DNA of 64,000 nucleotides, from assembly GCF_025144725.1 (NCBI RefSeq), contig NZ_JALXKS010000003.1, positions 1 through 64,000 on the forward strand, read 5' to 3'. The translations under genes and the position numbers were made by a program. The number at the start of each line of letters is the position of its first letter. Positions within the stretch are counted from its first letter, which is position 1. The notes beneath the pieces are model-generated. The model was not told the DNA's origin and ran no database searches. It was given only the letters and a program-made list of their open reading frames with translations. Below are positions 1 to 64,000 of the stretch, piece after piece. Source of the stretch: Brevibacterium sp. p3-SID960 (GTDB lineage: Bacteria; Actinomycetota; Actinomycetes; Actinomycetales; Brevibacteriaceae).

Positions 1-53
1 GGGACCCGGCCGGATGTGGTGCTCACGACGCAGGCGACGCCGGCATCGGCTGG

Positions 54-2261
54 CTAACGGCGGTGGAACACGCTGGCCGGCCACAGGCGGGCGAGCAGCG
101 ACGTGCCGCGCGGCGTCACACGGTCGTAGTGCGTGCGTACCGACTCGACGGCCTCGTCGATCCCGGGCTTGTCGATGTGCGGTGCCGCATGCTTCAGGTC
201 GCTGCGCGACCGGTCCAGATAGCGTGCCTGGTCGACAGCCTCCCCGAGATCCTCGAACACAGCCGGCAGGTAGTCGGCATCGGCTGACTGCTCGGCGACC
301 GCATCGCGCAGCTCATTGAGGTGGTCGCGCACCGGGAGCGAGGCGGCCGGCGCCAGCTTGTAGTCGACGCCGAGCGCATGGATCTCCTCCCACACCGCCT
401 CGGGATCAAGCGGTTCAGCCAGGCGCCTGCGGCGCTGCAGAATACGCACCAGCGCCGGCAGCGCGGCCAGCAGGAGCAGCGCCAGAACCGCCATGGGGAT
501 CCACCACAGAGGCATGCCGTCGGCCTCAGCGTCAGCTCCGGCGGTCTCGTCTTCGGCTGCCGGGGTGGTCTCCGCGGCTGTCGGCTCCTCGGAGGCCTCT
601 TCTGTGGCCTCCTCGGTCGGCTCTTCCGTCGGCTCATCTTCAGCGCCTGCGCTGCCGTCGGTCTGCGACCACGGTGGGGGAGTGCCGGCTGGCCCGCCGG
701 GGGTCGGCTCGAAACGCACCCAGCCGATGCCGTCGAAGTACAGTTCCGGCCACGCATGCGCATCCGACATCGCCACTTCGTATGCATTCTCCCCGGTCTC
801 CTCACCGGGAGCGAACCCGACTGCGATGCGCGCAGGGATTCCAAGCGAGCGCGCCATCGCGGTCATCGTTCCGGAGAACTGCACACAGTAGCCGGACTTC
901 TCGGAGAGGAAGTCGGCGATCGCATCACTGGAGGCCTCTTCCGGTGCGTCGAGGGAGTACTCGAACTGATCCGAGCGGAAGTACTCCTGAAGCATGACGG
1001 CCTGCTCCCACGGGTTGCCGGCACCAGCGGTGACCTCGTCAGCGGTATCGCTGACGACGCTCGGCATGTCATCAGGCAGTGCGAGGGTGTCGGCGAACTG
1101 GCCGGCCGTCACCGGCTCTGAGGATGTCAGCTCCTCAGCAGTCGGCTCGACCGAGGTGTAGGTGACGCTGTACTCCTGATCGGCGGCGATCTCTCCGTTG
1201 CCGACGATCGTGAGCGTGTCTTTGTCGAAGATCCAGCGCCGTGACACGCCATCGACCTGCGCCGGCGCGTAAGGGGCCGGCAGATAGGACTGATCGAACC
1301 CGCCGACGTTGACATTCATCGTCTGCTCCGTCGTCGTCGTGTCGGTGCTGACGCCCTGCGGGTTCGGCAGTCCGTCAACGGCGATGGCGAAGGGATCGAT
1401 GTCGAACTCTGCGGGCTTCCATGTCTGCCCGTCGAACTCCGAGACCGAGGTCAGCCGGATCGGCGGCTGCAGCGGGTCGCTGCTGGAATAGGCGAGGACC
1501 GGTTTGTCACTCTGGTCGGCGAGGTTGCTGCGCAGGTCGAGGAACGGGTTGACGACGGTGATGTCGGCCTGCTGCGCCTGCCGGGGCGGACGCACCGAGA
1601 CGTCCGGCAGCAGCACTGGGATGCCGACACCGAGCAGCAGCGCCAGACCGCCGGCCAGCAGCGGGGGCAGCGGGCCGAACGATTCCGCCTGCTCGAAGTA
1701 CGGGGCGAGCATGAGCACGATGAAGGCGGCTCCGACGGCAGCGAAGTGCCACCAGCGCAGTTCGTTCGGGGCCAGGAACACCGGGATGCAGTAGACGAGC
1801 AGCAGCAGCACTCCGGCGACCTTGGGCACGTGCAGGTCGGAGACGAGCCCGTCGATGAGCATGGTGATGAGGCCGAAGCCGACGATGAGGATGGTGGTGA
1901 ACCCGGGAGTCGAATCGGCAGGCGCGATGACCTTGTACATGTCATCGATTCCGGCGCCGAGCCGGGCGAACAGCTCGAGCATCGATGCCGGCGTCGGCAG
2001 GATCCCGAACGCCAGGGTGTGCGGCACACACAGGATGAGGACGGCGAGGAGGCCGATGACCAGCTGCAGCAGCACGGTCAGGCCTGAAGCCTGGATCCGG
2101 GAGCTCATGCGCAGCAGCGCACCGGAGAGTGCGACGACGAGCACGATGATGAGCACCGGCGGCAGCCAGTTGAAGTCGATGAACACACTCGACATCGCCG
2201 CTGCCAGCAGGGACATCGAGGCGATGACGGCCAGTGTGCCGATCCACAGACGTGAGTTCAT
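54..2261 (-). CDS. Membrane transglutaminase-like protein (TgpA/DUF3488 type)
   Basis: This is a 735-residue membrane protein with several N-terminal transmembrane segments, a large extracytoplasmic transglutaminase-like domain, a Glu/Thr/Ala-rich linker, one more membrane segment and a cytoplasmic tail. The papain-like fold shows Cys459 (in GYCVQF) and His502 (in DAHAWPE), followed by a GWVRFEPTPG stretch, so the catalytic pair is intact. The start at 2261 has GGAGG six bases upstream and overlaps the DUF58 stop by 4 bases; a longer open frame upstream runs through the DUF58 gene and is ignored. It is the last gene of the moxR-DUF58-transglutaminase operon, a widespread trio thought to act in envelope or protein-complex maturation. 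The substrate is unknown. Confidence 0.88.
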   Translation of the reverse strand: MNSRLWIGTLAVIASMSLLAAAMSSVFIDFNWLPPVLIIVLVVALSGALLRMSSRIQASGLTVLLQLVIGLLAVLILCVPHTLAFGILPTPASMLELFARLGAGIDDMYKVIAPADSTPGFTTILIVGFGLITMLIDGLVSDLHVPKVAGVLLLLVYCIPVFLAPNELRWWHFAAVGAAFIVLMLAPYFEQAESFGPLPPLLAGGLALLLGVGIPVLLPDVSVRPPRQAQQADITVVNPFLDLRSNLADQSDKPVLAYSSSDPLQPPIRLTSVSEFDGQTWKPAEFDIDPFAIAVDGLPNPQGVSTDTTTTEQTMNVNVGGFDQSYLPAPYAPAQVDGVSRRWIFDKDTLTIVGNGEIAADQEYSVTYTSVEPTAEELTSSEPVTAGQFADTLALPDDMPSVVSDTADEVTAGAGNPWEQAVMLQEYFRSDQFEYSLDAPEEASSDAIADFLSEKSGYCVQFSGTMTAMARSLGIPARIAVGFAPGEETGENAYEVAMSDAHAWPELYFDGIGWVRFEPTPGGPAGTPPPWSQTDGSAGAEDEPTEEPTEEATEEASEEPTAAETTPAAEDETAGADAEADGMPLWWIPMAVLALLLLAALPALVRILQRRRRLAEPLDPEAVWEEIHALGVDYKLAPAASLPVRDHLNELRDAVAEQSADADYLPAVFEDLGEAVDQARYLDRSRSDLKHAAPHIDKPGIDEAVESVRTHYDRVTPRGTSLLARLWPASVFHRR

Positions 2262-3406
2262 CTGCGCCTCCTTCCCAATCGCTTCCATTCCTGCGGGATC
2301 GCATGCCCGGTGGCGGACACACCGTCGACGCCGCCGGCGTCGAGGTCGAGGTCCGCGGCGATGAGCCGGCGGCTGCGGGTGCCGCGCGGCAGGGCCGACT
2401 CCAGTGCGCTCGCCCGCTGTGGGGTCATCGCGCACACCGCCACATCGGCAGCTCCCGAGACCCCGCGAAGGGTGCCCGGCAGCTCGGTGCCGCCGGTTTC
2501 GTAGCTGGCCAGGGCCAGGCGCAAACGCTCCGCCCCGCGGGTCTCGCGCACCGGATGCAGTGTGCCGTCGATGCAGCACAGCACCTCGTAGCCGGCCGAG
2601 AAGTACACGGAAGCCAGCGACTGGGCAGCCGAGATGAGCACCTCGGCGGCCGGATCGGGATGGTCACCGGCACCTGCGGTGTCGAGCAGGATGACAGCGA
2701 AGGGATGCTCCTCCTCGGCCTCGTGGCGGACCATGAGCTCATCGTGGCGGGCAGTGGAGGACCAGTGGATATGGCGCAGGTCGTCGCCGGGGACGTACTC
2801 GCGGGTGTCGAAGTCCCTGCTCGTGCCCCCGCGCAGCGCGCGCGAGGTGTCGGCCATCGGCTGGGCGAGCCCGGCCTTGGGCGGGCGCGGCATCTGCTCC
2901 AGGCGCGGGGCGACCGCGATGTCGAAGCCGCGCAGCAGCGTGTGCGAGACCGCTGAGAGACCGAAGGGACCCTCGAAGGACACGGCCACCCCGTCGACAC
3001 CGCTGACCCCGCGCTGGGTGGGTGTGCATTCGGCCTCGACGGTCACCGAGGACGAGGCGCTAATGCCCGGTACTCGGACGCCCTGGTCCTCACCGAGGCC
3101 CGGCCGGAAGGTCAGGTCGACGCCGAAGGGGCCGATCGGCAGCGGGGTCCGGTTGCGCAGGGCCGCGCGCAGCAGCAGGGGGCGGCCCACCTCAGCGACG
3201 GGGGTGCCGTCGACGCTGCGCACGGCCGCGGTAAGCGCGACCTCCATCCGGCGGCTCGTGATGACCGCCAGCAGCAGGCTGAGGGCGACGAGGCCGATGA
3301 GCAGGACCCCGGCCGGCAGCATGCCCGGCAGTGAGAACCGGTATGCGGCGATGATGAGCGCGATGCCGGCGATGAGGAAGACGAAACCCGAGGTGGTGAG
3401 CCTCAT
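2258..3406 (-). CDS. DUF58 domain protein
   Basis: The 382-residue product has two closely spaced N-terminal membrane segments (about residues 7-55) and a cytoplasmic part. Within this is the DUF58 signature, with Asp-Thr-Arg-Glu-Tyr-Val-Pro-Gly-Asp-Asp followed by a conserved His-Trp (about residues 203-218), and a von Willebrand-A-like region after it. It overlaps moxR upstream and the transglutaminase gene downstream by 4 bases each, so the three are translationally coupled. Known DUF58 proteins partner with MoxR ATPases; a specific role here cannot be read from sequence. Confidence 0.88.
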   Translation of the reverse strand: MRLTTSGFVFLIAGIALIIAAYRFSLPGMLPAGVLLIGLVALSLLLAVITSRRMEVALTAAVRSVDGTPVAEVGRPLLLRAALRNRTPLPIGPFGVDLTFRPGLGEDQGVRVPGISASSSVTVEAECTPTQRGVSGVDGVAVSFEGPFGLSAVSHTLLRGFDIAVAPRLEQMPRPPKAGLAQPMADTSRALRGGTSRDFDTREYVPGDDLRHIHWSSTARHDELMVRHEAEEEHPFAVILLDTAGAGDHPDPAAEVLISAAQSLASVYFSAGYEVLCCIDGTLHPVRETRGAERLRLALASYETGGTELPGTLRGVSGAADVAVCAMTPQRASALESALPRGTRSRRLIAADLDLDAGGVDGVSATGHAIPQEWKRLGRRRR

Positions 3407-4524
3407 GAGCGCACGGGCGTGCGGCTCAGCGTCGCCCGGATGATCTCCGCTGCGTGTTCGTGGTCCTCACCGTCATGGGTGATGATCCGGTGGGCGAGCA
3501 CGTCGACGGCCAGCGCCTGCACATCGGCGGGGGTGGCGTAACCGCGGCCGTGCAGCACTGCGTGCGCCTTCGCCGCGCGCAGCAGCTGCACCCCGCCGCG
3601 TGGGGAGGAGCCGAGTGCGACGGCCGGGTCGCTGCGGGTGGCCTCGAGCAGGGCGACGACGTAGGCGCGCAGCTCGTGGGTCGCACCGATGTGGCGGACG
3701 ATCTCACGGGCCTGCATGATCTCCTCCAGCGAGGTCACCGCCGACAGCTTGGCCAGTGGGTCGTGGTCGACGTGGTGGTCGAGCAGTTCGATCTCCGAGG
3801 CCTGATCCGGGTAGCCGATCGAGACTCGGGCGGTGAAGCGGTCGCGCTGCGCCTCGGGCAGCGAGTAGGTGCCCTCCATGTCGATGGGGTTCTGGGTGGC
3901 GACCACCATGAACGGCGCCGGCAGCGGATAGGTGGTGCCGTCGATGCTGGCCTGCGATTCGGCCATGCACTCCAGCATCGCCGACTGCGTCTTGGGTGAG
4001 GCGCGGTTGATCTCATCGGCGATGACGATGTTGGCGAACACAGGCCCGGGCCGGAACTCGAAGTGGCGTGACTGCTGGTTGAACAGGTTGACGCCGATGA
4101 CATCGCTGGGCAGCAGGTCCGGGGTGAACTGGATGCGCTTGACCGAACCGTCGACGACGCGGCCGAGCGACTTGGCCAGCAGCGTCTTGCCGACCCCGGG
4201 GACGTCTTCGAGCAGCAGATGGCCGCCGGCCAGCAGCGTGATGAGCGCGATCTGCACGACCCGGTCCTTGCCGTCGAGCACCGCGTTCATCGCCCGGCGG
4301 GCGTTCTCGGCGATGCGCTGAACATGCTGGATGCGCGGATCGACACCCTGCTGTCCGGCCGGAGCCGCCGGCTGGCTGCTGATGAGCGGCGCCTGGGCTC
4401 CGCTCGGCTGCGACCCGACCGCCGATGAACCGTGGGCGGGCTGCTGCGACTGTGGGACGGGATAGCCGGACTCGCGTGCCTGGCGGCGCGAAAGCGGCTG
4501 CTGCGGATCGCTCGGAATGCTCAT
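3403..4524 (-). CDS. moxR: MoxR-family AAA+ ATPase
   Basis: This is a 373-residue AAA+ protein. A Pro/Gln/Ser-rich N-terminal tail (about 60 residues) precedes the ATPase core, with Walker A GVGKT (Lys113), Walker B ending Asp170-Glu171, and the MoxR-type EINRASPKTQSAMLE segment. MoxR proteins act as chaperone-like ATPases, often on partners with von Willebrand-A domains such as the DUF58 protein encoded next. The start at 4524 has GGAG just upstream; an alternative ATG lies at 4533. It is the first gene of the minus-strand trio and diverges from mraZ. Confidence 0.9.
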   Translation of the reverse strand: MSIPSDPQQPLSRRQARESGYPVPQSQQPAHGSSAVGSQPSGAQAPLISSQPAAPAGQQGVDPRIQHVQRIAENARRAMNAVLDGKDRVVQIALITLLAGGHLLLEDVPGVGKTLLAKSLGRVVDGSVKRIQFTPDLLPSDVIGVNLFNQQSRHFEFRPGPVFANIVIADEINRASPKTQSAMLECMAESQASIDGTTYPLPAPFMVVATQNPIDMEGTYSLPEAQRDRFTARVSIGYPDQASEIELLDHHVDHDPLAKLSAVTSLEEIMQAREIVRHIGATHELRAYVVALLEATRSDPAVALGSSPRGGVQLLRAAKAHAVLHGRGYATPADVQALAVDVLAHRIITHDGEDHEHAAEIIRATLSRTPVRS

Positions 4525-4838
4525 AGGCTCCATTGTCCCCGACGAGGCGGTTCGACTCCACCTCGCCCGCCTCGTCGCCCCCTCTCCACCCCTCAACCCG
4601 CTCGCCACCACCGGCTGCACCACTTCCCACCACCGGTCACCCCACATCCCTCCACACAGCCCCCAGAACCTGCCGTTTCAGGCCCGCGGCCGCCTCGGCG
4701 ACGGCCAGAAGCACACTGCTGCCAGCTCAGCCACGGTCTCGGGTGCAGATCTTTGCCCAAAAACCCCACTTTCTACCACTGGTCTGACCAGCGAAAACAT
4801 CGAGAAGTTCGCCACAGATAGGCCGGTGTATAGAAAAG
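4525..4838. other. Divergent intergenic region, moxR / mraZ
   Basis: About 310 bases without a convincing gene separate the minus-strand moxR operon from the plus-strand mraZ control region. The moxR-proximal half is C-rich. A TATAGA hexamer at 4829-4834 is a weak -10 candidate for the dcw operon, without a good -35. Short open frames here have no recognisable product or Shine-Dalgarno. Confidence 0.5.
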
Positions 4839-4863
4839 GTGGGGGAAAGTGGAGTACAGTGGT
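4839..4863 (+). promoter_or_regulatory. MraZ box (three GTGGN repeats, 10-bp period)
   Basis: GTGGG (4839), GTGGA (4849) and GTGGT (4859) are spaced exactly 10 bp apart, so each lies on the same helix face. They end 39 bp before the mraZ start. Known MraZ proteins bind tandem TGGGN-type repeats with 5-bp spacers upstream of their own gene and repress the dcw operon. The arrangement here matches that pattern. Confidence 0.8.
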
Positions 4864-4902
4864 TGCTATCGGAACCGGGTGGTTTCGAAAGGGGTGAGCG
4901 AC

Positions 4903-5334
4903 ATGTTCTTGGGGACGCATCTCCTGCGCCTTGATGACAAAGGTCGGCTCATCCTGCCTGCGAAGTTTCGCAACGAGCTTGAGAACGGTCTCGTTCTCAC
5001 CCGCGGCCAGGAGCGCTGCCTCACCCTGTTCTCCACGCGGGAGTTCGAGAGCGTCCACGAGCAGATGCGATCGGCGCCGATGACGAGCAAGGAAGCGCGG
5101 GACTACCTGCGTGTCTTCCTCTCCGGAGCCTCCGCAGAACAACCGGATAAGCAGGGGCGCATCACCGTTCCGCAGATCCTGCGCCGCTACGCCGGCCTGG
5201 GTCGCGACGTCGCAGTCATCGGCATGGGCAACCGTGCAGAGATCTGGGATGCACCGACATGGGAGACCTACCTGGCAGAGACCGAGCAGGGCTTCGCCGA
5301 TCGGTCCGACGAGGTGATTCCCGGTGTGATCTAG
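4903..5334 (+). CDS. mraZ: Transcriptional regulator MraZ
   Basis: A 143-residue protein, the usual length for MraZ, made of two SpoVT/AbrB-like half domains. Each contains the Asp-x-x-Gly-Arg signature (DDKGRLILP near residue 11 and DKQGRITVP near residue 83). MraZ forms a ring oligomer that binds repeated boxes upstream of its gene. The ATG at 4903 is preceded by GAAAGGGGTGAG; an earlier in-frame ATG at 4849 lies inside the operator and lacks a ribosome site. It is the first gene of the dcw cluster. Confidence 0.95.
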
Positions 5335-5514
5335 CCGCTGGGCTGAGATCCTCGCCCGCCTGATGGTTTTGGGATACTTCCCCGGTTCCAAAGCCCTCCG
5401 GTCCTGACGCACTTCCCCGGTGGCAGGGCACAGGCGGACGAGGTTCTGGCCCCAGCGGCATCGCGCACCACCGCGACCAGCACCATCACCGCTCGACGAT
5501 GAAGAGGAGGAGAC

Positions 5515-6531
5515 ATGGCACAGGCACCGCACACCCCCGTCCTGCTTGAGCGCTGCGTCCAGCTCCTCGGCCATGGGGTCGCCGCCGCCGAGGCGGAGGG
5601 CATCACTCCGGTCATCGTCGACGCGACGCTCGGGGCAGGTGGGCACAGCGAGGGCATCCTCGATGCCTTCCCGCAGGTCATGCTCATCGGCATCGACCGC
5701 GACCCGCACGCCCTTGAGGTCGCAGGCACGCGGCTGGCCGGTTACGGAGAGCGCTTCGAAGCCTTTCACGCCACCGACGATGAGATGGCGTCGGTCATCG
5801 CCCGCGCCGGGCACAGCGCCGTCAGCGGTGTGCTGTTCGACCTCGGGGTCTCCTCGATGCACCTCGATGAGGACGCCCGGGGTTTCAGCTACGCCCGCTC
5901 AGCTCCGCTGGACATGCGGATGGATCCCGATGATGAGCTCACCGCCGCGCAGGTGCTCAACACCTACCCGGAGGCGGAGCTGGCACGCATCCTGCGCGAC
6001 TACGGCGAGGAGCGCTATGCCCGCAAGATCGCCCGCGTCATTGCGGCCGACCGGGAAGAGACGCCCTGGGAGACTTCCGACCAGCTTGTCGCGATGCTCC
6101 AGCGAGTCATCCCGCAGCCGGTCGGGCAGCGCAACCGCTCGCATCCGGCCAAGCGCACGTTCCAGGCGCTGCGCATCGAGGTCAACGCCGAACTCGACAT
6201 CCTCCGCTCAGCCCTGACCCAGGCGCTCGACGCTGTGCATGTCGGCGGGGTCGTCGTCGTCGAGTCCTACCAGTCGCTGGAGGACACGATCGTCAAGCGC
6301 GCCTTCCGCACCGGTCTGGAGAGCCAGGCACCGGCTGGCCTGCCGGTCATCCCACCCGAGCTGCAGCCCTGGCTGACCGCACTGACCCGCGGGGCCGAGA
6401 AGGCTGCGGCCGAGGAGATCGAGAGCAACCCGCGGGCCGCCTCCGTGCGCCTGCGCGCCGTGCAGAAGACCCGCCGCATAGACCGCACGAAGACAGCAGC
6501 ATCGCAGATGAAAGGTGACCGTTCCTCATGA
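5515..6531 (+). CDS. rsmH: 16S rRNA (cytosine-1402-N4)-methyltransferase
   Basis: This is a 338-residue SAM-dependent methyltransferase with the glycine-rich motif DATLGAGGHSEGIL near residue 38 and the RsmH signature GVLFDLGVSSMHLD near residue 104. It N4-methylates C1402 of 16S rRNA. A strong GAGGAGGAG site lies just upstream of the ATG. The 180-bp gap after mraZ holds no gene, only two copies of an 11-base ACTTCCCCGGT string (5376 and 5411). The last 4 bases overlap ftsL. Confidence 0.95.
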   Translation: MAQAPHTPVLLERCVQLLGHGVAAAEAEGITPVIVDATLGAGGHSEGILDAFPQVMLIGIDRDPHALEVAGTRLAGYGERFEAFHATDDEMASVIARAGHSAVSGVLFDLGVSSMHLDEDARGFSYARSAPLDMRMDPDDELTAAQVLNTYPEAELARILRDYGEERYARKIARVIAADREETPWETSDQLVAMLQRVIPQPVGQRNRSHPAKRTFQALRIEVNAELDILRSALTQALDAVHVGGVVVVESYQSLEDTIVKRAFRTGLESQAPAGLPVIPPELQPWLTALTRGAEKAAAEEIESNPRAASVRLRAVQKTRRIDRTKTAASQMKGDRSS

Positions 6532-7097
6532 GCCCCGTCGCCCGCGCCGTCACGACCTCCGCCGTCCCGTCCCGCACGGCCCGCTCACGCACCGCGCCGC
6601 TGACCCGCAGCGAGGCGTCCCGCCTCAAGCTCATCGTTCCGGGCCTGGCCAAACGCCGCACACCGGCGGGCCTGATGTTCGTGGGGCTGCTGCTCATGGG
6701 GCTCGTCGCCGTGCTGCTGCTGAACATCTTCATCTCCCACAGCTCCTTCCAGGTCGAGAAGCTCACTGCTGAGCAGCGTCAGCTGCACAGCGAACGCGAC
6801 CGGCTGACCGAGGACATCTCCTACCGGGAGAGCCCGCAGTCGATCACCAAGTCCGCCGAGGAGATGGGCATGCGCCAGCCGACGCACGTGAAGTATCTGC
6901 GCCTGTCCGACGGGTCCGTCATCGACCCCGGCGAGGTGCCGGCTCTCAGCGAAGGCTCAGCAGAAAAGGTGCCGGGCCCGCGTGCCGATACCCGTGAAGC
7001 CGTCCGCCCGAACCTACGATCAGATGAGAAGCTCCCGGCAGTCGGCGACTCCGGCGCAGAGGAGCTCAGCCCACCGCAGCTCACCGTCCCGCGCTGA
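6528..7097 (+). CDS. ftsL: FtsL-like divisome protein
   Basis: A 189-residue bitopic protein. It has a basic cytoplasmic tail of about 45 residues, one membrane span (about 46-66), a short heptad-like helix (VEKLTAEQRQLHSERDRL) and a low-complexity extracytoplasmic tail. Size, topology and position between rsmH and the class B penicillin-binding protein identify it as FtsL, which with FtsB and FtsQ activates FtsWI. It overlaps rsmH by 4 bases. Sequence identity in this family is weak, so the name rests mainly on context. Confidence 0.82.
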   Translation: MSPVARAVTTSAVPSRTARSRTAPLTRSEASRLKLIVPGLAKRRTPAGLMFVGLLLMGLVAVLLLNIFISHSSFQVEKLTAEQRQLHSERDRLTEDISYRESPQSITKSAEEMGMRQPTHVKYLRLSDGSVIDPGEVPALSEGSAEKVPGPRADTREAVRPNLRSDEKLPAVGDSGAEELSPPQLTVPR

Positions 7098-7173
7098 CAC
7101 CGGAACCGGTGCTCGGGGGCTGCAGAGCACACAGGCCGAACAGCAGACAGCCGAACACCTGGGGGCAGACGTC

Positions 7174-9174
7174 ATGGGCAAGCCGCAGCAGCGGAAAACC
7201 GCCGCACGCACCGGCGCTTTCCAGCGGCGGCGACCCGCCGGCCAGACAGCGAAGCGATCCGCCCGCACCGGCAGCACCGGCGTACGCACAGCTGGAGGCA
7301 CTCGCGCCGCAGGCAGCACGTCCCGCACCCCGCGCAGCACCGCAGCCACAGCCCAGAGGCCGGCGGGCAGGGCAGCCGGGCCCAAGCGCACACCGGCGGC
7401 CACGCCGAAGACCCGCAAGCCCAAGCCCGTCCGGGTGGCCGATCCGCAGAAGCGGATGAAGCTCATCGCCATCTGCGCCGTCGCCCTCATCATCGCGATC
7501 ACCGGCAAGCTGTTCTACATCCAGGGGATGGACACCCGCCGGCTCGCCGAGCGGGCTCTCGACTCCCGGCTCGTGACCCTGGCCCTGCCGGCCTCCCGCG
7601 GGGTCATCCTCGCCGCAGACGGCACCGTGCTGGCCGACAACGCGATGCGCTACCGGCTGGTGGCCGACCAGCAGAACGTCGGCCAGTACAAGAACAAGGA
7701 CGGCGTCATCATCGGCGCCTGGGGTGCAGCCGAGCAGCTGGCAGAAGACCTCGACACCGACCCGGGCCTGCTCTACCCGATGCTGCACGGCGACCGGCAG
7801 TGGTCGGTCGTCGCCGACGGCATCACCGCCGAGGTGTGGCAGGCGATCAAGGCGCGTGAGATCCCGGGCATCACCGCTGATGAGTACGCCATCCGCTCAT
7901 ATCCGGCCGGTGCGGTCGGCGGCAACCTGCTCGGCTTCGTCGGCTCCGATGGCCAGGCGCTGGCCGGCCTCGAACTCCAGCACGATGACACCCTGCGCGG
8001 TCGCGACGGCGAACAGCAGTACGAGCGCGGCCTGTCCGGCGACATCATCCCGCTGGGCGACTCGAACATCACCCCGGCGGTCAACGGCCAGGGCCTGCAG
8101 CTCAGTCTTGACTCCGATGTGCAGTACTACGCCCAGCAGGCGATCGCCGACCAGGTCAAGAAGCACGAGGCCGAATGGGGCACGGTGACGATCTTCGAAG
8201 TCGGCACCGGACGCATCATCGCCGCCGCCGAGGCGCCGAGCGTCGACCCGAACAACCCCGGCGAAGCCGATGCCGAGGATCGCGGATCGCGGATCTTCTC
8301 CGGCTCCTTCGAACCCGGTTCGACAGCCAAGATGGTCACCGCTGCCGCGCTGCTCGACACCGGCAAGGCCGCCCCGACCGACGAGTTCGTCGTGCCGGAC
8401 AAGTGGAAGGCCCCCAACGGCGAGGAGTTCCGCGACTCCAGCAGCCACCCCGACCAGAAGCTCACCGTCGCCGGGATCCTGGAGGAGTCCTCGAACACCG
8501 GTACGATCCTCTCCGGTGACAAGCTCACCCTTGAGGAGCGCTACGAGTACCTGACGAGGTTCGGGTTCGGCCAGCCCAGCGGCATCGACTTCCCCGGCAC
8601 CACCCGCGGCCTGCTGTACCCGCCGGACGAATGGGACGGCCGCACCAAATACACCGTGATGTTCGGCCAGGGCGTGGCAGCCACCTCACTGCAGACCACA
8701 GCGGCGATGGCCACCATCGCCAACGGCGGGAAGAAGGTCGCCCCGCAGCTGGTGACCGGCACCGTCGACGACTCCGGCCGCGTGACCGATATCGCACCAG
8801 CCGATCCCGAACAGGTCATCAGCGAGAAGGCCGCAGGCGAGCTCATGCGGATGCTCGAAGGCGTTGTCGCCGAGGGCACTGGCCAGTCCGCGCAGGTCCC
8901 CGGCTACCGGGTGGCCGGCAAGACCGGCACTGCCCAGGCGCCGAATGAGAACGGACCCGGCTACGACGGCTACACTGCTTCCTTTGTCGGTGCGGCACCG
9001 GCCGAGGACCCGAAGATCGCCGTGTCGGTGACCCTGCAGCGGCCCCGCAAGGGCTACTACGGCGGCACCGCAGCGGCCCCGGTGTTCTCCGACGTCGCAG
9101 GATTCACCCTGCGCCATATGGGTGTGCCACCATCGACCGAGGAACCCGATCTCTACCCAGGGGAATGGAAGTAA
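7174..9174 (+). CDS. ftsI: Division-specific transpeptidase (PBP3/FtsI)
   Basis: A 666-residue class B penicillin-binding protein. A long basic Arg/Ala/Pro-rich cytoplasmic tail (about 90 residues) precedes one membrane span, a dimerisation domain and the transpeptidase domain. The catalytic motifs are all present: STAK with Ser383 and Lys386, SSN at 439-441 and KTG at Lys583. It cross-links septal peptidoglycan with FtsW. No PASTA domain is visible. The ATG at 7174 avoids a long overlap with ftsL; the frame is open further upstream, so the start is not certain. Confidence 0.93.
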   Translation: MGKPQQRKTAARTGAFQRRRPAGQTAKRSARTGSTGVRTAGGTRAAGSTSRTPRSTAATAQRPAGRAAGPKRTPAATPKTRKPKPVRVADPQKRMKLIAICAVALIIAITGKLFYIQGMDTRRLAERALDSRLVTLALPASRGVILAADGTVLADNAMRYRLVADQQNVGQYKNKDGVIIGAWGAAEQLAEDLDTDPGLLYPMLHGDRQWSVVADGITAEVWQAIKAREIPGITADEYAIRSYPAGAVGGNLLGFVGSDGQALAGLELQHDDTLRGRDGEQQYERGLSGDIIPLGDSNITPAVNGQGLQLSLDSDVQYYAQQAIADQVKKHEAEWGTVTIFEVGTGRIIAAAEAPSVDPNNPGEADAEDRGSRIFSGSFEPGSTAKMVTAAALLDTGKAAPTDEFVVPDKWKAPNGEEFRDSSSHPDQKLTVAGILEESSNTGTILSGDKLTLEERYEYLTRFGFGQPSGIDFPGTTRGLLYPPDEWDGRTKYTVMFGQGVAATSLQTTAAMATIANGGKKVAPQLVTGTVDDSGRVTDIAPADPEQVISEKAAGELMRMLEGVVAEGTGQSAQVPGYRVAGKTGTAQAPNENGPGYDGYTASFVGAAPAEDPKIAVSVTLQRPRKGYYGGTAAAPVFSDVAGFTLRHMGVPPSTEEPDLYPGEWK

Positions 9175-10709
9175 TGCGGATCACCGAACTGCAGCTGCCG
9201 GACGACGTCGCCGTCACCGGCCCGGCTGACACCGCCGTGCACGGCGTCAGCCACGACTCGCGGCAGACGCAGCCCGGCTGGCTGTACGCGGCCCTGCCCG
9301 GCGCCAACGTCCACGGCGCCCAGTTCGCCGCCCCCCTCATCACCGCAGGCGTGCGCGCCGTGCTCACCGACCCGGCAGGCCGGCAGCTGATCGCCGAGGC
9401 CCTGGCCGGCGACCCCGCTGCCCCGCAGATCGACGAGCTGTGTCTGCTCATCACCGCCGACCCGCGGGCTCGGCTGGGCAGCATCGCCGCCCAGCTCTAC
9501 GGCACCGATCCGGCCGCACCGCAGCTGCTGGGCATCACGGGCACCAACGGCAAGACGACGACGAGCTACATCCTCGACGGTCTGCTCACCGCCTTGGGCC
9601 GGACCACCGGGCTCATCGGCACCGTCGCCACGACGATCGCCGGGCAGACCCAGCCGGCCGTGCGCACCACTCCTGAGGCCCCTGAACTGCACGCCCTGTT
9701 CGCACGCATGCGCACAGCCGGCGTCGACACATGTGCAATGGAGGTCTCCTCCCACGCCCTGGCCCAGCACCGGGTCGACGGCGCCCGCTTCGCGGCGGCT
9801 GGATTCACCAACCTCAGCCAGGATCATCTCGACTTCCACGCCAGCATGGAGGAGTACTTCCAGGCCAAGGCGTCGCTGTTCACTCCGGCGTTCTCAGAAC
9901 GCGGTGTCATCATGCTCGCCGACGACTACAGCCGCCGGCTGGCAGCCACCGCCTCTGTGCCGGTCGCCACGATCTCCCGTGCGAGCGCCGAAAACCCCAC
10001 CTACCTCATCGCCGAGGAGTCCGGCCCGCACTTCACCCTGCACACACCAGCCGGAGCGCTTGCCGCCCGCGCCCCGCTGCCGGGCAGCTTCAACGTCGCC
10101 AACACCGCCCTCGCCCTGGCACTGCTGCTCGAATCGGGCACCGAACTCAGCGCCTTGGCCGCCGTCTCAGGCTCCTTCGACGTCACCGTGCCCGGCCGTA
10201 TGGAGCAGGTCAACGACGCAGCACCACTGGCCGTCGTCGACTACTCCCACACCCCGGATGCCATCACGCAGGTGCTCGACGGGCTGGCGTCATCTGGCCG
10301 CCCGCTCGTCATCGTCTGCGGTGCCGGCGGTGACCGGGACCCGTCCAAGCGCCCGGATATGGGCGCTGCCGCCGCCCGAGGGGCCGACGTCGTGATCGTC
10401 ACCGACGACAACCCCCGCTCCGAGGACCCTGCCGCGATCCGCGCTGCGGTGCTCTCCGGTGCCGAGGCGGCCCGCGCCTCGGGAACGGCCCGCGCCGCCC
10501 GCATCGAGGAGATCCCCGCCCGTTCCGAGGCGATCATCGCCGGCGTCGCAGCAGCGGGGGAGACCGGCACAGTGCTGGTGGCCGGCAAGGGGCATGAGAC
10601 CGGCCAGGAGATCGCCGGAGTGGTCCATCCCTTCGATGACCGAGAACACACCCGGCGGGCCTGCGCTTCACGGCCTTCAGGCGTCCCAGCAGGTAGAGTT
10701 CAGGATTGA
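9174..10709 (+). CDS. murE: UDP-MurNAc-tripeptide ligase, meso-DAP type
   Basis: This 511-residue Mur ligase has the ATP-binding loop GTNGKTT (Lys127) and the DNPR motif (Asp412-Arg415). DNPR is diagnostic of enzymes that add meso-diaminopimelate rather than lysine, which implies an A1-gamma-type peptidoglycan. The chosen ATG overlaps the ftsI stop (TAATG) with GGGGA upstream; an alternative in-frame ATG is at 9165. It acts in the cytoplasm on UDP-MurNAc-dipeptide, before MurF. Confidence 0.94.
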   Translation: MRITELQLPDDVAVTGPADTAVHGVSHDSRQTQPGWLYAALPGANVHGAQFAAPLITAGVRAVLTDPAGRQLIAEALAGDPAAPQIDELCLLITADPRARLGSIAAQLYGTDPAAPQLLGITGTNGKTTTSYILDGLLTALGRTTGLIGTVATTIAGQTQPAVRTTPEAPELHALFARMRTAGVDTCAMEVSSHALAQHRVDGARFAAAGFTNLSQDHLDFHASMEEYFQAKASLFTPAFSERGVIMLADDYSRRLAATASVPVATISRASAENPTYLIAEESGPHFTLHTPAGALAARAPLPGSFNVANTALALALLLESGTELSALAAVSGSFDVTVPGRMEQVNDAAPLAVVDYSHTPDAITQVLDGLASSGRPLVIVCGAGGDRDPSKRPDMGAAAARGADVVIVTDDNPRSEDPAAIRAAVLSGAEAARASGTARAARIEEIPARSEAIIAGVAAAGETGTVLVAGKGHETGQEIAGVVHPFDDREHTRRACASRPSGVPAGRVQD

Positions 10710-10710
10710 T

Positions 10711-12162
10711 ATGAAGAGTTTTTCTGCAGGAGAAGTCGCCGCTGCTCTCAAGGGCAGCCTGTACGGCGTATCTGAAGACACGATGCTCACCGGCGGGGTC
10801 GTCACCGATTCCCGCGACGTCGGCCCCGGCGACATCTACGTCGCCCGGCGCGGTGAGCAGACCGACGGGATCACGTTCGCTCCGGCAGCCGTCGAAGCCG
10901 GGGCCGTGCTCGTCATCGCCGAGGCGGTGCCCGCCGTCGACGGCGAGCACCTGCCGACACTGCACGTCTCCGACGCCACCGCAGCCCTCGGCCAGCTCGC
11001 CTCCCTCAATGTCTCCGCGCTGCGCGAATCCGGCGAACTCACCGTCATCGCCATCACCGGCTCAGCAGGAAAGACCACCGTCAAGGACCTGACATCTGAT
11101 CTGCTGCTGTCGGTGGGGGAGACCGTGTGGCCGCCGAATTCCTACAACAACGAAGTCGGCGTGCCGCTGACCGCACTGCGGGCAGACGAGACCACCCGGT
11201 TCCTCGTCCTCGAGATGGGCGCACGCACGATCGGCAACCTCTCCTACCTCACCTCCCTCATCCGCCCCGACATCGCCGTCGAGCTCAACGTCGGCAGCGC
11301 CCACTCCGGCGTGTTCGGCTCCGTGGAGAACACCGCACGGGCCAAGTCCGAGCTCGTCGAATCGCTCACCAGCGGCGGCTGGGCCGTCCTCAACGCCGAT
11401 GACGCGCGGGTGCGCGCGATGCACGATGTGCTCGCGCCCGGCGTCAACACCCTGTGGTTCTCCTCGAACCCCGGCTCCGAGGGCGCACCGGTCGTGCGCG
11501 CCGGCGACATCGAATCCCACGCCTCGGGCCGGACGTCGTTTCAGCTGCAGCTGCCCGACGAGGAGCCCCTGCCGGTCGAACTCGCCCTGCTCGGCGAGCA
11601 CCATGTCGACAACGCGCTGGCCGCAGCCGCCGTCGCCCACCTGTGCGGTGTCGAATCGCGGACCATCGCCACCACCCTGGGCACCTCCGGTGCTGCCAGC
11701 CGGTGGCGGATGGAGCTCATCGACTCGCCCAGCGGCGTGACCGTGCTCAACGACGCCTACAACGCCAACCCCGACTCGATGGCCGCAGCGCTCAAGACGC
11801 TGGCCGCGATGGGCCGCGGCGACGACGAGACTCCGCCCAGGCGGACCGTCGCCGTGCTCGGAGAGATGCTCGAACTCGGCGAAGACTCCGTCACCGCCCA
11901 CGACACCGTCGGCCGGCAGGCTGTGCGGCTCAACATCAACCGCACGATCGCCGTCGGAGAAGGGGCTCGCCCGATCTATCAGGCAGCCCACCTCGAAGGC
12001 TCCTGGGGCAACGAGGCTGTCTGGGTGGCCACTGTCGCCGAGGCCCGCGACCTGCTCAACGCCGAGCTGCAGCCCGGTGACATTGTGCTGTTCAAGTCCT
12101 CACGCGATGCCGGGCTGCGCTACCTCGGCGATGAGATCGCCGGAATCTCGGGGGCCCAATGA
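10711..12162 (+). CDS. murF: UDP-MurNAc-tripeptide-D-Ala-D-Ala ligase
   Basis: A 483-residue Mur ligase with the ATP loop GSAGKTT (Lys about 119), the central-domain NNEVGVPLT segment, and the C-terminal-domain NDAYNANPDSM motif typical of MurF. It adds D-Ala-D-Ala to complete the pentapeptide precursor. The start lies one base after the murE stop and the end overlaps mraY by 4 bases. Confidence 0.95.
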   Translation: MKSFSAGEVAAALKGSLYGVSEDTMLTGGVVTDSRDVGPGDIYVARRGEQTDGITFAPAAVEAGAVLVIAEAVPAVDGEHLPTLHVSDATAALGQLASLNVSALRESGELTVIAITGSAGKTTVKDLTSDLLLSVGETVWPPNSYNNEVGVPLTALRADETTRFLVLEMGARTIGNLSYLTSLIRPDIAVELNVGSAHSGVFGSVENTARAKSELVESLTSGGWAVLNADDARVRAMHDVLAPGVNTLWFSSNPGSEGAPVVRAGDIESHASGRTSFQLQLPDEEPLPVELALLGEHHVDNALAAAAVAHLCGVESRTIATTLGTSGAASRWRMELIDSPSGVTVLNDAYNANPDSMAAALKTLAAMGRGDDETPPRRTVAVLGEMLELGEDSVTAHDTVGRQAVRLNINRTIAVGEGARPIYQAAHLEGSWGNEAVWVATVAEARDLLNAELQPGDIVLFKSSRDAGLRYLGDEIAGISGAQ

Positions 12163-13250
12163 TCGCAGTCGTGCTCGCCGCGTGCCTGAGTCTGCTGTTC
12201 ACACTCGTCGGCACCCCGGTCTACATCCGCCAGCTCGTCCGCCGCGGCTACGGCCAGTTCATCCGCGATGACGGACCCGAATCACACGCCACCAAACGCG
12301 GCACCCCGACGATGGGCGGCGTCGTCATCGTCTCGGCGACGATCGCCTCCTATCTCATCGCCCATCTCGTCACCGGCTCCTGGCCGACGGTCTCGGGACT
12401 GCTTGTGCTGTGGCTGGCCGCCGGGCTCGGCGCGATCGGCTTCCTCGACGACTACATCAAGGTCTCCAAGCAGCGGTCCCTGGGCCTGCGCCCGCGCGGC
12501 AAGATCATCGGCCAGGGCTTCGTCGGCATCACCTTCGCGATCCTCGCGCTCAGCTTCCCCAACCGCTACGGTGTGACCCCGGCGTCCTCGGCGATCTCCT
12601 TCATCCGCGACACCAGCGTCGACCTCGCCTTCGCCGGCGTCATCTTCGGCACAGTGCTGTTCATCGTGTGGGCCAACCTCATCATCACCGCCGTGTCCAA
12701 CGCCGTGAACCTCACCGACGGCCTCGACGGCCTGGCAGCCGGCGCCTCAGCCGTCGTGTTCCTCGGCTACGTCATGATCAACACCTGGCAGTCGACGCAG
12801 AACTGCTCGCTCATGTCCCAAGCCCGCGCCGGCTGCTACGAGGTCCGCGACCCCCGCGACCTCACGATCGTCGCGGCAGCCCTGGCCGCAGCCTGCATCG
12901 GCTTCCTGTGGTGGAACACCTCACCGGCGAAGATCTTCATGGGCGACACCGGCTCGCTGGCGATCGGCGGTGCGATCGGCGGCCTGGCGATCATGTCGCG
13001 CACCGAACTGCTGCTCGTCGTCATGGGCGGCCTGTTCGTCATCATCACCCTCAGCGTCATCATCCAGGTCGCCTCCTACAAGCTCACCGGCAAACGCGTC
13101 TTCCGCATGGCACCGCTGCAGCACCACTTCGAGCTCAAGGGCTGGGGTGAGGTGACGATCGTCGTGCGCTTCTGGATCATCGCCGTGCTCTTCGTCGTCG
13201 GCGCGATCGCACTCTTCTACGCCGAATGGGTGTCCAACCTTGCCCGCTGA
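12159..13250 (+). CDS. mraY: Phospho-MurNAc-pentapeptide translocase
   Basis: This 363-residue polytopic enzyme has about ten membrane spans and transfers phospho-MurNAc-pentapeptide to undecaprenyl phosphate, making lipid I. Family landmarks are TPTMGG near residue 50, FLDDYIK near 92, NLTDGLDGLA near 186, the MGDTGSLA stretch, and the His-rich APLQHHFELKGW loop near 320. It overlaps murF by 4 bases. Confidence 0.96.
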   Translation: MIAVVLAACLSLLFTLVGTPVYIRQLVRRGYGQFIRDDGPESHATKRGTPTMGGVVIVSATIASYLIAHLVTGSWPTVSGLLVLWLAAGLGAIGFLDDYIKVSKQRSLGLRPRGKIIGQGFVGITFAILALSFPNRYGVTPASSAISFIRDTSVDLAFAGVIFGTVLFIVWANLIITAVSNAVNLTDGLDGLAAGASAVVFLGYVMINTWQSTQNCSLMSQARAGCYEVRDPRDLTIVAAALAAACIGFLWWNTSPAKIFMGDTGSLAIGGAIGGLAIMSRTELLLVVMGGLFVIITLSVIIQVASYKLTGKRVFRMAPLQHHFELKGWGEVTIVVRFWIIAVLFVVGAIALFYAEWVSNLAR

Positions 13251-14892
13251 CAGCCACGGCAGCCCAGACAACCCGCTGGCCGGGATGAGCTTCTCACCTC
13301 CACCGGCCGCCGACCTGCCCCTGCACCCCGAGGGCTGGGAGCCGGTCGACTACCCGCACGCCGAGAACATCCCGGCAGCTCTGCACGGACCGACCCAGAG
13401 CCTGGACGGACTCACCATCGTCGTCACCGGCCTGGGGGTCTCCGGCTTCCCGATGGCCGTCCACCTGGCCGAACGCCACGCCGACGTCATCGTCGTCGAC
13501 GGCGATGCCGAACGCGACCTCAGCGAATGGGAGACGATCCTCTCCGTCTTCGACGTCGACATCCGGCGCGGACCCGAACACGTCACCGACCTGCCGGCCA
13601 GCGCAGCCGGTGCGGTCCCCGACCTCGTCGTCACCTCACCGGGCTGGCGGCCGGACCACCCGATCTTCACGGCCGCCCGCGCCCGCGGCATCCCCGTTAT
13701 CGGCGAAGTCGAACTCGCCTGGCGGGTGCGCGGCCACAACACCGCACCCTGGCTCGTCGTCACCGGCACCAACGGCAAGACCACGACGACCTCGATGCTC
13801 GCCTCGATGCTCACCGCCGCCGGCCTGCACGCCAAAGCCTGCGGAAACATCGGCCAGCCGCTCATCGAGGCCGTCCTCGACCCCGCCGCCGAGGTGCTGG
13901 CCATCGAACTGTCGAGTTTCCAGCTGCACTGGCAGTACTCGATGAGTGCACACGCCGCCGCCGTGCTCAACCTGGCAGCAGACCACGTCGATTGGCATGG
14001 CAGCTACGCCGACTACTGCGCCGACAAGGCCCGCGCCTACACCAATGTCGCCGCCTCCTGCGTCTACAACGTCGACGACCCGGCCACCCGCCGGCTCGTC
14101 GAGGACGCCGAGGTCATCGCAGGCGCCCGGGCCATCGGCTTCACCTCCGGCATGCCGGCACCCGGCGAGTTCGGCGTCGTCGACGGGGTGCTCGTCGACC
14201 GCGCCTACCTGCACAACCGGCAGTCCACAGCCGCCGAACTCGGCTCCCTCGACGACATCGCCATCGCCGCCGGCAACCCCGGGGCCCCGGCCGCACCCCA
14301 CCAGATCGCCAATGCACTGGCCGCAGCAGCGCTGGCCCGCAGCATCGACATCCCACCGGCGGCCGTGCGCGAGGGCCTGCGCACCCACCAGCCGGCTGAT
14401 CACCGGATGGCCGTCGTCGCCGAGACCGGGGGAGTGCGCTGGATCAACGACTCCAAGGCCACCAACCCGCATGCAGCCGACGCCGCACTGGCCGCTGCCG
14501 AATCGATCGTGTGGATCGCCGGCGGCCTGACGAAGGGCGCCGACCTCACCGAGCTCATCAGCACCCACGCCCACCGGCTGAGAGGTGTCGTGCTCATCGG
14601 CACCGACCCCGGCCCCTACACGCAGGTGCTGAGCGAGCACGCGCCCGCGGTGCCACTCGTGCGCGTCGACCCAGCCACCGGCGAAGGTGAGGCGACCGGC
14701 ACCTCGGGCCCGGCCGATGAGACCCGGCGGGGCGAGGCGATCATGCGCGCTGCCGTCGCCGCTGCCGCCGACCTGGCCGCAGACGGCGACACCGTGCTGC
14801 TCGCCCCGGCAGCAGCGAGCATGGACCAGTTCCTCAACTACGGCACCCGCGGCACGCTGTTCGCCGCAGCCGTGCAGGACCAGGTGAGCTGA
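13240..14892 (+). CDS. murD: UDP-MurNAc-L-Ala-D-Glu ligase
   Basis: The 550-residue MurD shows the N-terminal Rossmann GLGVSG motif, ATP loop GTNGKTTTT near residue 178, and the WINDSKATNPHA motif near residue 403. It adds D-Glu to UDP-MurNAc-L-Ala. The start is a TTG at 13240 that overlaps mraY by 11 bases; an ATG at 13285 would remove a 15-residue tail and is a real alternative. Even so, it is longer than typical MurD because of a roughly 50-residue N-terminal extension. Confidence 0.93.
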   Translation: MPADSHGSPDNPLAGMSFSPPPAADLPLHPEGWEPVDYPHAENIPAALHGPTQSLDGLTIVVTGLGVSGFPMAVHLAERHADVIVVDGDAERDLSEWETILSVFDVDIRRGPEHVTDLPASAAGAVPDLVVTSPGWRPDHPIFTAARARGIPVIGEVELAWRVRGHNTAPWLVVTGTNGKTTTTSMLASMLTAAGLHAKACGNIGQPLIEAVLDPAAEVLAIELSSFQLHWQYSMSAHAAAVLNLAADHVDWHGSYADYCADKARAYTNVAASCVYNVDDPATRRLVEDAEVIAGARAIGFTSGMPAPGEFGVVDGVLVDRAYLHNRQSTAAELGSLDDIAIAAGNPGAPAAPHQIANALAAAALARSIDIPPAAVREGLRTHQPADHRMAVVAETGGVRWINDSKATNPHAADAALAAAESIVWIAGGLTKGADLTELISTHAHRLRGVVLIGTDPGPYTQVLSEHAPAVPLVRVDPATGEGEATGTSGPADETRRGEAIMRAAVAAAADLAADGDTVLLAPAAASMDQFLNYGTRGTLFAAAVQDQVS

Positions 14893-14893
14893 G

Positions 14894-16192
14894 ATGGCCT
14901 CGCTGCGACACGATGCCGAGACCCGGCGGACGCGCGCGGCTGACTTCTCGCGCGAGACCGGCGTGATGGCCAGCCTGCGCCGGCTGCTCAACCTGCCGGT
15001 CACCAGCTACTACCTTGTGCTCATCTCCGTGCTCTCACTCATCGGCTTCGGCCTCATCATGGTGCTCTCGGCCTCCTCGATCACCGCCTACCGGGCCGGT
15101 GAGGGCTCCTCGTTCTCCGTGTTCAATCGGCAGGGCATCTACGCCCTCATCGGCGTGACGGTGATGATCGCGCTGTCCTACGCCCCAGTGGCCTGGTTCA
15201 AGAAGGCCGCACCGATCATCTTCATCGGCGCGCTCGCGCTGCAGACCCTGCCGCTGGTCCCGGGGCTCGGTCACGAGGTGCAGGGCAACGCCGGCTGGAT
15301 CAAGATCGGCGGCTTCCAGGGCCAGCCCGCCGAATTCACCAAAGTCGCCCTGGCGATCTGGCTGGCGACGTTCTTCGCCCACAAGGCCGCCAAGCTCACC
15401 TCCCTCAAAGAGCTCATGCCCGCCATCATCGGGCTCGTCGCAGTCCTCGGGCTCGTGCTCGCCGGACGCGACCTCGGCACCGCCCTCATCGTCATGGCCA
15501 CCGCACTGGGCACCGTGTTCGTCGCCGGACTGCCGTGGCGCTACCTCATCACCGCCGTCCTCGGCATCGCCGCCGTCGTCACCCTCCTCGTGCTCACGAG
15601 CGCCAACCGCATGGCCCGCATCCGCGCAATGTTCGTCGGCCACGAACACGAGGCGATGGACCCGCTCGGCCAGCACTGGCAGTCCAACCACGGGCTGTTC
15701 GCCCTGGCCTCCGGCGGCTGGTTCGGGGTGGGGCTCGGCGCCTCGCGGGAGAAGTGGCTGTGGCTGCCCGAGGCGCACAACGACTTCATCTTCGCGATCA
15801 TCGGCGAGGAGCTCGGACTGCTCGGCTCCGTGGCGGTGCTGCTGCTGTTCTCCGTGCTCGGCTGCGGACTCATCCGCATCGTCATGCGCACCGACGACCG
15901 GATGATCCAGGCCGCCACTGCCGGGATCTTCATGTGGCTGATCGGCCAGGCACTCGTCAACATCGGCGTCGTCTCCGGGGTGCTGCCGGTCATCGGCGTG
16001 CCGCTGCCCTTCGTCTCCTACGGCGGCTCAGCACTGCTGGCCACCTGCATCGCCGCCGGGGTCGTACTCGCCTTCGCGCGCGCCGAATCCGGGGCGCAGG
16101 AGGCGATGCGCGCCCAGAGCGCCCGGGTGCGCGAATCCCTGGCCGTGCTCGCCTCCTCCCCGCTGCGCCTACGGAAGAAGAAGAGGACATGA
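14894..16192 (+). CDS. ftsW: Lipid II polymerase FtsW
   Basis: A 432-residue SEDS-family membrane protein with about ten spans and a charged cytoplasmic N-terminus. SEDS landmarks include the GRDLGTALI segment near residue 191, the loop around GLGASREKWLWLPEAHNDFIF near 277, and GVPLPFVSYGGS near 368. It polymerises lipid II at the septum with FtsI. The ATG follows the murD stop by one base; the end overlaps murG by 4 bases. Confidence 0.95.
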   Translation: MASLRHDAETRRTRAADFSRETGVMASLRRLLNLPVTSYYLVLISVLSLIGFGLIMVLSASSITAYRAGEGSSFSVFNRQGIYALIGVTVMIALSYAPVAWFKKAAPIIFIGALALQTLPLVPGLGHEVQGNAGWIKIGGFQGQPAEFTKVALAIWLATFFAHKAAKLTSLKELMPAIIGLVAVLGLVLAGRDLGTALIVMATALGTVFVAGLPWRYLITAVLGIAAVVTLLVLTSANRMARIRAMFVGHEHEAMDPLGQHWQSNHGLFALASGGWFGVGLGASREKWLWLPEAHNDFIFAIIGEELGLLGSVAVLLLFSVLGCGLIRIVMRTDDRMIQAATAGIFMWLIGQALVNIGVVSGVLPVIGVPLPFVSYGGSALLATCIAAGVVLAFARAESGAQEAMRAQSARVRESLAVLASSPLRLRKKKRT

Positions 16193-17358
16193 CCCGACCC
16201 CTGACAGCCCTGTTCGCCGGCGGCGGCACCACCGGACACGTCGCCCCGATGCTCGCCATCGCCGAGGACCTGAAATTCCAGGACCCGGCAGCCGAGATCA
16301 TCATGCTGGGAACCCCCGCAGGCCTGGAGACCCGCCTCGTGCCCGAGGCCGGCTTCGAACTCGTCACCATCGACAAGGTCCCGGCCCCACGCAGCCTCAA
16401 CGCCGACCTGCTGCGCTTCCCCGGCCGGCTGGCCGGCACCGTGCGCGAAGTCCGCCGGCTCATCCGCAAGCGCCACGTCGACATCGTCGTCGGGGTCGGC
16501 GGCTACGTCTGCCCACCGGCCTACCTGGCCGCCAGGCTCGCGAAGATCCCCGTCATCATCCACGAAGCCAACGCCCGGCCGGGACTGGCCAACCGCCTCG
16601 GAGCCGGATTCACCCCTGCGGCCAACATCGGCTACACCTTCTCCGGCACCCCGCTCAAGGGCAGCCAGGTCGGCATGCCGATCCGCTCCCAGATCGAGAT
16701 CGTCGACTACACCGATCCCGCCCAGCGGTCCGCCGCCCGCCGTCACCTGGGACTGCGCGAAGACCTGCCGACGCTCGTGGTGACCGGCGGATCGTCCGGC
16801 GCCCAGCGGCTCAACGAAGCCTTCGCCCACGCGATGGACGAGATCGCCGCCGCCGGCGTGCAGATCCTCCACATCACCGGCGCCGGCAAAGCCGCCGGGG
16901 TCGCCGCCGCGGCCGCCTCGGTGCCGGACTACCACGTCGTCGAATACGTCGACGGGATGCACAGCGCCTACCTCGCCGCCGACCTGCTCATTGCCCGCTC
17001 CGGTGCCGGCACCGTCGCCGAGGTGTCGATCACCGGAGTGCCGACGGTGTTCGTTCCGCTGGCGATCGGCAACGGCGAACAGCGCCTCAACGCCGCCGGC
17101 CTCGTCGAGGCAGGCGCTGCGCTCATGATCGACAACGCCGACTTCGACACCACCGCAGTCACCGGCACGATCTTGCCGCTGCTGACCGACCCGGCGCGCC
17201 TGCAGGCGATGAGCGACGCTGCCCTGGCCGCCGACTTCCCGATGGCAGCCGCGCGCACGATGGTGCATAAGATGTATGCGGCCCTCGGCCGGGAGCATCC
17301 GCACCGGCCGTACCCGCCGGAACTGCTCAACCGCAAAGAACGCACAAAGGACGACTGA
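16189..17358 (+). CDS. murG: Lipid II synthase (GlcNAc transferase)
   Basis: The 389-residue GT28 glycosyltransferase begins with the GGGTTGHVAP loop and carries GGSSGAQRLNE near residue 199 and the sugar-nucleotide binding segment ARSGAGTVAEVS near 267. It adds GlcNAc to lipid I at the inner membrane face. The start overlaps ftsW by 4 bases; reading frame continuing upstream inside ftsW is not coding. Confidence 0.95.
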   Translation: MTRPLTALFAGGGTTGHVAPMLAIAEDLKFQDPAAEIIMLGTPAGLETRLVPEAGFELVTIDKVPAPRSLNADLLRFPGRLAGTVREVRRLIRKRHVDIVVGVGGYVCPPAYLAARLAKIPVIIHEANARPGLANRLGAGFTPAANIGYTFSGTPLKGSQVGMPIRSQIEIVDYTDPAQRSAARRHLGLREDLPTLVVTGGSSGAQRLNEAFAHAMDEIAAAGVQILHITGAGKAAGVAAAAASVPDYHVVEYVDGMHSAYLAADLLIARSGAGTVAEVSITGVPTVFVPLAIGNGEQRLNAAGLVEAGAALMIDNADFDTTAVTGTILPLLTDPARLQAMSDAALAADFPMAAARTMVHKMYAALGREHPHRPYPPELLNRKERTKDD

Positions 17359-17361
17359 CAG

Positions 17362-18774
17362 ATGGCAGCAGCCCCTGACACGCCGATCATCCCGGCCGCT
17401 GAACTCGGCCGCGTCCACTTCATCGGCATCGGCGGCGCCGGCATGTCCGGCATCGCCCGGATCATGCTCATGCGCGGCATGACCGTCACCGGCTCCGATG
17501 CGAAGGACTCCTCCGTCGTCGCGGCCCTGCGCGCCCTCGGCGCACAGATCGCGATCGGGCAGCGGGCGGAGAACATCGCCGACGTCGACACCGTCGTCGT
17601 CTCCTCAGCCATCCGCCGGGACAACCCGGAACTGGCCGCCGCCCGCGACCAGGGCCTGCGCATCATCCACCGCTCGGCCGCACTCGCCGGGCTCATGCAC
17701 GCACGCACGACCGTCGCGATCGCCGGCACCCACGGCAAGACGACGACGACGTCGATGACGACAGTCGCACTGCAGGCCGGCGGCGGGGATCCGTCGTTCG
17801 TCATCGGGGGAGTGCTCACCGCCTCGGGCACCAACGCCCACGACGGCACCGGCGAGGCGTTCATCGCCGAAGCCGACGAATCCGACGGCTCCTTCCTGCT
17901 CTACGAGCCGGCCGTAGCCGTCATCACCAACGCCGAGGCCGACCACCTCGACCACTACGGCGACTGGGCCGGGGTGCGCCAGGCCTTCGTCGACTTCGCC
18001 GGCCATGTGCGCAGCCGCGGCGGTGTGCTCATCGCCTGCGCCGATGACGCCGGATCCCGCGAGATCGCCGCCCAGGCCGCGGCAGAGGGCACCACCGTCG
18101 TCACCTACGGCTTCTCCGAGAGCGCCGATGTGCCGATCACCGACCTGCGCCCCGGCGAGGTCGGCACCGCCTTCACCGTCACCCTCGACGGCCGTGACCT
18201 CGACGTCGAACTCCAGCAGCCCGGCGCCTACAACGCTGCCAACGCCACTGCCGCGCTCTGCGTCGTCCACCACCTCGGCGGCGACCTCGATGCCGCTGTT
18301 GCGGGCCTGGCCGGATTCGGCGGCACCCGCCGTCGCTTCGAGCTGCGCGGCACCGCCCATGGTGTGCGCGTCTACGACGACTACGCCCACCACCCCACCG
18401 AGGTCAGCGCCGTGCTCACCGCCGCCCGCTCGGTCGTGGCCCCCGGCGGGCGGGTGCACGCGATCTTCCAGCCGCACCTGTTCAGCCGCACCCAGAACTT
18501 CAAGCAGGAGTTCGGCCAGGCGCTCGGCATCGCCGATGAGGCGATCGTGCTCGACGTCTTCCCCGCCCGTGAAGACCCGATCCCGGGAGTGACCGGAGCG
18601 ATCGTCGCCGAACAGGTCCCGCACGGCAGCGCGACCTTCCTGCCGGCCTTCTCCGATGCCGTGCCGACCGTCGTCTCCCGCGTCCAGCCCGGTGACATCG
18701 TCATCACCATCGGCGCCGGCGATGTCACGATCCTCGGCCCCGAGATCGTCGCAGCACTCGAAACGGCCTGGTGA
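17362..18774 (+). CDS. murC: UDP-MurNAc-L-alanine ligase
   Basis: A 470-residue Mur ligase with the N-terminal FIGIGGAGMSG motif, the ATP loop GTHGKTTTT near residue 121 and the DDYAHHPTE motif near 338. It adds the first L-alanine to UDP-MurNAc. The ATG lies 3 bases after the murG stop. No ddl gene follows, unlike in many dcw clusters. Confidence 0.96.
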   Translation: MAAAPDTPIIPAAELGRVHFIGIGGAGMSGIARIMLMRGMTVTGSDAKDSSVVAALRALGAQIAIGQRAENIADVDTVVVSSAIRRDNPELAAARDQGLRIIHRSAALAGLMHARTTVAIAGTHGKTTTTSMTTVALQAGGGDPSFVIGGVLTASGTNAHDGTGEAFIAEADESDGSFLLYEPAVAVITNAEADHLDHYGDWAGVRQAFVDFAGHVRSRGGVLIACADDAGSREIAAQAAAEGTTVVTYGFSESADVPITDLRPGEVGTAFTVTLDGRDLDVELQQPGAYNAANATAALCVVHHLGGDLDAAVAGLAGFGGTRRRFELRGTAHGVRVYDDYAHHPTEVSAVLTAARSVVAPGGRVHAIFQPHLFSRTQNFKQEFGQALGIADEAIVLDVFPAREDPIPGVTGAIVAEQVPHGSATFLPAFSDAVPTVVSRVQPGDIVITIGAGDVTILGPEIVAALETAW

Positions 18775-18784
18775 CCGGCAGGCG

Positions 18785-19540
18785 ATGACGCAGACGCAGA
18801 CCGGCCGCACCGAGACGACCGCGAGCCTGTCCGACCGGCTCGCCGCCCGCCGCCGCGCCCGGCTCACGCGCCTCCTCATCATCGCCGTCAGCGCAGCCCT
18901 CATCATCGGGCTGCTGGCGGCCGCCTGGTTCTCCCCGGTGCTGGCGATCACCAGCGTCAAGGCGCAGGGCAGTGAGTTCTACACTGCCGAGCAGATCGAA
19001 GACGCGGTGCTGACCGACTGGTCCGGCACCCCGCTGCCGCAGGCCATGCCCGGCCAAGTCGAGAAGGCCGCCCTCACACGCCTGCCGAAGGCCGCCTCGG
19101 CCGCGGTCCGCTGGGCCGGCCCGCGCGCCCTGGCCGTCACGGTCACCGACCGGGTCCCGCTCATCGCCGTGCGCGCCGGCTCCGGCTGGGACCGAGTCGA
19201 CGCCACCGGCACGACGATCGACACCGTCACCGGCGAGCCCGAAGGGCTGGCCCGCCTCGAACTCACCTCCGGAGCCGATCGCAAGGCAACGATCAGTGCA
19301 GCGCTGGCGCTCCTCGATGAGCTGCCCGACGGTGTGCCGGAGCAGATCAGCGTCGTGCGCGCCGGCAATCCGGCGAAGATCGAGATCGACTACAGCCCCG
19401 GCGAGGACGCCTCCCCGGTGACGATCCGGTTCGGCAGCGCCGAGGAGGCGGCGCGCAAATTCGACATCGCCTCCAAGCTCGTCGACACCGGGGCGCAGAC
19501 GATCGACGTCTCCGTGCCCGAGGTGCCGGTCACCTCGTGA
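18785..19540 (+). CDS. ftsQ: Cell division protein FtsQ
   Basis: This 251-residue bitopic protein has a basic cytoplasmic tail, one membrane span (about residues 28-50), a POTRA-like region beginning ITSVKAQGSEFYTAEQIEDAV, and an FtsQ beta domain with the VTDRVPLIAV segment. It links FtsL/FtsB to the divisome. The ATG has GGCAGG upstream. No ftsA follows, as is normal in actinobacteria. Confidence 0.92.
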   Translation: MTQTQTGRTETTASLSDRLAARRRARLTRLLIIAVSAALIIGLLAAAWFSPVLAITSVKAQGSEFYTAEQIEDAVLTDWSGTPLPQAMPGQVEKAALTRLPKAASAAVRWAGPRALAVTVTDRVPLIAVRAGSGWDRVDATGTTIDTVTGEPEGLARLELTSGADRKATISAALALLDELPDGVPEQISVVRAGNPAKIEIDYSPGEDASPVTIRFGSAEEAARKFDIASKLVDTGAQTIDVSVPEVPVTS

Positions 19541-19605
19541 GCGCCCGGCCGGCGATCCGATGGGGGCCGCAGGGGCAGAAGCTTTCGACACACCGCGTGC
19601 GAGAG

Positions 19606-19634
19606 TTGCGCTGAGGGGGAGCGGGCCATAGCGT
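19606..19634 (+). promoter_or_regulatory. Candidate ftsZ promoter
   Basis: In the 159-base ftsQ-ftsZ gap, TTGCGC (19606-19611) and TAGCGT (19629-19634) are separated by 17 bp, about 65 bases before the ftsZ start. The -10 fits the actinobacterial TANNNT pattern. A dedicated ftsZ promoter at this point is common in the phylum. Weak sequence evidence only. Confidence 0.4.
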
Positions 19635-19699
19635 CGACATGAAGGCAAAATAGGCCCACACGCCCGCATGGGCCCGATGCGTCGAAAGAGGAAACCGAC

Positions 19700-20986
19700 T
19701 TGGCTGAATTCCCACAATCCGGAGCGGACATCAAGGTTGCCGGTACCGGCGGCGGCGGTGTCAACGCTGTCCAACGGATGATCGACGTCGGCCTCAAGGG
19801 CGTCGAGTTCATCGCAATCAACACCGACGCACAGGCGCTGCTCCTCTCCGAAGCCGACCTCAAGCTCGAGATCGGCCGCGACCTCACCCGCGGGCTCGGC
19901 GCCGGAGCCGACCCGGAGATCGGCCGCAAGGCCGCAGAGGACTCCGAAGAGGCCATCACCGAAGCGCTCGAAGGCGCCGACATGGTCTTCGTCACCGCTG
20001 GCGAAGGCGGCGGCACCGGCACCGGTGCGGCACCGGTCGTCGCCCGCATCGCCCGCGGACTCGGCGCGCTGACCATCGGCGTCGTCACCCGCCCCTTCAC
20101 CTTCGAGGGCCGGCGCCGCTCGGCCCAGGCCGAGAAGGGCATCGCCGACCTCCGCGAGGAAGTCGACACCCTCATCGTCATCCCGAACGACCGGCTGCTG
20201 TCGATCTCGGACCGCAACGTCTCCGTCATCGAGGCGTTCCAGTCCGCTGACGAGGTGCTGCGCTCGGGCGTCCAGGGCATCACCGACCTCATCTCGACGC
20301 CGGGCATGATCAACCTCGACTTCGCCGACGTCAAGTCCGTCATGCAGGACGCCGGCACGGCTCTCATGGGCATCGGCTCAGCCGTCGGCGACGACCGTGC
20401 TGTGCAGGCGGCCGAGGCCGCGATCGCCTCGCCGCTGCTCGAAGCCAGCATCGAAGGCGCCCACGGCGTGCTGCTGAGCATCCAGGGCGGGTCCGATCTC
20501 GGCCTGTTCGAGATCAACGAGGCCGCCCGCCTCGTGCAGGAAGCCGCGCATCCGGAAGCCAACATCATCTTCGGAACCGTCATCGACGACAACCTCGGCG
20601 ACGAATGCCGCATCACCGTCATCGCCGCCGGCTTCGACACCCCGGTCGGCGCTGTGGAGGGCTCACCGTCACTGGCAGCCGGCAAGTCCTCGGATGAGCG
20701 CCGCTCTGCAGACTCCGGCCGCAGCGAATCCGGTCACCAGTCCGCAGCCCTCGGCGCGGCAGCCGCAGGCACCGGCGCAGCAGCAGGTGCTGCCGGCAGC
20801 GACTCCGGTGCCCAGGCCGGCCCGTACAGCCTGCGCTCGGACGAGTCCTCATCGAGCGGATCTGACGATGCGCAGGCTGCGGCAGGTGCCAGCGGAGATT
20901 CCGCAGCCCCGGTTCCGCGGGAGCTGCCGGATGAGAAGGTCGACAGCTTCGATGACGACCTCGACATCCCCGACTTCCTCAAATAA
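19700..20986 (+). CDS. ftsZ: Tubulin-like division protein FtsZ
   Basis: A 428-residue FtsZ with the GTP signature GGGTGTG (Gly103-Gly109), the T7-loop [11 protein letters not shown] region and INTDAQAL near residue 34. A long Ser/Ala/Gly-rich linker leads to the conserved C-terminal peptide [10 protein letters not shown] that binds SepF and other anchors. Translation appears to start at TTG (19700), preceded by AAAGAGGAAACC. The first strand reads KVAGTGGGG instead of the usual KV(V/I)G(V/I)GGGG. Confidence 0.96.
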
Positions 20987-21000
20987 GACGGGAACGGCCC

Positions 21001-21765
21001 ATGCTGCACAGCCGCTTCGTCGTTCCGGGAACCCACCGCGTTGCCCACGCGGCGTTCTCGGACCGATGGGGCGGCTATTCCGTTCCCCCCTACAACTCCC
21101 TCAACCTCGGGCGCGGAGTCGGCGACGACGACTCCGCAGTGACAGCCAACCGCACTATGCTCGCCCAGGTCCTGGGACTGCAGGCCGACCGGCTGAGCTT
21201 CACCTCACAGGTCCACGGCACCGCAGTGCACTCTGTGGACCTCGACGAGCTCAACGCCTCCGTCCCGCTCGACACCGTCGAAGCCGACGCCCAGGTGACC
21301 TCATCGACCCACCTCGGGCTCGCCGTCCTCGTCGCCGACTGCACCCCGGTGCTGCTGGCCGACCCTGATGCCGGGGTCATCGCCAGCGTCCACGCTGGGC
21401 GTCAGGGCATGGCCGCCGGTGTCGTCACCGCCGCCATCGAGGCGATGCGGCAGCGCGGGGCGCAGAGCATCTCGGCGATCATCGGCCCATCGATCTCACC
21501 GCGGCGCTACGAGGTGCCGGTCGAGCTGCGCGAGGAGATCGCAGCGATCGAACCGGTTGCCGCCTCGGTCTCAGCCGAAGGCACCCCAGCCATCGACGTC
21601 GCCGCCGGAGTCGCCGAGCAGCTGCGGCGGGAAGGCGTGCGGCTCGAGCGCTGGGTCGCCGCCTGCACCTACGACAGTCCCGACCTGTTCTCCTACCGGC
21701 GCGACGCCGTCACCGGCCGCTTCGCCGGAGTCATCTGGATGGAGCCTGCCGCACAGCCGCGGTGA
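21001..21765 (+). CDS. pgeF: Multicopper-type purine nucleoside phosphorylase/laccase-domain protein (YfiH family)
   Basis: A 254-residue member of the DUF152/YfiH family. It shows the metal-site pattern: QVHGTAVH near residue 70, the DC of VADCTPVLLADP near 115, and SVHAGRQGMAAG near 130. Characterised members act as purine nucleoside phosphorylase/adenosine deaminase or in peptidoglycan-editing roles. It begins 14 bases after ftsZ. In many Gram-positives yggS sits between this gene and sepF; here it is absent. Confidence 0.9.
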   Translation: MLHSRFVVPGTHRVAHAAFSDRWGGYSVPPYNSLNLGRGVGDDDSAVTANRTMLAQVLGLQADRLSFTSQVHGTAVHSVDLDELNASVPLDTVEADAQVTSSTHLGLAVLVADCTPVLLADPDAGVIASVHAGRQGMAAGVVTAAIEAMRQRGAQSISAIIGPSISPRRYEVPVELREEIAAIEPVAASVSAEGTPAIDVAAGVAEQLRREGVRLERWVAACTYDSPDLFSYRRDAVTGRFAGVIWMEPAAQPR

Positions 21766-21893
21766 GAACTTCACCCGAACTTTCGACACGCCCGCAGCGC
21801 TTTCCCGGCCATCACCTGCCGGTGGGGTACGTTCTCACTAAGACCTTTGCATGTCGAACCGCGAAGGACGCCCGCAATCACGAGGAGTCGCCC

Positions 21894-22400
21894 ATGTCCG
21901 CTCTCAAGAAGATCGGCAGCTACCTGGGATTCGTCGAGGACTACGACGAGCAGGACCTGCGTCATCAGCCCACCGAACAGCGCCGTACCTACGAGGACGA
22001 GTACGACGACTACGCTGACGACAGCCTCGAAGCCGAACCGGAGCCGTTCGAGCCGCCGGCAGCTGCTGTCACTCCGATCCGCCCGTCCGTTCGTCCTGTG
22101 GAAAGTGCACCGGCCACCGCCATGCAGCGCATTCAGACGATCCACCCCCGCAGCTACAACGACGCCAAAGCCATCGGCACCGCCTTCCGAGACGGCGTGC
22201 CGGTCATCATGAACCTCTCGGCGATGGACGAAGCGAACTCCAAGCGCCTCGTCGACTTCTCCGCCGGCCTCATCTTCGGCCTGCGCGGATCCATCGAGAA
22301 GGTCACCAACAATGTGTTCCTTCTCACTCCCGAGTCGATCGAGGTATCGACCGAAGAAGCCGCAGGCGACCACCAGGCCAGCTTCTTCAATCAGAGCTGA
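21894..22400 (+). CDS. sepF: Cell division protein SepF
   Basis: The 168-residue SepF starts with the membrane-targeting helix MSALKKIGSYLGF, continues with an acidic Tyr/Glu/Asp-rich linker, and ends with the SepF core. The core includes HPRSYNDAKAIGTAFRDGVPVIMNL and DFSAGLIFGLRGSIEKV segments. It anchors FtsZ to the membrane, replacing FtsA in actinobacteria. CGAGGAG lies upstream of the ATG. A TACGTT hexamer at 21828-21833 could be its -10. Confidence 0.94.
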   Translation: MSALKKIGSYLGFVEDYDEQDLRHQPTEQRRTYEDEYDDYADDSLEAEPEPFEPPAAAVTPIRPSVRPVESAPATAMQRIQTIHPRSYNDAKAIGTAFRDGVPVIMNLSAMDEANSKRLVDFSAGLIFGLRGSIEKVTNNVFLLTPESIEVSTEEAAGDHQASFFNQS

Positions 22401-22444
22401 GGCGGCTGGCCGCAGCTGCGGCTCCCGGTTCGGCATTCACGGCA

Positions 22445-22476
22445 ACGGCGGACTACGCTTGAATGTAGTCCGCCGT
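22445..22476 (+). terminator. Hairpin between sepF and yggT
   Basis: A perfect 12-bp stem (ACGGCGGACTAC at 22445 pairing with GTAGTCCGCCGT at 22465) encloses an 8-base loop. There is no long T-run. It lies 44 bases after the sepF stop and 25 bases before the yggT start, so it is a likely terminator or attenuator. Confidence 0.6.
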
Positions 22477-22501
22477 CTGCGTTCCCTCAGGAGAAGCCTT
22501 C

Positions 22502-22801
22502 GTGTCATTGCTGTTTTGGATCATCGGCCAGGCTCTGAGCCTGTACGTCTTCGTGCTCCTGGCGCGCGTCGTCATCGACCTCATCCAGGTCTTCGCGCGA
22601 GACTGGCGGCCCACCGGCTTCATCCTCGTGCTCGCCGAGATCATCTACACGCTCACCGACCCGCCGGTGAAGCTCGTGCGCCGGATCATTCCGCCGCTGC
22701 GCCTGGGCCAGATCTCTCTGGACCTGGGCTTCATCCTCGTGTTCATCGCAGTCCAGATCCTCGCCGGCGTGTTCTTCAGCCTGGCAGCCCAGGGAATGTG
22801 A
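22502..22801 (+). CDS. YggT-family membrane protein
   Basis: This 99-residue protein has two hydrophobic segments (about residues 3-24 and 76-95) around an amphipathic stretch with PPVKLVRRIIPPLRLG, the YggT family core. It begins at GTG with AGGAGA eight bases upstream. The gene sits between sepF and divIVA across Gram-positive bacteria; its molecular role is poorly defined, probably envelope or division related. Confidence 0.9.
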   Translation: MSLLFWIIGQALSLYVFVLLARVVIDLIQVFARDWRPTGFILVLAEIIYTLTDPPVKLVRRIIPPLRLGQISLDLGFILVFIAVQILAGVFFSLAAQGM

Positions 22802-23067
22802 CATTCCCTTTTCGCGGTTGTGAAAGCCGCAGCCGGACTCTGCACACAGCTATTCGCCTCGCGTGAATGTGACAGAACTGCAATATCAAGCACGTGATGG
22901 ATTCCGCGCCGTGCCCGGTGATCGAGACCCGGCTGAAGGGCAAGACGTATTATGATGCGAATCATGGCATGGCCTGCACGAGAAATAAGCTGGCGTTGCT
23001 GTACAGTGGCATCGACATCTGTTGTATAACAGTAGAGTAAAGACGATTTCCGATCGAAGGTGGCCTC
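22802..23067 (+). other. divIVA upstream region
   Basis: No gene is visible in these 266 bases. The 3' half is less GC-rich and promoter-like, with TATGAT (22951-22956), TATAAC (23025-23030) and TAGAGT (23033-23038). A small dyad, CTGTT-GTAT-AACAG, spans 23019-23032 about 35 bases before divIVA. None of the -10 candidates has a good -35 at the usual distance. Confidence 0.45.
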
Positions 23068-23937
23068 ATGGCGCTTACGCCTCAAGATGTTGTCAATAAG
23101 CGGTTTCAGCATGTGAAGTTCCGCGAGGGATACGACCAGGAGGAAGTCGATGACTTCCTCGATGAAGTCGTCCTTGAGCTCCGTCGCCTCTACCAGGAGA
23201 ACGACGAGCTGCGTCAGAAGCTCTCGGCGTGCGAGCAGCGCAACCAGGAGCTGAGCCAGGGTCAGGGTGCTGCAGGCACCGAGCAGACCGGCGCCCAGAC
23301 GATCGGATCGCAGTCGGCCGCCCAGCAGCCGGCTGAGGACCCCCAGGCAACCCAGGCAATGCCCGCCGCCGTGCCGGAGCAGGACGTCAACGAGGCCCCG
23401 GCCGCCGACGAGAAGAAGGAGCAGGCCGCCTCGCCGCTGGTCGCCCCGCAGCAGTCGGCCGACGCACCGCGTGAGCAGGCTGACGAGAAGCCGCAGCAGA
23501 CCCAGCAGGGCGCTGCCGCCAACGGCTACGGCTCCAACGCAGCCGCAGCCGGCACCGGTGCCGCCGTCGGCGCTGTCGCCGGTGGAGCAGGCGGAGGTGA
23601 CCAGGACGCCCACGGCCTCATCTCGCTGGCACAGCGCCTGCACGACGAGCACGTCGCCGAAGGTGAGCGCACCCGCGATAAGCTCATCTCCGAGGCCCGC
23701 ACCAAAGCCGACCAGATCGTCAAGGACGCTGAGAAGAAGCGCGACGACACCCTCAGCACCCTGGAGAGCCAGAAGACCAGCCTCGAGCGTGAGATCGACG
23801 GTCTGCAGAACTTCGAGCGCCAGTACCGCACCCGCCTCAAGAGCTACCTGACCGATCAGCTGCGCGACCTGGAGAACTCCGGATCGCTGGCCCCGGAGAC
23901 TCTCGGCGGCAATCAGCAGCCGGGTCACTCGATCTGA
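23068..23937 (+). CDS. divIVA: Polar growth/septum placement protein DivIVA (Wag31)
   Basis: A 289-residue DivIVA. The N-terminal lipid-binding domain (MALTPQDVVNKRFQ through GYDQEEVDDFLDEVV) and first coiled coil are followed by a Gln/Ala/Pro-rich linker (about 80-180). A long C-terminal coiled coil completes it. In actinobacteria it marks poles and septa and directs peripheral wall synthesis. AAGGTGG precedes the ATG. Confidence 0.95.
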   Translation: MALTPQDVVNKRFQHVKFREGYDQEEVDDFLDEVVLELRRLYQENDELRQKLSACEQRNQELSQGQGAAGTEQTGAQTIGSQSAAQQPAEDPQATQAMPAAVPEQDVNEAPAADEKKEQAASPLVAPQQSADAPREQADEKPQQTQQGAAANGYGSNAAAAGTGAAVGAVAGGAGGGDQDAHGLISLAQRLHDEHVAEGERTRDKLISEARTKADQIVKDAEKKRDDTLSTLESQKTSLEREIDGLQNFERQYRTRLKSYLTDQLRDLENSGSLAPETLGGNQQPGHSI

Positions 23938-23984
23938 GGCACCTGATCTGACTCACCTGCGCTGAGTCAGCAGATCCCGCCGGA

Positions 23985-24014
23985 ACGGCCGGCCGCCATC
24001 GGGCGGCCGGCCGT
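23985..24014 (+). terminator. Terminator after divIVA
   Basis: A perfect 13-bp GC-rich stem (ACGGCCGGCCGCC, 23985-23997) pairs with 24002-24014 across a 4-base loop (ATCG). It lies 47 bases after the divIVA stop and separates the division genes from lspA. Confidence 0.75.
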
Positions 24015-24085
24015 TGCGCGTGTGTGCGAAGCTGCCGGTCATCGGTATGATGGACAGCTGAATCACCGAACCGAGGAGGACGCCC

Positions 24086-24640
24086 GTGCCGCAGACGAGC
24101 AGCCGACGTCTGCGCATCGTGCTGTTCGCGATCGCTCTCGCCGTGCTCGCTGTCGACCAGCTGACGAAGTTCATCGCAGTCCAGACGCTTGAAGGCCGTG
24201 AGCGCATCCCGGTCATCGGCGAACTCGCCGGCTTCACGTTCTACCGCAATCCCGGTGCTGCTCTCGGCATGGGAGAGAACACCACCTGGCTGTTCGCTCT
24301 CATCGCCATCGGCGTCTTCATCGCCATCCTCGTCCTCAGCCGCAGGCTCGGGTCCCGCGCATGGACGGCCGGCCTGGGGCTGCTGCTCGGAGGTCTGACC
24401 GGCAACCTCGTCGACCGGCTGTTCAGGCCGCCGGGCTTCTTCCACGGCGCCGTCGTCGACTTCATCGACCTGTACTTCTTCGTCTGCAACGTCGCCGACA
24501 TCGCGATCTCGGCGGCGGCCGTGACCATCGTGCTCACGACCCTGCGCAACATCAGTGTCGACGGCACCGCGGCCGGAGACGACAAGTCACCACGCGGCGA
24601 CCACGACACCCCTACAGAGGAGGCGCGAGCGCAGCCATGA
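24086..24640 (+). CDS. lspA: Lipoprotein signal peptidase II
   Basis: A 184-residue aspartic membrane protease with four spans. It has VDQLTK near residue 24, NPGAALG, the catalytic-Asp motif NLVDR near 110 and the second catalytic Asp in NVADIAIS near 136. It cleaves prolipoproteins before the lipidated Cys. Translation starts at GTG after GAGGAGGA. A TATGAT hexamer (24046-24051) is a plausible -10. It overlaps rluD by 4 bases. Confidence 0.95.
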
Positions 24641-25566
24641 CCGAGCGATCATTCCTCGTTCCCGAAGGCCTCGAAGGCGAACGGGTCGATGTGGCCCTCA
24701 GCCGGCTGCTGGGCCTGTCCCGGTCCGCGGCAGCAGCCATCGCCGCCGATGACGGCGTGCGCGTCGACGACACCGTCGTCGGCAAGTCCGAGCGGCTCAT
24801 CGCCGGATCCCGCATCGACGTGAAGATGCCAGCCGAACCCGAACCCCTGGGCATCGACGCCGAGCCGGTGCCGGGCATGCGCGTCATCTACGACGACGAC
24901 GCCTTCGTCGTCGTCGACAAGCCGATCGGAGTGGCCGCCCACTCAGCGGCAGGATGGCACGGCCCGACCGTCATCGGCGGTCTCGTCGCCGCCGGATACG
25001 ACATCGCCACCTCGGGTGCGGCCGAACGCCAGGGGATCGTCCACCGCCTCGACGTCGGAACCTCCGGCGTCATGGTCGTCGCCAAGGGCGAACACGCGTA
25101 CTCCGTGCTCAAACGCGCATTCAAGCAGCGCACGGTGAAGAAGACCTACCACGCGCTCGTCCAGGGACTTCCCGACCCTGTCATCGGCACGATCGAAGCG
25201 CCGATCGGCCGCAACCTGCGCCGCGACGGGCTCTACGCCGTGCGCACCGACGGCAAGCATGCCGTGACCCACTACGAGGTCATCGAAGCCTACCGCTCGG
25301 CAACCCTGCTCGAAGTCCAGCTGGAGACCGGCCGCACCCACCAGATCCGCGTCCACATGGCCGCCACCAAGCATCCCTGCTGCGGTGACCTGCCCTACGG
25401 CGCTGACCCGGTGCTGGCGAAGAAGCTCGGCCTCGAACGCCAGTGGCTGCACGCCGTCGAACTCGGATTCACGCACCCGGAGACAGGGGAGTGGGTCGAG
25501 TTCACCAGCGACTATCCCGAGGATCTGCAGACCGCCCTCGACCGGCTGCGCGTCGCCCAAGGCTGA
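24637..25566 (+). CDS. rluD: Pseudouridine synthase, RluD/RluA family
   Basis: The 309-residue protein has an N-terminal S4-like RNA-binding domain (about residues 10-75) and a catalytic domain with the HRLDVGTSG motif (near residue 139) holding the catalytic Asp. It isomerises uridines, probably in 23S rRNA; the exact target cannot be read from sequence. The lspA-rluD pairing is common in Gram-positives and the 4-base overlap suggests coupling. Confidence 0.92.
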
Positions 25567-25669
25567 ACACGCGAAACGGGTCCACCTCATAGCCGCGATG
25601 TCCCTGATGATCGCTAGACTGGTGTGCGTCGCCGGGAGCGGGACATGCCGACTGTGAGAAAGAGGATCC

Positions 25670-28600
25670 GTGGCTGAGGACTTCGTACACCTGCACGTGC
25701 ACACCGAGTACTCGATGCTCGATGGGGCCGCCCGCCTGGGCGACCTGATGCAGGCGACGAAGGCCTCGGGAATGAACGCGATCGCCACGACCGACCACGG
25801 GTACCTCTTCGGCGCCTTCGACTTCTGGAAGCAGGCCACCGACGCCGGCATCAAACCGATCATCGGCGTTGAGGCCTACCTGACTCCGGGCACCGCGCGC
25901 ACCGACAAGACCCGCGTGAAGTGGCGCACCGATGAGAGCCAGCGCGGCGACGACGTCTCCGGCGGCGGCGCCTACACGCACAAGACGCTGCTGGCGGAGA
26001 ACAACACCGGCATGCGCAACCTCTTCAAGGCATCCTCGCTGGCCAGTCTGGACTCCGCATTCGCGAAGTACCCGCGCCTGGATCGCGAGCTGCTCAACAC
26101 GTACTCCGAAGGCCTCATCGCCACCACCGGCTGCCCCTCGGGAGAAGTGCAGACGCGGCTGCGACTCGGTCAGTACGACGAAGCCGTCAGAGCCGCAGCG
26201 GAGTTCCGCGACATCTTCGGCAAGAACAACTACTACTGCGAGATCATGGACCACGGTCTGACGATCGAGCGACGCGTCGTCAAGGACCTGCTGCGCCTGG
26301 CGAAGGACCTCGGCCTGCCGCTGGTGGCCACCAACGACCTGCACTACACCCACGAATCCGACGCCAAGGCCCACGAAGCGCTGCTGGCCCTGCAGTCAGG
26401 TTCGAAGCTCATCGAACCGACCTACGACCAGGGCGGCAGCCGCTTCGCGTTCTCCGGCTCCGGCTACTACCTCAAGACTCCGGCTGAGATGCGCGCACTG
26501 TTCAAGGAGCTGCCCGAGGCGTGCAACAACACCCTTGAGATCGCCGAGCGCTGCGAGATCTCCTTCGACACCAGCGCCAACTACATGCCCCAGTTCCCCT
26601 GCCCGCCCGGTGAGGACGAGACCTCGTGGCTGGTCAAGGAAGTCGAGAAGGGCCTGCACTACCGCTACCCGAACGGCATCCCCGACGACGTGCGCAAACA
26701 GGCCGACTACGAACTCGACGTCATCATCTCGATGGGCTTCCCCGGCTACTTCCTCGTCGTCGCCGACTTCATCAACTGGTCGAAGGAGAACGGCATCCGA
26801 GTAGGCCCCGGCCGCGGCTCGGGTGCCGGTTCGATGGTCGCCTACGCCCTGCGCATCACAGACCTCGACCCGCTGGAGCACGGACTGATCTTCGAGCGGT
26901 TCCTCAACCCCGACCGTGTGTCGATGCCCGACTTCGACGTCGACTTCGATGATCGTCGCCGCGGTGAGGTCATCGACTACGTCACCGAGAAGTACGGCGA
27001 CGAGCGCGTGGCGATGATCGTCACCTACGGCACCATCAAGACCAAGCAGGCGCTCAAAGACTCCGCCCGCATCATGGGCAAGCCGTTCTCCCTCGGCGAG
27101 AAGCTGACGAAGGCGCTGCCGCCGGCGGTCATGGCCAAGGACATCCCGCTGGCCGACATCGAAGAGCCCCAGGCACCGCGCTACGGCGAAGCAGGGGAGT
27201 TCCGCGAACTGCTGGAGACCGATCCCGAGGCGCGGGAGACCTTCGAGACCGCGAAGGGCCTGGAGGGCCTCAAACGCGGGTGGGGTGTGCATGCCGCCGG
27301 CGTCATCATGTCGTCTGACCCGATCATCGACGTCATCCCGATCATGCGCCGGTTCCAGGACGGGCAGGTCATCACGCAGTTCGACTACCCCACCTGTGAG
27401 GGCCTCGGCCTCATCAAGATGGACTTCCTCGGCTTGCGCAACCTCACGATCATCTCCGACGCGATCGAGAACATCCGGCTGAACAAGGACTTCGAACTCG
27501 ACCTGGAGCACCTGGCCCTCGACGACGAGGAGTCCTACAAGCTGCTCTCCCGCGGAGACACCCTCGGTGTGTTCCAGCTCGACGGCGGCGGCCTGCGCGG
27601 ACTGCTGCGGATGATGCGCCCGGACAACTTCGAAGACATCTCCGCCACCATCGCGCTCTACCGGCCCGGCCCGATGGGCGCGGACTCGCATACGAACTTC
27701 GCGCTGCGCAAGAACGGCCTGCAGGAGATCACCCCGATCCACCCCGAGCTGGCCGAACCGCTCGCTGAGATCCTCGACACCACCTACGGCCTCATCATCT
27801 ACCAGGAGCAGGTGATGGCGATCGCGCAGAAGGTCGCAGGCTACTCGCTCGGCCAAGCAGACATTCTGCGCCGCGCAATGGGCAAGAAGAAGAAGGCCGA
27901 ACTGGACAAGCAGCAGGTCGGCTTCTTCGGCGGCATGAAGGAACGCGGCTATTCCGAGGCGGCGGCCCAGGCGCTGTGGGACATCCTGCTGCCCTTCTCC
28001 GACTACGCCTTCAACAAGGCCCACTCAGCAGCCTACGGGCTCGTGTCGTACTGGACGGCCTACCTCAAGGCCCACTATCCGGCCGAGTACATGGCCGCCC
28101 TGCTGACCTCAGTCGGGGACAACAAGGACAAGCTCGCCCTCTACCTCAGCGAGTGCCGGCGCATGCACATCACCGTTCTGCCGCCGGACGTCAACGAATC
28201 CGCCAACAACTTCACGCCGGTCGGCGACGATATCCGCTTCGGCATGGGAGCGGTGCGCAACGTCGGCGGCAACGTCGTGCAGGGCATCGTCGAAGCCCGG
28301 CAGGACAAAGGCAAGTTCACCTCCTTCAATGACTTCCTCGACAAGGTGCCCAGCCAGGTGTGCAACAAGCGCACCATCGAATCGCTCATCAAAGCCGGCG
28401 CCTTCGACTCGCTTGACCACAACCGGCGCAGCCTCGTCGAGATCCACGAAGAGGCGGTCGACGCCGTCATCGGCGTCAAGCGCCAGGAAGCCGCCGGCCA
28501 GTTCGACCTGTTCGCCGGCCTCGGCGAGGAGGACGAGTCGAGCTTCGCGGTCAAGATCCCCGAGCGCACCGAGTGGGAGAAGAAGGAGCTGCTGGCCTTC

Positions 28601-29242
28601 GAACGCGAAATGCTCGGCCTCTACGTCTCCGACCATCCGCTCAACGGGCTCGAGGACATCCTGCAGTCGGAATCAGAGGGCTCGATCGCTCAGCTGCTCG
28701 ACCCGGAGAACAAGCGCCCGGACGGATCCCAGACCACGATCTGCGGCATGATCACCCAGGTCTCGCGGAAGGTCTCGAAGAACTCCGGTCGCCCGTACGC
28801 GATCGTCACCATCGAAGACCTCGAAGCGAGCATGGAGGTGATGTTCTTCGGCGACACCTACGAGCCGGTGGCGACCCTGCTGACCAATGACCTCGTCATC
28901 ACCGTCACCGGCCGGATCCGCCGCTCCGATGACCGGCCGACCTCGCTCATGGCGATGTCGATGACGATCCCGGACGTCACCGATCGCGCCGACCGGCCGC
29001 TGTACGTGTCGATGCCGGTCGAACGCTGCACACCGGACCTCGTCGAGAACCTCAAGATGATCCTGCAGGCCAACCCCGGCCAGACCGAGGTGCGGCTGTG
29101 CCTGACGAACCGCGAGCGCACGACGATCATGCGCCTCGACCGCGGCCTGCGGGTGACGGCGGACCCGAGCCTGTTCGGCGATCTCAAGGGCCTGCTCGGG
29201 CCCAGCTGCCTGACGGCCCCAGCGACCACGTCGATCTTCTGA
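25670..29242 (+). CDS. dnaE: DNA polymerase III alpha subunit
   Basis: A 1190-residue replicative polymerase of the DnaE1 type. It starts with a PHP domain (HLHVHTEYSMLDGAA) and carries the palm catalytic motif PDFDVDFDD near residue 420. Helix-hairpin-helix and OB-fold regions follow near the C-terminus (the OB fold about residues 1020-1110). No intein is present. It starts at GTG with AGAGGA upstream. TAGACT at 25615-25620 is a possible -10. Confidence 0.97.
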   Translation: MAEDFVHLHVHTEYSMLDGAARLGDLMQATKASGMNAIATTDHGYLFGAFDFWKQATDAGIKPIIGVEAYLTPGTARTDKTRVKWRTDESQRGDDVSGGGAYTHKTLLAENNTGMRNLFKASSLASLDSAFAKYPRLDRELLNTYSEGLIATTGCPSGEVQTRLRLGQYDEAVRAAAEFRDIFGKNNYYCEIMDHGLTIERRVVKDLLRLAKDLGLPLVATNDLHYTHESDAKAHEALLALQSGSKLIEPTYDQGGSRFAFSGSGYYLKTPAEMRALFKELPEACNNTLEIAERCEISFDTSANYMPQFPCPPGEDETSWLVKEVEKGLHYRYPNGIPDDVRKQADYELDVIISMGFPGYFLVVADFINWSKENGIRVGPGRGSGAGSMVAYALRITDLDPLEHGLIFERFLNPDRVSMPDFDVDFDDRRRGEVIDYVTEKYGDERVAMIVTYGTIKTKQALKDSARIMGKPFSLGEKLTKALPPAVMAKDIPLADIEEPQAPRYGEAGEFRELLETDPEARETFETAKGLEGLKRGWGVHAAGVIMSSDPIIDVIPIMRRFQDGQVITQFDYPTCEGLGLIKMDFLGLRNLTIISDAIENIRLNKDFELDLEHLALDDEESYKLLSRGDTLGVFQLDGGGLRGLLRMMRPDNFEDISATIALYRPGPMGADSHTNFALRKNGLQEITPIHPELAEPLAEILDTTYGLIIYQEQVMAIAQKVAGYSLGQADILRRAMGKKKKAELDKQQVGFFGGMKERGYSEAAAQALWDILLPFSDYAFNKAHSAAYGLVSYWTAYLKAHYPAEYMAALLTSVGDNKDKLALYLSECRRMHITVLPPDVNESANNFTPVGDDIRFGMGAVRNVGGNVVQGIVEARQDKGKFTSFNDFLDKVPSQVCNKRTIESLIKAGAFDSLDHNRRSLVEIHEEAVDAVIGVKRQEAAGQFDLFAGLGEEDESSFAVKIPERTEWEKKELLAFEREMLGLYVSDHPLNGLEDILQSESEGSIAQLLDPENKRPDGSQTTICGMITQVSRKVSKNSGRPYAIVTIEDLEASMEVMFFGDTYEPVATLLTNDLVITVTGRIRRSDDRPTSLMAMSMTIPDVTDRADRPLYVSMPVERCTPDLVENLKMILQANPGQTEVRLCLTNRERTTIMRLDRGLRVTADPSLFGDLKGLLGPSCLTAPATTSIF

Positions 29243-29304
29243 CCACCGACAGGCACTGCGCTTCTCGCTGTGCGGGGCGCCGGACGGCAGGAAGGCAGAG
29301 GACG

Positions 29305-29310
29305 TAGAAT
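29305..29310 (+). promoter_or_regulatory. Candidate -10 element of leaderless hisD
   Basis: TAGAAT lies 7 bases before a GTG codon at 29318, the spacing expected if transcription starts on the start codon. No clear -35 is visible. The same TAGAATGGAGC block precedes hemH at 60518. Confidence 0.45.
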
Positions 29311-29317
29311 GGAGCGC

Positions 29318-30649
29318 GTGACCCACGCGCTCATGAATGTCCTCGACCTCACCGACACGCCGCTCGACCGTCGCACGCTGCGCCGGTCCGTGCCGCGCGC
29401 CCGCCTCGATTCCGCCTCCGCTGCCGAGGCGGTCATCCCGATCGTCGACGATGTCGAGACCCGCGGTCGGGCTGCGGTGCTGGAGTACACGCAGACGTTC
29501 GACGCGGTGCTGCCCGAGCGGCTGCGGGTGCCCGCCGAGGAGCTCACCGCTGCCTGTGCGAGCCTCGACGCCGGGCTGCGCACAGCGCTGGAGGAGACCA
29601 TCCGCCGCTGCCGGCGGGTCGCTGACGGCGATCGGCGCTCCTCAGCCACGACCGCATTCTCCGGTGGTGGTTCCGTGACATCACGCTGGCTGCCGATCGA
29701 ACGCGTCGGTCTCTACGTCCCCGGCGGGCTGGCCGTCTACCCCTCAACCGTCATCATGAACGCCGTTCCCGCCCAGGCCGCCGGCGTCGACTCGATCGCC
29801 ATCGTCTCGCCGCCGCAGGCCGACGGCCTGCCCCACCCGACAGTGCTCGCAGCTGCTGGACTCCTCGGCATCGACGAAGTATGGGCCATGGGCGGAGCTC
29901 AGTCTGTCGCCGCGCTGGCCTACGGGTTCGATGACGGTGAAGAGCTCGAGCCGGTCGATCTCATCACCGGGCCCGGCAATGCCTTCGTCGCAGCCGCCAA
30001 AGCACGGGTGCGTTCGGTCGTCGGCATCGACACGATCGCCGGGCCGACTGAGATCATCATCCTCGCCGACGACACCGCGGACCCGGCACTCGTGGCAGCC
30101 GATCTCATCAGCCAGGCCGAACACGACCCGATGGCCGCCTCGGTGCTCGTCACCGAAAGCCAGGACCTCATCGACGCCGTGCAGCAGGAGATCACGCGCC
30201 AGGCTGCCTGTGCGACACACTCCGAGCGCATCCGCACCGCACTGTCCGGGGAGCAGTCCGCGATCCTCAGGGTCGCCTCCCGGCAGGCTGGCCTGGCCGT
30301 GGTCAACGCCTATGCCGGTGAGCACGTCGAAGTGTTCGTCAGCGACCCACACGCCGCAGCCGAGCAGATCACCAACGCCGGTGCCGTGTTCATCGGCCCG
30401 TTCTCACCGGTGGCCCTCGGAGACTACTGCGCCGGGTCGAACCACGTGCTGCCTACCGGCGGAACCGCCGCCTACGCCTCGGCGCTCGGCGTGCAGTCCT
30501 TCCTCAAGGGAAGCCAGGTCATCGACTACCCGGCTGCGGCACTGGCCGCGGTCGCCGACCACATCGAAACGCTGGCAGCTGCCGAGGATCTGCCCGCCCA
30601 CGGTGAAGCCGTTCGGCTGCGCCGCAGCAAGCCGGGAATGGAGGCCTGA
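29318..30649 (+). CDS. hisD: Histidinol dehydrogenase
   Basis: This 443-residue enzyme oxidises L-histidinol to L-histidine with two NAD. Visible landmarks are [12 protein letters not shown], the zinc-ligand motif SQAEHDP, and [12 protein letters not shown] with the catalytic His region. The start is uncertain among ATG 29309, GTG 29318 and ATG 29333; GTG was chosen because a TAGAAT hexamer lies 7 bases upstream and overlaps the first ATG. It is not followed by other his genes, and its stop overlaps nrdR by one base. Confidence 0.93.
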
Positions 30650-31107
30650 TGCACTGCCCATTCTGCCGCCACCCTGACTCGCGCGTCGTCGACTCGCGCA
30701 CCGCCGAGGACGGCTCGTCGATCCGCCGGCGCCGCCAGTGCCCGCAGTGCTCCCGCCGGTTCACCACCATGGAGGCCACCAGTCTGTCGGTCGTCAAACG
30801 CTCGGGCGTGTCCGAGGAGTTCTCCCGGCAGAAAGTCGTTGCCGGCGTGCGCAAGGCATGCCAAGGCCGACCAGTCGGGGAGGACGATCTGGCCAAGCTC
30901 GCCCAGCAGGTCGAGGAGAAGATCCGCTCACAGGGAATCGCTGAGATCGAAGCCGACGAAGTCGGCCTGGCGATCCTCGAACCGCTGCGCGAACTCGACC
31001 AGGTCGCCTACCTGCGGTTCGCCAGCGTGTACCAGAGCTTTGACTCCCTGGAAGACTTCGAGGCAGCGATCGAATCGCTGCGCGCCGAGCGCGACGAAGA
31101 AGCATGA
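30649..31107 (+). CDS. nrdR: Ribonucleotide reductase repressor NrdR
   Basis: The 152-residue regulator has an N-terminal zinc ribbon (CPFC ... CPQC, Cys at 3, 6, 31 and 34) followed by an ATP-cone domain. NrdR senses ATP/dATP and represses ribonucleotide reductase genes by binding NrdR boxes. No nrd gene or clear NrdR box was noticed in this window. The ATG shares one base with the hisD stop. Confidence 0.96.
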
Positions 31108-31172
31108 GCACCCTGCTGAACGAATTGCGAGAAGAAGCTGGATCCAGTTCGTGAAACGGCCGGAAGTATGTG

Positions 31173-31245
31173 TAAGATAAAACGTGCGCCCAAGGCGCAC
31201 GCCGCCTGTGGCGTCGGAGGGGAAGCCGACGCCACGGGCGGCTTT
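31173..31245 (+). ncRNA. Tandem hairpins after nrdR: terminator or small RNA candidate
   Basis: A TAAGAT hexamer (31173-31178) is followed at once by a 7-bp hairpin (31184-31200, loop CAA). Then comes a 17-bp hairpin with one wobble pair (31201-31217 with 31226-31242, loop AGGGGAAG) and TTTCACTTT. Transcription from the hexamer would give a compact RNA of about 60-65 nt. It may equally be a bidirectional terminator for nrdR and the convergent helicase gene. It does not match a family I recognise. Confidence 0.4.
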
Positions 31246-31307
31246 CACTTTGCCCCGAAGAAGATGCGCCTGAGCACCCGATGAGGATGCTGAGGCGCGC
31301 GCTGGCC

Positions 31308-33551
31308 TTATGTGCGGTTCTCTGCTGCGATGAAGGGTGCGAGGACCGATTCACCGATGCTGAGGATCCTCAGCCGGGCGGTCGAACGGGTCAGCGAGAC
31401 ATACAGCTGGCCGACTCCCGCCGCACTGCCGGCAGGGGCGATCGACGCCGGATCGACGATGATGACGCTGTCGAACTCGAGGCCGCGGACCTCACTGGGA
31501 TCGAGGACGGCGACTGCGTGATCGATCCCGGCAGGACCGGCAGCGAAGTCGACATCAGGGTCGGAGGCCAACGCCGCCGCCACCCGATCGGCGTGCTCGG
31601 GCATCGCGATGACGGCCAGCTGGCCGCCGCCGAGTTCGGCGCGTTCGCTGCGCACGATCTCCGGCAGCTTCCGGCACAGCGTCTCGATGTCGTCGAAGCA
31701 CTCAGCCAGCGGGTCATAGGTCCCCTCGCGCACCGGCGAGGGGACTGACAGCTGCGGGAAGTACTCCCGCAGCAGTTCGTTGGCCACGGTCATGATGCGT
31801 CCCGGAGTGCGGTAGGAGACCGTCAGCTCCTCCATCTCGAAGCGATCGCCGATGTGCGGCGCCAAGACCGAGGACCAGGTGCGCGTCGCATCCATCGTCG
31901 AAGCCTGGGCGAGGTCGCCGACGACAGTCGCCGACTTGCTCGGCACACGCCGGAACAGCACCCGCCACTGCATGGGACTGAGCTCCTGCGCCTCGTCGAC
32001 CACGAGGTGACCGTACGTCCACTCGCGGTCCTGTGCGGCCCGCTCAGCCAGGGTCCGCTCATCGGTGTCCTGCTGATAGCGCTGGGCGATCGTCTCAGCT
32101 GACACCATGTCACCGGTGCCGGTCATATCGAGCACCGCCTGGGCGTACTCCAGCTCGGCATTCACGGTGCCGGCCTGCTCCTGGGCCTCGAGCACCTCGG
32201 TGCTCGGCCCGATGAGTTCAGCGATCTCATCGAGCAGCGGCACATCCTCAACGGTGACCTGTCCGCCGCGAACCCGGCGGATGAGGGCCATCTCCTCCAA
32301 GCTCAGGATTCCGTCGGCGGCGGGCACCAGCCGGTGCGGTTTGCTCAGCAGCGCATCGAGCACTCCGCGCGGGCTCAGTGGCAGCCAGCACAGGTTGATC
32401 GCCACGCGCACATCGCGGGCCCGGCGCAGCTCGTCGGTCAGCTCAGCCAGCACCTCGGGCGTGGGCTCGTAGTGCTTCGCGGCCGCCAGCGCACCGGCGA
32501 GCAGGCTGAGCAGGTGCTTGACGAAGGTCAGGCGCGCCCCGTTGTGCGGCTTGCCGCTGCGACGTGCCCGGTCCTGTGCCTCCTTGACCATCGCCGGGGT
32601 CATGGTGATGGTGTGACTGATCGTCTTGAGCTGCTGCGGGTCGTCAGGCACTCGCTGGTAGGCGCGCACCGCCCGCTTGATGACCTCAACCATCCGCAGG
32701 TCACCCTTGACCGCAGCCGTCGGCGCGGTGTCATGGGCGGTGGCGTTGACCTCGGGCATGAGCTGACCGGGGGTCAGCAGCACGGCACCGGTCTCACCGA
32801 GGCTGGGCAGCACCTGCTCGATGTACTTGAGGAATACCGGCGAGGGCCCGATGAGCAGCACACCGGACTTTGCGATGCGCTCCCGGTGCTGGTACAGCAG
32901 GTAGGCTGCGCGGTGCAGCGCGACTGCGGTCTTGCCGGTCCCCGGTCCGCCCTGTACGACCACGAGCCGATCGAGGGGACGGCGGATGATGCGGTCCTGT
33001 TCGGACTGGATAGTTGCGACGATGTCGCCCATCCGGCCGGTGCGATGGGCGTCGAGGGAGGCGATGAGAGCGCCTTCGCCGTGCAGCCCGGCGCGCTGCT
33101 GGGCACTGAGCGCCGACAGGTCGAGGACATCGTCCTCGACGCTGATGACTCGGCGGCGTCGCGTAGCGATGTGCCGGCGGCGGGTGAGGTCACCTGGGTT
33201 CTCGGCAGTCGCGCGGTAGAACGGCTCGCTGGCCGGGGCCCGCCAGTCCATCAGCAGCTGGGTGCGGTCCTGAGCGGAGATCCCGATGCGCCCGATGTAG
33301 GTTGTGGCGCCGGTGACGGTGTCGATGCGGCCGAAGCACAGCCCCTCTTCGGCATTGCGCAGGCGGATGAGCTGATCCTCATACATGCTGGCGAAGGCAT
33401 CGCGTTCGGAACGGTTCTGGTGGTTGCCCCCGACATGCGTCCGGCGCACGTGGTTGAGGCTGGCAGCGGTCTCCTCACGCAACGCGTCGAGACGCGCGTA
33501 GACGGTGTCGAGGTGCTGCTGTTCGTGGCTGATCTCGGTCTCTTCGCTCAC
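31308..33551 (-). CDS. helD: HelD/HelR-type RNA polymerase-associated helicase
   Basis: A 747-residue superfamily 1 helicase. An N-terminal coiled-coil arm (about residues 1-60) precedes Walker A GGPGTGKTAVALHRAAYLL, a Walker B-like LVVDEAQELSPMQW and the C-terminal motif GLEFDSVIIVDP. This layout, with the EEGLCFGRID stretch near residue 70, matches actinobacterial HelD-like proteins that recycle stalled RNA polymerase; some, such as HelR, protect against rifampicin. The start is GTG after AAAGGCGGAAG. In the ancestral chromosome it lay about 90 bases downstream of the spermidine-synthase-like gene. Confidence 0.85.
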   Translation of the reverse strand: MSEETEISHEQQHLDTVYARLDALREETAASLNHVRRTHVGGNHQNRSERDAFASMYEDQLIRLRNAEEGLCFGRIDTVTGATTYIGRIGISAQDRTQLLMDWRAPASEPFYRATAENPGDLTRRRHIATRRRRVISVEDDVLDLSALSAQQRAGLHGEGALIASLDAHRTGRMGDIVATIQSEQDRIIRRPLDRLVVVQGGPGTGKTAVALHRAAYLLYQHRERIAKSGVLLIGPSPVFLKYIEQVLPSLGETGAVLLTPGQLMPEVNATAHDTAPTAAVKGDLRMVEVIKRAVRAYQRVPDDPQQLKTISHTITMTPAMVKEAQDRARRSGKPHNGARLTFVKHLLSLLAGALAAAKHYEPTPEVLAELTDELRRARDVRVAINLCWLPLSPRGVLDALLSKPHRLVPAADGILSLEEMALIRRVRGGQVTVEDVPLLDEIAELIGPSTEVLEAQEQAGTVNAELEYAQAVLDMTGTGDMVSAETIAQRYQQDTDERTLAERAAQDREWTYGHLVVDEAQELSPMQWRVLFRRVPSKSATVVGDLAQASTMDATRTWSSVLAPHIGDRFEMEELTVSYRTPGRIMTVANELLREYFPQLSVPSPVREGTYDPLAECFDDIETLCRKLPEIVRSERAELGGGQLAVIAMPEHADRVAAALASDPDVDFAAGPAGIDHAVAVLDPSEVRGLEFDSVIIVDPASIAPAGSAAGVGQLYVSLTRSTARLRILSIGESVLAPFIAAENRT

Positions 33552-33641
33552 CTTCCGCCTTTCTGGTCGGCAATCAATTATGCCGTGTTCTCACGCCCCC
33601 GTCACCACAGGCATGTCGGCGGCACAGAATTGAGGAGGAGT

Positions 33642-33731
33642 TCACCTGCCTGTTGCCGGCCATCCGCAGAAGTCAGCGAGCTTCCGGCCCGCCAGCACCG
33701 AGGCGACGGCAGGGCCGGCGCGCAGCGTCTT
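33642..33731 (-). pseudogene. Displaced 3' end of the spermidine-synthase-like gene
   Basis: On the minus strand this 29-codon open stretch (KTLRAGPAVASVLAGRK..., stop at 33642) has no start codon of its own. It reads like the C-terminal end of spermidine-synthase-like proteins, which normally continue from ...IALA into a short (R/K)xLRxG region. The gene body at 44074-44814 stops abnormally at the other end of the element. Joining them at the shared TTG gives an unbroken ...LAKTLRAG... frame. It is the remnant left on this side by integration. Confidence 0.8.
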
Positions 33732-33751
33732 GTCGACGTGTCGGGTTTGAC
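33710..33751 (+). other. attL, left junction of the integrated element
   Basis: The inferred core TTG is at 33730-33732. Left of it is the displaced target-gene tail; right of it is element DNA with GTTTGAC at 33745-33751. That heptamer is the mirror of GTCAAAC at the right junction, at almost the same distance from the core (12 versus 13 bases). The arms match at roughly 14 of 17 positions. The centre of the dyad falls between the two T bases, making TT the likely crossover dinucleotide. Confidence 0.72.
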
Positions 33752-33784
33752 CGGCGTACCTACCAGGCAACGAGGGAGGTCGTC

Positions 33785-35269
33785 ATGGACGGCACAGCAG
33801 CAAGCAGTGGCATGGAGCAGGTGGTGGTGTACCTGCGCATCTCCGAGGATCGTACCGGTGCGGAGGCCGGGGTCGAGCGGCAACGCCAGGACTGCCTGGA
33901 GCTGTGCGCGCGGCTCGGGATCAGCGACCCGGCGATCTTCATGGACAACGACATCTCGGCCTACTCGGGCAAGAAACGCCCCGGCTACCTCGACCTACTC
34001 GAACGCGTGAAGCTGGGGCCGTCGCGGATTGTGGCATGGCATGTGGACCGCCTCTACCGTCGCCCCCGCGAACTGGAAGACCTCATCGACCTCGTGGAGA
34101 CGCATCCGATCCGGATCGAGACGGTCAAGGGCGGCGCGTTCGACCTGAACACCCACGAAGGCAGGCTCATGGCCCGTCGGCTCGTCGCGATCGCCTCCTA
34201 CGAATCCGGCCACAAAGCCGACCGCATCCGCCGGGCGAACCAGCAGAAAGCCGAGCGCGGCGACTGGCACGGCGGGGCAAAGTACGGGTACGGCATCGGC
34301 GGCGTCCTCATCCCCGAAGTAGCCGCCGTCATCCGCGAGATGGCCGACCGGTTCCTCGCAGGGCAGTCGGTGCGGCAGATCACCAGGTGGCTCAACCGCG
34401 ACGACGGACCAACACCGCCGTCGAAAGGCAAGAGCCGGTTGAACGTGTGGCACGAGAGCACCGTCGGCTCGATCCTGTGCTCCGCGCGCATCTCGGGGCA
34501 GCGCGCCTACGAACCAGCATCCAAGACGACGGCGACGTGGGAACGGCGCGATCGGGCGATCCTGGGGCCGGGGAACTGGGAGGCGATCATCACCCCGGAA
34601 GAGACGATGCGTATCCGGGCGGTGTTCAACCATCCCGACCGGCGCGTGGGCCGCTCCTCCAAAAGCCTGCTCGCCGGGCTGATTTCCTGCGCGAAGTGCG
34701 GGAACACGCTCGTGTCGTCGGGGTTGCACCGAGGCGAGACGTCTATCGGGAAGCGCCGCTTCTACCGTTGCCTGCCCCTGCCCGGCAGGCCCGAGCGGGG
34801 CGGGCTCGTCGTGTCCGCGCACGGCATCGAAACCCTGGTAAGCGAAGCGATGATCGCGCGCCTAGCCGCGACCACGCTGCCGACCGCCGCGCCGGGCGAG
34901 GACGCCGGGATCACCGCGGCGATGGAGCAGATCACCGCCGCCCGTCAGCGGATGGAGGACATGGCCCGCGACTACGGAGCCGGGCTGCTCTCCCGCACCG
35001 AGCTCCACGCCGCGAAGACCGCCGCCACCGCGGCAATCAACAACGCAGAACTCGTCCTGGGACGTAACGCGAAGTCGTCCGCGTTGAAGGGTATCCCCAT
35101 CGGCGACGAGCAGGCACTACGAGAGGCGTGGGAAACCGAGTGGTCGATCCCGCAGAAACGAGCGATCATCGCCGCACTGATCGACACCCTCATCGTCAAA
35201 CCCGCACAGCCCGGCAAGACCGGGGCGAGGTTCCGACCCGAACGCGTCGAACTCACCTTCAAAGCCTGA
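33785..35269 (+). CDS. Large serine recombinase (integrase)
   Basis: A 494-residue site-specific recombinase. The resolvase domain carries the catalytic Ser20 in YLRISEDR and Arg residues in the DRLYRRPRELEDL region. A recombinase domain follows (about 170-270), then a zinc ribbon with CAKCGNTL near residue 303 and a C-terminal coiled coil with a predicted DNA-binding segment. It lies 53 bases inside attL, the usual place for such integrases. GGGAGG sits six bases before the ATG. No recombination directionality factor was recognised, though the small gene next door is a candidate. Confidence 0.94.
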   Translation: MDGTAASSGMEQVVVYLRISEDRTGAEAGVERQRQDCLELCARLGISDPAIFMDNDISAYSGKKRPGYLDLLERVKLGPSRIVAWHVDRLYRRPRELEDLIDLVETHPIRIETVKGGAFDLNTHEGRLMARRLVAIASYESGHKADRIRRANQQKAERGDWHGGAKYGYGIGGVLIPEVAAVIREMADRFLAGQSVRQITRWLNRDDGPTPPSKGKSRLNVWHESTVGSILCSARISGQRAYEPASKTTATWERRDRAILGPGNWEAIITPEETMRIRAVFNHPDRRVGRSSKSLLAGLISCAKCGNTLVSSGLHRGETSIGKRRFYRCLPLPGRPERGGLVVSAHGIETLVSEAMIARLAATTLPTAAPGEDAGITAAMEQITAARQRMEDMARDYGAGLLSRTELHAAKTAATAAINNAELVLGRNAKSSALKGIPIGDEQALREAWETEWSIPQKRAIIAALIDTLIVKPAQPGKTGARFRPERVELTFKA

Positions 35270-35290
35270 ACCAACACGGCACGCGCGAGG

Positions 35291-35500
35291 TCATCGCTTG
35301 GGGCGAGTGAGGACGCGGAGCTTCGCCAGGGCGACCGGATCGGTCACACCGACCGGCACCCCGGAACACTCGCACGCCTCGCGCGTCCACACCACCGGGT
35401 CAAACCCCGGCGGCAGACCGCTCGGAACCCGGCTCTGCCGCTCACGAGCCGAGGGTGCCGGGGAAGCCTTGGGGGTGCTGTGTGCTGCTGTGGTTGCCAT
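35291..35500 (-). CDS. Small unrecognised protein (69 aa)
   Basis: This short basic protein begins MATTAAHSTPKASPAPS and ends with a region containing CECSGVPVGVTDPVALAKLRVLTRPKR. It converges on the integrase gene with 21 bases between the stops, and its upstream side is AT-richer than most of the element. I do not recognise the family. A small protein beside a serine integrase can be an excisionase or regulator, but nothing in the sequence proves that. The start could also be further upstream in the same frame. Confidence 0.5.
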   Translation of the reverse strand: MATTAAHSTPKASPAPSARERQSRVPSGLPPGFDPVVWTREACECSGVPVGVTDPVALAKLRVLTRPKR

Positions 35501-35634
35501 GCCAGACAGGTACGCAGCATCAACCACAATATCTAGTGCGAATGAAGCGATGCAAACGCTATATGTAGATGTTGTCGCGAGTAGCGCCACCCGGTCGATG
35601 CCACCCGGAGGCCGGGCCGCACCACCGAGGAGGT

Positions 35635-36492
35635 TCACCGTTCAGGCGTCGGGTTGGGGTGGGCGGCGCGTATGGCGTCTGTCAGCGCGTTGTCGTCGCG
35701 GAGTGAGTCCGGCGGTTCACCGTTGAGCAGGCGCAGCAGTATGCCGTCGCCGGTCGGGGTGCCGGTGTGCTTCGCCGCGGGATGGCCCAGTACGATCCGC
35801 AGCAGCGCAGTCCAGGACCGTGGCGGCAGACCCAGCACGACCGGCACGGTGCGGTCGCGGCGCAGCACCTCCACCGCACGGGACCGCGAAGACAGGTCAG
35901 CCAGCCGATAGGCCACATGCTCCACGCAGTCGGCCACGAGCGCGGCATCCCAGCCCTCCAACACGAACAGTCCCACCACCTCCGACAGCACGGCAGCGAC
36001 CGGCCCGTCATCCTCACCGGACTCTGGATCATCATCGTCGGGAGCGACCGCGAACGCAGGATGGTAGTCGGCCAGGCCCTCTCGGTCCGCGAACCGCACG
36101 GCATCATGGAATCCGGCGATCCTGGGCGTGCGGCGGGCCTTGCTCGTCGCCACCAACAGCCCAGCAGCCCGAGCCTCGACGCCGCAGGTGATCTGCACGG
36201 CGCGGGTGACCACGGCCCACGGGTTCCCTGCGTTCCGCGTCGAGGGGGCGAGCATGACCTCGAACGCCGCCGACGCGATATGCCACGGGTCGAGGTTGTG
36301 TTTCCTGGCCAGCCGTCGATACCGCTCGGCGGTGTAGCGCATCAGATCCGCCGCCTCCCGATCACCCTGCCACGCCCCAGGCCCAGACTCGTGCAGGCGG
36401 AGGAGCAGGGCGCGTAGCCCTTCGGGCGTCTCGAATCCTCGGCTGCCCGGCTCCGCAGCGTCGTCGGCGGCGGGCGGGGTGTGTTCGGCCAC
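35635..36492 (-). CDS. Unrecognised element protein (285 aa), sigma-like N-terminal region
   Basis: I cannot name this protein. Residues about 45-110 contain ...YTAERYRRLARKHNLDPWHIASAAFEVM... and a WAVVTRAVQIT helix, loosely resembling region 2 of sigma-70-like proteins. An acidic linker (DDDDPESGEDDG) and an alpha-helical C-terminal half ending near GDGILLRLLNGEPPDSL follow. It starts at GTG with GGGAGG seven bases upstream; that site can pair in a 6-bp hairpin. It may be a regulator of element functions; a distant sigma-like or structural role is equally open. Confidence 0.6.
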   Translation of the reverse strand: MAEHTPPAADDAAEPGSRGFETPEGLRALLLRLHESGPGAWQGDREAADLMRYTAERYRRLARKHNLDPWHIASAAFEVMLAPSTRNAGNPWAVVTRAVQITCGVEARAAGLLVATSKARRTPRIAGFHDAVRFADREGLADYHPAFAVAPDDDDPESGEDDGPVAAVLSEVVGLFVLEGWDAALVADCVEHVAYRLADLSSRSRAVEVLRRDRTVPVVLGLPPRSWTALLRIVLGHPAAKHTGTPTGDGILLRLLNGEPPDSLRDDNALTDAIRAAHPNPTPER

Positions 36493-36757
36493 GGTGGTAC
36501 CTCCCGTGAAGGAGGTGGCCCACCAGGAGCCAGACCAGGACGCTCACCAACGCGCCCCTATGCCCGCCGCTCGTCAGCATTACTGTTCGACTTATCCCAG
36601 TGCCATTTCGAAACTCTCGGCTGACCGTTGAGATGGCGACGGAGGAATTACCTGGGGTGGATACCTTGTGCTCCGGGGGCGCAGCCGTGGCTCAGTTCGC
36701 GGCGCTCGGGCGTTGTTCTGTTCATGCCGTTCGTGTGCCTTCTGGTGAGGGAAGTTG
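36493..36757. other. Intergenic region inside the element
   Basis: No gene is supported in these 265 bases between the 285-residue protein and the DUF1772 gene. The left end contains the ACCTCC (36499-36504) / GGAGGT (36511-36516) hairpin that covers the ribosome site of the minus-strand gene. The rest shows no obvious promoter pair or repeat. Confidence 0.5.
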
Positions 36758-37195
36758 CTAGACGGCGGCGAGTCCGATGGTGACGAGGATGAACCCGAGG
36801 AGCTGAAGCGATCCTCGGGTGATCTGGAAGACATCCCAACGGCGGCGCATTGCGATGAAGCCTTCGGGTGCGGTGTCCTGTTTGATGCGTCCGGTGCGGA
36901 AGTTGATGGGCACGTTGCCGAAGATGGTGACGATGAGCGCGATCCCGAGGGCGACGGCGGCGGAGATCAGCCAGGCCGAGGGCGTCGGGATTGCGACGGT
37001 GATCGCGAGGACGGTGGCGGCGGTCATGCCGATGGGCATGATGCGTCCGTAGGTCTTGAGCAGCCCTTTCTCGAAGGTGAGCTGGTCGTCGGGAGCGAGT
37101 TTTCGGATCACGGGGTGCACGAGTGCGACAGAGGCGAACTCGGCTGACCCGACGAATCCGGTGACGAGGATGGTGGCAGTCTCCAGCCAGTTCAT
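36758..37195 (-). CDS. DUF1772 (anthrone oxygenase-like) membrane protein
   Basis: This 145-residue protein has four hydrophobic segments and the DUF1772 pattern: an early FVGSAEFASVALVHPVIRKL helix, a FGNVPINFRTGRI loop and a final membrane helix. Some members act as anthrone oxygenases; most are uncharacterised. It starts at ATG after GAAAGG and overlaps the upstream NmrA-like gene by 4 bases. The pair faces a divergent MerR gene, so it is likely an inducible detoxification or redox operon. Confidence 0.82.
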   Translation of the reverse strand: MNWLETATILVTGFVGSAEFASVALVHPVIRKLAPDDQLTFEKGLLKTYGRIMPIGMTAATVLAITVAIPTPSAWLISAAVALGIALIVTIFGNVPINFRTGRIKQDTAPEGFIAMRRRWDVFQITRGSLQLLGFILVTIGLAAV

Positions 37196-38082
37196 GATGT
37201 TGACCTTTCGGCGGCGTTGTCGCGCTGTAGCGCGATCCACCTGGCGAACGGGGTGGGAGGGGTGCCGAAGTCCTGGAACCACGCGGTGGTGTCGGTCACG
37301 TCGCCGTGGCGGTCAATGCTGTCGAGGATGCCCAGGGGTCTGGTCATCTCGCCCTTCAGGAATAGGCGATTGATGGCGCGCATGAATCCGAGCGGCATGA
37401 CCCGCACCGCGTTCGATGCAACGGGCTTGCCGGATATTGCGCCCGCGTATGCGGCGGTCGCCTCCCGCAATGTCATCGTCTGCTCCCCGGCCACGTCGTA
37501 GACCTTGTTCGCGGTTTCGGGCATCTCGAACGCGCGGGAGGCAGCCGCCATGATGTCGTCAGCGGTGACGGGGTGGATCGGGTGCGGTTGGTTGCCGATG
37601 AGTACCGGGCGGCCGCCTCGGATGAACTTCGCGAGCGTTTCATTGATGAACCCGACACGGAACACGGTGGATGCCACCGGGCTGGCCATCAAGAGTTGCT
37701 CGCCACGGGCCTTGGAGTGTTCCCAGGGATAGTCGGCATAGGCGGGCTGTGCGAACATGCCGGAGATCAGCACCACGCGCCGCACCCCAGCCGCTTCAGC
37801 GGCGGCGGCAACGTTCGCAACGCCGTCTTCCTCGATGTGTCGCGCCCGCTCAGGGTCGCTCCCACCGTTGAGGGTCAGCAGCACGCCATCAACGTCGGTG
37901 AACGCGGCCACCAACGTGTCGGGGGCCGTGACGTCACCCCGCACGGTCTCGACACCCTTTGGTAGCGATGCCTTCTCTGGCGACCGCACGATCGCGCGCA
38001 CTGTGTGGCCGTCTGCCAGCAGGCGGGTAAGGGCGTACCCACCGAGGTACCCGGTTGCTCCTATGACAGCGATGCGTGCCAT
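37192..38082 (-). CDS. NmrA-like NAD(P)-binding oxidoreductase
   Basis: A 296-residue short-chain-dehydrogenase-like protein of the atypical NmrA/NAD(P)H-binding type. The N-terminal Rossmann motif is IGATGYLGG, followed by GDVTAP and a substrate-binding C-terminal part. There is no classical Tyr-x-x-x-Lys visible in the expected place, so it may be a sensor or a quinone-type reductase rather than a true dehydrogenase. It forms an operon with the DUF1772 gene. Confidence 0.82.
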   Translation of the reverse strand: MARIAVIGATGYLGGYALTRLLADGHTVRAIVRSPEKASLPKGVETVRGDVTAPDTLVAAFTDVDGVLLTLNGGSDPERARHIEEDGVANVAAAAEAAGVRRVVLISGMFAQPAYADYPWEHSKARGEQLLMASPVASTVFRVGFINETLAKFIRGGRPVLIGNQPHPIHPVTADDIMAAASRAFEMPETANKVYDVAGEQTMTLREATAAYAGAISGKPVASNAVRVMPLGFMRAINRLFLKGEMTRPLGILDSIDRHGDVTDTTAWFQDFGTPPTPFARWIALQRDNAAERSTS

Positions 38083-38094
38083 CCCCGCCTCCTC

Positions 38095-38138
38095 ATGGAT
38101 AGTGCGATTATCTATTTATGGATACTAGTATTATCCAT
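38095..38138. promoter_or_regulatory. Two 21-bp MerR-type operators
   Basis: Two dyads share the same architecture of ATGGATA, seven bases, then TATC(C/T)AT. The first spans 38095-38115 (right arm TATCTAT, one mismatch). The second spans 38118-38138 and is perfect. Their centres are 23 bp apart. They lie between the NmrA-like gene start (38082) and the MerR start, covering the region where both promoters should be. The match to the MerR gene next door is inferred. Confidence 0.75.
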
Positions 38139-38185
38139 CTGAAAGCGCCAGCGCGATGGGAACGAGGTGCAACGTGGAGATGCGG

Positions 38186-38842
38186 ATGGCGGAGCTGTCA
38201 CGGCGGTCAGGGCTCAGCGTGCCCACGATCAAGTACTACTTGCGCGAAGGGCTGTTGCAGCCGGGGCGACGGACGAGCGTGAATCAGGCCAGATACGACG
38301 ATGCCCATCTCGAACGCCTCCGACTGATCCGCGCGCTCGTGAAGGTTGCCGGGCTTCCGCTCGACAAGGTTCGGGAGGTCGTGCAGGCGGTCAGCATTGA
38401 GCCTTCCGTCCTCGATGCGATGGGCGTCACCCAAGACGCACTCGTTGGCGACGTTGGAGCCGTCCCAGGCGAGGAGGCTGCGTTACAGCTACTCTCGGAG
38501 CTCGTCACCGCGCGCGGTTGGCGATGCCAGGAGGGGTCGCCCGCGCACGCCGCAGCGGTTCAGGCGATAGCTGAGCTGCAGGCCGAAGACCTCACCCTTC
38601 TTCTGGATCGTCTCGATGAGTACGCCGACGCCGCGGACGCGGTTGGACGCATCGACGTCCGGGCCGTCGCTGAGGCCGAGAACCTCGAAACGATGATCCG
38701 CGGTGTCGTCCTGGGCAGCGTGCTTCGCCGCCCACTCCTGGACTCCCTCGTGCTCCTTGCCCAACAGCACTACGCCAACCAGCTCAACCAGAAGATCGAA
38801 ACCACCAGGCACGACACTCCCACACGTCAAGCTCGCGCATAG
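38186..38842 (+). CDS. MerR-family transcriptional regulator
   Basis: This protein (218 residues from the chosen start) has an N-terminal winged helix beginning MAELSRRSGLSVPTIKYYLREGLL and a dimerisation helix. The C-terminal region (about 70-210) is helical, without the cysteines expected of metal sensors, so the effector is unlikely to be a metal thiolate. The chosen ATG has GGAG six bases upstream; ATG 38156 and 38180 are alternatives. It probably controls itself and the NmrA-like/DUF1772 operon through the twin operators. Confidence 0.85.
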   Translation: MAELSRRSGLSVPTIKYYLREGLLQPGRRTSVNQARYDDAHLERLRLIRALVKVAGLPLDKVREVVQAVSIEPSVLDAMGVTQDALVGDVGAVPGEEAALQLLSELVTARGWRCQEGSPAHAAAVQAIAELQAEDLTLLLDRLDEYADAADAVGRIDVRAVAEAENLETMIRGVVLGSVLRRPLLDSLVLLAQQHYANQLNQKIETTRHDTPTRQARA

Positions 38843-38886
38843 CGCTCATCGCTCGACACGGATCACCTGCCCTGCCATCGCTAGAG

Positions 38887-38994
38887 CCAGACCCCCTACT
38901 TCTCTGGATCCAGCCCCGCTACTTCTCTGGATGCACGCATTTTACGGCGGGGCCGTGGTGCACACCTCCCTCATGAGACCACTCATGAGGGAGG
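38887..38994. promoter_or_regulatory. Candidate oriT and relaxase translation-control hairpin
   Basis: Two adjacent 23-bp repeats, 21 of 23 identical (38887-38909 and 38910-38932, shared core CTACTTCTCTGGAT), are followed by a perfect 13-bp stem (38965-38977 with 38982-38994) and loop ACCA. The 3' arm holds the GGGAGG ribosome site of the relaxase, five bases before its ATG. Iterons plus a hairpin next to a MobF relaxase is the pattern of an origin of transfer; the nick site cannot be placed by eye. Confidence 0.6.
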
Positions 38995-39000
38995 GCCAAG

Positions 39001-42000
39001 ATGAAGGGCGGCGTGATCCTGTTCCGCGGCAGCGGTGCTGCCGCCCGCCGCTATGTCGAGGCCGACCGGTCCCGCGCCGACGAGTACTACCTCGGCGCAG
39101 AAGACGCCGTAGCGGAGTACGCCGTGATCGACTCCACCGGCGAGCTCACCTTTGCCCGGTCGCTGTCGGCGGACGAGTACGAGGGGTGGGTGGACTGGAT
39201 CAACCCGGACACCGGGGAGTCGATGGGCACGCCGCGGAAGCCCGGCGACGTGCGGAAGGGGTCGCCGTTGTTCGCGGAGATGACGATCAATGCCCCCAAG
39301 TCCCTGTCGGTCGCCGCCGCCCTCCACCCGGCGGTATCGGAGGCGTTGGATATGGCGCAGCGTGACGCGGCGACAGAGATTCAACGGTTCCTTGGCCAGC
39401 ACTCGGTCACCCTGGCGGGGCCGCGCGGCGCGCAGGAAGTCCTCCCGGTCGAGCACATGCAGACCGTCGCGATCACGCACAAGACCTCGCGGGCGGGTGA
39501 TCCGCACCGGCATATCCACTTCCAGATCGGCACCCGGGTGTGGGCGGCCGGGAAGTGGCGGGCACTGACCACCGCGGCCCTGTTCAAGCAGCAAGGAGCG
39601 ATCCGCGCCCTCGGCACCGCGGTCATCGCCGCGCACCCCGAACTCGCGCAGACGCTCGCGGAGCACGGTCTGACCCTCGACCCGGTATCCGGTGAGGTGA
39701 CCGAGCTGGAACCGTTCAACGCGGTCATGTCGAAGCGGTCGGCGCAGATCAGACGCAACCTGGACCGCATGGTCGCCGAGTGGCAGGCGGAGCATCCCGG
39801 CGAGACTCCTGGCCCGGCACTCACAGCACGGTTGCAGGATGCCGCGTGGGCATATCAGCGTCCCGGTAAGAGGCCTGCCGACCTCAAAGATGAGCAGTGG
39901 TGGGTGAACGAACTCACCGAGGCCGGATACGACCCGGCCCGCTTGCATCGGCGGGAGACGCCCGCGCCGGTATCGCTGGATGACCTGTCGGTGCAGGAGG
40001 TCGCCAGTCGCGCGCTGGACCGGAGCGCCGCAGGAGCGTCAACGTGGACGCGGCACACCGTGGCCGAGCACGTCACGAGGGTCATCACCGAGGCGGGCGC
40101 GCGGGCGACGCCCGCTGAGTTGCGGGAGTTCATCGGTCTGGCGACCGGGCTTGCTGTCTCGGATTGCTTCTCTGTTCTGCCGCCGGGCGCACTCACGCCG
40201 GAGCATGTCGCGCATCTGACCAGCCTCAGCGTCGTCGCCGCCGAGACCGCGCTACGCGACCAGATCACCACCGCTGTGCCGGATCGGGAGCCGGAACACC
40301 CGGACGTGACCCGCGTGGCGCACGCCACCGGACTCGATGCCGGACAGACCGTTGCGGCAGCGGCGGTGGCTTCTACCGATCCGCTGGTGATCGTGGAGGG
40401 TGCGGCGGGCAGCGGGAAGACGACCATGCTGCGCACCGCGATCACCGTCGCCGCCGGACACGGCAGGGCGTCGCGGGTGGTTGCACCGACGTTGCGGGCG
40501 GCGCAGGTCGCGCACGACGAACTCGGCGTACCCGCGACATCGATTGCGGCGCTGGTGCACGCGCACGGGTGGCGGTGGAACCGTGACGGCGTGTGGACAC
40601 GCCTGAACCCCGGCGACACCGATCCCGCAACCGGCGGCACCTATACCGGGCCACCCGAAGACGCGCGACTGGATCGCGGCACACGGGTGATTGTGGACGA
40701 GGCCGGGATGCTCGACCAAGACACTGCCCACGCCCTCCTCACCATCACCCAAGAAGAAGGCGCCACCGTCGCGCTCATCGGTGACCGCGCCCAGCTCCCC
40801 GCGGTCGGCCGGGGCGGTGTGCTCGACATGGCCGAACAGATCAGGGGCCGCACCTACGACATGACCGAACTCCATCGGTTCACCGACCCCGACTACGCGG
40901 CCCTCACCCTCGCCATGCGCGACCGGGAGAACCCCGGTGACGTGTTCGACCGACTCGCCACCCTGGGCCTCGTCATCCTGCACGCCGTCGAGGACGCGGC
41001 CCGCGAGCATATCACCGCCCACGCCCGTGACGGGGAGGCAATCACCGTCGCCACCAACGAAGAAGCCGCTGCGGTGAACGAGCGCATCCGCGCCGGGAGG
41101 GTCGAGCGTGGCGAGGTAGACGACACCACGACGGCGACCGGCAGCGACGGCTTGAGCATCGGTGCCGGTGACCTCATCCAGACCCGCCGCAACGACAGCA
41201 CCCTGGGTGTGGCGAACCGGCAACAGTGGATCGTGCAGCACGTCACCGACGAGGGCACGGTGTATGCCTACGAGGTCGGCAGCGACCGCAAGCACCTGCG
41301 CACCGTCGCGCTTCCACCCGAGTACGTGGCCGAGCACGCGCACCTGTCCTACGCCGCGACCGCGTACGGCGTCCAAGGCGCAACCGTTGACGGCTCCCAC
41401 ACGCTGCTCAGTAACGCGACGAGCGCGGCGGGCGTGTACGTCGGCATGACCCGAGGCCGCGACACCAACCGGCTCCACATCGTCGCCGAGAACATGGACG
41501 ACGCCAAGATTCGGTTCATTGAGGCGATGGAACGCGACCGGGCAGACCGGGGCCTCGACCACGCCACAACCCAAGCCGTCGAAGCAGTGCGCGGTCTCGT
41601 CAGTGACGGCCCGGCCAAGCTTGTCACCGCTGAACTCGTCCGCCTTGACCAGGAAGCCGAGCGCGCCCGGAGACAGGCGGAGCGGTGGGAGCAGATCGCC
41701 GCACGCCTCGACGCCCAACGCACCGCTCATCGAGCGGGGGACGATAAGAGCACTGCCGTGCTCCGCAAGGCCGAAGACGAGGCCGCACGAGTGCGCGCCG
41801 AGGTCGCTGGACCGCTCACCGCTCAAGCCGCACACGACGGTGCGACCTATCTCAGTGCTGTCGAGGGTGAAGACACCGCACGCGCCCGACTCGCCACCGT
41901 GGGCAGGTTTGGCCGACGCAAAGCCCGCGCCGAGCACCGCACCGCAACCGAACACACTCAGACGTTGCGCGGACAGGTCACCACCGAATGGGGCACCACG

Positions 42001-42456
42001 CCGAGCGGCTCTGACCGTCTCCCGGAATGGGCAGCCCGAGTCGCCGCTAAGCGCGCCGAGACCGATCCGCGCGTGACCGACGCCGCCCAAACCCTCGAGG
42101 CCGCCACCGCCGACCGGAAAGCGACACTCGGGCGGCACGAGCAGGAGCGGCTGGCGTTGCTGGTCAGCGAGTACGGGGCGGAGCGAGCACGTCGTGACCA
42201 TCTCGGCATGCGGATAGCGACCCCCCACCGCGACGCCCGCGACGCCCGAGCGCGAGCCGCCACGACCCGTGCTGAAGCCGACGAACTGCGCGGTCTCCCC
42301 ATCACCGACGCCGCCCGACGCATCGAAGCCAAGCGTGCCGATCAGGAGCACGCTCGACAACGAGCAGCGGAACGGGCGCGGCAGGTCCATGACCCGTTTG
42401 CGCTTGATCCTTACCGCCACGACCCCCGTCGCGAGGGGCCGGCACGCGGGCTGTAG
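39001..42456 (+). CDS. MobF-family conjugative relaxase-helicase (TrwC/TraA-like)
   Basis: An 1151-residue relaxase-helicase. The N-terminal relaxase shows candidate catalytic tyrosines at 18 and 29-30 and the metal-binding HUH motif HRHIHFQI near residue 170. A RecD-like helicase follows with Walker A GSGKTT (Lys473), Walker B VIVDEAG near 565 and a C-terminal UvrD-like motif (HLSYAATAYGVQGATVDGSH). The last 250 residues form a charged coiled coil. It would nick oriT and unwind DNA for transfer. Its ribosome site is inside a strong hairpin. Confidence 0.92.
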   Translation: MKGGVILFRGSGAAARRYVEADRSRADEYYLGAEDAVAEYAVIDSTGELTFARSLSADEYEGWVDWINPDTGESMGTPRKPGDVRKGSPLFAEMTINAPKSLSVAAALHPAVSEALDMAQRDAATEIQRFLGQHSVTLAGPRGAQEVLPVEHMQTVAITHKTSRAGDPHRHIHFQIGTRVWAAGKWRALTTAALFKQQGAIRALGTAVIAAHPELAQTLAEHGLTLDPVSGEVTELEPFNAVMSKRSAQIRRNLDRMVAEWQAEHPGETPGPALTARLQDAAWAYQRPGKRPADLKDEQWWVNELTEAGYDPARLHRRETPAPVSLDDLSVQEVASRALDRSAAGASTWTRHTVAEHVTRVITEAGARATPAELREFIGLATGLAVSDCFSVLPPGALTPEHVAHLTSLSVVAAETALRDQITTAVPDREPEHPDVTRVAHATGLDAGQTVAAAAVASTDPLVIVEGAAGSGKTTMLRTAITVAAGHGRASRVVAPTLRAAQVAHDELGVPATSIAALVHAHGWRWNRDGVWTRLNPGDTDPATGGTYTGPPEDARLDRGTRVIVDEAGMLDQDTAHALLTITQEEGATVALIGDRAQLPAVGRGGVLDMAEQIRGRTYDMTELHRFTDPDYAALTLAMRDRENPGDVFDRLATLGLVILHAVEDAAREHITAHARDGEAITVATNEEAAAVNERIRAGRVERGEVDDTTTATGSDGLSIGAGDLIQTRRNDSTLGVANRQQWIVQHVTDEGTVYAYEVGSDRKHLRTVALPPEYVAEHAHLSYAATAYGVQGATVDGSHTLLSNATSAAGVYVGMTRGRDTNRLHIVAENMDDAKIRFIEAMERDRADRGLDHATTQAVEAVRGLVSDGPAKLVTAELVRLDQEAERARRQAERWEQIAARLDAQRTAHRAGDDKSTAVLRKAEDEAARVRAEVAGPLTAQAAHDGATYLSAVEGEDTARARLATVGRFGRRKARAEHRTATEHTQTLRGQVTTEWGTTPSGSDRLPEWAARVAAKRAETDPRVTDAAQTLEAATADRKATLGRHEQERLALLVSEYGAERARRDHLGMRIATPHRDARDARARAATTRAEADELRGLPITDAARRIEAKRADQEHARQRAAERARQVHDPFALDPYRHDPRREGPARGL

Positions 42457-42471
42457 CCGTGTTCGTGCACC

Positions 42472-42477
42472 TATCCT
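42472..42477 (+). promoter_or_regulatory. Candidate -10 element of the RCC1 gene
   Basis: TATCCT lies 6 bases before the GTG start at 42484, and no Shine-Dalgarno is visible in between, which suggests leaderless expression. The hexamer sits 15 bases after the relaxase stop. Confidence 0.35.
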
Positions 42478-42483
42478 GATTAT

Positions 42484-43356
42484 GTGGAGACAGCAGTGCG
42501 GGGATGCGGACCGGTACTGGCGGCAGGCCGACGGCACTCAGTTGCGCTGCGACAGGATGGCACCGTGGTCGCCGTTGGTGATGGCAGAGCTGGTGAATGC
42601 GATGTCGACCGCTGGGAAGACGTGATCGCGGTAGCAGCGGGCAACGTCCATACCGCCACGAACACGGGCAAATCGCACACCATCGGTCTTCGCTCAGACG
42701 GCACAGTGCTGGCGACTGGATGGAACGACGACCAGCAGTGCGAAGTCGGAGGATGGCGAGACATCGCAGCGGTAGCGGCGGGTTGGCGACGCACCCTCGG
42801 TGTCGCCTCGGATGGCACGGTGCTGGCTACCGGACGCATCAGCGAGGGCGCGTGCGATGTGCGATCCTGGCGAGACATCGTGGCAGTCTCGTGCGGCGAC
42901 TGGCATTCGGTCGGCCTATGTGAGGACGGTTCAGCCGTAGCGGTCGGTAACAACCGACGAGGGCAATGCGCTGTTGGGCACTGGCGGAACCTCACGGCGA
43001 TTGCGGCAGGTTACCTCCACACGGTCGGGTTGAGACACGACGGGCGAGTACTCACTACTGCGGCACCGGCCACAGGAGCGGGCAACGTCAGCCGGTGGGA
43101 GGAGGTCGTCGCGGTGGCCGCCGGGAGTCGCCACACAGTGGGCGTGACCGCTTCCGGCCGGGTTCTGGCCGTTGGGGATAACAGCCACGGGCAGTGCGAT
43201 GTCGAGGGCTGGGACAACATCATCGCAGTCGCAGCAGGCTCCGCCCATACCCTCGGCCTGTGCGCTGATGGTGCCCTCGTCAGCGCAGGAAACAGCGCCG
43301 ACGGCAGGCGAGACGTCACGTCGTGGATAGGCCTGCACTGCCCTGAAAGAGACTAG
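42484..43356 (+). CDS. RCC1-repeat beta-propeller protein
   Basis: A 290-residue protein made almost entirely of about seven repeats of roughly 36-45 residues. Each carries the (V/I)AAG..H(T/S)VGL..DG.VLA(V/T)G signature typical of RCC1-type blades. The repeats suggest one complete propeller. No signal peptide, membrane span or extra domain is seen. It lies 27 bases after the relaxase gene in the same orientation. RCC1 proteins in bacterial mobile elements have no settled function; a protein-binding scaffold is the simplest guess. Confidence 0.8.
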   Translation: METAVRGCGPVLAAGRRHSVALRQDGTVVAVGDGRAGECDVDRWEDVIAVAAGNVHTATNTGKSHTIGLRSDGTVLATGWNDDQQCEVGGWRDIAAVAAGWRRTLGVASDGTVLATGRISEGACDVRSWRDIVAVSCGDWHSVGLCEDGSAVAVGNNRRGQCAVGHWRNLTAIAAGYLHTVGLRHDGRVLTTAAPATGAGNVSRWEEVVAVAAGSRHTVGVTASGRVLAVGDNSHGQCDVEGWDNIIAVAAGSAHTLGLCADGALVSAGNSADGRRDVTSWIGLHCPERD

Positions 43357-43450
43357 AAACCACAGGAACACGACGACCAAGACCGGACCCCTGCGCCTAT
43401 GCCGCTACACTGGTGGTGGGACAATAGTGTGCACGAGCGGGAGGAATGTC

Positions 43451-44068
43451 ATGGCAGCTTCCATCGATCTGGAATACCCGTTCACTGGCCGCTGGATCGT
43501 CCAGAACAGCCCCGCCAACCGAGTACCCAGCCATGGCACGGCGCTGCTGGCCACGTCCTACGCCATCGACTTCGTTCCCGCCGATGGCGCCGGGCGCTCC
43601 GCACCCATCACGTTCAGTTCGTTCATACGACCCGAACCGGCAGAGAAGTTCTCGGGCTTTGGCCGCATGCTCCTGACGCCTGTCGAAGGGATCGTCGTCT
43701 CCGCGCACGACACCGAACCCGACCACCCTGCATATCGCGGACTACCGTCTATCGGCTATGCCCTCACCCAGCAACGCCGAGCCCGAGCAGGGTGGATCGC
43801 ACTTGCCGGTAACCACGTACTCATCGAGTCCGATGGTGTCGTGGTCGCCCTCTGCCATCTCCAGCAAGGCAGCCTGAAAGTCCGGACGGGACAGCGCGTG
43901 CAGATAGGCACCGGGCTCGCGCGCTGCGGGAACTCCGGCAACAGCACCGAGCCGCACGTCCACATCCAAGCGATCACCACCCCCGATATCGAGCGCGCCG
44001 CAGCCGTGCCCCTCACGTTCAGGGGCACCCTCCCGCGCAACGGAGCGGTCATCGACATCAGCGATTAG
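43451..44068 (+). CDS. M23-like (LytM) metallopeptidase-fold protein
   Basis: This 205-residue protein shows an early His followed by YAIDFVP (about residues 28-42) and then GNHVLIES, HLQQGS, G.....GNSGNSTEPHVHIQ near the end. Those are the zinc ligands and catalytic His pattern of M23 endopeptidases. There is no signal peptide or membrane segment, which is unusual for a wall enzyme. GGGAGGA lies six bases before the ATG; TACACT at 43405 is a possible -10. It may process a peptide or be an inactive lectin-like fold. Confidence 0.78.
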   Translation: MAASIDLEYPFTGRWIVQNSPANRVPSHGTALLATSYAIDFVPADGAGRSAPITFSSFIRPEPAEKFSGFGRMLLTPVEGIVVSAHDTEPDHPAYRGLPSIGYALTQQRRARAGWIALAGNHVLIESDGVVVALCHLQQGSLKVRTGQRVQIGTGLARCGNSGNSTEPHVHIQAITTPDIERAAAVPLTFRGTLPRNGAVIDISD

Positions 44069-44072
44069 TGGT

Positions 44073-44120
44073 GTCAAACACAACATGTGGTATTGGCCAG
44101 TGCGATGTCGTCGATGTCCG
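44073..44120 (+). other. attR, right junction of the integrated element
   Basis: The inferred core TTG is at 44093-44095. Element DNA to its left contains GTCAAAC at 44073-44079, the mirror of GTTTGAC at attL. To the right is target-gene DNA. The element end supplies the new stop codon (44074-44076, minus) and the last few altered codons of the truncated gene. Confidence 0.72.
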
Positions 44121-44814
44121 TTCCCGAGGCGAGGGCGATGAGATTGCCGAATCGCCGGCCGCGCAGCTGGCTGGGATCGGCGATGAGCACGATGTGCGCA
44201 AAGTGCTGCCGCATCCGTGTCAGCTCTTCGCGAGCGCTGGCGTGCGGGGGACGGTCGGCGATGTTGGCGAGGTAGATGCCCTGGGGTCGAAGCGTGCGCG
44301 CGGCGTGGGAGAAGAACGTGTCGTCGGCAAGCTGGCCCGGCGTCTCATCGGCGCTGAAGGCGTCACGGACGACGAGGCTGAGGGCGTCGTCGCAAAACGT
44401 GGCGATCTCGACCGCACCGTCGCCTGCGCGCAGCTTGAGCGCAGGGGAGCGGGGCAGGTCGAACCACTCGCGGACGTATTCGAGGAGCTTCTGGTCGATG
44501 TCGATGGCGGTCTGCCGGGACCCGGGCCGGGTCGCGTCGATGTAGCGGGCCAGCGAGCAGCCGGCCGCCCCGATGTGCCCAGCACGCAGGGTCTGACCTG
44601 TGTCGAAGAGCGCGTCGATCGTGCGGGCCATCCAGTCGAGGTACTCGAAGTCCAGGCGGGTCGGGTCGCTGAGCGTGATGCACGAGCTCGGCACGCCGTT
44701 GACGTAGAGGACCCACGAATCGGGTTCGGCTGGCACCGGTTCGATGCGTGCGGTGCCGGTGGAGATGGCGTACTCGCGCTGCTGTGCCTCGTCCTTGGCC
44801 CGTCTGCGTCCCAT
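44074..44814 (-). CDS. Spermidine-synthase-like protein, C-terminus replaced by the element
   Basis: This 246-residue product has the polyamine-synthase-like Rossmann fold with a glycine-rich loop near GHIGAAGCSLARYI (residue about 85), then DIDQKLLEYVREWF and a GDGAVEI segment. Its last residues (...DIDDIALANTTCCV) end in element sequence; relatives continue for about 30 more residues, and those are found at 33642-33731. It is probably still folded, since the lost part is a terminal extension. The true substrate of such actinobacterial proteins is uncertain. Confidence 0.85.
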   Translation of the reverse strand: MGRRRAKDEAQQREYAISTGTARIEPVPAEPDSWVLYVNGVPSSCITLSDPTRLDFEYLDWMARTIDALFDTGQTLRAGHIGAAGCSLARYIDATRPGSRQTAIDIDQKLLEYVREWFDLPRSPALKLRAGDGAVEIATFCDDALSLVVRDAFSADETPGQLADDTFFSHAARTLRPQGIYLANIADRPPHASAREELTRMRQHFAHIVLIADPSQLRGRRFGNLIALASGTDIDDIALANTTCCV

Positions 44815-44953
44815 GCGCCTTACTGTAGACTGCCGGCGACTGCTGCACGCCAGCCGGGCACGACTGGTCGGCGTCGGTGTGCACAGCCTGCCGCTGTCCA
44901 CAGCTGGGGCACGGCCCGCTGCCCGCAGCGGCGGCACGGCACACAGTGAGGAC

Positions 44954-46237
44954 ATGAATGCTGCTCCTGAACACCTCGCCCCTGAACTCATCAGCGCGGT
45001 CCCGCACCTGCTGACCTATCAGCCGACCGAGTCCCTGGTGCTGGTCAGCTACGACCATGACTGCGGACGCATCAGCTTCGGTCCGGCCCTGCGCATCGAC
45101 TTCGGTTTCGAGGCCGTCGCCGCTGCCACCGAGACGGACCTGCTCGAACCGGTCTGTGCCTTAGCCCGGGTCTCGGCATCGCAGTACGTCATCCCGGTGC
45201 TCTTCTCCGCTGACATGGACGGAGCGGCGCGAGCGCGCTGGGCAGATGATCTACTCGACAATGTCTTCGATCACTATGCGGTGCCCCTGAAGCTCATCGG
45301 CGAAGCACTGGAGTGCACCGGCTTCACCGCCCACAGCGCATGGTGGGTCTCACAGCTCGGGTACGGCTCCTTCACAGCGGGCATGCGCTCGGGGACGGTC
45401 TGCGAGCTTGAGCGCACCCAGTCCTTCCGCCAGCTCAGCCGCGCCAACGGTGACCCCTTCGCAAGCTTCTCAGCCGCCACCGCCCTGCCGGAATGCGACC
45501 TGGCCCTCGAAAGCGTCATCACCGGCACCCGGGGAGTGGCCCACGAGCGGGATGAGCTGTTCGAGGCGTGGCTGGCTGAGGTGCTGCGCTATGCCGAGCT
45601 CATCGAATCCGGTCAGCAGCACAGCCTCAACACGCTTCCGGCTCCGGATCCGAAGGCGGTGCTCGGACTGGAGGCTCTGTGTCAGGAGAAGTGGGGTCGC
45701 GATGCGGTGCTGATGCTCGTGAGCTTCGAACACAGCGCGTTTCTGCCCGAGGACATGCGGCGCCTGGAACCTGGCGAGTTCGCCGCCTACGCCGAGGCGG
45801 TCGCCCCGCTGGCGGAAGCTACCGCCGAGCTGCCGGGCTTGAGCTCACGGCGACCGAACGCCCGCGCGTCCGCCTACGGGATCCTGCTGCTCAAGACGAT
45901 GGCCACCTACGTGCGGATGGAGCACCTGCCTGCGGTGCTGTCGATGATCGCCTGGATGGAATGGTCGATCGGGCGTGCATCTTTCGCCTTGTGCTTCGCC
46001 CGCAATGCGCTGACCATCGACAGCACGTGCACGCTCGCCAGGCTCGTCTCCCGAGCGGTCATGACGCCCACGCTGCCGCTGTGGGCGCATGAACCGGTGC
46101 CCGAACAGATCCTGGGTGATGAGCCTGCGACGTTGAGATCCGGATCCGCCCCTGTCGCGTCGCTGCCGCCCCGCAAAGAGCCTGAGCCGCAGGAGCTTTC
46201 GCTCGACAGAGATGATCCTCCCGTGCTGGAGGGCTGA
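44954..46237 (+). CDS. DUF4192 family protein
   Basis: A 427-residue protein of the actinobacterial DUF4192 family. The start contains the family hallmark APELISAVPHLLTYQPTESLVLVSYD, and the rest is mostly helical with a repeated RASFALCFARNALTIDSTCTLARLVSRAV end region. No catalytic motif, signal peptide or membrane span is visible, and no function is known. GAGGAC precedes the ATG. It diverges from the spermidine-synthase-like gene. Confidence 0.9.
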   Translation: MNAAPEHLAPELISAVPHLLTYQPTESLVLVSYDHDCGRISFGPALRIDFGFEAVAAATETDLLEPVCALARVSASQYVIPVLFSADMDGAARARWADDLLDNVFDHYAVPLKLIGEALECTGFTAHSAWWVSQLGYGSFTAGMRSGTVCELERTQSFRQLSRANGDPFASFSAATALPECDLALESVITGTRGVAHERDELFEAWLAEVLRYAELIESGQQHSLNTLPAPDPKAVLGLEALCQEKWGRDAVLMLVSFEHSAFLPEDMRRLEPGEFAAYAEAVAPLAEATAELPGLSSRRPNARASAYGILLLKTMATYVRMEHLPAVLSMIAWMEWSIGRASFALCFARNALTIDSTCTLARLVSRAVMTPTLPLWAHEPVPEQILGDEPATLRSGSAPVASLPPRKEPEPQELSLDRDDPPVLEG

Positions 46238-46473
46238 ACCGTCGGATCAGCCGCGCCTGCCAGGTGGTGTGGCAGACATCACCTGGAAGAGGTCTTGTCA
46301 ATCGGTGCGCTGCGTGCGTGTGATTAGCGCAGTGGGGAATATCGTGCCAGAATGGCGTGTTGACCCGGTCAGGCGGACGAGCTGTCCACAGGCTCGCCCT
46401 GCTTGACAAGGGTCTTACTGATGCTCGAAGAGTGTCAGCTGGGCCAGACACGACTCCTCCGAAAGGTGATCCA
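46238..46473 (+). other. sigA upstream region
   Basis: These 236 bases contain no supported gene. TTGACA occurs at 46404-46409 but no -10 follows at 16-19 bp. An AT-richer patch surrounds 46320-46350. The promoter of the principal sigma gene is expected here but cannot be fixed by eye. Confidence 0.4.
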
Positions 46474-48198
46474 GTGCCGACAGACGCCAAGGGTTCGAGC
46501 ACCACTGCCGCATCGACGGACACTTCGTCGAAGTCAACCGCATCGAAGAAGTCGGCAACGACCACGGCGAAGGCATCGGCCGCTTCGAAGAAGCCGGCGG
46601 CAAAGAGCACCGCTGCGAAGAAGACGAGCACCGCGAAGTCGACCACGGCTTCGAAGACGGCTGCTGCAAAGAAGCCAGCGGCCCAGACGACCACCACCGC
46701 CAAGAAGACCACCACCGCCAAGAAGACCACCACCGCCAAGAAGACTACGACCGCTAAGAAGGGCACCACCGCTAAGAAGGGCACCACCGCCTCCTCGGCC
46801 GGGGCCAAGAAGACCACGTCTGCCACGTCGACCGCGGAGAAGAAGACGACGTCGACGGCGAAGAAGACCACCGCGGCCAAGAAGACGGCGGCCGCCAAGA
46901 AGTCCGAGGATACGGACAAGAAGACAACTTCGAGGGCGACAGCCGAGAAGAAGCCTGCGGCTCGGAAGTCGGCCGCTTCGGCGACCGCTGCCAAGAAGAC
47001 CGCCTCCACGTCGACGGCGGCGAAGAAGACCACCGCTAAGAAGACGACCGCCAAGAACGCGGGGCTCGACGCTGAGGCCAAGGACGCCGCAGCTGCCGCC
47101 AAGGGCGCCGACGGCGCAGCCCCAGAGGCGCCGGTCGAGCAGCTCGAGGCAGAAGCCCTGGCCAGCGAAACCGAGACGAAGAACGCGCAGGAAGAGAAGA
47201 AGGACGAGGCTGTCAAGGAAGCCGGAGGCTTCGTCGTCTCTGACACCGACGACGACGACCAGCCAGCCCAACAGGTCGTCTCCGCAGGCGCGACCGCTGA
47301 CCCGGTCAAGGACTACCTCAAGCTCATCGGCAAGGTCGCGCTGCTCAATGCCGCTGAAGAGGTCGACCTCGCCAAGCGGATCGAAGCTGGCATGTATGCC
47401 GAGCACCTGCTCAACGCCGGTGAGGTCACCGAAGCCAAGGACGTCCGCGACTACAAGTGGATCATCCACGACGGGCGGCTAGCCAAGAACCACCTGCTCG
47501 AAGCCAACCTCCGCCTCGTCGTCTCCCTGGCCAAACGCTACACCGGCCGCGGCATGCTCTTCCTCGACCTTATCCAGGAAGGCAACCTCGGCCTCATCCG
47601 CGCAGTCGAGAAGTTCGACTACACCAAGGGCTTCAAGTTCTCGACCTACGCTACGTGGTGGATCCGCCAGGCCATCACCCGTGCCATGGCCGACCAGGCG
47701 CGCACCATCCGCATCCCGGTGCACATGGTCGAGGTCATCAACAAGCTCGCCCGCGTCCAACGCCAGATGCTGCAGGACCTCGGTCGCGAACCGACCCCGG
47801 AGGAGCTCGCCAAGGAACTCGACATGACCCCGGAGCGAGTCATCGAGGTGCAGAAGTACGGTCGTGAGCCGATCTCGCTGCACACCCCGCTCGGCGAGGA
47901 CGGCGACTCCGAGTTCGGTGACCTCATCGAGGACTCCGAAGCCGTTGTGCCGGCCGACTCGGTCAGCTTCACCCTGCTGCAGGAACAGCTGCACTCAGTG
48001 CTCGACACGCTCTCTGAGCGCGAAGCAGGCGTTGTGTCGATGCGATTCGGCCTCAACGACGGCCAGCCGAAGACCCTCGACGAGATCGGCAAGGTCTACG
48101 GGGTCACCCGAGAGCGCATCCGCCAGATCGAATCGAAGACGATGGCCAAGCTGCGCCACCCCTCGCGCTCGCAGGTCCTGCGCGACTACCTCGACTGA
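46474..48198 (+). CDS. sigA: Principal sigma factor (HrdB/SigA type)
   Basis: The 574-residue primary sigma factor has a 275-residue N-terminal extension rich in Lys, Ala, Thr and Ser, resembling histone-H1-like tails, instead of an ordinary region 1.1. The conserved core starts near residue 276 ([12 protein letters not shown], region 1.2). It continues with region 2 ([14 protein letters not shown] ... [19 protein letters not shown]), region 3, and region 4 ([13 protein letters not shown]). It starts at GTG after GAAAGGTGAT. The long minus-strand frame opposite it is a shadow. Confidence 0.97.
46690..46791 (+). repeat. 18-bp tandem repeats in the sigma factor tail
   Basis: Five full 18-bp units (first three identical, ACCACCACCGCCAAGAAG) and a partial sixth encode repeats of Thr-Thr-Thr-Ala-Lys-Lys from residue 73. 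The array is in frame, so copy-number changes would lengthen or shorten the basic tail without a frameshift. Confidence 0.85.
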
Positions 48199-48217
48199 CA
48201 CATCCGAAAGACATACT

Positions 48218-48246
48218 GAGCCGGGTTCCATTCTGGGACCCGGCTC
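48218..48246 (+). terminator. Terminator after sigA
   Basis: A 12-bp stem with one G-T pair (48218-48229 with 48235-48246) and loop ATTCT lies 19 bases after the sigma gene stop. CTGTC follows rather than a T-run, as is usual in high-GC actinobacteria. It also separates sigA from the convergent amidase gene. Confidence 0.7.
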
Positions 48247-48302
48247 CTGTCATCAGCGAACCCGAAGACAGACCCCCGGTGTCGCTGGTCAGCCAAATGC
48301 GG

Positions 48303-49157
48303 TCACTGCTCGGCGAAGTGCGCTTCGAGACCTGCGACGATCGCCTCGGCGTAGCGCTGCCGGCCCTCTTCGGACTCCATCAGCGCGGCCTCATCGCGGT
48401 TGCGCATCTCACCGCATTCGATCATCACCGCCGGCACCTCGGCGTGATTGAGCCCGGCGATGTCGGTGCGGGCGACAACCCCGTCCCTGCCGTAGGCGGG
48501 ATTCGGATCGAACTCGGCGTCCTCGAATGCGGTGACCATCTGCTCGGCGACCGCCCGGCTGGGCTCCTCCACATCCGCGTGGACGGCATCGTCGACGACG
48601 ATGACATGGAAGCCGCTCGCCGAGGTCTCAGCGGTGCCGTTGGCATGAATGCTGACAAGCGCATCGGCGCCCGCCTCACCGGCGAACTGCCCGCGCTCAT
48701 CGACACACGGCCCGACGCCATCGTCATCGGCACGCGACATCACCACCTCGGCGCCGGCGTCTTCGAGCAGATCCCCGGCGCGCACGGCGACATCGAAGGT
48801 GAAGGCGTGCTCCGGGTAGTCGCCTGCAGTGGCGGTGCCGGTGGTGTTGCAGGCCTTCGTACCGCCCCGACCGTCGGGCACCTTCCGACTGATCTCCGAG
48901 GGATTCCTGCTGTTCCTGCCGTTGTGGCCGGGATCCAAGGCTATCGTGAGCCCGTCGAGCGCCTCCGCGGTCGCAGACGGGCTCGGCGAACCGGAGCCGA
49001 CCGTCTCACCCGCTACCGGCGTCGCCACGGGCGCCGAGGTGGCAGGCGCCGTGGGTGTCTGCGCGGACTGGCTGCTGCAGCCGCTGAGCAGCAGACCAGC
49101 ACTGAGCAGTACGGCGGACACCGGGCCTGTCGTGCCAGCCAAGGGAGGGGAGAACAT
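48303..49157 (-). CDS. N-acetylmuramoyl-L-alanine amidase (Amidase_3), lipoprotein
   Basis: A 284-residue predicted lipoprotein: a hydrophobic signal segment ends in the lipobox LSGC (Cys about 27). A Thr/Pro/Ser-rich linker then leads to an Amidase_3 domain. Zinc and catalytic residues are visible in DPGHNG, a Glu-His pair (YPEHAF), SIHANG and the catalytic Glu in MIECGEMRN. It would cleave the amide bond between MurNAc and L-Ala in the wall. The start has only a weak ribosome site; GTG at 49160 is an alternative. Confidence 0.88.
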   Translation of the reverse strand: MFSPPLAGTTGPVSAVLLSAGLLLSGCSSQSAQTPTAPATSAPVATPVAGETVGSGSPSPSATAEALDGLTIALDPGHNGRNSRNPSEISRKVPDGRGGTKACNTTGTATAGDYPEHAFTFDVAVRAGDLLEDAGAEVVMSRADDDGVGPCVDERGQFAGEAGADALVSIHANGTAETSASGFHVIVVDDAVHADVEEPSRAVAEQMVTAFEDAEFDPNPAYGRDGVVARTDIAGLNHAEVPAVMIECGEMRNRDEAALMESEEGRQRYAEAIVAGLEAHFAEQ

Positions 49158-49293
49158 CACACGTCCAGCGTAGCTGAGAGCCGATCCTGCGGTGCACGGC
49201 ATGGCAGCGGGCGATCGAGCGCATGAGCGCATAGACTCTGATGGCGGCCCAGCAGTGACCGCAGAGCAGCAGCGACGACGAAAGGGTGGAAGC

Positions 49294-51414
49294 GTGGCAG
49301 TCAAGAAGGCCTCGGACAAGGAATACGGAGCGCGTCAGCTCTCCGTCCTCGAAGGGCTTGATGCCGTGCGCAAACGCCCGGGAATGTACATCGGTTCGAC
49401 TGATTCGCGCGGGCTCATGCACTGTCTGTGGGAGATCATCGACAACTCCGTCGACGAGGCCCTCGGCGGCCACGGTGAGGACATCGACATCACCCTGCAC
49501 CCGGACGGCTCCGTCACCGTGGCCGACAACGGCCGCGGCATCCCCGTCGACATCGAGCCCAAGACCGGGCTGACCGGCGTTGAGGTCGTCATGACGAAGC
49601 TGCATGCCGGCGGCAAGTTCGGCGGCGGATCCTACGCTGCTGTCGGCGGACTGCACGGCGTCGGCGCCTCTGTCGTCAACGCGCTCTCGGCCCGCCTCGA
49701 CGTCGAGGTGACCCGCGCCTCGAAGGTCTTTCGGATGTCCTTCCAGCGCGGCAAGCCCGGCCGCTTCGACGACAGCAGCGGCGAGCCGTCCCCGGACAAC
49801 CCGTTCACCCCCTTCAAGAAAGCCTCCGAGCTCGACACCGTCGGCAAGGCCAAACGTGGAGCGACCGGCACCCGCGTGCGCTACTGGGCGGATCCGCAGA
49901 TCTTCCTCAAGGACGCCGACTTCGCCTATGGCGCACTCATCGACCGCGCCCGCCAGACGGCCTTCCTCGTTCCGGGCCTGACGATCCGGGTGACCGACAA
50001 CCGGGGAATCGCCCGCGACGAGACCGGCGAGATCATCGAATCGCGGGCCGAGGAGTTCCGCTTCGACGGCGGCATCTCCGAGTTCGTCGATCACCTCGCC
50101 CATGACGAAGCTCTGACCGACACGTGGCGGCTGACCGGTTCCGAGACCTTCAAGGAGACCGTGCCCGTCCTCGACGAGCAGGGCCATATGGTCTCGACCG
50201 AAGTCGAGCGAGAGGTCGGTGTCGACATCGCGCTGCGCTGGGGCCGGGATTACGAAACCCGGGTCAAGAGCTTCGTCAACATCATCGCCACACCTAAGGG
50301 CGGCACCCACGTCGCCGGTTTCGAAACAGCGCTGCTGCGCACCGTGCGCAAAGCCGTAGAGGCCAACGCCCGCAAGCTCAAAGTCGGCAAGGACAGACTG
50401 GAGAAGGACGATGTGCTCGCCGGCCTGACAGCCGTGGTCACTGTGCGCATGGCCGAACCGCAGTTCGAGGGCCAGACGAAGGAGGTGCTCGGCACCTCGG
50501 CGGTGCGGCAGATCGTGGCGCGTGCAGTCGACCGGCAGCTCGGGGAGATCCTCTCGTCGGCGAAGCGGCCGCACAAACAGCAGGCCACCCTGCTGCTGGA
50601 GAAGATCGTCTCCGAGATGAAGTCCCGGATCTCCGCACGGACGCACAAGGAGAACCAGCGGCGCAAGACCGCCCTCGAATCCTCGTCCCTGCCGGCCAAA
50701 CTCTACGACTGCCGCAAGAACGACCTCGACCGCTCCGAGCTGTTCATCGTCGAAGGCGACTCGGCGATGGGCACTGCCAAGCAGGCCCGGGACTCCGAGT
50801 TCCAGGCGCTGTTCCCCATCCGCGGCAAGATCCTCAACGTGCAGAAGGCTTCGGTCGGCGACATGCTCGCCAACGTCGAATGCTCGGCCCTCATCCAGGT
50901 CATCGGTGCCGGCACCGGCCGTACCTTCGATGTCGATGCCGCCCGTTACGGCAAGATCATCATCATGACCGACGCCGATGTCGACGGCGCCCACATCCGC
51001 ACGCTGCTGCTGACGCTGTTCTTCCGGTACATGCGCCCGCTCGTCGAGGCGGGCCGCGTCTATGCCGCCGTGCCGCCGCTGCATCGCATCGAGGTGATCA
51101 ACCGCGGCAAGGCGAACGACTACATCTACACGTACTCGGAGAAGGAGCTGGCCGGCGAGCTGCGCAAGCTCGACCGGGCGAAGAAGGCGTACAAGACACC
51201 GCAGCGATACAAGGGCCTCGGCGAGATGGACGCCGACCAGCTGGCGGAGACGACGATGGATCCGCAGCTGCGCTCCCTCAGGCGGGTGACGATGACCGAC
51301 GCCGAAGCCGCTGAGACGACGTTCGGCCTGCTGATGGGCTCCGAGGTCGCACCGCGCAAGCAGTTCATCGTCTCCGGTGCCGCAGTCCTCGACGCCGAGA
51401 AGATCGACGCCTGA
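49294..51414 (+). CDS. parE: DNA topoisomerase IV subunit B (ParE)
   Basis: The 706-residue type IIA topoisomerase B subunit has a GHKL ATPase domain (EIIDNSVDEALGG near residue 48, GLHGVGASVVNALS near 120) and a TOPRIM domain (EGDSAMG near 485, DADVDGAHIRT near 560). It forms a holoenzyme with the A subunit, which is not in this window. A location close to the principal sigma gene is typical of the actinobacterial second type II enzyme. The start is GTG after GAAAGGGTGGAAGC. Confidence 0.9.
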   Translation: MAVKKASDKEYGARQLSVLEGLDAVRKRPGMYIGSTDSRGLMHCLWEIIDNSVDEALGGHGEDIDITLHPDGSVTVADNGRGIPVDIEPKTGLTGVEVVMTKLHAGGKFGGGSYAAVGGLHGVGASVVNALSARLDVEVTRASKVFRMSFQRGKPGRFDDSSGEPSPDNPFTPFKKASELDTVGKAKRGATGTRVRYWADPQIFLKDADFAYGALIDRARQTAFLVPGLTIRVTDNRGIARDETGEIIESRAEEFRFDGGISEFVDHLAHDEALTDTWRLTGSETFKETVPVLDEQGHMVSTEVEREVGVDIALRWGRDYETRVKSFVNIIATPKGGTHVAGFETALLRTVRKAVEANARKLKVGKDRLEKDDVLAGLTAVVTVRMAEPQFEGQTKEVLGTSAVRQIVARAVDRQLGEILSSAKRPHKQQATLLLEKIVSEMKSRISARTHKENQRRKTALESSSLPAKLYDCRKNDLDRSELFIVEGDSAMGTAKQARDSEFQALFPIRGKILNVQKASVGDMLANVECSALIQVIGAGTGRTFDVDAARYGKIIIMTDADVDGAHIRTLLLTLFFRYMRPLVEAGRVYAAVPPLHRIEVINRGKANDYIYTYSEKELAGELRKLDRAKKAYKTPQRYKGLGEMDADQLAETTMDPQLRSLRRVTMTDAEAAETTFGLLMGSEVAPRKQFIVSGAAVLDAEKIDA

Positions 51415-51424
51415 TCCCGGCTGC

Positions 51425-52306
51425 TCAGACGCTGAGCAACTCGACCACTGCGACCACCGGCGGACTGACGACGAGCGCTGCCGAGACGATGACGACTGCC
51501 GAGCGCAGCGCCCCAGACGGCTGGGGCAGCGGATGCTCCAGCCGGGCGAGCCGCTCAGCACTCAGGGTGCGGCTGTAATGCCCGGCCTGCAGGCGGCTCA
51601 TCTCCCGGACAGCGGCCGCGAGGTCGTCAGCGGGCACCGCGCGGCGGGCCACATCATCGGCCATCACCTCGATGAGCCGGGTCACCTGATCGAGAGCCTG
51701 GCGTGCTGCCGGCAGGAAGGGCAGTGCATGCTGCCATGCGGCGAAGGGCAGCACGACGAGTTCGTGCCGGCTGCGCAGGTGGGCGCGCTCGTGGGCGACG
51801 ACGGCATCGCGTTCGGCAGGACTGAGGGCAGCGATCAGCCCCGTTGAGAGCACCGTGGTACCGTGCTCGCCCTGCGGCAGACAGTAGGCGACGAGCTCAT
51901 CGACCTTGAGGATCCTCGTATGCGGAAGTTCCTGCGAGGGCTCGGTGAGCACCGCGACAAGTGCGGCGTGCCGGCGTCGCTGACGCTGCACCCTGATCCA
52001 GTGGATCACCAGGCTGCTGAGCAGCCGCAGCAGCAGTGCGGCCCCCAGCCCGACGAGCAGCCAGTTCCACCAGCTCAGAGCGCTGAGGCTGCGCCCGTCT
52101 GCCGGCCCTGGCGCGCCGGTGAAGGGCATGAACGCGAGGATGAGGACAGCCGAGGTCAGTGAGAGCCCTCCGGCTAAACCGATGGCCTGCCACAGCAGCA
52201 GACGCGCCGCCGGATCACGGCTTCCGGGATAACGGGCGAAGAGACGGGGGATCGGCCAGGCAAGGACGATCGCGAGCGCTGTGAGCAGCACTGCGCTGAA
52301 GAGCAT
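51425..52306 (-). CDS. M56-family (BlaR1-like) membrane metallopeptidase
   Basis: A 293-residue membrane protease with about four or five spans and a cytoplasmic zinc-protease loop containing HERAH near residue 170 and a downstream Glu in IEVMADDVA. BlaR1/MecR1 relatives sense a signal and lead to BlaI cleavage; this one lacks the extracellular penicillin-binding sensor domain, so it is not a beta-lactam receptor of the classical kind. It follows a BlaI gene by 15 bases. Confidence 0.88.
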   Translation of the reverse strand: MLFSAVLLTALAIVLAWPIPRLFARYPGSRDPAARLLLWQAIGLAGGLSLTSAVLILAFMPFTGAPGPADGRSLSALSWWNWLLVGLGAALLLRLLSSLVIHWIRVQRQRRRHAALVAVLTEPSQELPHTRILKVDELVAYCLPQGEHGTTVLSTGLIAALSPAERDAVVAHERAHLRSRHELVVLPFAAWQHALPFLPAARQALDQVTRLIEVMADDVARRAVPADDLAAAVREMSRLQAGHYSRTLSAERLARLEHPLPQPSGALRSAVVIVSAALVVSPPVVAVVELLSV

Positions 52307-52321
52307 CAGATGAGGGGACGT

Positions 52322-52681
52322 TCAGCTGTCGGCGCCGCGGCGCTGGAGGAGCCTGCTGAGGAATGCCGTGTCGGAATCGGAGACAGTGCCGAGGAAGCGC
52401 GCAAGTACGGCCTGGCGGTCCGACGCCTGATCGAGGACTTCATTCATGAGTTCGGCGACATGCTCCTCACGCGTGAAAAGCGCAAGATAGCGGTGCGGGC
52501 GCCGGGAGCGATCCCGGCGGGCGAAGCCCTTCTTCTCCAAGCGCGTGAGCACCGTATGGACTGTGGTCAGCGCGAGGTCGCGGTCAGCCAGCGCGATCCG
52601 GAGATCGGCAGCGGTCATGCCGTCGACTGAGTTCCACAGCGCATTCATGACACTGCGCTCGAGTTCACCCAGAGTTGCCAC
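52322..52681 (-). CDS. BlaI/MecI-family repressor
   Basis: This 119-residue winged-helix regulator has the BlaI pattern: LGELERSVMNALWNSVDGMTAADL, then the recognition helix LALTTVHTVLTRLEKKGFARRDRSRRPHRY, and a C-terminal dimerisation helix. The likely proteolytic site with the M56 partner is not obvious. It begins with GTG at 52681 with GGGAGAG upstream. It diverges from cydAB across a 321-base region, which may hold a shared operator. Confidence 0.9.
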   Translation of the reverse strand: MATLGELERSVMNALWNSVDGMTAADLRIALADRDLALTTVHTVLTRLEKKGFARRDRSRRPHRYLALFTREEHVAELMNEVLDQASDRQAVLARFLGTVSDSDTAFLSRLLQRRGADS

Positions 52682-53002
52682 CTACGTACTCTCCCTGTCG
52701 TGGTTTCGCCTGCTTTTAGCAAAAGTTTAGTGCGGATAATGACGAGCACTTGGCGTGGTCCGCAACGGCGTGTCCGTTTCAGGCCATCTCCCAGTAAAGC
52801 CCAGGGGCACAGCACGGTCAAGGAAGATATGGCCAGCGGGCTCTTCGGGCCTGTCTCCTCGCAAGTTCAGCCAATGAGACAGCAGGGCGTGCGATGTGGG
52901 CTTTCGAACGCAAGCGCAGTCAAGCCGATACTCTACTTGCAGGTAGATTTCCCAGCCCGCAGGCAGGAATTCCCCCAGCCCGCGCGGAGACAGGAGGAGA
53001 AG
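52682..53002. promoter_or_regulatory. blaI / cydA divergent control region
   Basis: No gene is supported in these 321 bases. A symmetric TCTAC-TTGCAG-GTAGA dyad (52932-52947) lies 55 bases before cydA. A short CTTTT-AGC-AAAAG dyad (52713-52725) lies near the blaI start. The region plausibly carries promoters for both operons. Whether BlaI or another redox or heme regulator acts at the dyad cannot be settled from sequence. Confidence 0.45.
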
Positions 53003-54577
53003 GTGGATCCGGTACTGATCGGCCGATGGCAGTTCGGCATCACCACGGTGTACCACTTCTGGATGGTGCCGCTGACCCTGGGACTGGGTCTGCTCGTCGC
53101 CGTTCTGCAGACGATGTACCATCGCACCGGCAACGAGATGTGGCTGCGTGCCACCAAGTTCTGGGGCAAGCTGTACCTCATCAACTTCATCATGGGCGTG
53201 GCCACAGGCATCGTCCAGGAGTTCCAGTTCGGCATGGCGTGGTCAGAGTACTCGCGCTTCGTCGGCGACGTCTTCGGAGCTCCGCTGGCGATGGAGGCGC
53301 TCATCGCCTTCTTCCTCGAATCCACCTTCCTCGGCCTGTGGATCTTCGGCTGGGGACGCCTGAATCGCAAGGTCCACCTCGGTGTTCTGTGGGCTGCCGT
53401 CATCGGCTCATGGATCTCCGCCTACTTCATCATCGTCGCCAATTCGTGGATGCAGCACCCTGTCGGTGTGGAGATCATCGACGGTCGCCCGCAGATGGTC
53501 GACGTCGGGGCGGTGCTGATGAACAACACCGCGTGGGCGGCCTATACCCACACACTGGCCGGTTCGGTCGCCGTCGGCGGCGCCTTCCTCCTCGGCATCG
53601 CCTGGTACCACCTGTGGCGCCGCCGGGTCGACGGCATCGACACGATCGACGAGAAGACCGGCAAGGTGATCGTCGGCTCCGCTCCCGAGGTGCCCGGCCG
53701 TGACGAGAAGGACCATACTGTGTGGTACAAGTCGCTGCGCATCGGCGCCTGGGCGGCGGTCATCGCCTTCGTCTTCGTCGCCATCACCGGTGACATCCAG
53801 GCCAAACTGATGTACGAGCAGCAGCCGATGAAGATGGCCTCGGCAGAGGGCGCCTGCCACGACGGGAACGAGTTCTCCGTGCTCACGATCGGCAACCTGG
53901 CCTCGAACCAGTGTGACGACGTCACCCCGGTCATCGAGATCCCCGGACTGCTGTCCTTCCTGGCCAACGGCGACTTCGACACCGAGGTGCCCGGCGTCAA
54001 CACCCTCATCCCTGAGTACCAGGAGAAATACGGCACGACGCTGCCGGAAGGTGAGATGTACGGCGCCTACTCCGGGCAGGAAGTCGACCACCAGCCGCTC
54101 ATGATCGTCACCTACTGGGGCTTCCGCCTCATGATCGGCTTCGGCGTTCTCGGCGCAGCTGCGGCAGTCTACGCGCTCATCGTCACCCGCAAGGGCACCG
54201 TGCCACGCTCGAAGTTCCTCTCACGCCTGGCACTGTGGGGAATCGCGGCACCGTTCATCGCGAACTCCGCCGGCTGGGTGTTCACCGAGATGGGCCGTCA
54301 GCCGTTCGTCGTCGCACCGAACCCCGACCCATCGGGAATCGACGGGGTGTTCCTCTACACGGCGGCTGCGATCTCACCATCGGTCAGCGCAGCGGAGATG
54401 CTCTTCTCCCTCGTCGCGCTCACGCTCATCTACGGAGTGCTCATGGTCTTCGAGCTCAAGCTCATCATGGTCTACTCCCGCGGCGGCGTCGTCTCAGCCA
54501 TGCCGGAGATCGACAAGGCCAACTACAAACCCACAGTCGACAAGAGTGACGACGACGTGCTGTCGTTCGCGTACTAA
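53003..54577 (+). CDS. cydA: Cytochrome bd quinol oxidase subunit I
   Basis: The 524-residue heme-binding subunit has about nine spans. It shows His18 in the TTVYHFW segment, the MEALIAFFLESTFLG helix with the conserved Glu, and later a MQHPVG and WGFRLMIGFG region. It oxidises quinol and reduces oxygen to water without pumping protons directly. It starts at GTG after GGAGGAG. The Q-loop appears short, as in the CydA-S class. Confidence 0.95.
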   Translation: MDPVLIGRWQFGITTVYHFWMVPLTLGLGLLVAVLQTMYHRTGNEMWLRATKFWGKLYLINFIMGVATGIVQEFQFGMAWSEYSRFVGDVFGAPLAMEALIAFFLESTFLGLWIFGWGRLNRKVHLGVLWAAVIGSWISAYFIIVANSWMQHPVGVEIIDGRPQMVDVGAVLMNNTAWAAYTHTLAGSVAVGGAFLLGIAWYHLWRRRVDGIDTIDEKTGKVIVGSAPEVPGRDEKDHTVWYKSLRIGAWAAVIAFVFVAITGDIQAKLMYEQQPMKMASAEGACHDGNEFSVLTIGNLASNQCDDVTPVIEIPGLLSFLANGDFDTEVPGVNTLIPEYQEKYGTTLPEGEMYGAYSGQEVDHQPLMIVTYWGFRLMIGFGVLGAAAAVYALIVTRKGTVPRSKFLSRLALWGIAAPFIANSAGWVFTEMGRQPFVVAPNPDPSGIDGVFLYTAAAISPSVSAAEMLFSLVALTLIYGVLMVFELKLIMVYSRGGVVSAMPEIDKANYKPTVDKSDDDVLSFAY

Positions 54578-54586
54578 GGGGAGAAC

Positions 54587-55624
54587 ATGGATCTTCTGCC
54601 GACAATCTGGTTCATTCTCATCGCCGTCCTCTGGCTCGGCTACCTGTTCCTCGAAGGATTCGACCTCGGCGTCGGGATGCTGCTCAAGGGCTTCTCCCGC
54701 GACGAGAAGGAGCGCCGCGTGCTGCTCAACACCATCGGCCCCGTCTGGGACGGCAACGAGGTGTGGCTGCTCACCGCTGGCGGTGCGACCTTCGCAGCCT
54801 TCCCGATGTGGTACGCCTCGCTGTTCTCAGCGCTGTACCTGCCGCTGACGCTCGCGCTGCTCGCACTCATTCTGCGCGCTGTCGCCATCGAGTACCGCGG
54901 CAAGGTCCACACAGAGGCCTGGCGCAACGGCTGGACCTGGTGCCTGGCCGGCGGCTCCGCCCTCGCAGCGTTCTGCGTCGGTGCGATGCTGGCGCTGACC
55001 ACCACCGGTCTGCCGCTCAACGAGAACGGTGACAACATCGGCGGTGCCTTCGCCTGGGTCAACATCTACGCCATCATCGGCGGACTCGGCGTCGTCGGGT
55101 TCTGCCTGCTGCACGGCCTGCTGTTCATCTCACTCAAGACCGATGGCGAGGTCCGGTTCCGGGCCCGCGCGCTGGCCGCCAAGCTGGCGCCGGTGTTCCT
55201 GCTGCCGCTCGTCGCCTGGGTCGTCATCGTCCAGTTCATGCACGGCGGACTCATCGGCTGGGGACTCATCGTCGTCGCCGCAGTGCTCGCCGCGGTGATG
55301 TGGCTGCAGATCCGCAAAGACGCTGAGAAGTCGGCGTTCTTCGCCCAGGCATTGTTCCTCGCCGTCGGCGTGACGGCGGTGTTCCAGGCCATCTACCCGA
55401 AGGTGCTGCCCTCGACGGTCGACGACGCATTCTCGCTGACGGTCTCGAACGCCTCGTCCTCGGGATACACACTCACGGTCATGCTCATCGTCGCCATCGT
55501 CTTCGTGCCGATCGTGCTGGTCTACCAGATCTGGAGCTACTCGGTCTTCGCCACGCGCCTCAAGACCGAGCACATCCCGCCAGCCCACCAGGTGCCGGTC
55601 GCAATCCGCAGCCACCATCAGTGA
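54587..55624 (+). CDS. cydB: Cytochrome bd quinol oxidase subunit II
   Basis: A 345-residue membrane protein with about eight spans. The FLEGFDLGVGML motif near residue 22 and the GNEVWLLTAGGATFAAFP segment near 53 are typical of CydB. It starts 9 bases after cydA and its end overlaps the cydDC start (GTGA). It supports the bd oxidase complex and the quinol channel. Confidence 0.95.
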   Translation: MDLLPTIWFILIAVLWLGYLFLEGFDLGVGMLLKGFSRDEKERRVLLNTIGPVWDGNEVWLLTAGGATFAAFPMWYASLFSALYLPLTLALLALILRAVAIEYRGKVHTEAWRNGWTWCLAGGSALAAFCVGAMLALTTTGLPLNENGDNIGGAFAWVNIYAIIGGLGVVGFCLLHGLLFISLKTDGEVRFRARALAAKLAPVFLLPLVAWVVIVQFMHGGLIGWGLIVVAAVLAAVMWLQIRKDAEKSAFFAQALFLAVGVTAVFQAIYPKVLPSTVDDAFSLTVSNASSSGYTLTVMLIVAIVFVPIVLVYQIWSYSVFATRLKTEHIPPAHQVPVAIRSHHQ

Positions 55625-58600
55625 GCCGGACACAGCACCGATCGCCTGTCGCCATAGCGCATGCCGCCCCACAGGGCCGGCGGGAGCTATGGCTGCTCGG
55701 CCTCATCGCCGCAGCCCAGGCCCTCGGCCTCATCCTCGTCGCTGACGGCATCGCCCGGGGCATCGTCGCAGCGATGGAGGGCCGGGCGATCACCACGGCT
55801 GCCGCGCTCGGCATCACCGGCGCCCTCATCCGCGGTCTGACAACCTGGGCGTCGAAGACAGCCGGGGCGCGTGCCGCCGTGGGATTCAAGACGACGCTGC
55901 GCTCCCGCCTCGTCGACCGCAGCCTTGCCGGCTCAGGTCGCGACCTGCCGGCCTCAGACGGGGCGCTCGCGCTCACCGCAACCCGCACCCTCGACGATCT
56001 CGATGACTACTTCACCGGGGTACTGCCCGCGCTGCTGGCCAGTGCGCTCATCCCCGGCCTCATCATCGCCCGGGTCCTCTTCACCGACTGGGTCAGCTCG
56101 CTGATCCTCATCCTGACCCTGCCGCTCGTGCCGATGTTCATGATCCTCATCGGCCGCTACACCGAGAACCGCGTCGCCGACGCCACGCGCGCGCTCGACC
56201 AGCTCTCGACCAACATCGTCGAACTCGCCCGCGGCCTGCCCGTCCTCGTCGGCCTCGGCCGAGTCGCCGCGCAGACCGCCGCACTGCGGCGCATGAGCAC
56301 CAGCTATCGCACCACCACCATGCAGACCCTGCGCGTGGCCTTCATCAGCGCTCTGGCATTGGAGCTCATCGCCACCATCTCAGTCGCGGTCGTAGCAGTC
56401 TTCATCGGCGTGCGGCTCGTCTACGGTCACATGGGCCTGGAGGCGGGGCTCTTCGCCCTCATCCTCGCCCCGGAGTGCTTCCTGCCGCTGCGCCGCCTGG
56501 GGGCGGCATTCCACTCAACTGAGAACGGCGTCGCCGCCTACGACCGTGTCTCGGCCATGACCGAGCACCCTGCCGCCGAGCGCCTCGGACTCACACCGGC
56601 ATCTGACAGCCCGGAGACGGGCCCGGCCGGCACCCCGATCACCTTCACCGAGCTCAGCGTCTCCTACGCCTCCCGCCAGCAGCCAGCACTGCCGCCGCTG
56701 ACCGCCGAGGTGCCGGGCACCGGCCTCACCGCGGTCACCGGCACCTCCGGATCGGGGAAGAGCACGCTGCTCGGCGTGCTCGCAGGTTTGGTCCGCAGCA
56801 CCGAGACAGGGGAATGCCGCATCACCGGCAGTCTCAGCGGCGTCCCCGCCCGCGTCGCCTATGCCGGGCAGGGCCCGCGGATGTTCGCACCGACGGTCAT
56901 CGAAGAGCTCTCGCTGTACGCCGGCCGTGGGCTCACTGCCGAGGAGACCATCGAGATCTCCGCCGCTGCAGCTCTCGACGTCGACCCTGAGATGCCATGC
57001 GCCGCGCTGAGCCCGGGGGAGCAGCGCCGGCTGGCCATCGCCCGTGTGTGCGCCCAGCGCGACGCCGAGCTCATCCTCGTCGACGAACCGACCGCCCACC
57101 TCGACGCTGGTGCCGCAGCCGCAGTGCGGCAGACCCTGCACCGGCTCGCGCGCACCCGCCCGGTCATCGCCGCGACCCACGACGAGACCCTCGTCTCCGA
57201 AGCCGACACACACATCCGTCTGACATCCGCCGCGCGACCGGCGGTCACCGATCGGTCCGTCCCCGCTGCATCCGCAGCCGACGCGACGTCAGGCTATCGA
57301 GAATCCCCGCCTGGGAACCGGGACACAGCTGCCTTCGATGAGCAGACGGCTGTGCCGGCCGCGCCGACGGGCACGCTGCTGCGCCGGCTGGCAACGGCAG
57401 TCGACATGCGCTCGGCGAAGTTCTGGCTGGCCGTCTTCTACGGCGTCGCCGCCGTCGCCGCCGGTGCTGCGCTCACCGGTGTCTCCGCCTGGCTCATCGT
57501 CCGCGCGTCTGCCCAGCCGCCGATCATGTACCTGCTCGTCGCGATCGTCGGCGTGCGCTTCTTCGGACTGTCACGTGCGGTGTTCACCTACCTGCAGCGA
57601 CTGGCTCTGCACGACGCGGTGCTGCGTGCCCTCATCGACCTGCGGGAGCGGATGTGGATCGGCTTCGCCCGCACCGGCACCGCCAACCGCACCCTGCTGC
57701 GCGGCGACATCGCACTCACGCGCTTCATCGCCGATGTCGACGACATCCGCGACATCGCTCCCCGTGTCGTGCTGCCCCCAGTCGTCGCCCTCGGCGTGAC
57801 GATCGCCGCAGTGGGCACGCTGGCCGTCATCGCCTGGGAGGCCGCACTCATCATGCTCGTCGGCGGTCTGCTGTGCCTGGGTGCCGCACCGTGGGTGACG
57901 GTGCGGGCAGACCGCGCGGCCAGCAGTGCAGCGCTGACGGTTCGGCAGCAGGCACTCGGAGTGCTCGCGCGTCTGCTCTATGCCCGGGAGGATCTTATCG
58001 CCGCAGGTCGCACCGCACCGGCCGCGGCACAGTTCACACGCGCCGACGCCTCGGCAGGGGCCTACGAATCAGCAGCGATCCGCGCCACCGGTGTCGGAGA
58101 GGGCATCATCACCGCTGTGGGTGTGCTCACCGGCATCATCATGATCCCGGTGCTCGCCGGCCAGGTTACAGCCGGTGAGCTCAGCGGCGAACTGCTCGCC
58201 GTCGCCGTGCTGCTGCCGCTGGCGCTCATCGACGCCTTTGCCGACTCGCTGTCCGCTGTCCAGCAGTGGCCGGGACTGGCACGGACCCTCGCCCGCGTCG
58301 ACGATCTCGACCCGGCAGACAACGCAGGCGCCCTTGCCACCGGGGTGAGCCCTGAACGGATCACCGAGCTGACGCTGTCCGACATCTCGGCGCGCTGGCC
58401 GGGTACCCGGACCGACGTCTTCACCGGCCTCAGCGCAGTGCTGCCCCGCGGTGGGGTGGCTGCTGTCACCGGTCCGTCAGGTTCGGGCAAGACGACGCTT
58501 GTGAGCGTGCTGCTGCGCTTCCTCGACCCGCGCACCGGCCGCTACCAGCTCAACGACACCGACGCACTGACCTGTCTGCCGATGGACCTGGCCGGGCGGA

Positions 58601-59025
58601 TCGCGTGGTGCCCGCAGGAAGCGCACGTCTTCGACTCGACGCTGCGGGCGAATCTGCTCATCGCCCGTCCGCGCGAGGACAGACCCAGCGACGCAGAGCT
58701 GCAGTCTGCGCTCGAACGCGTCGGACTCGGTGCTCTTGCCGCCGACATCGGGCTCGACGAGCGGATCGGTGCCGGCGGCGGGCATCTGTCGGGTGGCCAG
58801 CGGCAGCGCCTGGCCGTTGCGCGCACCCTGCTGGCCGACGCCGAGGTGGTGGTCCTCGACGAGCCGACGGCTCACCTCGATGAGGAGATGGCAGCCGCGC
58901 TTATGGCCGACTTGCGCAGGGGACTGAATGAGGAACTCGTCATCCTCGTCACTCACGATCCGACCCTCATTGCCGACTCCGACATCCCCGTCCAGCTGAC
59001 GGGCCGAATCCCGGCGCATCTGTGA
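55621..59025 (+). CDS. cydDC: Fused CydDC heterodimeric ABC exporter
   Basis: This 1134-residue protein combines both CydD and CydC in one chain. The first half has a membrane domain and an ATPase with GTSGSGKSTLL near residue 377 and signature LSPGEQRRLAIARV. The second half repeats it with GPSGSGKTTLV near 955 and LSGGQRQRLAVARTLL. CydDC exports thiols or acts on heme and is needed to assemble bd oxidase. The start is GTG overlapping cydB. Fusion of the two subunits is known in actinobacteria. Confidence 0.93.
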   Translation: MSRTQHRSPVAIAHAAPQGRRELWLLGLIAAAQALGLILVADGIARGIVAAMEGRAITTAAALGITGALIRGLTTWASKTAGARAAVGFKTTLRSRLVDRSLAGSGRDLPASDGALALTATRTLDDLDDYFTGVLPALLASALIPGLIIARVLFTDWVSSLILILTLPLVPMFMILIGRYTENRVADATRALDQLSTNIVELARGLPVLVGLGRVAAQTAALRRMSTSYRTTTMQTLRVAFISALALELIATISVAVVAVFIGVRLVYGHMGLEAGLFALILAPECFLPLRRLGAAFHSTENGVAAYDRVSAMTEHPAAERLGLTPASDSPETGPAGTPITFTELSVSYASRQQPALPPLTAEVPGTGLTAVTGTSGSGKSTLLGVLAGLVRSTETGECRITGSLSGVPARVAYAGQGPRMFAPTVIEELSLYAGRGLTAEETIEISAAAALDVDPEMPCAALSPGEQRRLAIARVCAQRDAELILVDEPTAHLDAGAAAAVRQTLHRLARTRPVIAATHDETLVSEADTHIRLTSAARPAVTDRSVPAASAADATSGYRESPPGNRDTAAFDEQTAVPAAPTGTLLRRLATAVDMRSAKFWLAVFYGVAAVAAGAALTGVSAWLIVRASAQPPIMYLLVAIVGVRFFGLSRAVFTYLQRLALHDAVLRALIDLRERMWIGFARTGTANRTLLRGDIALTRFIADVDDIRDIAPRVVLPPVVALGVTIAAVGTLAVIAWEAALIMLVGGLLCLGAAPWVTVRADRAASSAALTVRQQALGVLARLLYAREDLIAAGRTAPAAAQFTRADASAGAYESAAIRATGVGEGIITAVGVLTGIIMIPVLAGQVTAGELSGELLAVAVLLPLALIDAFADSLSAVQQWPGLARTLARVDDLDPADNAGALATGVSPERITELTLSDISARWPGTRTDVFTGLSAVLPRGGVAAVTGPSGSGKTTLVSVLLRFLDPRTGRYQLNDTDALTCLPMDLAGRIAWCPQEAHVFDSTLRANLLIARPREDRPSDAELQSALERVGLGALAADIGLDERIGAGGGHLSGGQRQRLAVARTLLADAEVVVLDEPTAHLDEEMAAALMADLRRGLNEELVILVTHDPTLIADSDIPVQLTGRIPAHL

Positions 59026-59046
59026 GCCCGGCATGACAAGAAGAGA

Positions 59047-59076
59047 CGGTTGACCAGGAGATCTCCTGCTCAACCG
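59047..59076. terminator. Bidirectional terminator, cydDC / sepH
   Basis: A 30-base inverted repeat (CGGTTGA...CAGGAG-ATCT... with one C-C mismatch) lies between the convergent cydDC and sepH genes. It would form a stem in either direction. No long T-run follows. Confidence 0.7.
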
Positions 59077-59091
59077 GCTCCGCTCAGAAGG

Positions 59092-60381
59092 TCAGTCGCG
59101 TTTGGTGCCGAACATGATCTCGTCCCAGCTGGGAACCGAGGACCGGCCGTTCTTCTTCTTCGGCTCCTCACCGGCCGGCTCCGTGCTCTCACCGGAATTC
59201 GTCACACCACCCGAGGCGGGATCGCCGCTTTGCGGCTCGGCTGCAGCCGAGCCGCCTGCCTGCGGAGGATCCGGCTGTGAGGTCATGATCGGCTGCGTCG
59301 AGTTGCGGCCATCGCTGACCCCGGGCTCATCGAGCAGCGACGGCTGATCATCGAAGATGTCGAAGGTCGACTGCGCGGCACCAGCGGGTGCTGCTGACTG
59401 GCCGCTGCGGGGCTGCTCGGCCGGCAGCGGAAGGCGTCCAGCGTCGTCGGCCTCCTCCGGGGCGCTGAGCGCCGTATGCGCACCGTCTGGCCGGGCAGGC
59501 GGCGCATCAGCGACAGCGTGCAGGCGTCCGCGGCTCTGCTGGTGCGGAACCGGCTGCACCGGTGCATCTGCAGCGGCTTCGGCCGGATCGAGACCAGGAG
59601 CGGGCTCATTGCTGCGCGGGCCCTGCGAGCCGGGTGCACCGGTCTCAGCGCTGCGGCTGCGCCGGCGGCGGAGGCTTTCGAGGATGCGGCCGGTCTCCGC
59701 CTGGTGATCGCGCAGCGGTGTGGCATCCGATCCTGAAGAATCCTGATGCTCAGCGTTGTAGGCGCGTTCGCTGCCGGAGCCGTAGTTCGGGATCGGACCC
59801 GAATCCGTCGGGCCGGAATCGGCCAGCCAGCGAGCCTCATCGTCGAGAGGAATCATCGAGCCCCGTGAGTACTCCCAGCCTGCGCGACGCCGGCGGTCGG
59901 CTGCGATGAAGGACAGCTCGACGTACCAGCTTCCGGAATTCTGCTTCCAGGCATCCCAGGACATCGTCTCGATATCGACATCACGCAGCTTCAGGCGCTC
60001 TTCGCACAGACGGACGAGCGGGGAGGGTGAATCATCGGGAGAACTGTCCGGGTAGACGAGGGTCTCCCGCGCCCGCCGGGAGATGTGCCCGCGCTCAGCG
60101 AGCACTGGATGCTCGTAGCGGCGGATGTGCTCCAGGGATTCCCCGGTGGTATCGGCGACTTCCTCAGCGGTCATGCCCGAGCGGATCATCGCCTGGATGT
60201 CCCGCGGGCGGACCTGCTGGCCCTGACGCTGCTGCCTCTGCGCAGCCGACTCGAGCCGGTGGGCGCGGATGGCGGCGTAGAGGCTCTCGTCGATCGGGAG
60301 GAGATAGTCAGTGCCGGCGGCGTCGCTCAGCTGCAGGTGCTCACCGTCGCTGTGCACACCGCGAAACGTCAGCTCCGTCAT
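59092..60381 (-). CDS. sepH: Septation protein SepH (DUF3071)
   Basis: A 429-residue actinobacterial division protein. The N-terminal DUF3071 domain (about 1-170) includes a helix-turn-helix-like QAMIRSGMTAEEVADTTGESLEHIRRYEHPVLAERG stretch and SWYVELSFIAADRRRRAGWEY. A long Pro/Ala/Ser-rich disordered tail ends with SSVPSWDEIMFGTKR. SepH binds FtsZ and stimulates ring assembly in Streptomyces and mycobacteria. GAAGGTGAGG precedes the ATG. Confidence 0.92.
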   Translation of the reverse strand: MTELTFRGVHSDGEHLQLSDAAGTDYLLPIDESLYAAIRAHRLESAAQRQQRQGQQVRPRDIQAMIRSGMTAEEVADTTGESLEHIRRYEHPVLAERGHISRRARETLVYPDSSPDDSPSPLVRLCEERLKLRDVDIETMSWDAWKQNSGSWYVELSFIAADRRRRAGWEYSRGSMIPLDDEARWLADSGPTDSGPIPNYGSGSERAYNAEHQDSSGSDATPLRDHQAETGRILESLRRRRSRSAETGAPGSQGPRSNEPAPGLDPAEAAADAPVQPVPHQQSRGRLHAVADAPPARPDGAHTALSAPEEADDAGRLPLPAEQPRSGQSAAPAGAAQSTFDIFDDQPSLLDEPGVSDGRNSTQPIMTSQPDPPQAGGSAAAEPQSGDPASGGVTNSGESTEPAGEEPKKKNGRSSVPSWDEIMFGTKRD

Positions 60382-60517
60382 TGCCTCACCTTCCACATAA
60401 TCCGGTTGGATCCGATCGTGTCACACCGGCGACGGCAAACCGCGCAGATATGCGGGCGAGTCGTGAGACAGACGCTCCCACCAGCTTGACCGCCGTGGCG
60501 AGGGCCAGCCGAGGTCC

Positions 60518-60523
60518 TAGAAT
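60518..60523 (+). promoter_or_regulatory. Candidate -10 element of leaderless hemH
   Basis: TAGAAT lies 7 bases before GTG (60531). The block TAGAATGGAGC is the same as upstream of hisD. A TTGACC at 60486 is too far away to be a standard -35. Confidence 0.45.
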
Positions 60524-60530
60524 GGAGCCC

Positions 60531-61652
60531 GTGACCACTTCGAATCTCAAACCCTTTGACGCAGTCGTGCTCATGTCCTTCGGCGGGCCGGAACGCCCCG
60601 AAGACGTGCTGCCGTTCCTCCAGAACGTCACACGCGGGCGCGGCATCCCAGACGAACGCCTCACCGAAGTCGGCGAGCACTACTATTCCTTCGGCGGACG
60701 CTCACCGATCAACGAACAGAACCGAGCGCTCAAGTCTGCGCTCGAAGAAGCCTTCGCCGCACGCAAAATCGACGTCCCAGTGCTGTGGGGCAACCGCAAT
60801 TGGGATCCATTCCTGGCCGATGTGCTGCGCGAGCGCGCAGCAGAGGGAGCGCGCACGTTCCTCGCCATCGACACCTCGGCGTACTCCTCCTACTCCTCGT
60901 GCCGCCAGTACCGCGAAGACTTCGCCGGTGTGACGGCTCAGCTTGCTGACGAAGGTATCGATGTCGAGATCGACAAGATCCGCCAGTACTACAACCATCC
61001 GGGATTCGCCCAAGCCGAACTCGATGCGGTGCGCGCTGCCCTGACTGACTTCCGCGCACAGGTCGGGGAGATCGATCCCGCCAAACACCGGCTGCTCTAC
61101 GTCACACACTCGATCCCGAATGTCATGCAGTCGGCATCCGAGGCCCGGACCGCTGGCTACCAGGGCCAGCACCAGCAGCTCATCGACTGGATCGCCGACC
61201 AGCTCGGCGGCGAGCTGGTCGGCGGTGCTGAACTCGTCTACTGCTCCCGCTCCGGCCCGCCGCATGTGCCGTGGCTCGAACCGGATGTCAACGACCGAAT
61301 GGCAGAGCTGAAGGACGACGGTGTCGAAGGCGTCACCCTGGTGCCGATCGGATTCGTCTCCGATCATATGGAAGTCAAGTTCGACCTCGACACCGAGGCC
61401 AGGGAGACTGCTGCCGAACTCGGGATGGCCTTCACCCGGGCTGCCACCGTCGGCACGCATGAGGCCTTCGTCTCCGGGCTCGTCGATCTCGCCGAAGAGC
61501 GGGCCGCCCAGCGCCGCGGGGAGGACGTCGAAGCGCCGACGGTCACTCCGGAGGGTCCGCTGGTTCCCGGCAGCGGCGCGTGCTCGATCGAATGCTGCCG
61601 GGGTATGCGGGACAAGCCCGTTCTCCCGCAATGGGAATCCGCCGCAGACTGA
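60531..61652 (+). CDS. hemH: Coproporphyrin ferrochelatase
   Basis: A 373-residue enzyme that inserts iron into coproporphyrin III (the actinobacterial CpfC route). Landmarks are VLMSFGGPERPEDVLPFL at the start, YVTHSIPN near residue 194 with the metal-site His, and a C-terminal SIECC cluster that can bind a [2Fe-2S] centre. The start could also be ATG at 60522, which overlaps the -10-like TAGAAT. It diverges from sepH. Confidence 0.94.
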   Translation: MTTSNLKPFDAVVLMSFGGPERPEDVLPFLQNVTRGRGIPDERLTEVGEHYYSFGGRSPINEQNRALKSALEEAFAARKIDVPVLWGNRNWDPFLADVLRERAAEGARTFLAIDTSAYSSYSSCRQYREDFAGVTAQLADEGIDVEIDKIRQYYNHPGFAQAELDAVRAALTDFRAQVGEIDPAKHRLLYVTHSIPNVMQSASEARTAGYQGQHQQLIDWIADQLGGELVGGAELVYCSRSGPPHVPWLEPDVNDRMAELKDDGVEGVTLVPIGFVSDHMEVKFDLDTEARETAAELGMAFTRAATVGTHEAFVSGLVDLAEERAAQRRGEDVEAPTVTPEGPLVPGSGACSIECCRGMRDKPVLPQWESAAD

Positions 61653-61672
61653 CATCTCTTCCCTGCTGCACA

Positions 61673-61708
61673 CTCATGCCCTCACCTGCTGACAGGTGAG
61701 GGCATGAG
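61673..61708 (+). terminator. Terminator after hemH
   Basis: A perfect 16-bp stem (61673-61688 with 61693-61708) and loop CTGA lies 20 bases after the hemH stop. It also faces the convergent small gene at 61817. Confidence 0.8.
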
Positions 61709-61816
61709 CGTTCAGCGGTGCAAGCCCGGCGCCTGACTCGGCAGAGAACGGGTCTCAGCGCTGGAGCCGAACTCCGATGCTGGTCGGGGATGAACGGCGG
61801 CTCAGGGGAGGGGGAC

Positions 61817-62071
61817 TCAGCTGTCGTTCGGATCCTCGACGATCGGGCTGTCGTTCGGATCCTCGACGATCGGGATCTGCCCGGTCTCGGTGGCCAGGAC
61901 GCGCTTCATTGCACCGGTGTCGACATCATTGGCATCGGCCAGGTCGACGATTCCTTCGAGCTGCCCGACGAGAGACTCGACGAGATGCTCATTGTCTTCG
62001 CGGCGTGCCTGCGCGAGCTGCTCCTGCAGTTCGCTGACGCGCTTATCAAGCTCATTCTCGAATTCGCTCAT
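61817..62071 (-). CDS. Small acidic coiled-coil protein (84 aa)
   Basis: This 84-residue protein starts MSEFENELDKRVSELQEQLAQARRED, a clear heptad coiled coil of about 40 residues, then LEGIVDLADANDVD and an acidic end where PIVEDPNDS occurs twice. I do not recognise the family. AAGGAAAC precedes the ATG. It is convergent with hemH and diverges from the DUF4193 gene. Confidence 0.68.
   Translation of the reverse strand: MSEFENELDKRVSELQEQLAQARREDNEHLVESLVGQLEGIVDLADANDVDTGAMKRVLATETGQIPIVEDPNDSPIVEDPNDS
61821..61874. repeat. 27-bp exact tandem duplication
   Basis: Bases 61821-61847 are repeated without change at 61848-61874. The unit is a multiple of three and duplicates nine codons (PIVEDPNDS) at the C-terminus of the small coiled-coil protein, suggesting recent slippage. 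Confidence 0.9.
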
Positions 62072-62329
62072 GCAGTTTCCTTCTCGTTTCGACAACGGTG
62101 GACAAGGTCTCAGCTTACCCATCGTCATCGCATTTGTGCCGCGCGCCGGCATCGTCTGAGCATCGATGTGGTGAATCATAAGTGTCTTTGTCATCTTCCT
62201 GTTGCGAAATGACCCGATGGCGTGCACAATTCCATGAGATACAAAACGGTGTCACGACATAGGCATGAGTGGTACCCTATGGCGACCGTCCACTCCAATT
62301 CACATATCAGCGGAGAGTGATCAGGCCAG

Positions 62330-62629
62330 ATGGCGACAGACTACGACGCACCTCGTAAGCAGGAAGACGAACTCAGCAGTGACTCCCTCGAAGAGCTGAA
62401 GGCTCAGCGGAATCAGCAGCAGGCCAGCCAAGTCGATGAAGACGAAGCGGTTGCAGCAGAAGGGTTCGAACTTCCAGGTGCCGATCTGTCCAACGAGGAG
62501 CTGTCGGTGCGTGTGCTGCCGAAGCAGAACGACGAGTTCACCTGCATGGAGTGCTTCCTCGTGCGGCACCACTCGCAGCTGGCCACCGACGACGGCGGCG
62601 TGCCGATCTGCACCGACTGCGCCGGCTGA
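62330..62629 (+). CDS. DUF4193 protein
   Basis: A 99-residue conserved actinobacterial protein with an acidic N-terminal half, the FELPGADLS segment and a zinc-ribbon-like pair (CMEC ... CTDC). It is commonly found next to dut, DUF3093 and DUF3710 genes as here. Function is unknown. A TACCCT hexamer at 62273 is a possible -10. Confidence 0.92.
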   Translation: MATDYDAPRKQEDELSSDSLEELKAQRNQQQASQVDEDEAVAAEGFELPGADLSNEELSVRVLPKQNDEFTCMECFLVRHHSQLATDDGGVPICTDCAG

Positions 62630-62658
62630 GCCGCGAGCGAGCTGAGAGAAGACGATAG

Positions 62659-62694
62659 GAGCACCGGAATCCTGAGGGATTGCCGGTGCTCTTT
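62659..62694 (+). terminator. Terminator after DUF4193
   Basis: GAGCACCGG (62659) pairs with CCGGTGCTC (62683-62691), with a further ATCC/GGAT pairing inside, followed by TTTC. It lies 29 bases after the stop and before the convergent DUF3093 gene. Confidence 0.7.
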
Positions 62695-62722
62695 CGCATC
62701 CAGCCGCAGGAGCGGTGCTGCA

Positions 62723-63187
62723 TCAGCAGTGGGAGTTCAGCGCAGCAGCCAGGGCCTGCGGATCCTTCGATGACACCAGCCAGTACGGTGTCGGGTCGTC
62801 CGGGTCGTCGATGATGACCTTGACCAGCCGCGGCTCCCACGGCCGGAGCATGAGGAAGGCCAGCGCGTCGAGCAGCGGCCCGCGCTCGGCGAACGACTGC
62901 GCCTTGTCACAGGGCTGAGCCTCTGCGATGAAGCTGCGCTCGATATGTGCCGGCCCTGCGATGAACTCGGTGTCGCTGACGATGATGACCGCCGAAGCCG
63001 ACCGCAGCCACGCGGCCACCAGTGCGAAGACGACAATGGGAACCACGATCGCGCCCCAGCTCCAGACGGGGAAGACGATCGCTGCCGTCATCGCGGACAG
63101 AAACGCAGCGACGAACCACCAGCCGAAGGTCGGCCAGAGCCGTTCGCGGTAGCGCACAGTGTTCGAGGAATCAGTCGTGGCGGGCAT
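62723..63187 (-). CDS. DUF3093 membrane protein
   Basis: A 154-residue protein with two adjacent membrane spans (about residues 20-65) and a soluble C-terminal domain containing LRPWEPRLVKVIIDDPDDPTPYWLVSSKDP, the DUF3093 hallmark. It diverges from dut, a pairing seen widely in actinobacteria. No function is known. Confidence 0.92.
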   Translation of the reverse strand: MPATTDSSNTVRYRERLWPTFGWWFVAAFLSAMTAAIVFPVWSWGAIVVPIVVFALVAAWLRSASAVIIVSDTEFIAGPAHIERSFIAEAQPCDKAQSFAERGPLLDALAFLMLRPWEPRLVKVIIDDPDDPTPYWLVSSKDPQALAAALNSHC

Positions 63188-63282
63188 GCCTCAAGTATCC
63201 CACAGGCCGGTGACCGGCAGCAGTCAGGTCAGGTCGGGGGGCCGGGCACCCTGAGACGGTGGCACTGGCTCGGGCACCGGGC

Positions 63283-63288
63283 TAGAGT
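63283..63288 (+). promoter_or_regulatory. Candidate -10 element of leaderless dut
   Basis: TAGAGT ends 8 bases before the GTG start of dut at 63297, and no Shine-Dalgarno lies between. A clear -35 is not visible. Confidence 0.45.
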
Positions 63289-63296
63289 GCGTCAAT

Positions 63297-63773
63297 GTGG
63301 CATATGAAGAACTGCGGATAGAGATCAGACAGCTCGACCCGGACATCGCCCTGCCCTCCTATGGACACCGCGGTGACGCCGGTGCCGATCTGTGTGCAAC
63401 TGAAGACGTGGTGCTCGAGCCGGGCCAGCGCCGAACAGTCGGCACCGGCATCGCGATCGCCCTGCCGGAGGGCTACGCCGGGTTCGTGCACCCGCGCTCC
63501 GGGCTGTCGTCGAAGCACGGGATCACCGTCGTCAACAGCCCCGGCACCATTGACGCCGGGTACCGCGGCGAAATCAAAGTGCCGCTCATCAACGTCGACC
63601 CGCACGCCGCCTACACGATCCGCCGCGGCGACCGCATCGCCCAGCTCATCATCCAGCGGGTCATCCACGCCGACTTCTGCCTCGTCGACAGCCTGGAGGA
63701 CTCCGAGCGCAGCGACCGCGGCTTCGGATCGACCGGAAGGTCCACCGCCAGCGAACACGATCCGCGCCACTGA
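63297..63773 (+). CDS. dut: dUTP diphosphatase
   Basis: A 158-residue trimeric dUTPase with the motifs [21 protein letters not shown], the uracil-loop [25 protein letters not shown] and the C-terminal GFGSTGR. It hydrolyses dUTP to dUMP and keeps uracil out of DNA. The start is GTG, apparently leaderless. It precedes a DUF3710 gene. Confidence 0.96.
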
Positions 63774-63821
63774 CCCTCCGCCAGGGGACTACACTGACGA
63801 CCATCCGCTGAGGAAGGAACC

Positions 63822-64000
63822 ATGGGACTGTTCGATATTTTCTCCAAGAAGAAGCGCAGCGACGACACCGACGAGGAACTCGACACAACCGCTGCAGCCG
63901 TCGCCGACGACGGCGTCGCTGACGACGAAGCCACCGCTGCCGACCGCTCCGGCGACAGCGACGAGCCGGAAGGCCCCTTCACCGCAGCCGAGGCAGCCGA
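63822..64000 (+). CDS. DUF3710 protein, 5' part
   Basis: Only the first 59 codons are in the window: MGLFDIFSKKKRSDDTDEEL followed by an acidic, Ala-rich segment. The start and the context after dut match the DUF3710 family. GAGGAAGGAA lies upstream and TACACT (63790-63795) is a possible -10. The conserved domain itself lies beyond the window end. Confidence 0.7.
   Translation, partial: MGLFDIFSKKKRSDDTDEELDTTAAAVADDGVADDEATAADRSGDSDEPEGPFTAAEAA

Follow-up and report, generated by a model that had tools for sequence, protein, structure and literature searches.

The interrupted gene and the ends of the element

The DNA analysed here, referred to as the window, comprises positions 1-64,000 of contig NZ_JALXKS010000003.1 of Brevibacterium sp. 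p3-SID960, and all coordinates refer to it (Table 1). In this window, a spermidine-synthase-like gene of Brevibacterium is cut in two after codon 240 of 269 by an element of 10,363 bp. When the flanks of the element were joined (33601-33732 to 44096-44814), one open frame of 269 codons was obtained. The uninterrupted gene was identified at the same site, without the element, in two sister Brevibacterium genomes (L001 and L002). The fused flanks were identical to the element-free site of L002 at 187 of 187 bases and to that of L001 at 181 of 187, with no gaps, and the 29-residue tail KTLRAG...TGR is identical in L002. The first-pass annotation had described a mobile element of about 10.4 kb splitting this gene; it expected related element-free genomes to match the fused junction, as they do, and named an intact homologue ending at the break as evidence to the contrary. 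In a protein alignment, none of 30 homologues was found to end there, and their lengths range from 250 to 269 residues versus the 240 retained. The insertion, with its coordinates, frame and arms, is confirmed as it was described.

Table 1. Features of the element and of the gene it interrupts (window coordinates)
Feature	Positions	Strand	Remarks
Displaced 3' part of the split gene	33642..33731	-	29 codons, no start
TT core, attL	33730..33731	.	
attL element-side arm	33732..33767	.	GTCGACGTGTCGGGTTTGACC..., kept in relatives
Large serine integrase	33785..35269	+	494 aa; Resolvase and Recombinase above cut-off, zinc ribbon slightly below
Small protein	35291..35500	-	69 aa; kept beside integrase; candidate directionality factor
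Protein with no function assigned	35635..36492	-	285 aa; relatives in 10/13 close-clade loci
Anthrone-oxygenase-family small protein	36758..37282	-	Cargo; true start may be further in
NmrA-like NAD(P)-binding protein	37192..38082	-	Cargo
MerR-family regulator	38156..38842	+	Cargo
MobF relaxase-helicase	39001..42456	+	The element's own
RCC1-repeat protein	42484..43356	+	
M23 peptidase	43427..44068	+	Relatives in L031, L035, L038
attR element-side arm	44073..44092	.	GTCAAACACAACATGTGGTA
TT core, attR	44093..44094	.	
5' part of the split spermidine-synthase-like gene	44074..44814	-	Codons 1-240, six element-coded residues NTTCCV, stop

The closest solved structure for the product of the split gene was 3gjy, 'Spermidine synthase' (E 1.7e-48), and the NCBIfam model 'fused MFS/spermidine synthase' matched with 44.0 bits versus a cut-off of 40. 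Two polyamine aminopropyltransferase models remained far below their cut-offs (73.8 versus 304 and 20.3 versus 260 bits), and a Pfam scan of the product gave no match. 'Spermidine-synthase-like', for a methyltransferase-like protein, is a fair label, and the name leaves the substrate unassigned.

The flanks had earlier been fused at a shared TTG. The restoration of the frame holds, while the core is reduced: since relatives share only TT across the join, TT is the minimal core, and the third base G in the window is a coincidence. The symmetry of the arms, also cited as evidence, is by itself modest, with matches at 14 of 25 positions, a level that 0.36% of random 25-base pairs drawn from the element also reach. 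It becomes convincing because 17 of 17 close-clade rows share the same 23 bases of core and left arm, all of these rows having been found with that 23-base pattern at up to four mismatches, and because the right arm is present in 9 of 12 genomes searched. Read in the lysine frame of the target, the complement of the attR arm encodes NTTCxV followed by a TGA stop.

Gene content of the element

In the integrase, the Pfam domains Resolvase (84.8 bits) and Recombinase (47.5 bits) scored above cut-off, and the zinc ribbon (22.4 bits versus 25.3) below it; this succession of Resolvase, Recombinase and zinc ribbon is that of a large serine integrase. The relaxase was matched by the MobF model with 123.8 bits (cut-off 100) and by TrwC with 132.6 bits (cut-off 25). 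A Pfam scan of the element's eight larger proteins revealed no secretion or coupling domain. The element has its own integrase with precise att ends and its own relaxase, and no complete secretion system of its own, so by gene content it is classed as an integrative and mobilizable element (IME), which would be mobilized by a machinery encoded elsewhere. For the 285-aa protein, a structure search gave no PDB match at E < 0.001 with a predicted model of mean pLDDT 69, and in the 69-aa protein only two helices were predicted with confidence. The single PADLOC hit was mad1, matched by the MerR protein at E 3e-11.

Target sites of related integrases

Related integrases were grouped into a close clade (78-96% identical) and a sister clade (65-73%). 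In the close clade, 13 of 16 distinct sites coincide with the lysine codon of the Walker A motif (GxxGxG|K[ST]T), in the genes of 11 MobF relaxases, one HrpB and one ABC protein; the remaining three (the window, L032 and L101) are not P-loops. In the sister clade, all 12 readable sites lie on the Walker A lysine codon of P-loop NTPase genes, 10 of them TadA/VirB11-type, one MobF and one without family assignment. For most sister-clade sites only one side of the break was read, and at L046 just 18 residues are visible. The crossover dinucleotide AA, TT on the opposite strand, makes up codon positions 1 and 2 of the lysine in GxxGxG-K-[ST]-T. On the attL side, 31 rows were scanned; L051 lacked the pattern, and K[ST]T was in frame in 28 of the 30 rows read, duplicates included. 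The attR sides end in GPAGAG|, GPAGTG|, GPAGSG|, APPGTG| or GPNGAG|.

The break falls at exactly one profile position in each of three Pfam domains. The AAA_30 match begins at position 31 in all three second halves scanned and stops at 30 in five of six first halves, where it is weak (14-18 bits, below cut-off). T2SSE begins at 155 in 9 of 9 cases and stops at 154 in L051, and ABC_tran begins at 24 in the single case. For HrpB, the break was located from the sequence itself, APPGTG|KTT, and from HrpB_C, because its DEAD match begins at residue 7. The chance that a random AA/TT coincides with a Walker A lysine is about 0.0017; with each close-clade target family counted once against the three misses, P is about 1e-7. 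As judged from the comparison of relatives rather than from experiment, Walker A coding DNA is the preferred attB of this actinobacterial integrase family. The first-pass annotation could not have seen that the family inserts mostly in Walker A codons and that the window is an exception.

MobF dominates the close clade, so the breadth there rests on one ABC site and one HrpB site, with integrases 94% and 78% identical to that of the window. Integrases 93-96% identical to it were found in three kinds of genes (MobF, ABC and the window gene) and at one intergenic site. A close-clade integrase specific for MobF, with all other gene insertions being scattered accidents without any P-loop preference, would agree with the 11 MobF relaxases among 16 sites and with the three sites lacking a P-loop. 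However, the lysine codon is again the point of the cut in two of the five non-MobF sites, those in HrpB and the ABC ATPase (P about 3e-5), and in 10 of 12 sister-clade loci T2SSE ATPases are cut there as well, which makes MobF specificity unlikely. Surviving insertions may over-represent those in dispensable genes. In 3 of 10 genomes, the contig with the break has a TraG-type gene at a distance of less than 40 kb, and two of the 10 lacked any TraG match; for most carriers, a conjugative nature is therefore conjectural.

The MobF identity of the targets was assigned by Pfam in 7 of 11 cases (L031, L034, L035, L036, L038, L040 and L053), for L033 and L037 by a weak match in tblastn, for the L092 genome by a TrwC match adjacent to the break, and for Gordonia L041/L055 by sequence likeness alone. 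Rows with the same flanks, some from different genomes, were merged (L044 and L063 into L034; L061 into L053; L093 into L042; L094 into L045; L107 and L118 into L040). Outside the site counts stand L041 (attL missing; attR read in L055), L054, L056, L058, L059, L060, L095 and L096 (scanned, no arm found) and L091 (not among the scanned rows); the L057 row, read out of frame, was disregarded in the integrase tree. Within the genus, 3 of 57 genomes contain a relative with 94-96% identity. At E 1e-100, integrase relatives were found in 4 of 396 genomes sampled from the order, in 4 of 398 from one family and in 0 of 394 from the class, the last run without a positive control. The viral contigs searched contained neither an integrase relative nor a copy of the attL arm, and all 45 matches in plasmid records were below 60% identity.

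The window site and known integrase systems

With a matrix built from nine MobF sites, the two best of the window's 2,643 AA sites are Walker A lysines. The Walker A lysine codon at 40417, in the element's own MobF, scores as a strong attB, and the insertion site itself scores poorly, with about 70% of background AA sites scoring as high. Since it is not a P-loop and does not fit the attB motif, the window site looks like a secondary site of the integrase.

The misfit would also be expected if the element had been placed by homologous recombination, transposition or an assembly error. However, the exact dinucleotide join, the attP arms kept on both sides, the position of the integrase next to attL, shared with relatives, and an allele identical in sequence but free of the element render this very improbable. 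Likewise, the clean insertion and six integrase residues not seen in ten close relatives compared might point to the window site as the native, specific attB of this lineage. Against this, the integrase is not separated from its P-loop relatives in the tree, no second insertion was found in the gene (57 of 59 genomes matched, with no internal stop among the matches listed), and the site's Ala-Lys is kept in 4 of 29 homologues listed in the protein alignment (L001-L004); a native site is therefore improbable, slightly more so than MobF specificity.

With a probability of roughly 0.85, the feature is an IME inserted by its own integrase, whose family prefers Walker A DNA as attB, and the window holds a secondary site. 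The serine integrase would have joined a circular attP, with dyad arms around TT, to the chromosomal TT in the spermidine-synthase-like gene, removing its last 29 codons; the empty sites are seen directly, and the circle and the act of the enzyme are deduced. The site used retains hardly any of the motif apart from the AAGAC surrounding the core. In the close clade, the gene hit most often encodes a MobF relaxase from another subfamily than that of the element, and the sister clade prefers TadA/VirB11-type ATPase genes. The element probably spreads by excising, being nicked by its own MobF and borrowing a conjugation pore from another element. By inserting in relaxase genes, the element would gain a mobile carrier and disable the helicase half of the target relaxase.

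It is also rather probable that this group of actinobacterial serine integrases adopted Walker A P-loop DNA as a landing site, with two consequences. Crossover at the lysine codon would give a single enzyme access to sites across many genomes and within rival mobile elements. The element end would add a fixed NTTC..stop cap, leaving the N-terminal part of the target as a clean truncated protein; a competitor's MobF relaxase-helicase would be reduced to its relaxase domain alone, with the IME supplying a relaxase of its own. This suggests a route by which an integrase can be both sequence-specific and broad, since its target DNA is fixed by protein function across gene families. Walker A targeting would predict the locations of such elements, account for relaxase-breaking elements, including mutual breakage, and offer GC-rich serine integrases whose natural sites form a definable set.

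Nesting of IMEs and multi-targeting by serine integrases have both been described before. According to the available text of a review (PMC5704250), Firmicutes IMEs with serine integrases nest in ICE genes (traG, Maff2 and SNF2 sites), and IMEs use secondary att sites when the preferred one is absent. The serine integrase, the dependence on another element's pore and the disruption of conserved genes of conjugative elements are shared with the present case. However, the Firmicutes IMEs are described there at specific internal sites of single ICE genes, whereas the present integrases cut genes of several NTPase families at the Walker A codon, and do so in Actinobacteria and with a MobF relaxase. 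As in multi-targeting large serine recombinases (Durrant 2022, PMC10083194, as far as its accessible text goes), close relatives hit several targets with a TT core. Most of that clade carry DUF4368, and the example described there has an AT-rich motif; in contrast, Pfam gave no DUF4368 match in the window integrase, which lacks this mark of the clade, and its family's motif is GC-rich P-loop coding DNA. DUF4368 is given for 63% of the clade and so marks it without defining it. In the same source, a Mg-chelatase/ATP-dependent protease gene is the target of 12.4% of predicted site-specific integrases, and the terms P-loop, ATP-binding and ABC transporter are absent from its accessible text. Among the papers listed by literature searches on Walker A or P-loop targets, none was seen to deal with integrases that target DNA coding for Walker A.

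The PhiBT1 integrase uses pseudo-attB sites in Nocardia (PMC5937489). It is a phage integrase with a different target, and its abstract states no P-loop link; it is a precedent for an actinomycete serine integrase that turns to secondary sites in the absence of its standard one. The present element, for which an element-free site is available for comparison, shows that an IME of this kind can land off-motif in an ordinary chromosomal gene.

Insertion at the Walker A lysine codon

For the serine integrase of the Brevibacterium element, a genome scan identified 30 loci (11 with integrases 93-96% identical to that of the window; the loci come from seven named genera and an unclassified member of the Actinomycetaceae). 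The element arm on the integrase side was constant across these relatives; the opposite, chromosomal side varied. Read in the frame of the core AA, the chromosomal side opened with K[ST]T in 28 of the 30 rows read, duplicates counted, as in a Walker A motif (GxxGxG/K[ST]T) broken on the first two bases of its lysine codon. The remaining rows were the window (KTLRAG) and L032, and at locus L051 the attL pattern was absent. The half of the target preceding the lysine ended in GPAGAG, GPAGTG, GPAGSG, APPGTG or GPNGAG, except in the window, L102 and L101. The attR end was located via its arm in nine of 12 genomes, and among the three misses the genome of L004 also had no close integrase; attR was separately found in L034, L038 and L055, and in genome G064 with a less similar arm. 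At 16 of 16 ends, the attR arm in the lysine frame encodes NTTC, followed by a stop after at most two further residues.

The break was also placed within the target domains. For MobF targets, TrwC was identified in all six first halves scanned; five of these also match AAA_30, weakly and up to position 30, and AAA_30 starts from position 31 in the three second halves scanned. TadA/VirB11-type targets resume T2SSE from position 155 in nine of nine cases. At L051 (position 9709), where the element is reversed relative to its T2SSE target, T2SSE ends at 154 and the break falls at the same lysine; the core there is AA on the strand where other loci show TT. In the ABC target, ABC_tran starts from position 24. 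In Frigoribacterium, an HrpB_C match identifies the target as an HrpB helicase; its lysine was placed by the motif APPGTG/KTT, because the DEAD match does not extend to the break.

After duplicates were merged, the close clade (integrases 78-96% identical where seen) comprised 16 distinct sites, of which 14 were read from attL and the other two solely from attR: 11 in MobF, one in HrpB, one in ABC and three without a P-loop. The latter are the window, L032/L102, between a serS-like and a diacylglycerol kinase-like gene (both read by eye), and L101, 37 bases beyond the end of a coding frame that resembles a NUDIX hydrolase by eye, a site known from attR only, with the integrase represented by a 56-residue fragment (75% identical). 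In the sister clade (65-73%), K[ST]T was present at 12 of 12 readable sites, the targets being ten T2SSE, one MobF (L055) and one with 18 readable residues (L046). With a Walker A background of 0.0017 (48 motifs in long frames among 27,481 AA/TT sites of the window and L031-L060), which is rough and partly taken from the loci themselves, P for 13 of 16 sites is about 8e-34, assuming independent sites, and 1e-7 if MobF, HrpB and ABC are each counted once against three misses.

IMEs inserted in ICE genes (PMC5704250), multi-targeting serine integrases (PMC10083194) and the use of pseudo-attB sites (PMC5937489) are known. Walker A codons as attB were not described among the literature matches listed, a limited coverage with preprints and most subscription papers outside it.

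Scoring of attB sites and the split gene

An attB matrix was built from nine MobF sites. The top two of the 2,643 AA sites in the window were Walker A lysines, at 58489 and 40417. The former (ABC type by eye) lies in 55327-59022, one long open frame with two P-loop motifs, and is the best attB match of the window, yet unused; the latter belongs to the element's own MobF, which offers a strong attB-like P-loop to its own integrase. Over all loci, the median of 48 Walker A motifs was in the top 1% of 27,414 AA sites, and in about the top 2% without the ten element-own MobF motifs, clearly false motifs counted in. The ABC site outscored all background sites in the window, and for the HrpB site seven background sites were equal or higher. 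L032 scored -27, and the one readable side of L101 was in the top 4%.

The first-pass annotation had described a 10.36 kb element interrupting a spermidine-synthase-like gene, and both halves and the core were recovered (see the table); fused, the halves form a single open frame of 269 codons. The shared TTG of the join narrows to a minimal core of TT, and the element length is 10,363 bp. In two close relatives that lack the element (G001 and G019, by inference also Brevibacterium, since the integrase of the congeneric G004 lies at 831090, as in Brevibacterium sp. CS2), the gene is intact and its sequence matches the fused junction, with 181 of 187 bases in G001, 187 of 187 in G019 and no gaps. 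The window insertion is genuine, but off-motif, since its score of -30 is that of ordinary background. In the tree, the window integrase was not set apart from its P-loop-inserting relatives.

The gene part kept 5' of the break consists of 240 codons, followed by NTTCCV. Some function may be left in the truncated protein, because the lost 29-residue tail is less conserved (mean match 0.32 versus 0.59 for the core, 30 homologues) and lies outside the stretch aligned to the solved relative 3gjy (query 28-234).

Interrupted relaxases and their carriers

Judged from domain positions, an interrupted MobF would keep its relaxase domain and lose the helicase. In Gordonia otitidis, L041 and L055 are located on one contig, and the MobF of the L041 element is cut at the Walker A lysine by the sister-clade element L055; the family can therefore prey on itself. 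In three of ten genomes, the contig with the break also contains a TraG-type gene less than 40 kb away, and there the carrier is likely conjugative; in two of the ten, TraG gave no match. Microbacterium esteraromaticum (G1151, the genome of L036) contains 12 TrwC matches, with L112-L119 among the loci. Eight of these matches are 46-75% identical to the MobF of the window element, and several elements of this kind are therefore present in one cell.

Gene content of the element

Reading the element from the left, the serine integrase comes first, followed by proteins of 69 aa and 285 aa. Next are anthrone-oxygenase-like and NmrA-like proteins with a MerR regulator, then the MobF relaxase of 1151 aa; an RCC1-repeat protein and, last, an M23 peptidase complete the set. 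By content it is an IME, and a domain scan of the eight larger proteins identified no secretion or coupling domains.

Coordinates of the split gene, the core and two element proteins
Feature	Position	Strand	Remark
Gene tail	33642-33731	minus	
TT core, attL	33730-33731		
69-aa protein	35291-35500	opposite to integrase	adjoins integrase in both clades
285-aa protein	35635-36492		1,011 database relatives among candidates scored
Gene body	44074-44814	minus	
TT core, attR	44093-44094		

The window copy of the 285-aa protein matched no domain in Pfam, NCBIfam or PHROGs; several relatives are labelled 'exopolyphosphatase' by a source. Among the 13 loci with an integrase at least 78% identical over most of its length (L031-L041, L044 and L053), this protein was present in 10 and an element-type MobF in 12, compared with 10 and 14 in the whole set of 30, some of these loci ending at contig ends. 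Relatives of the 69-aa protein, a candidate directionality factor, were present in 27 of the 30 loci, with a conserved C-terminal half (FD..WTR.AC..SGV...V.DP..L..LR.L).
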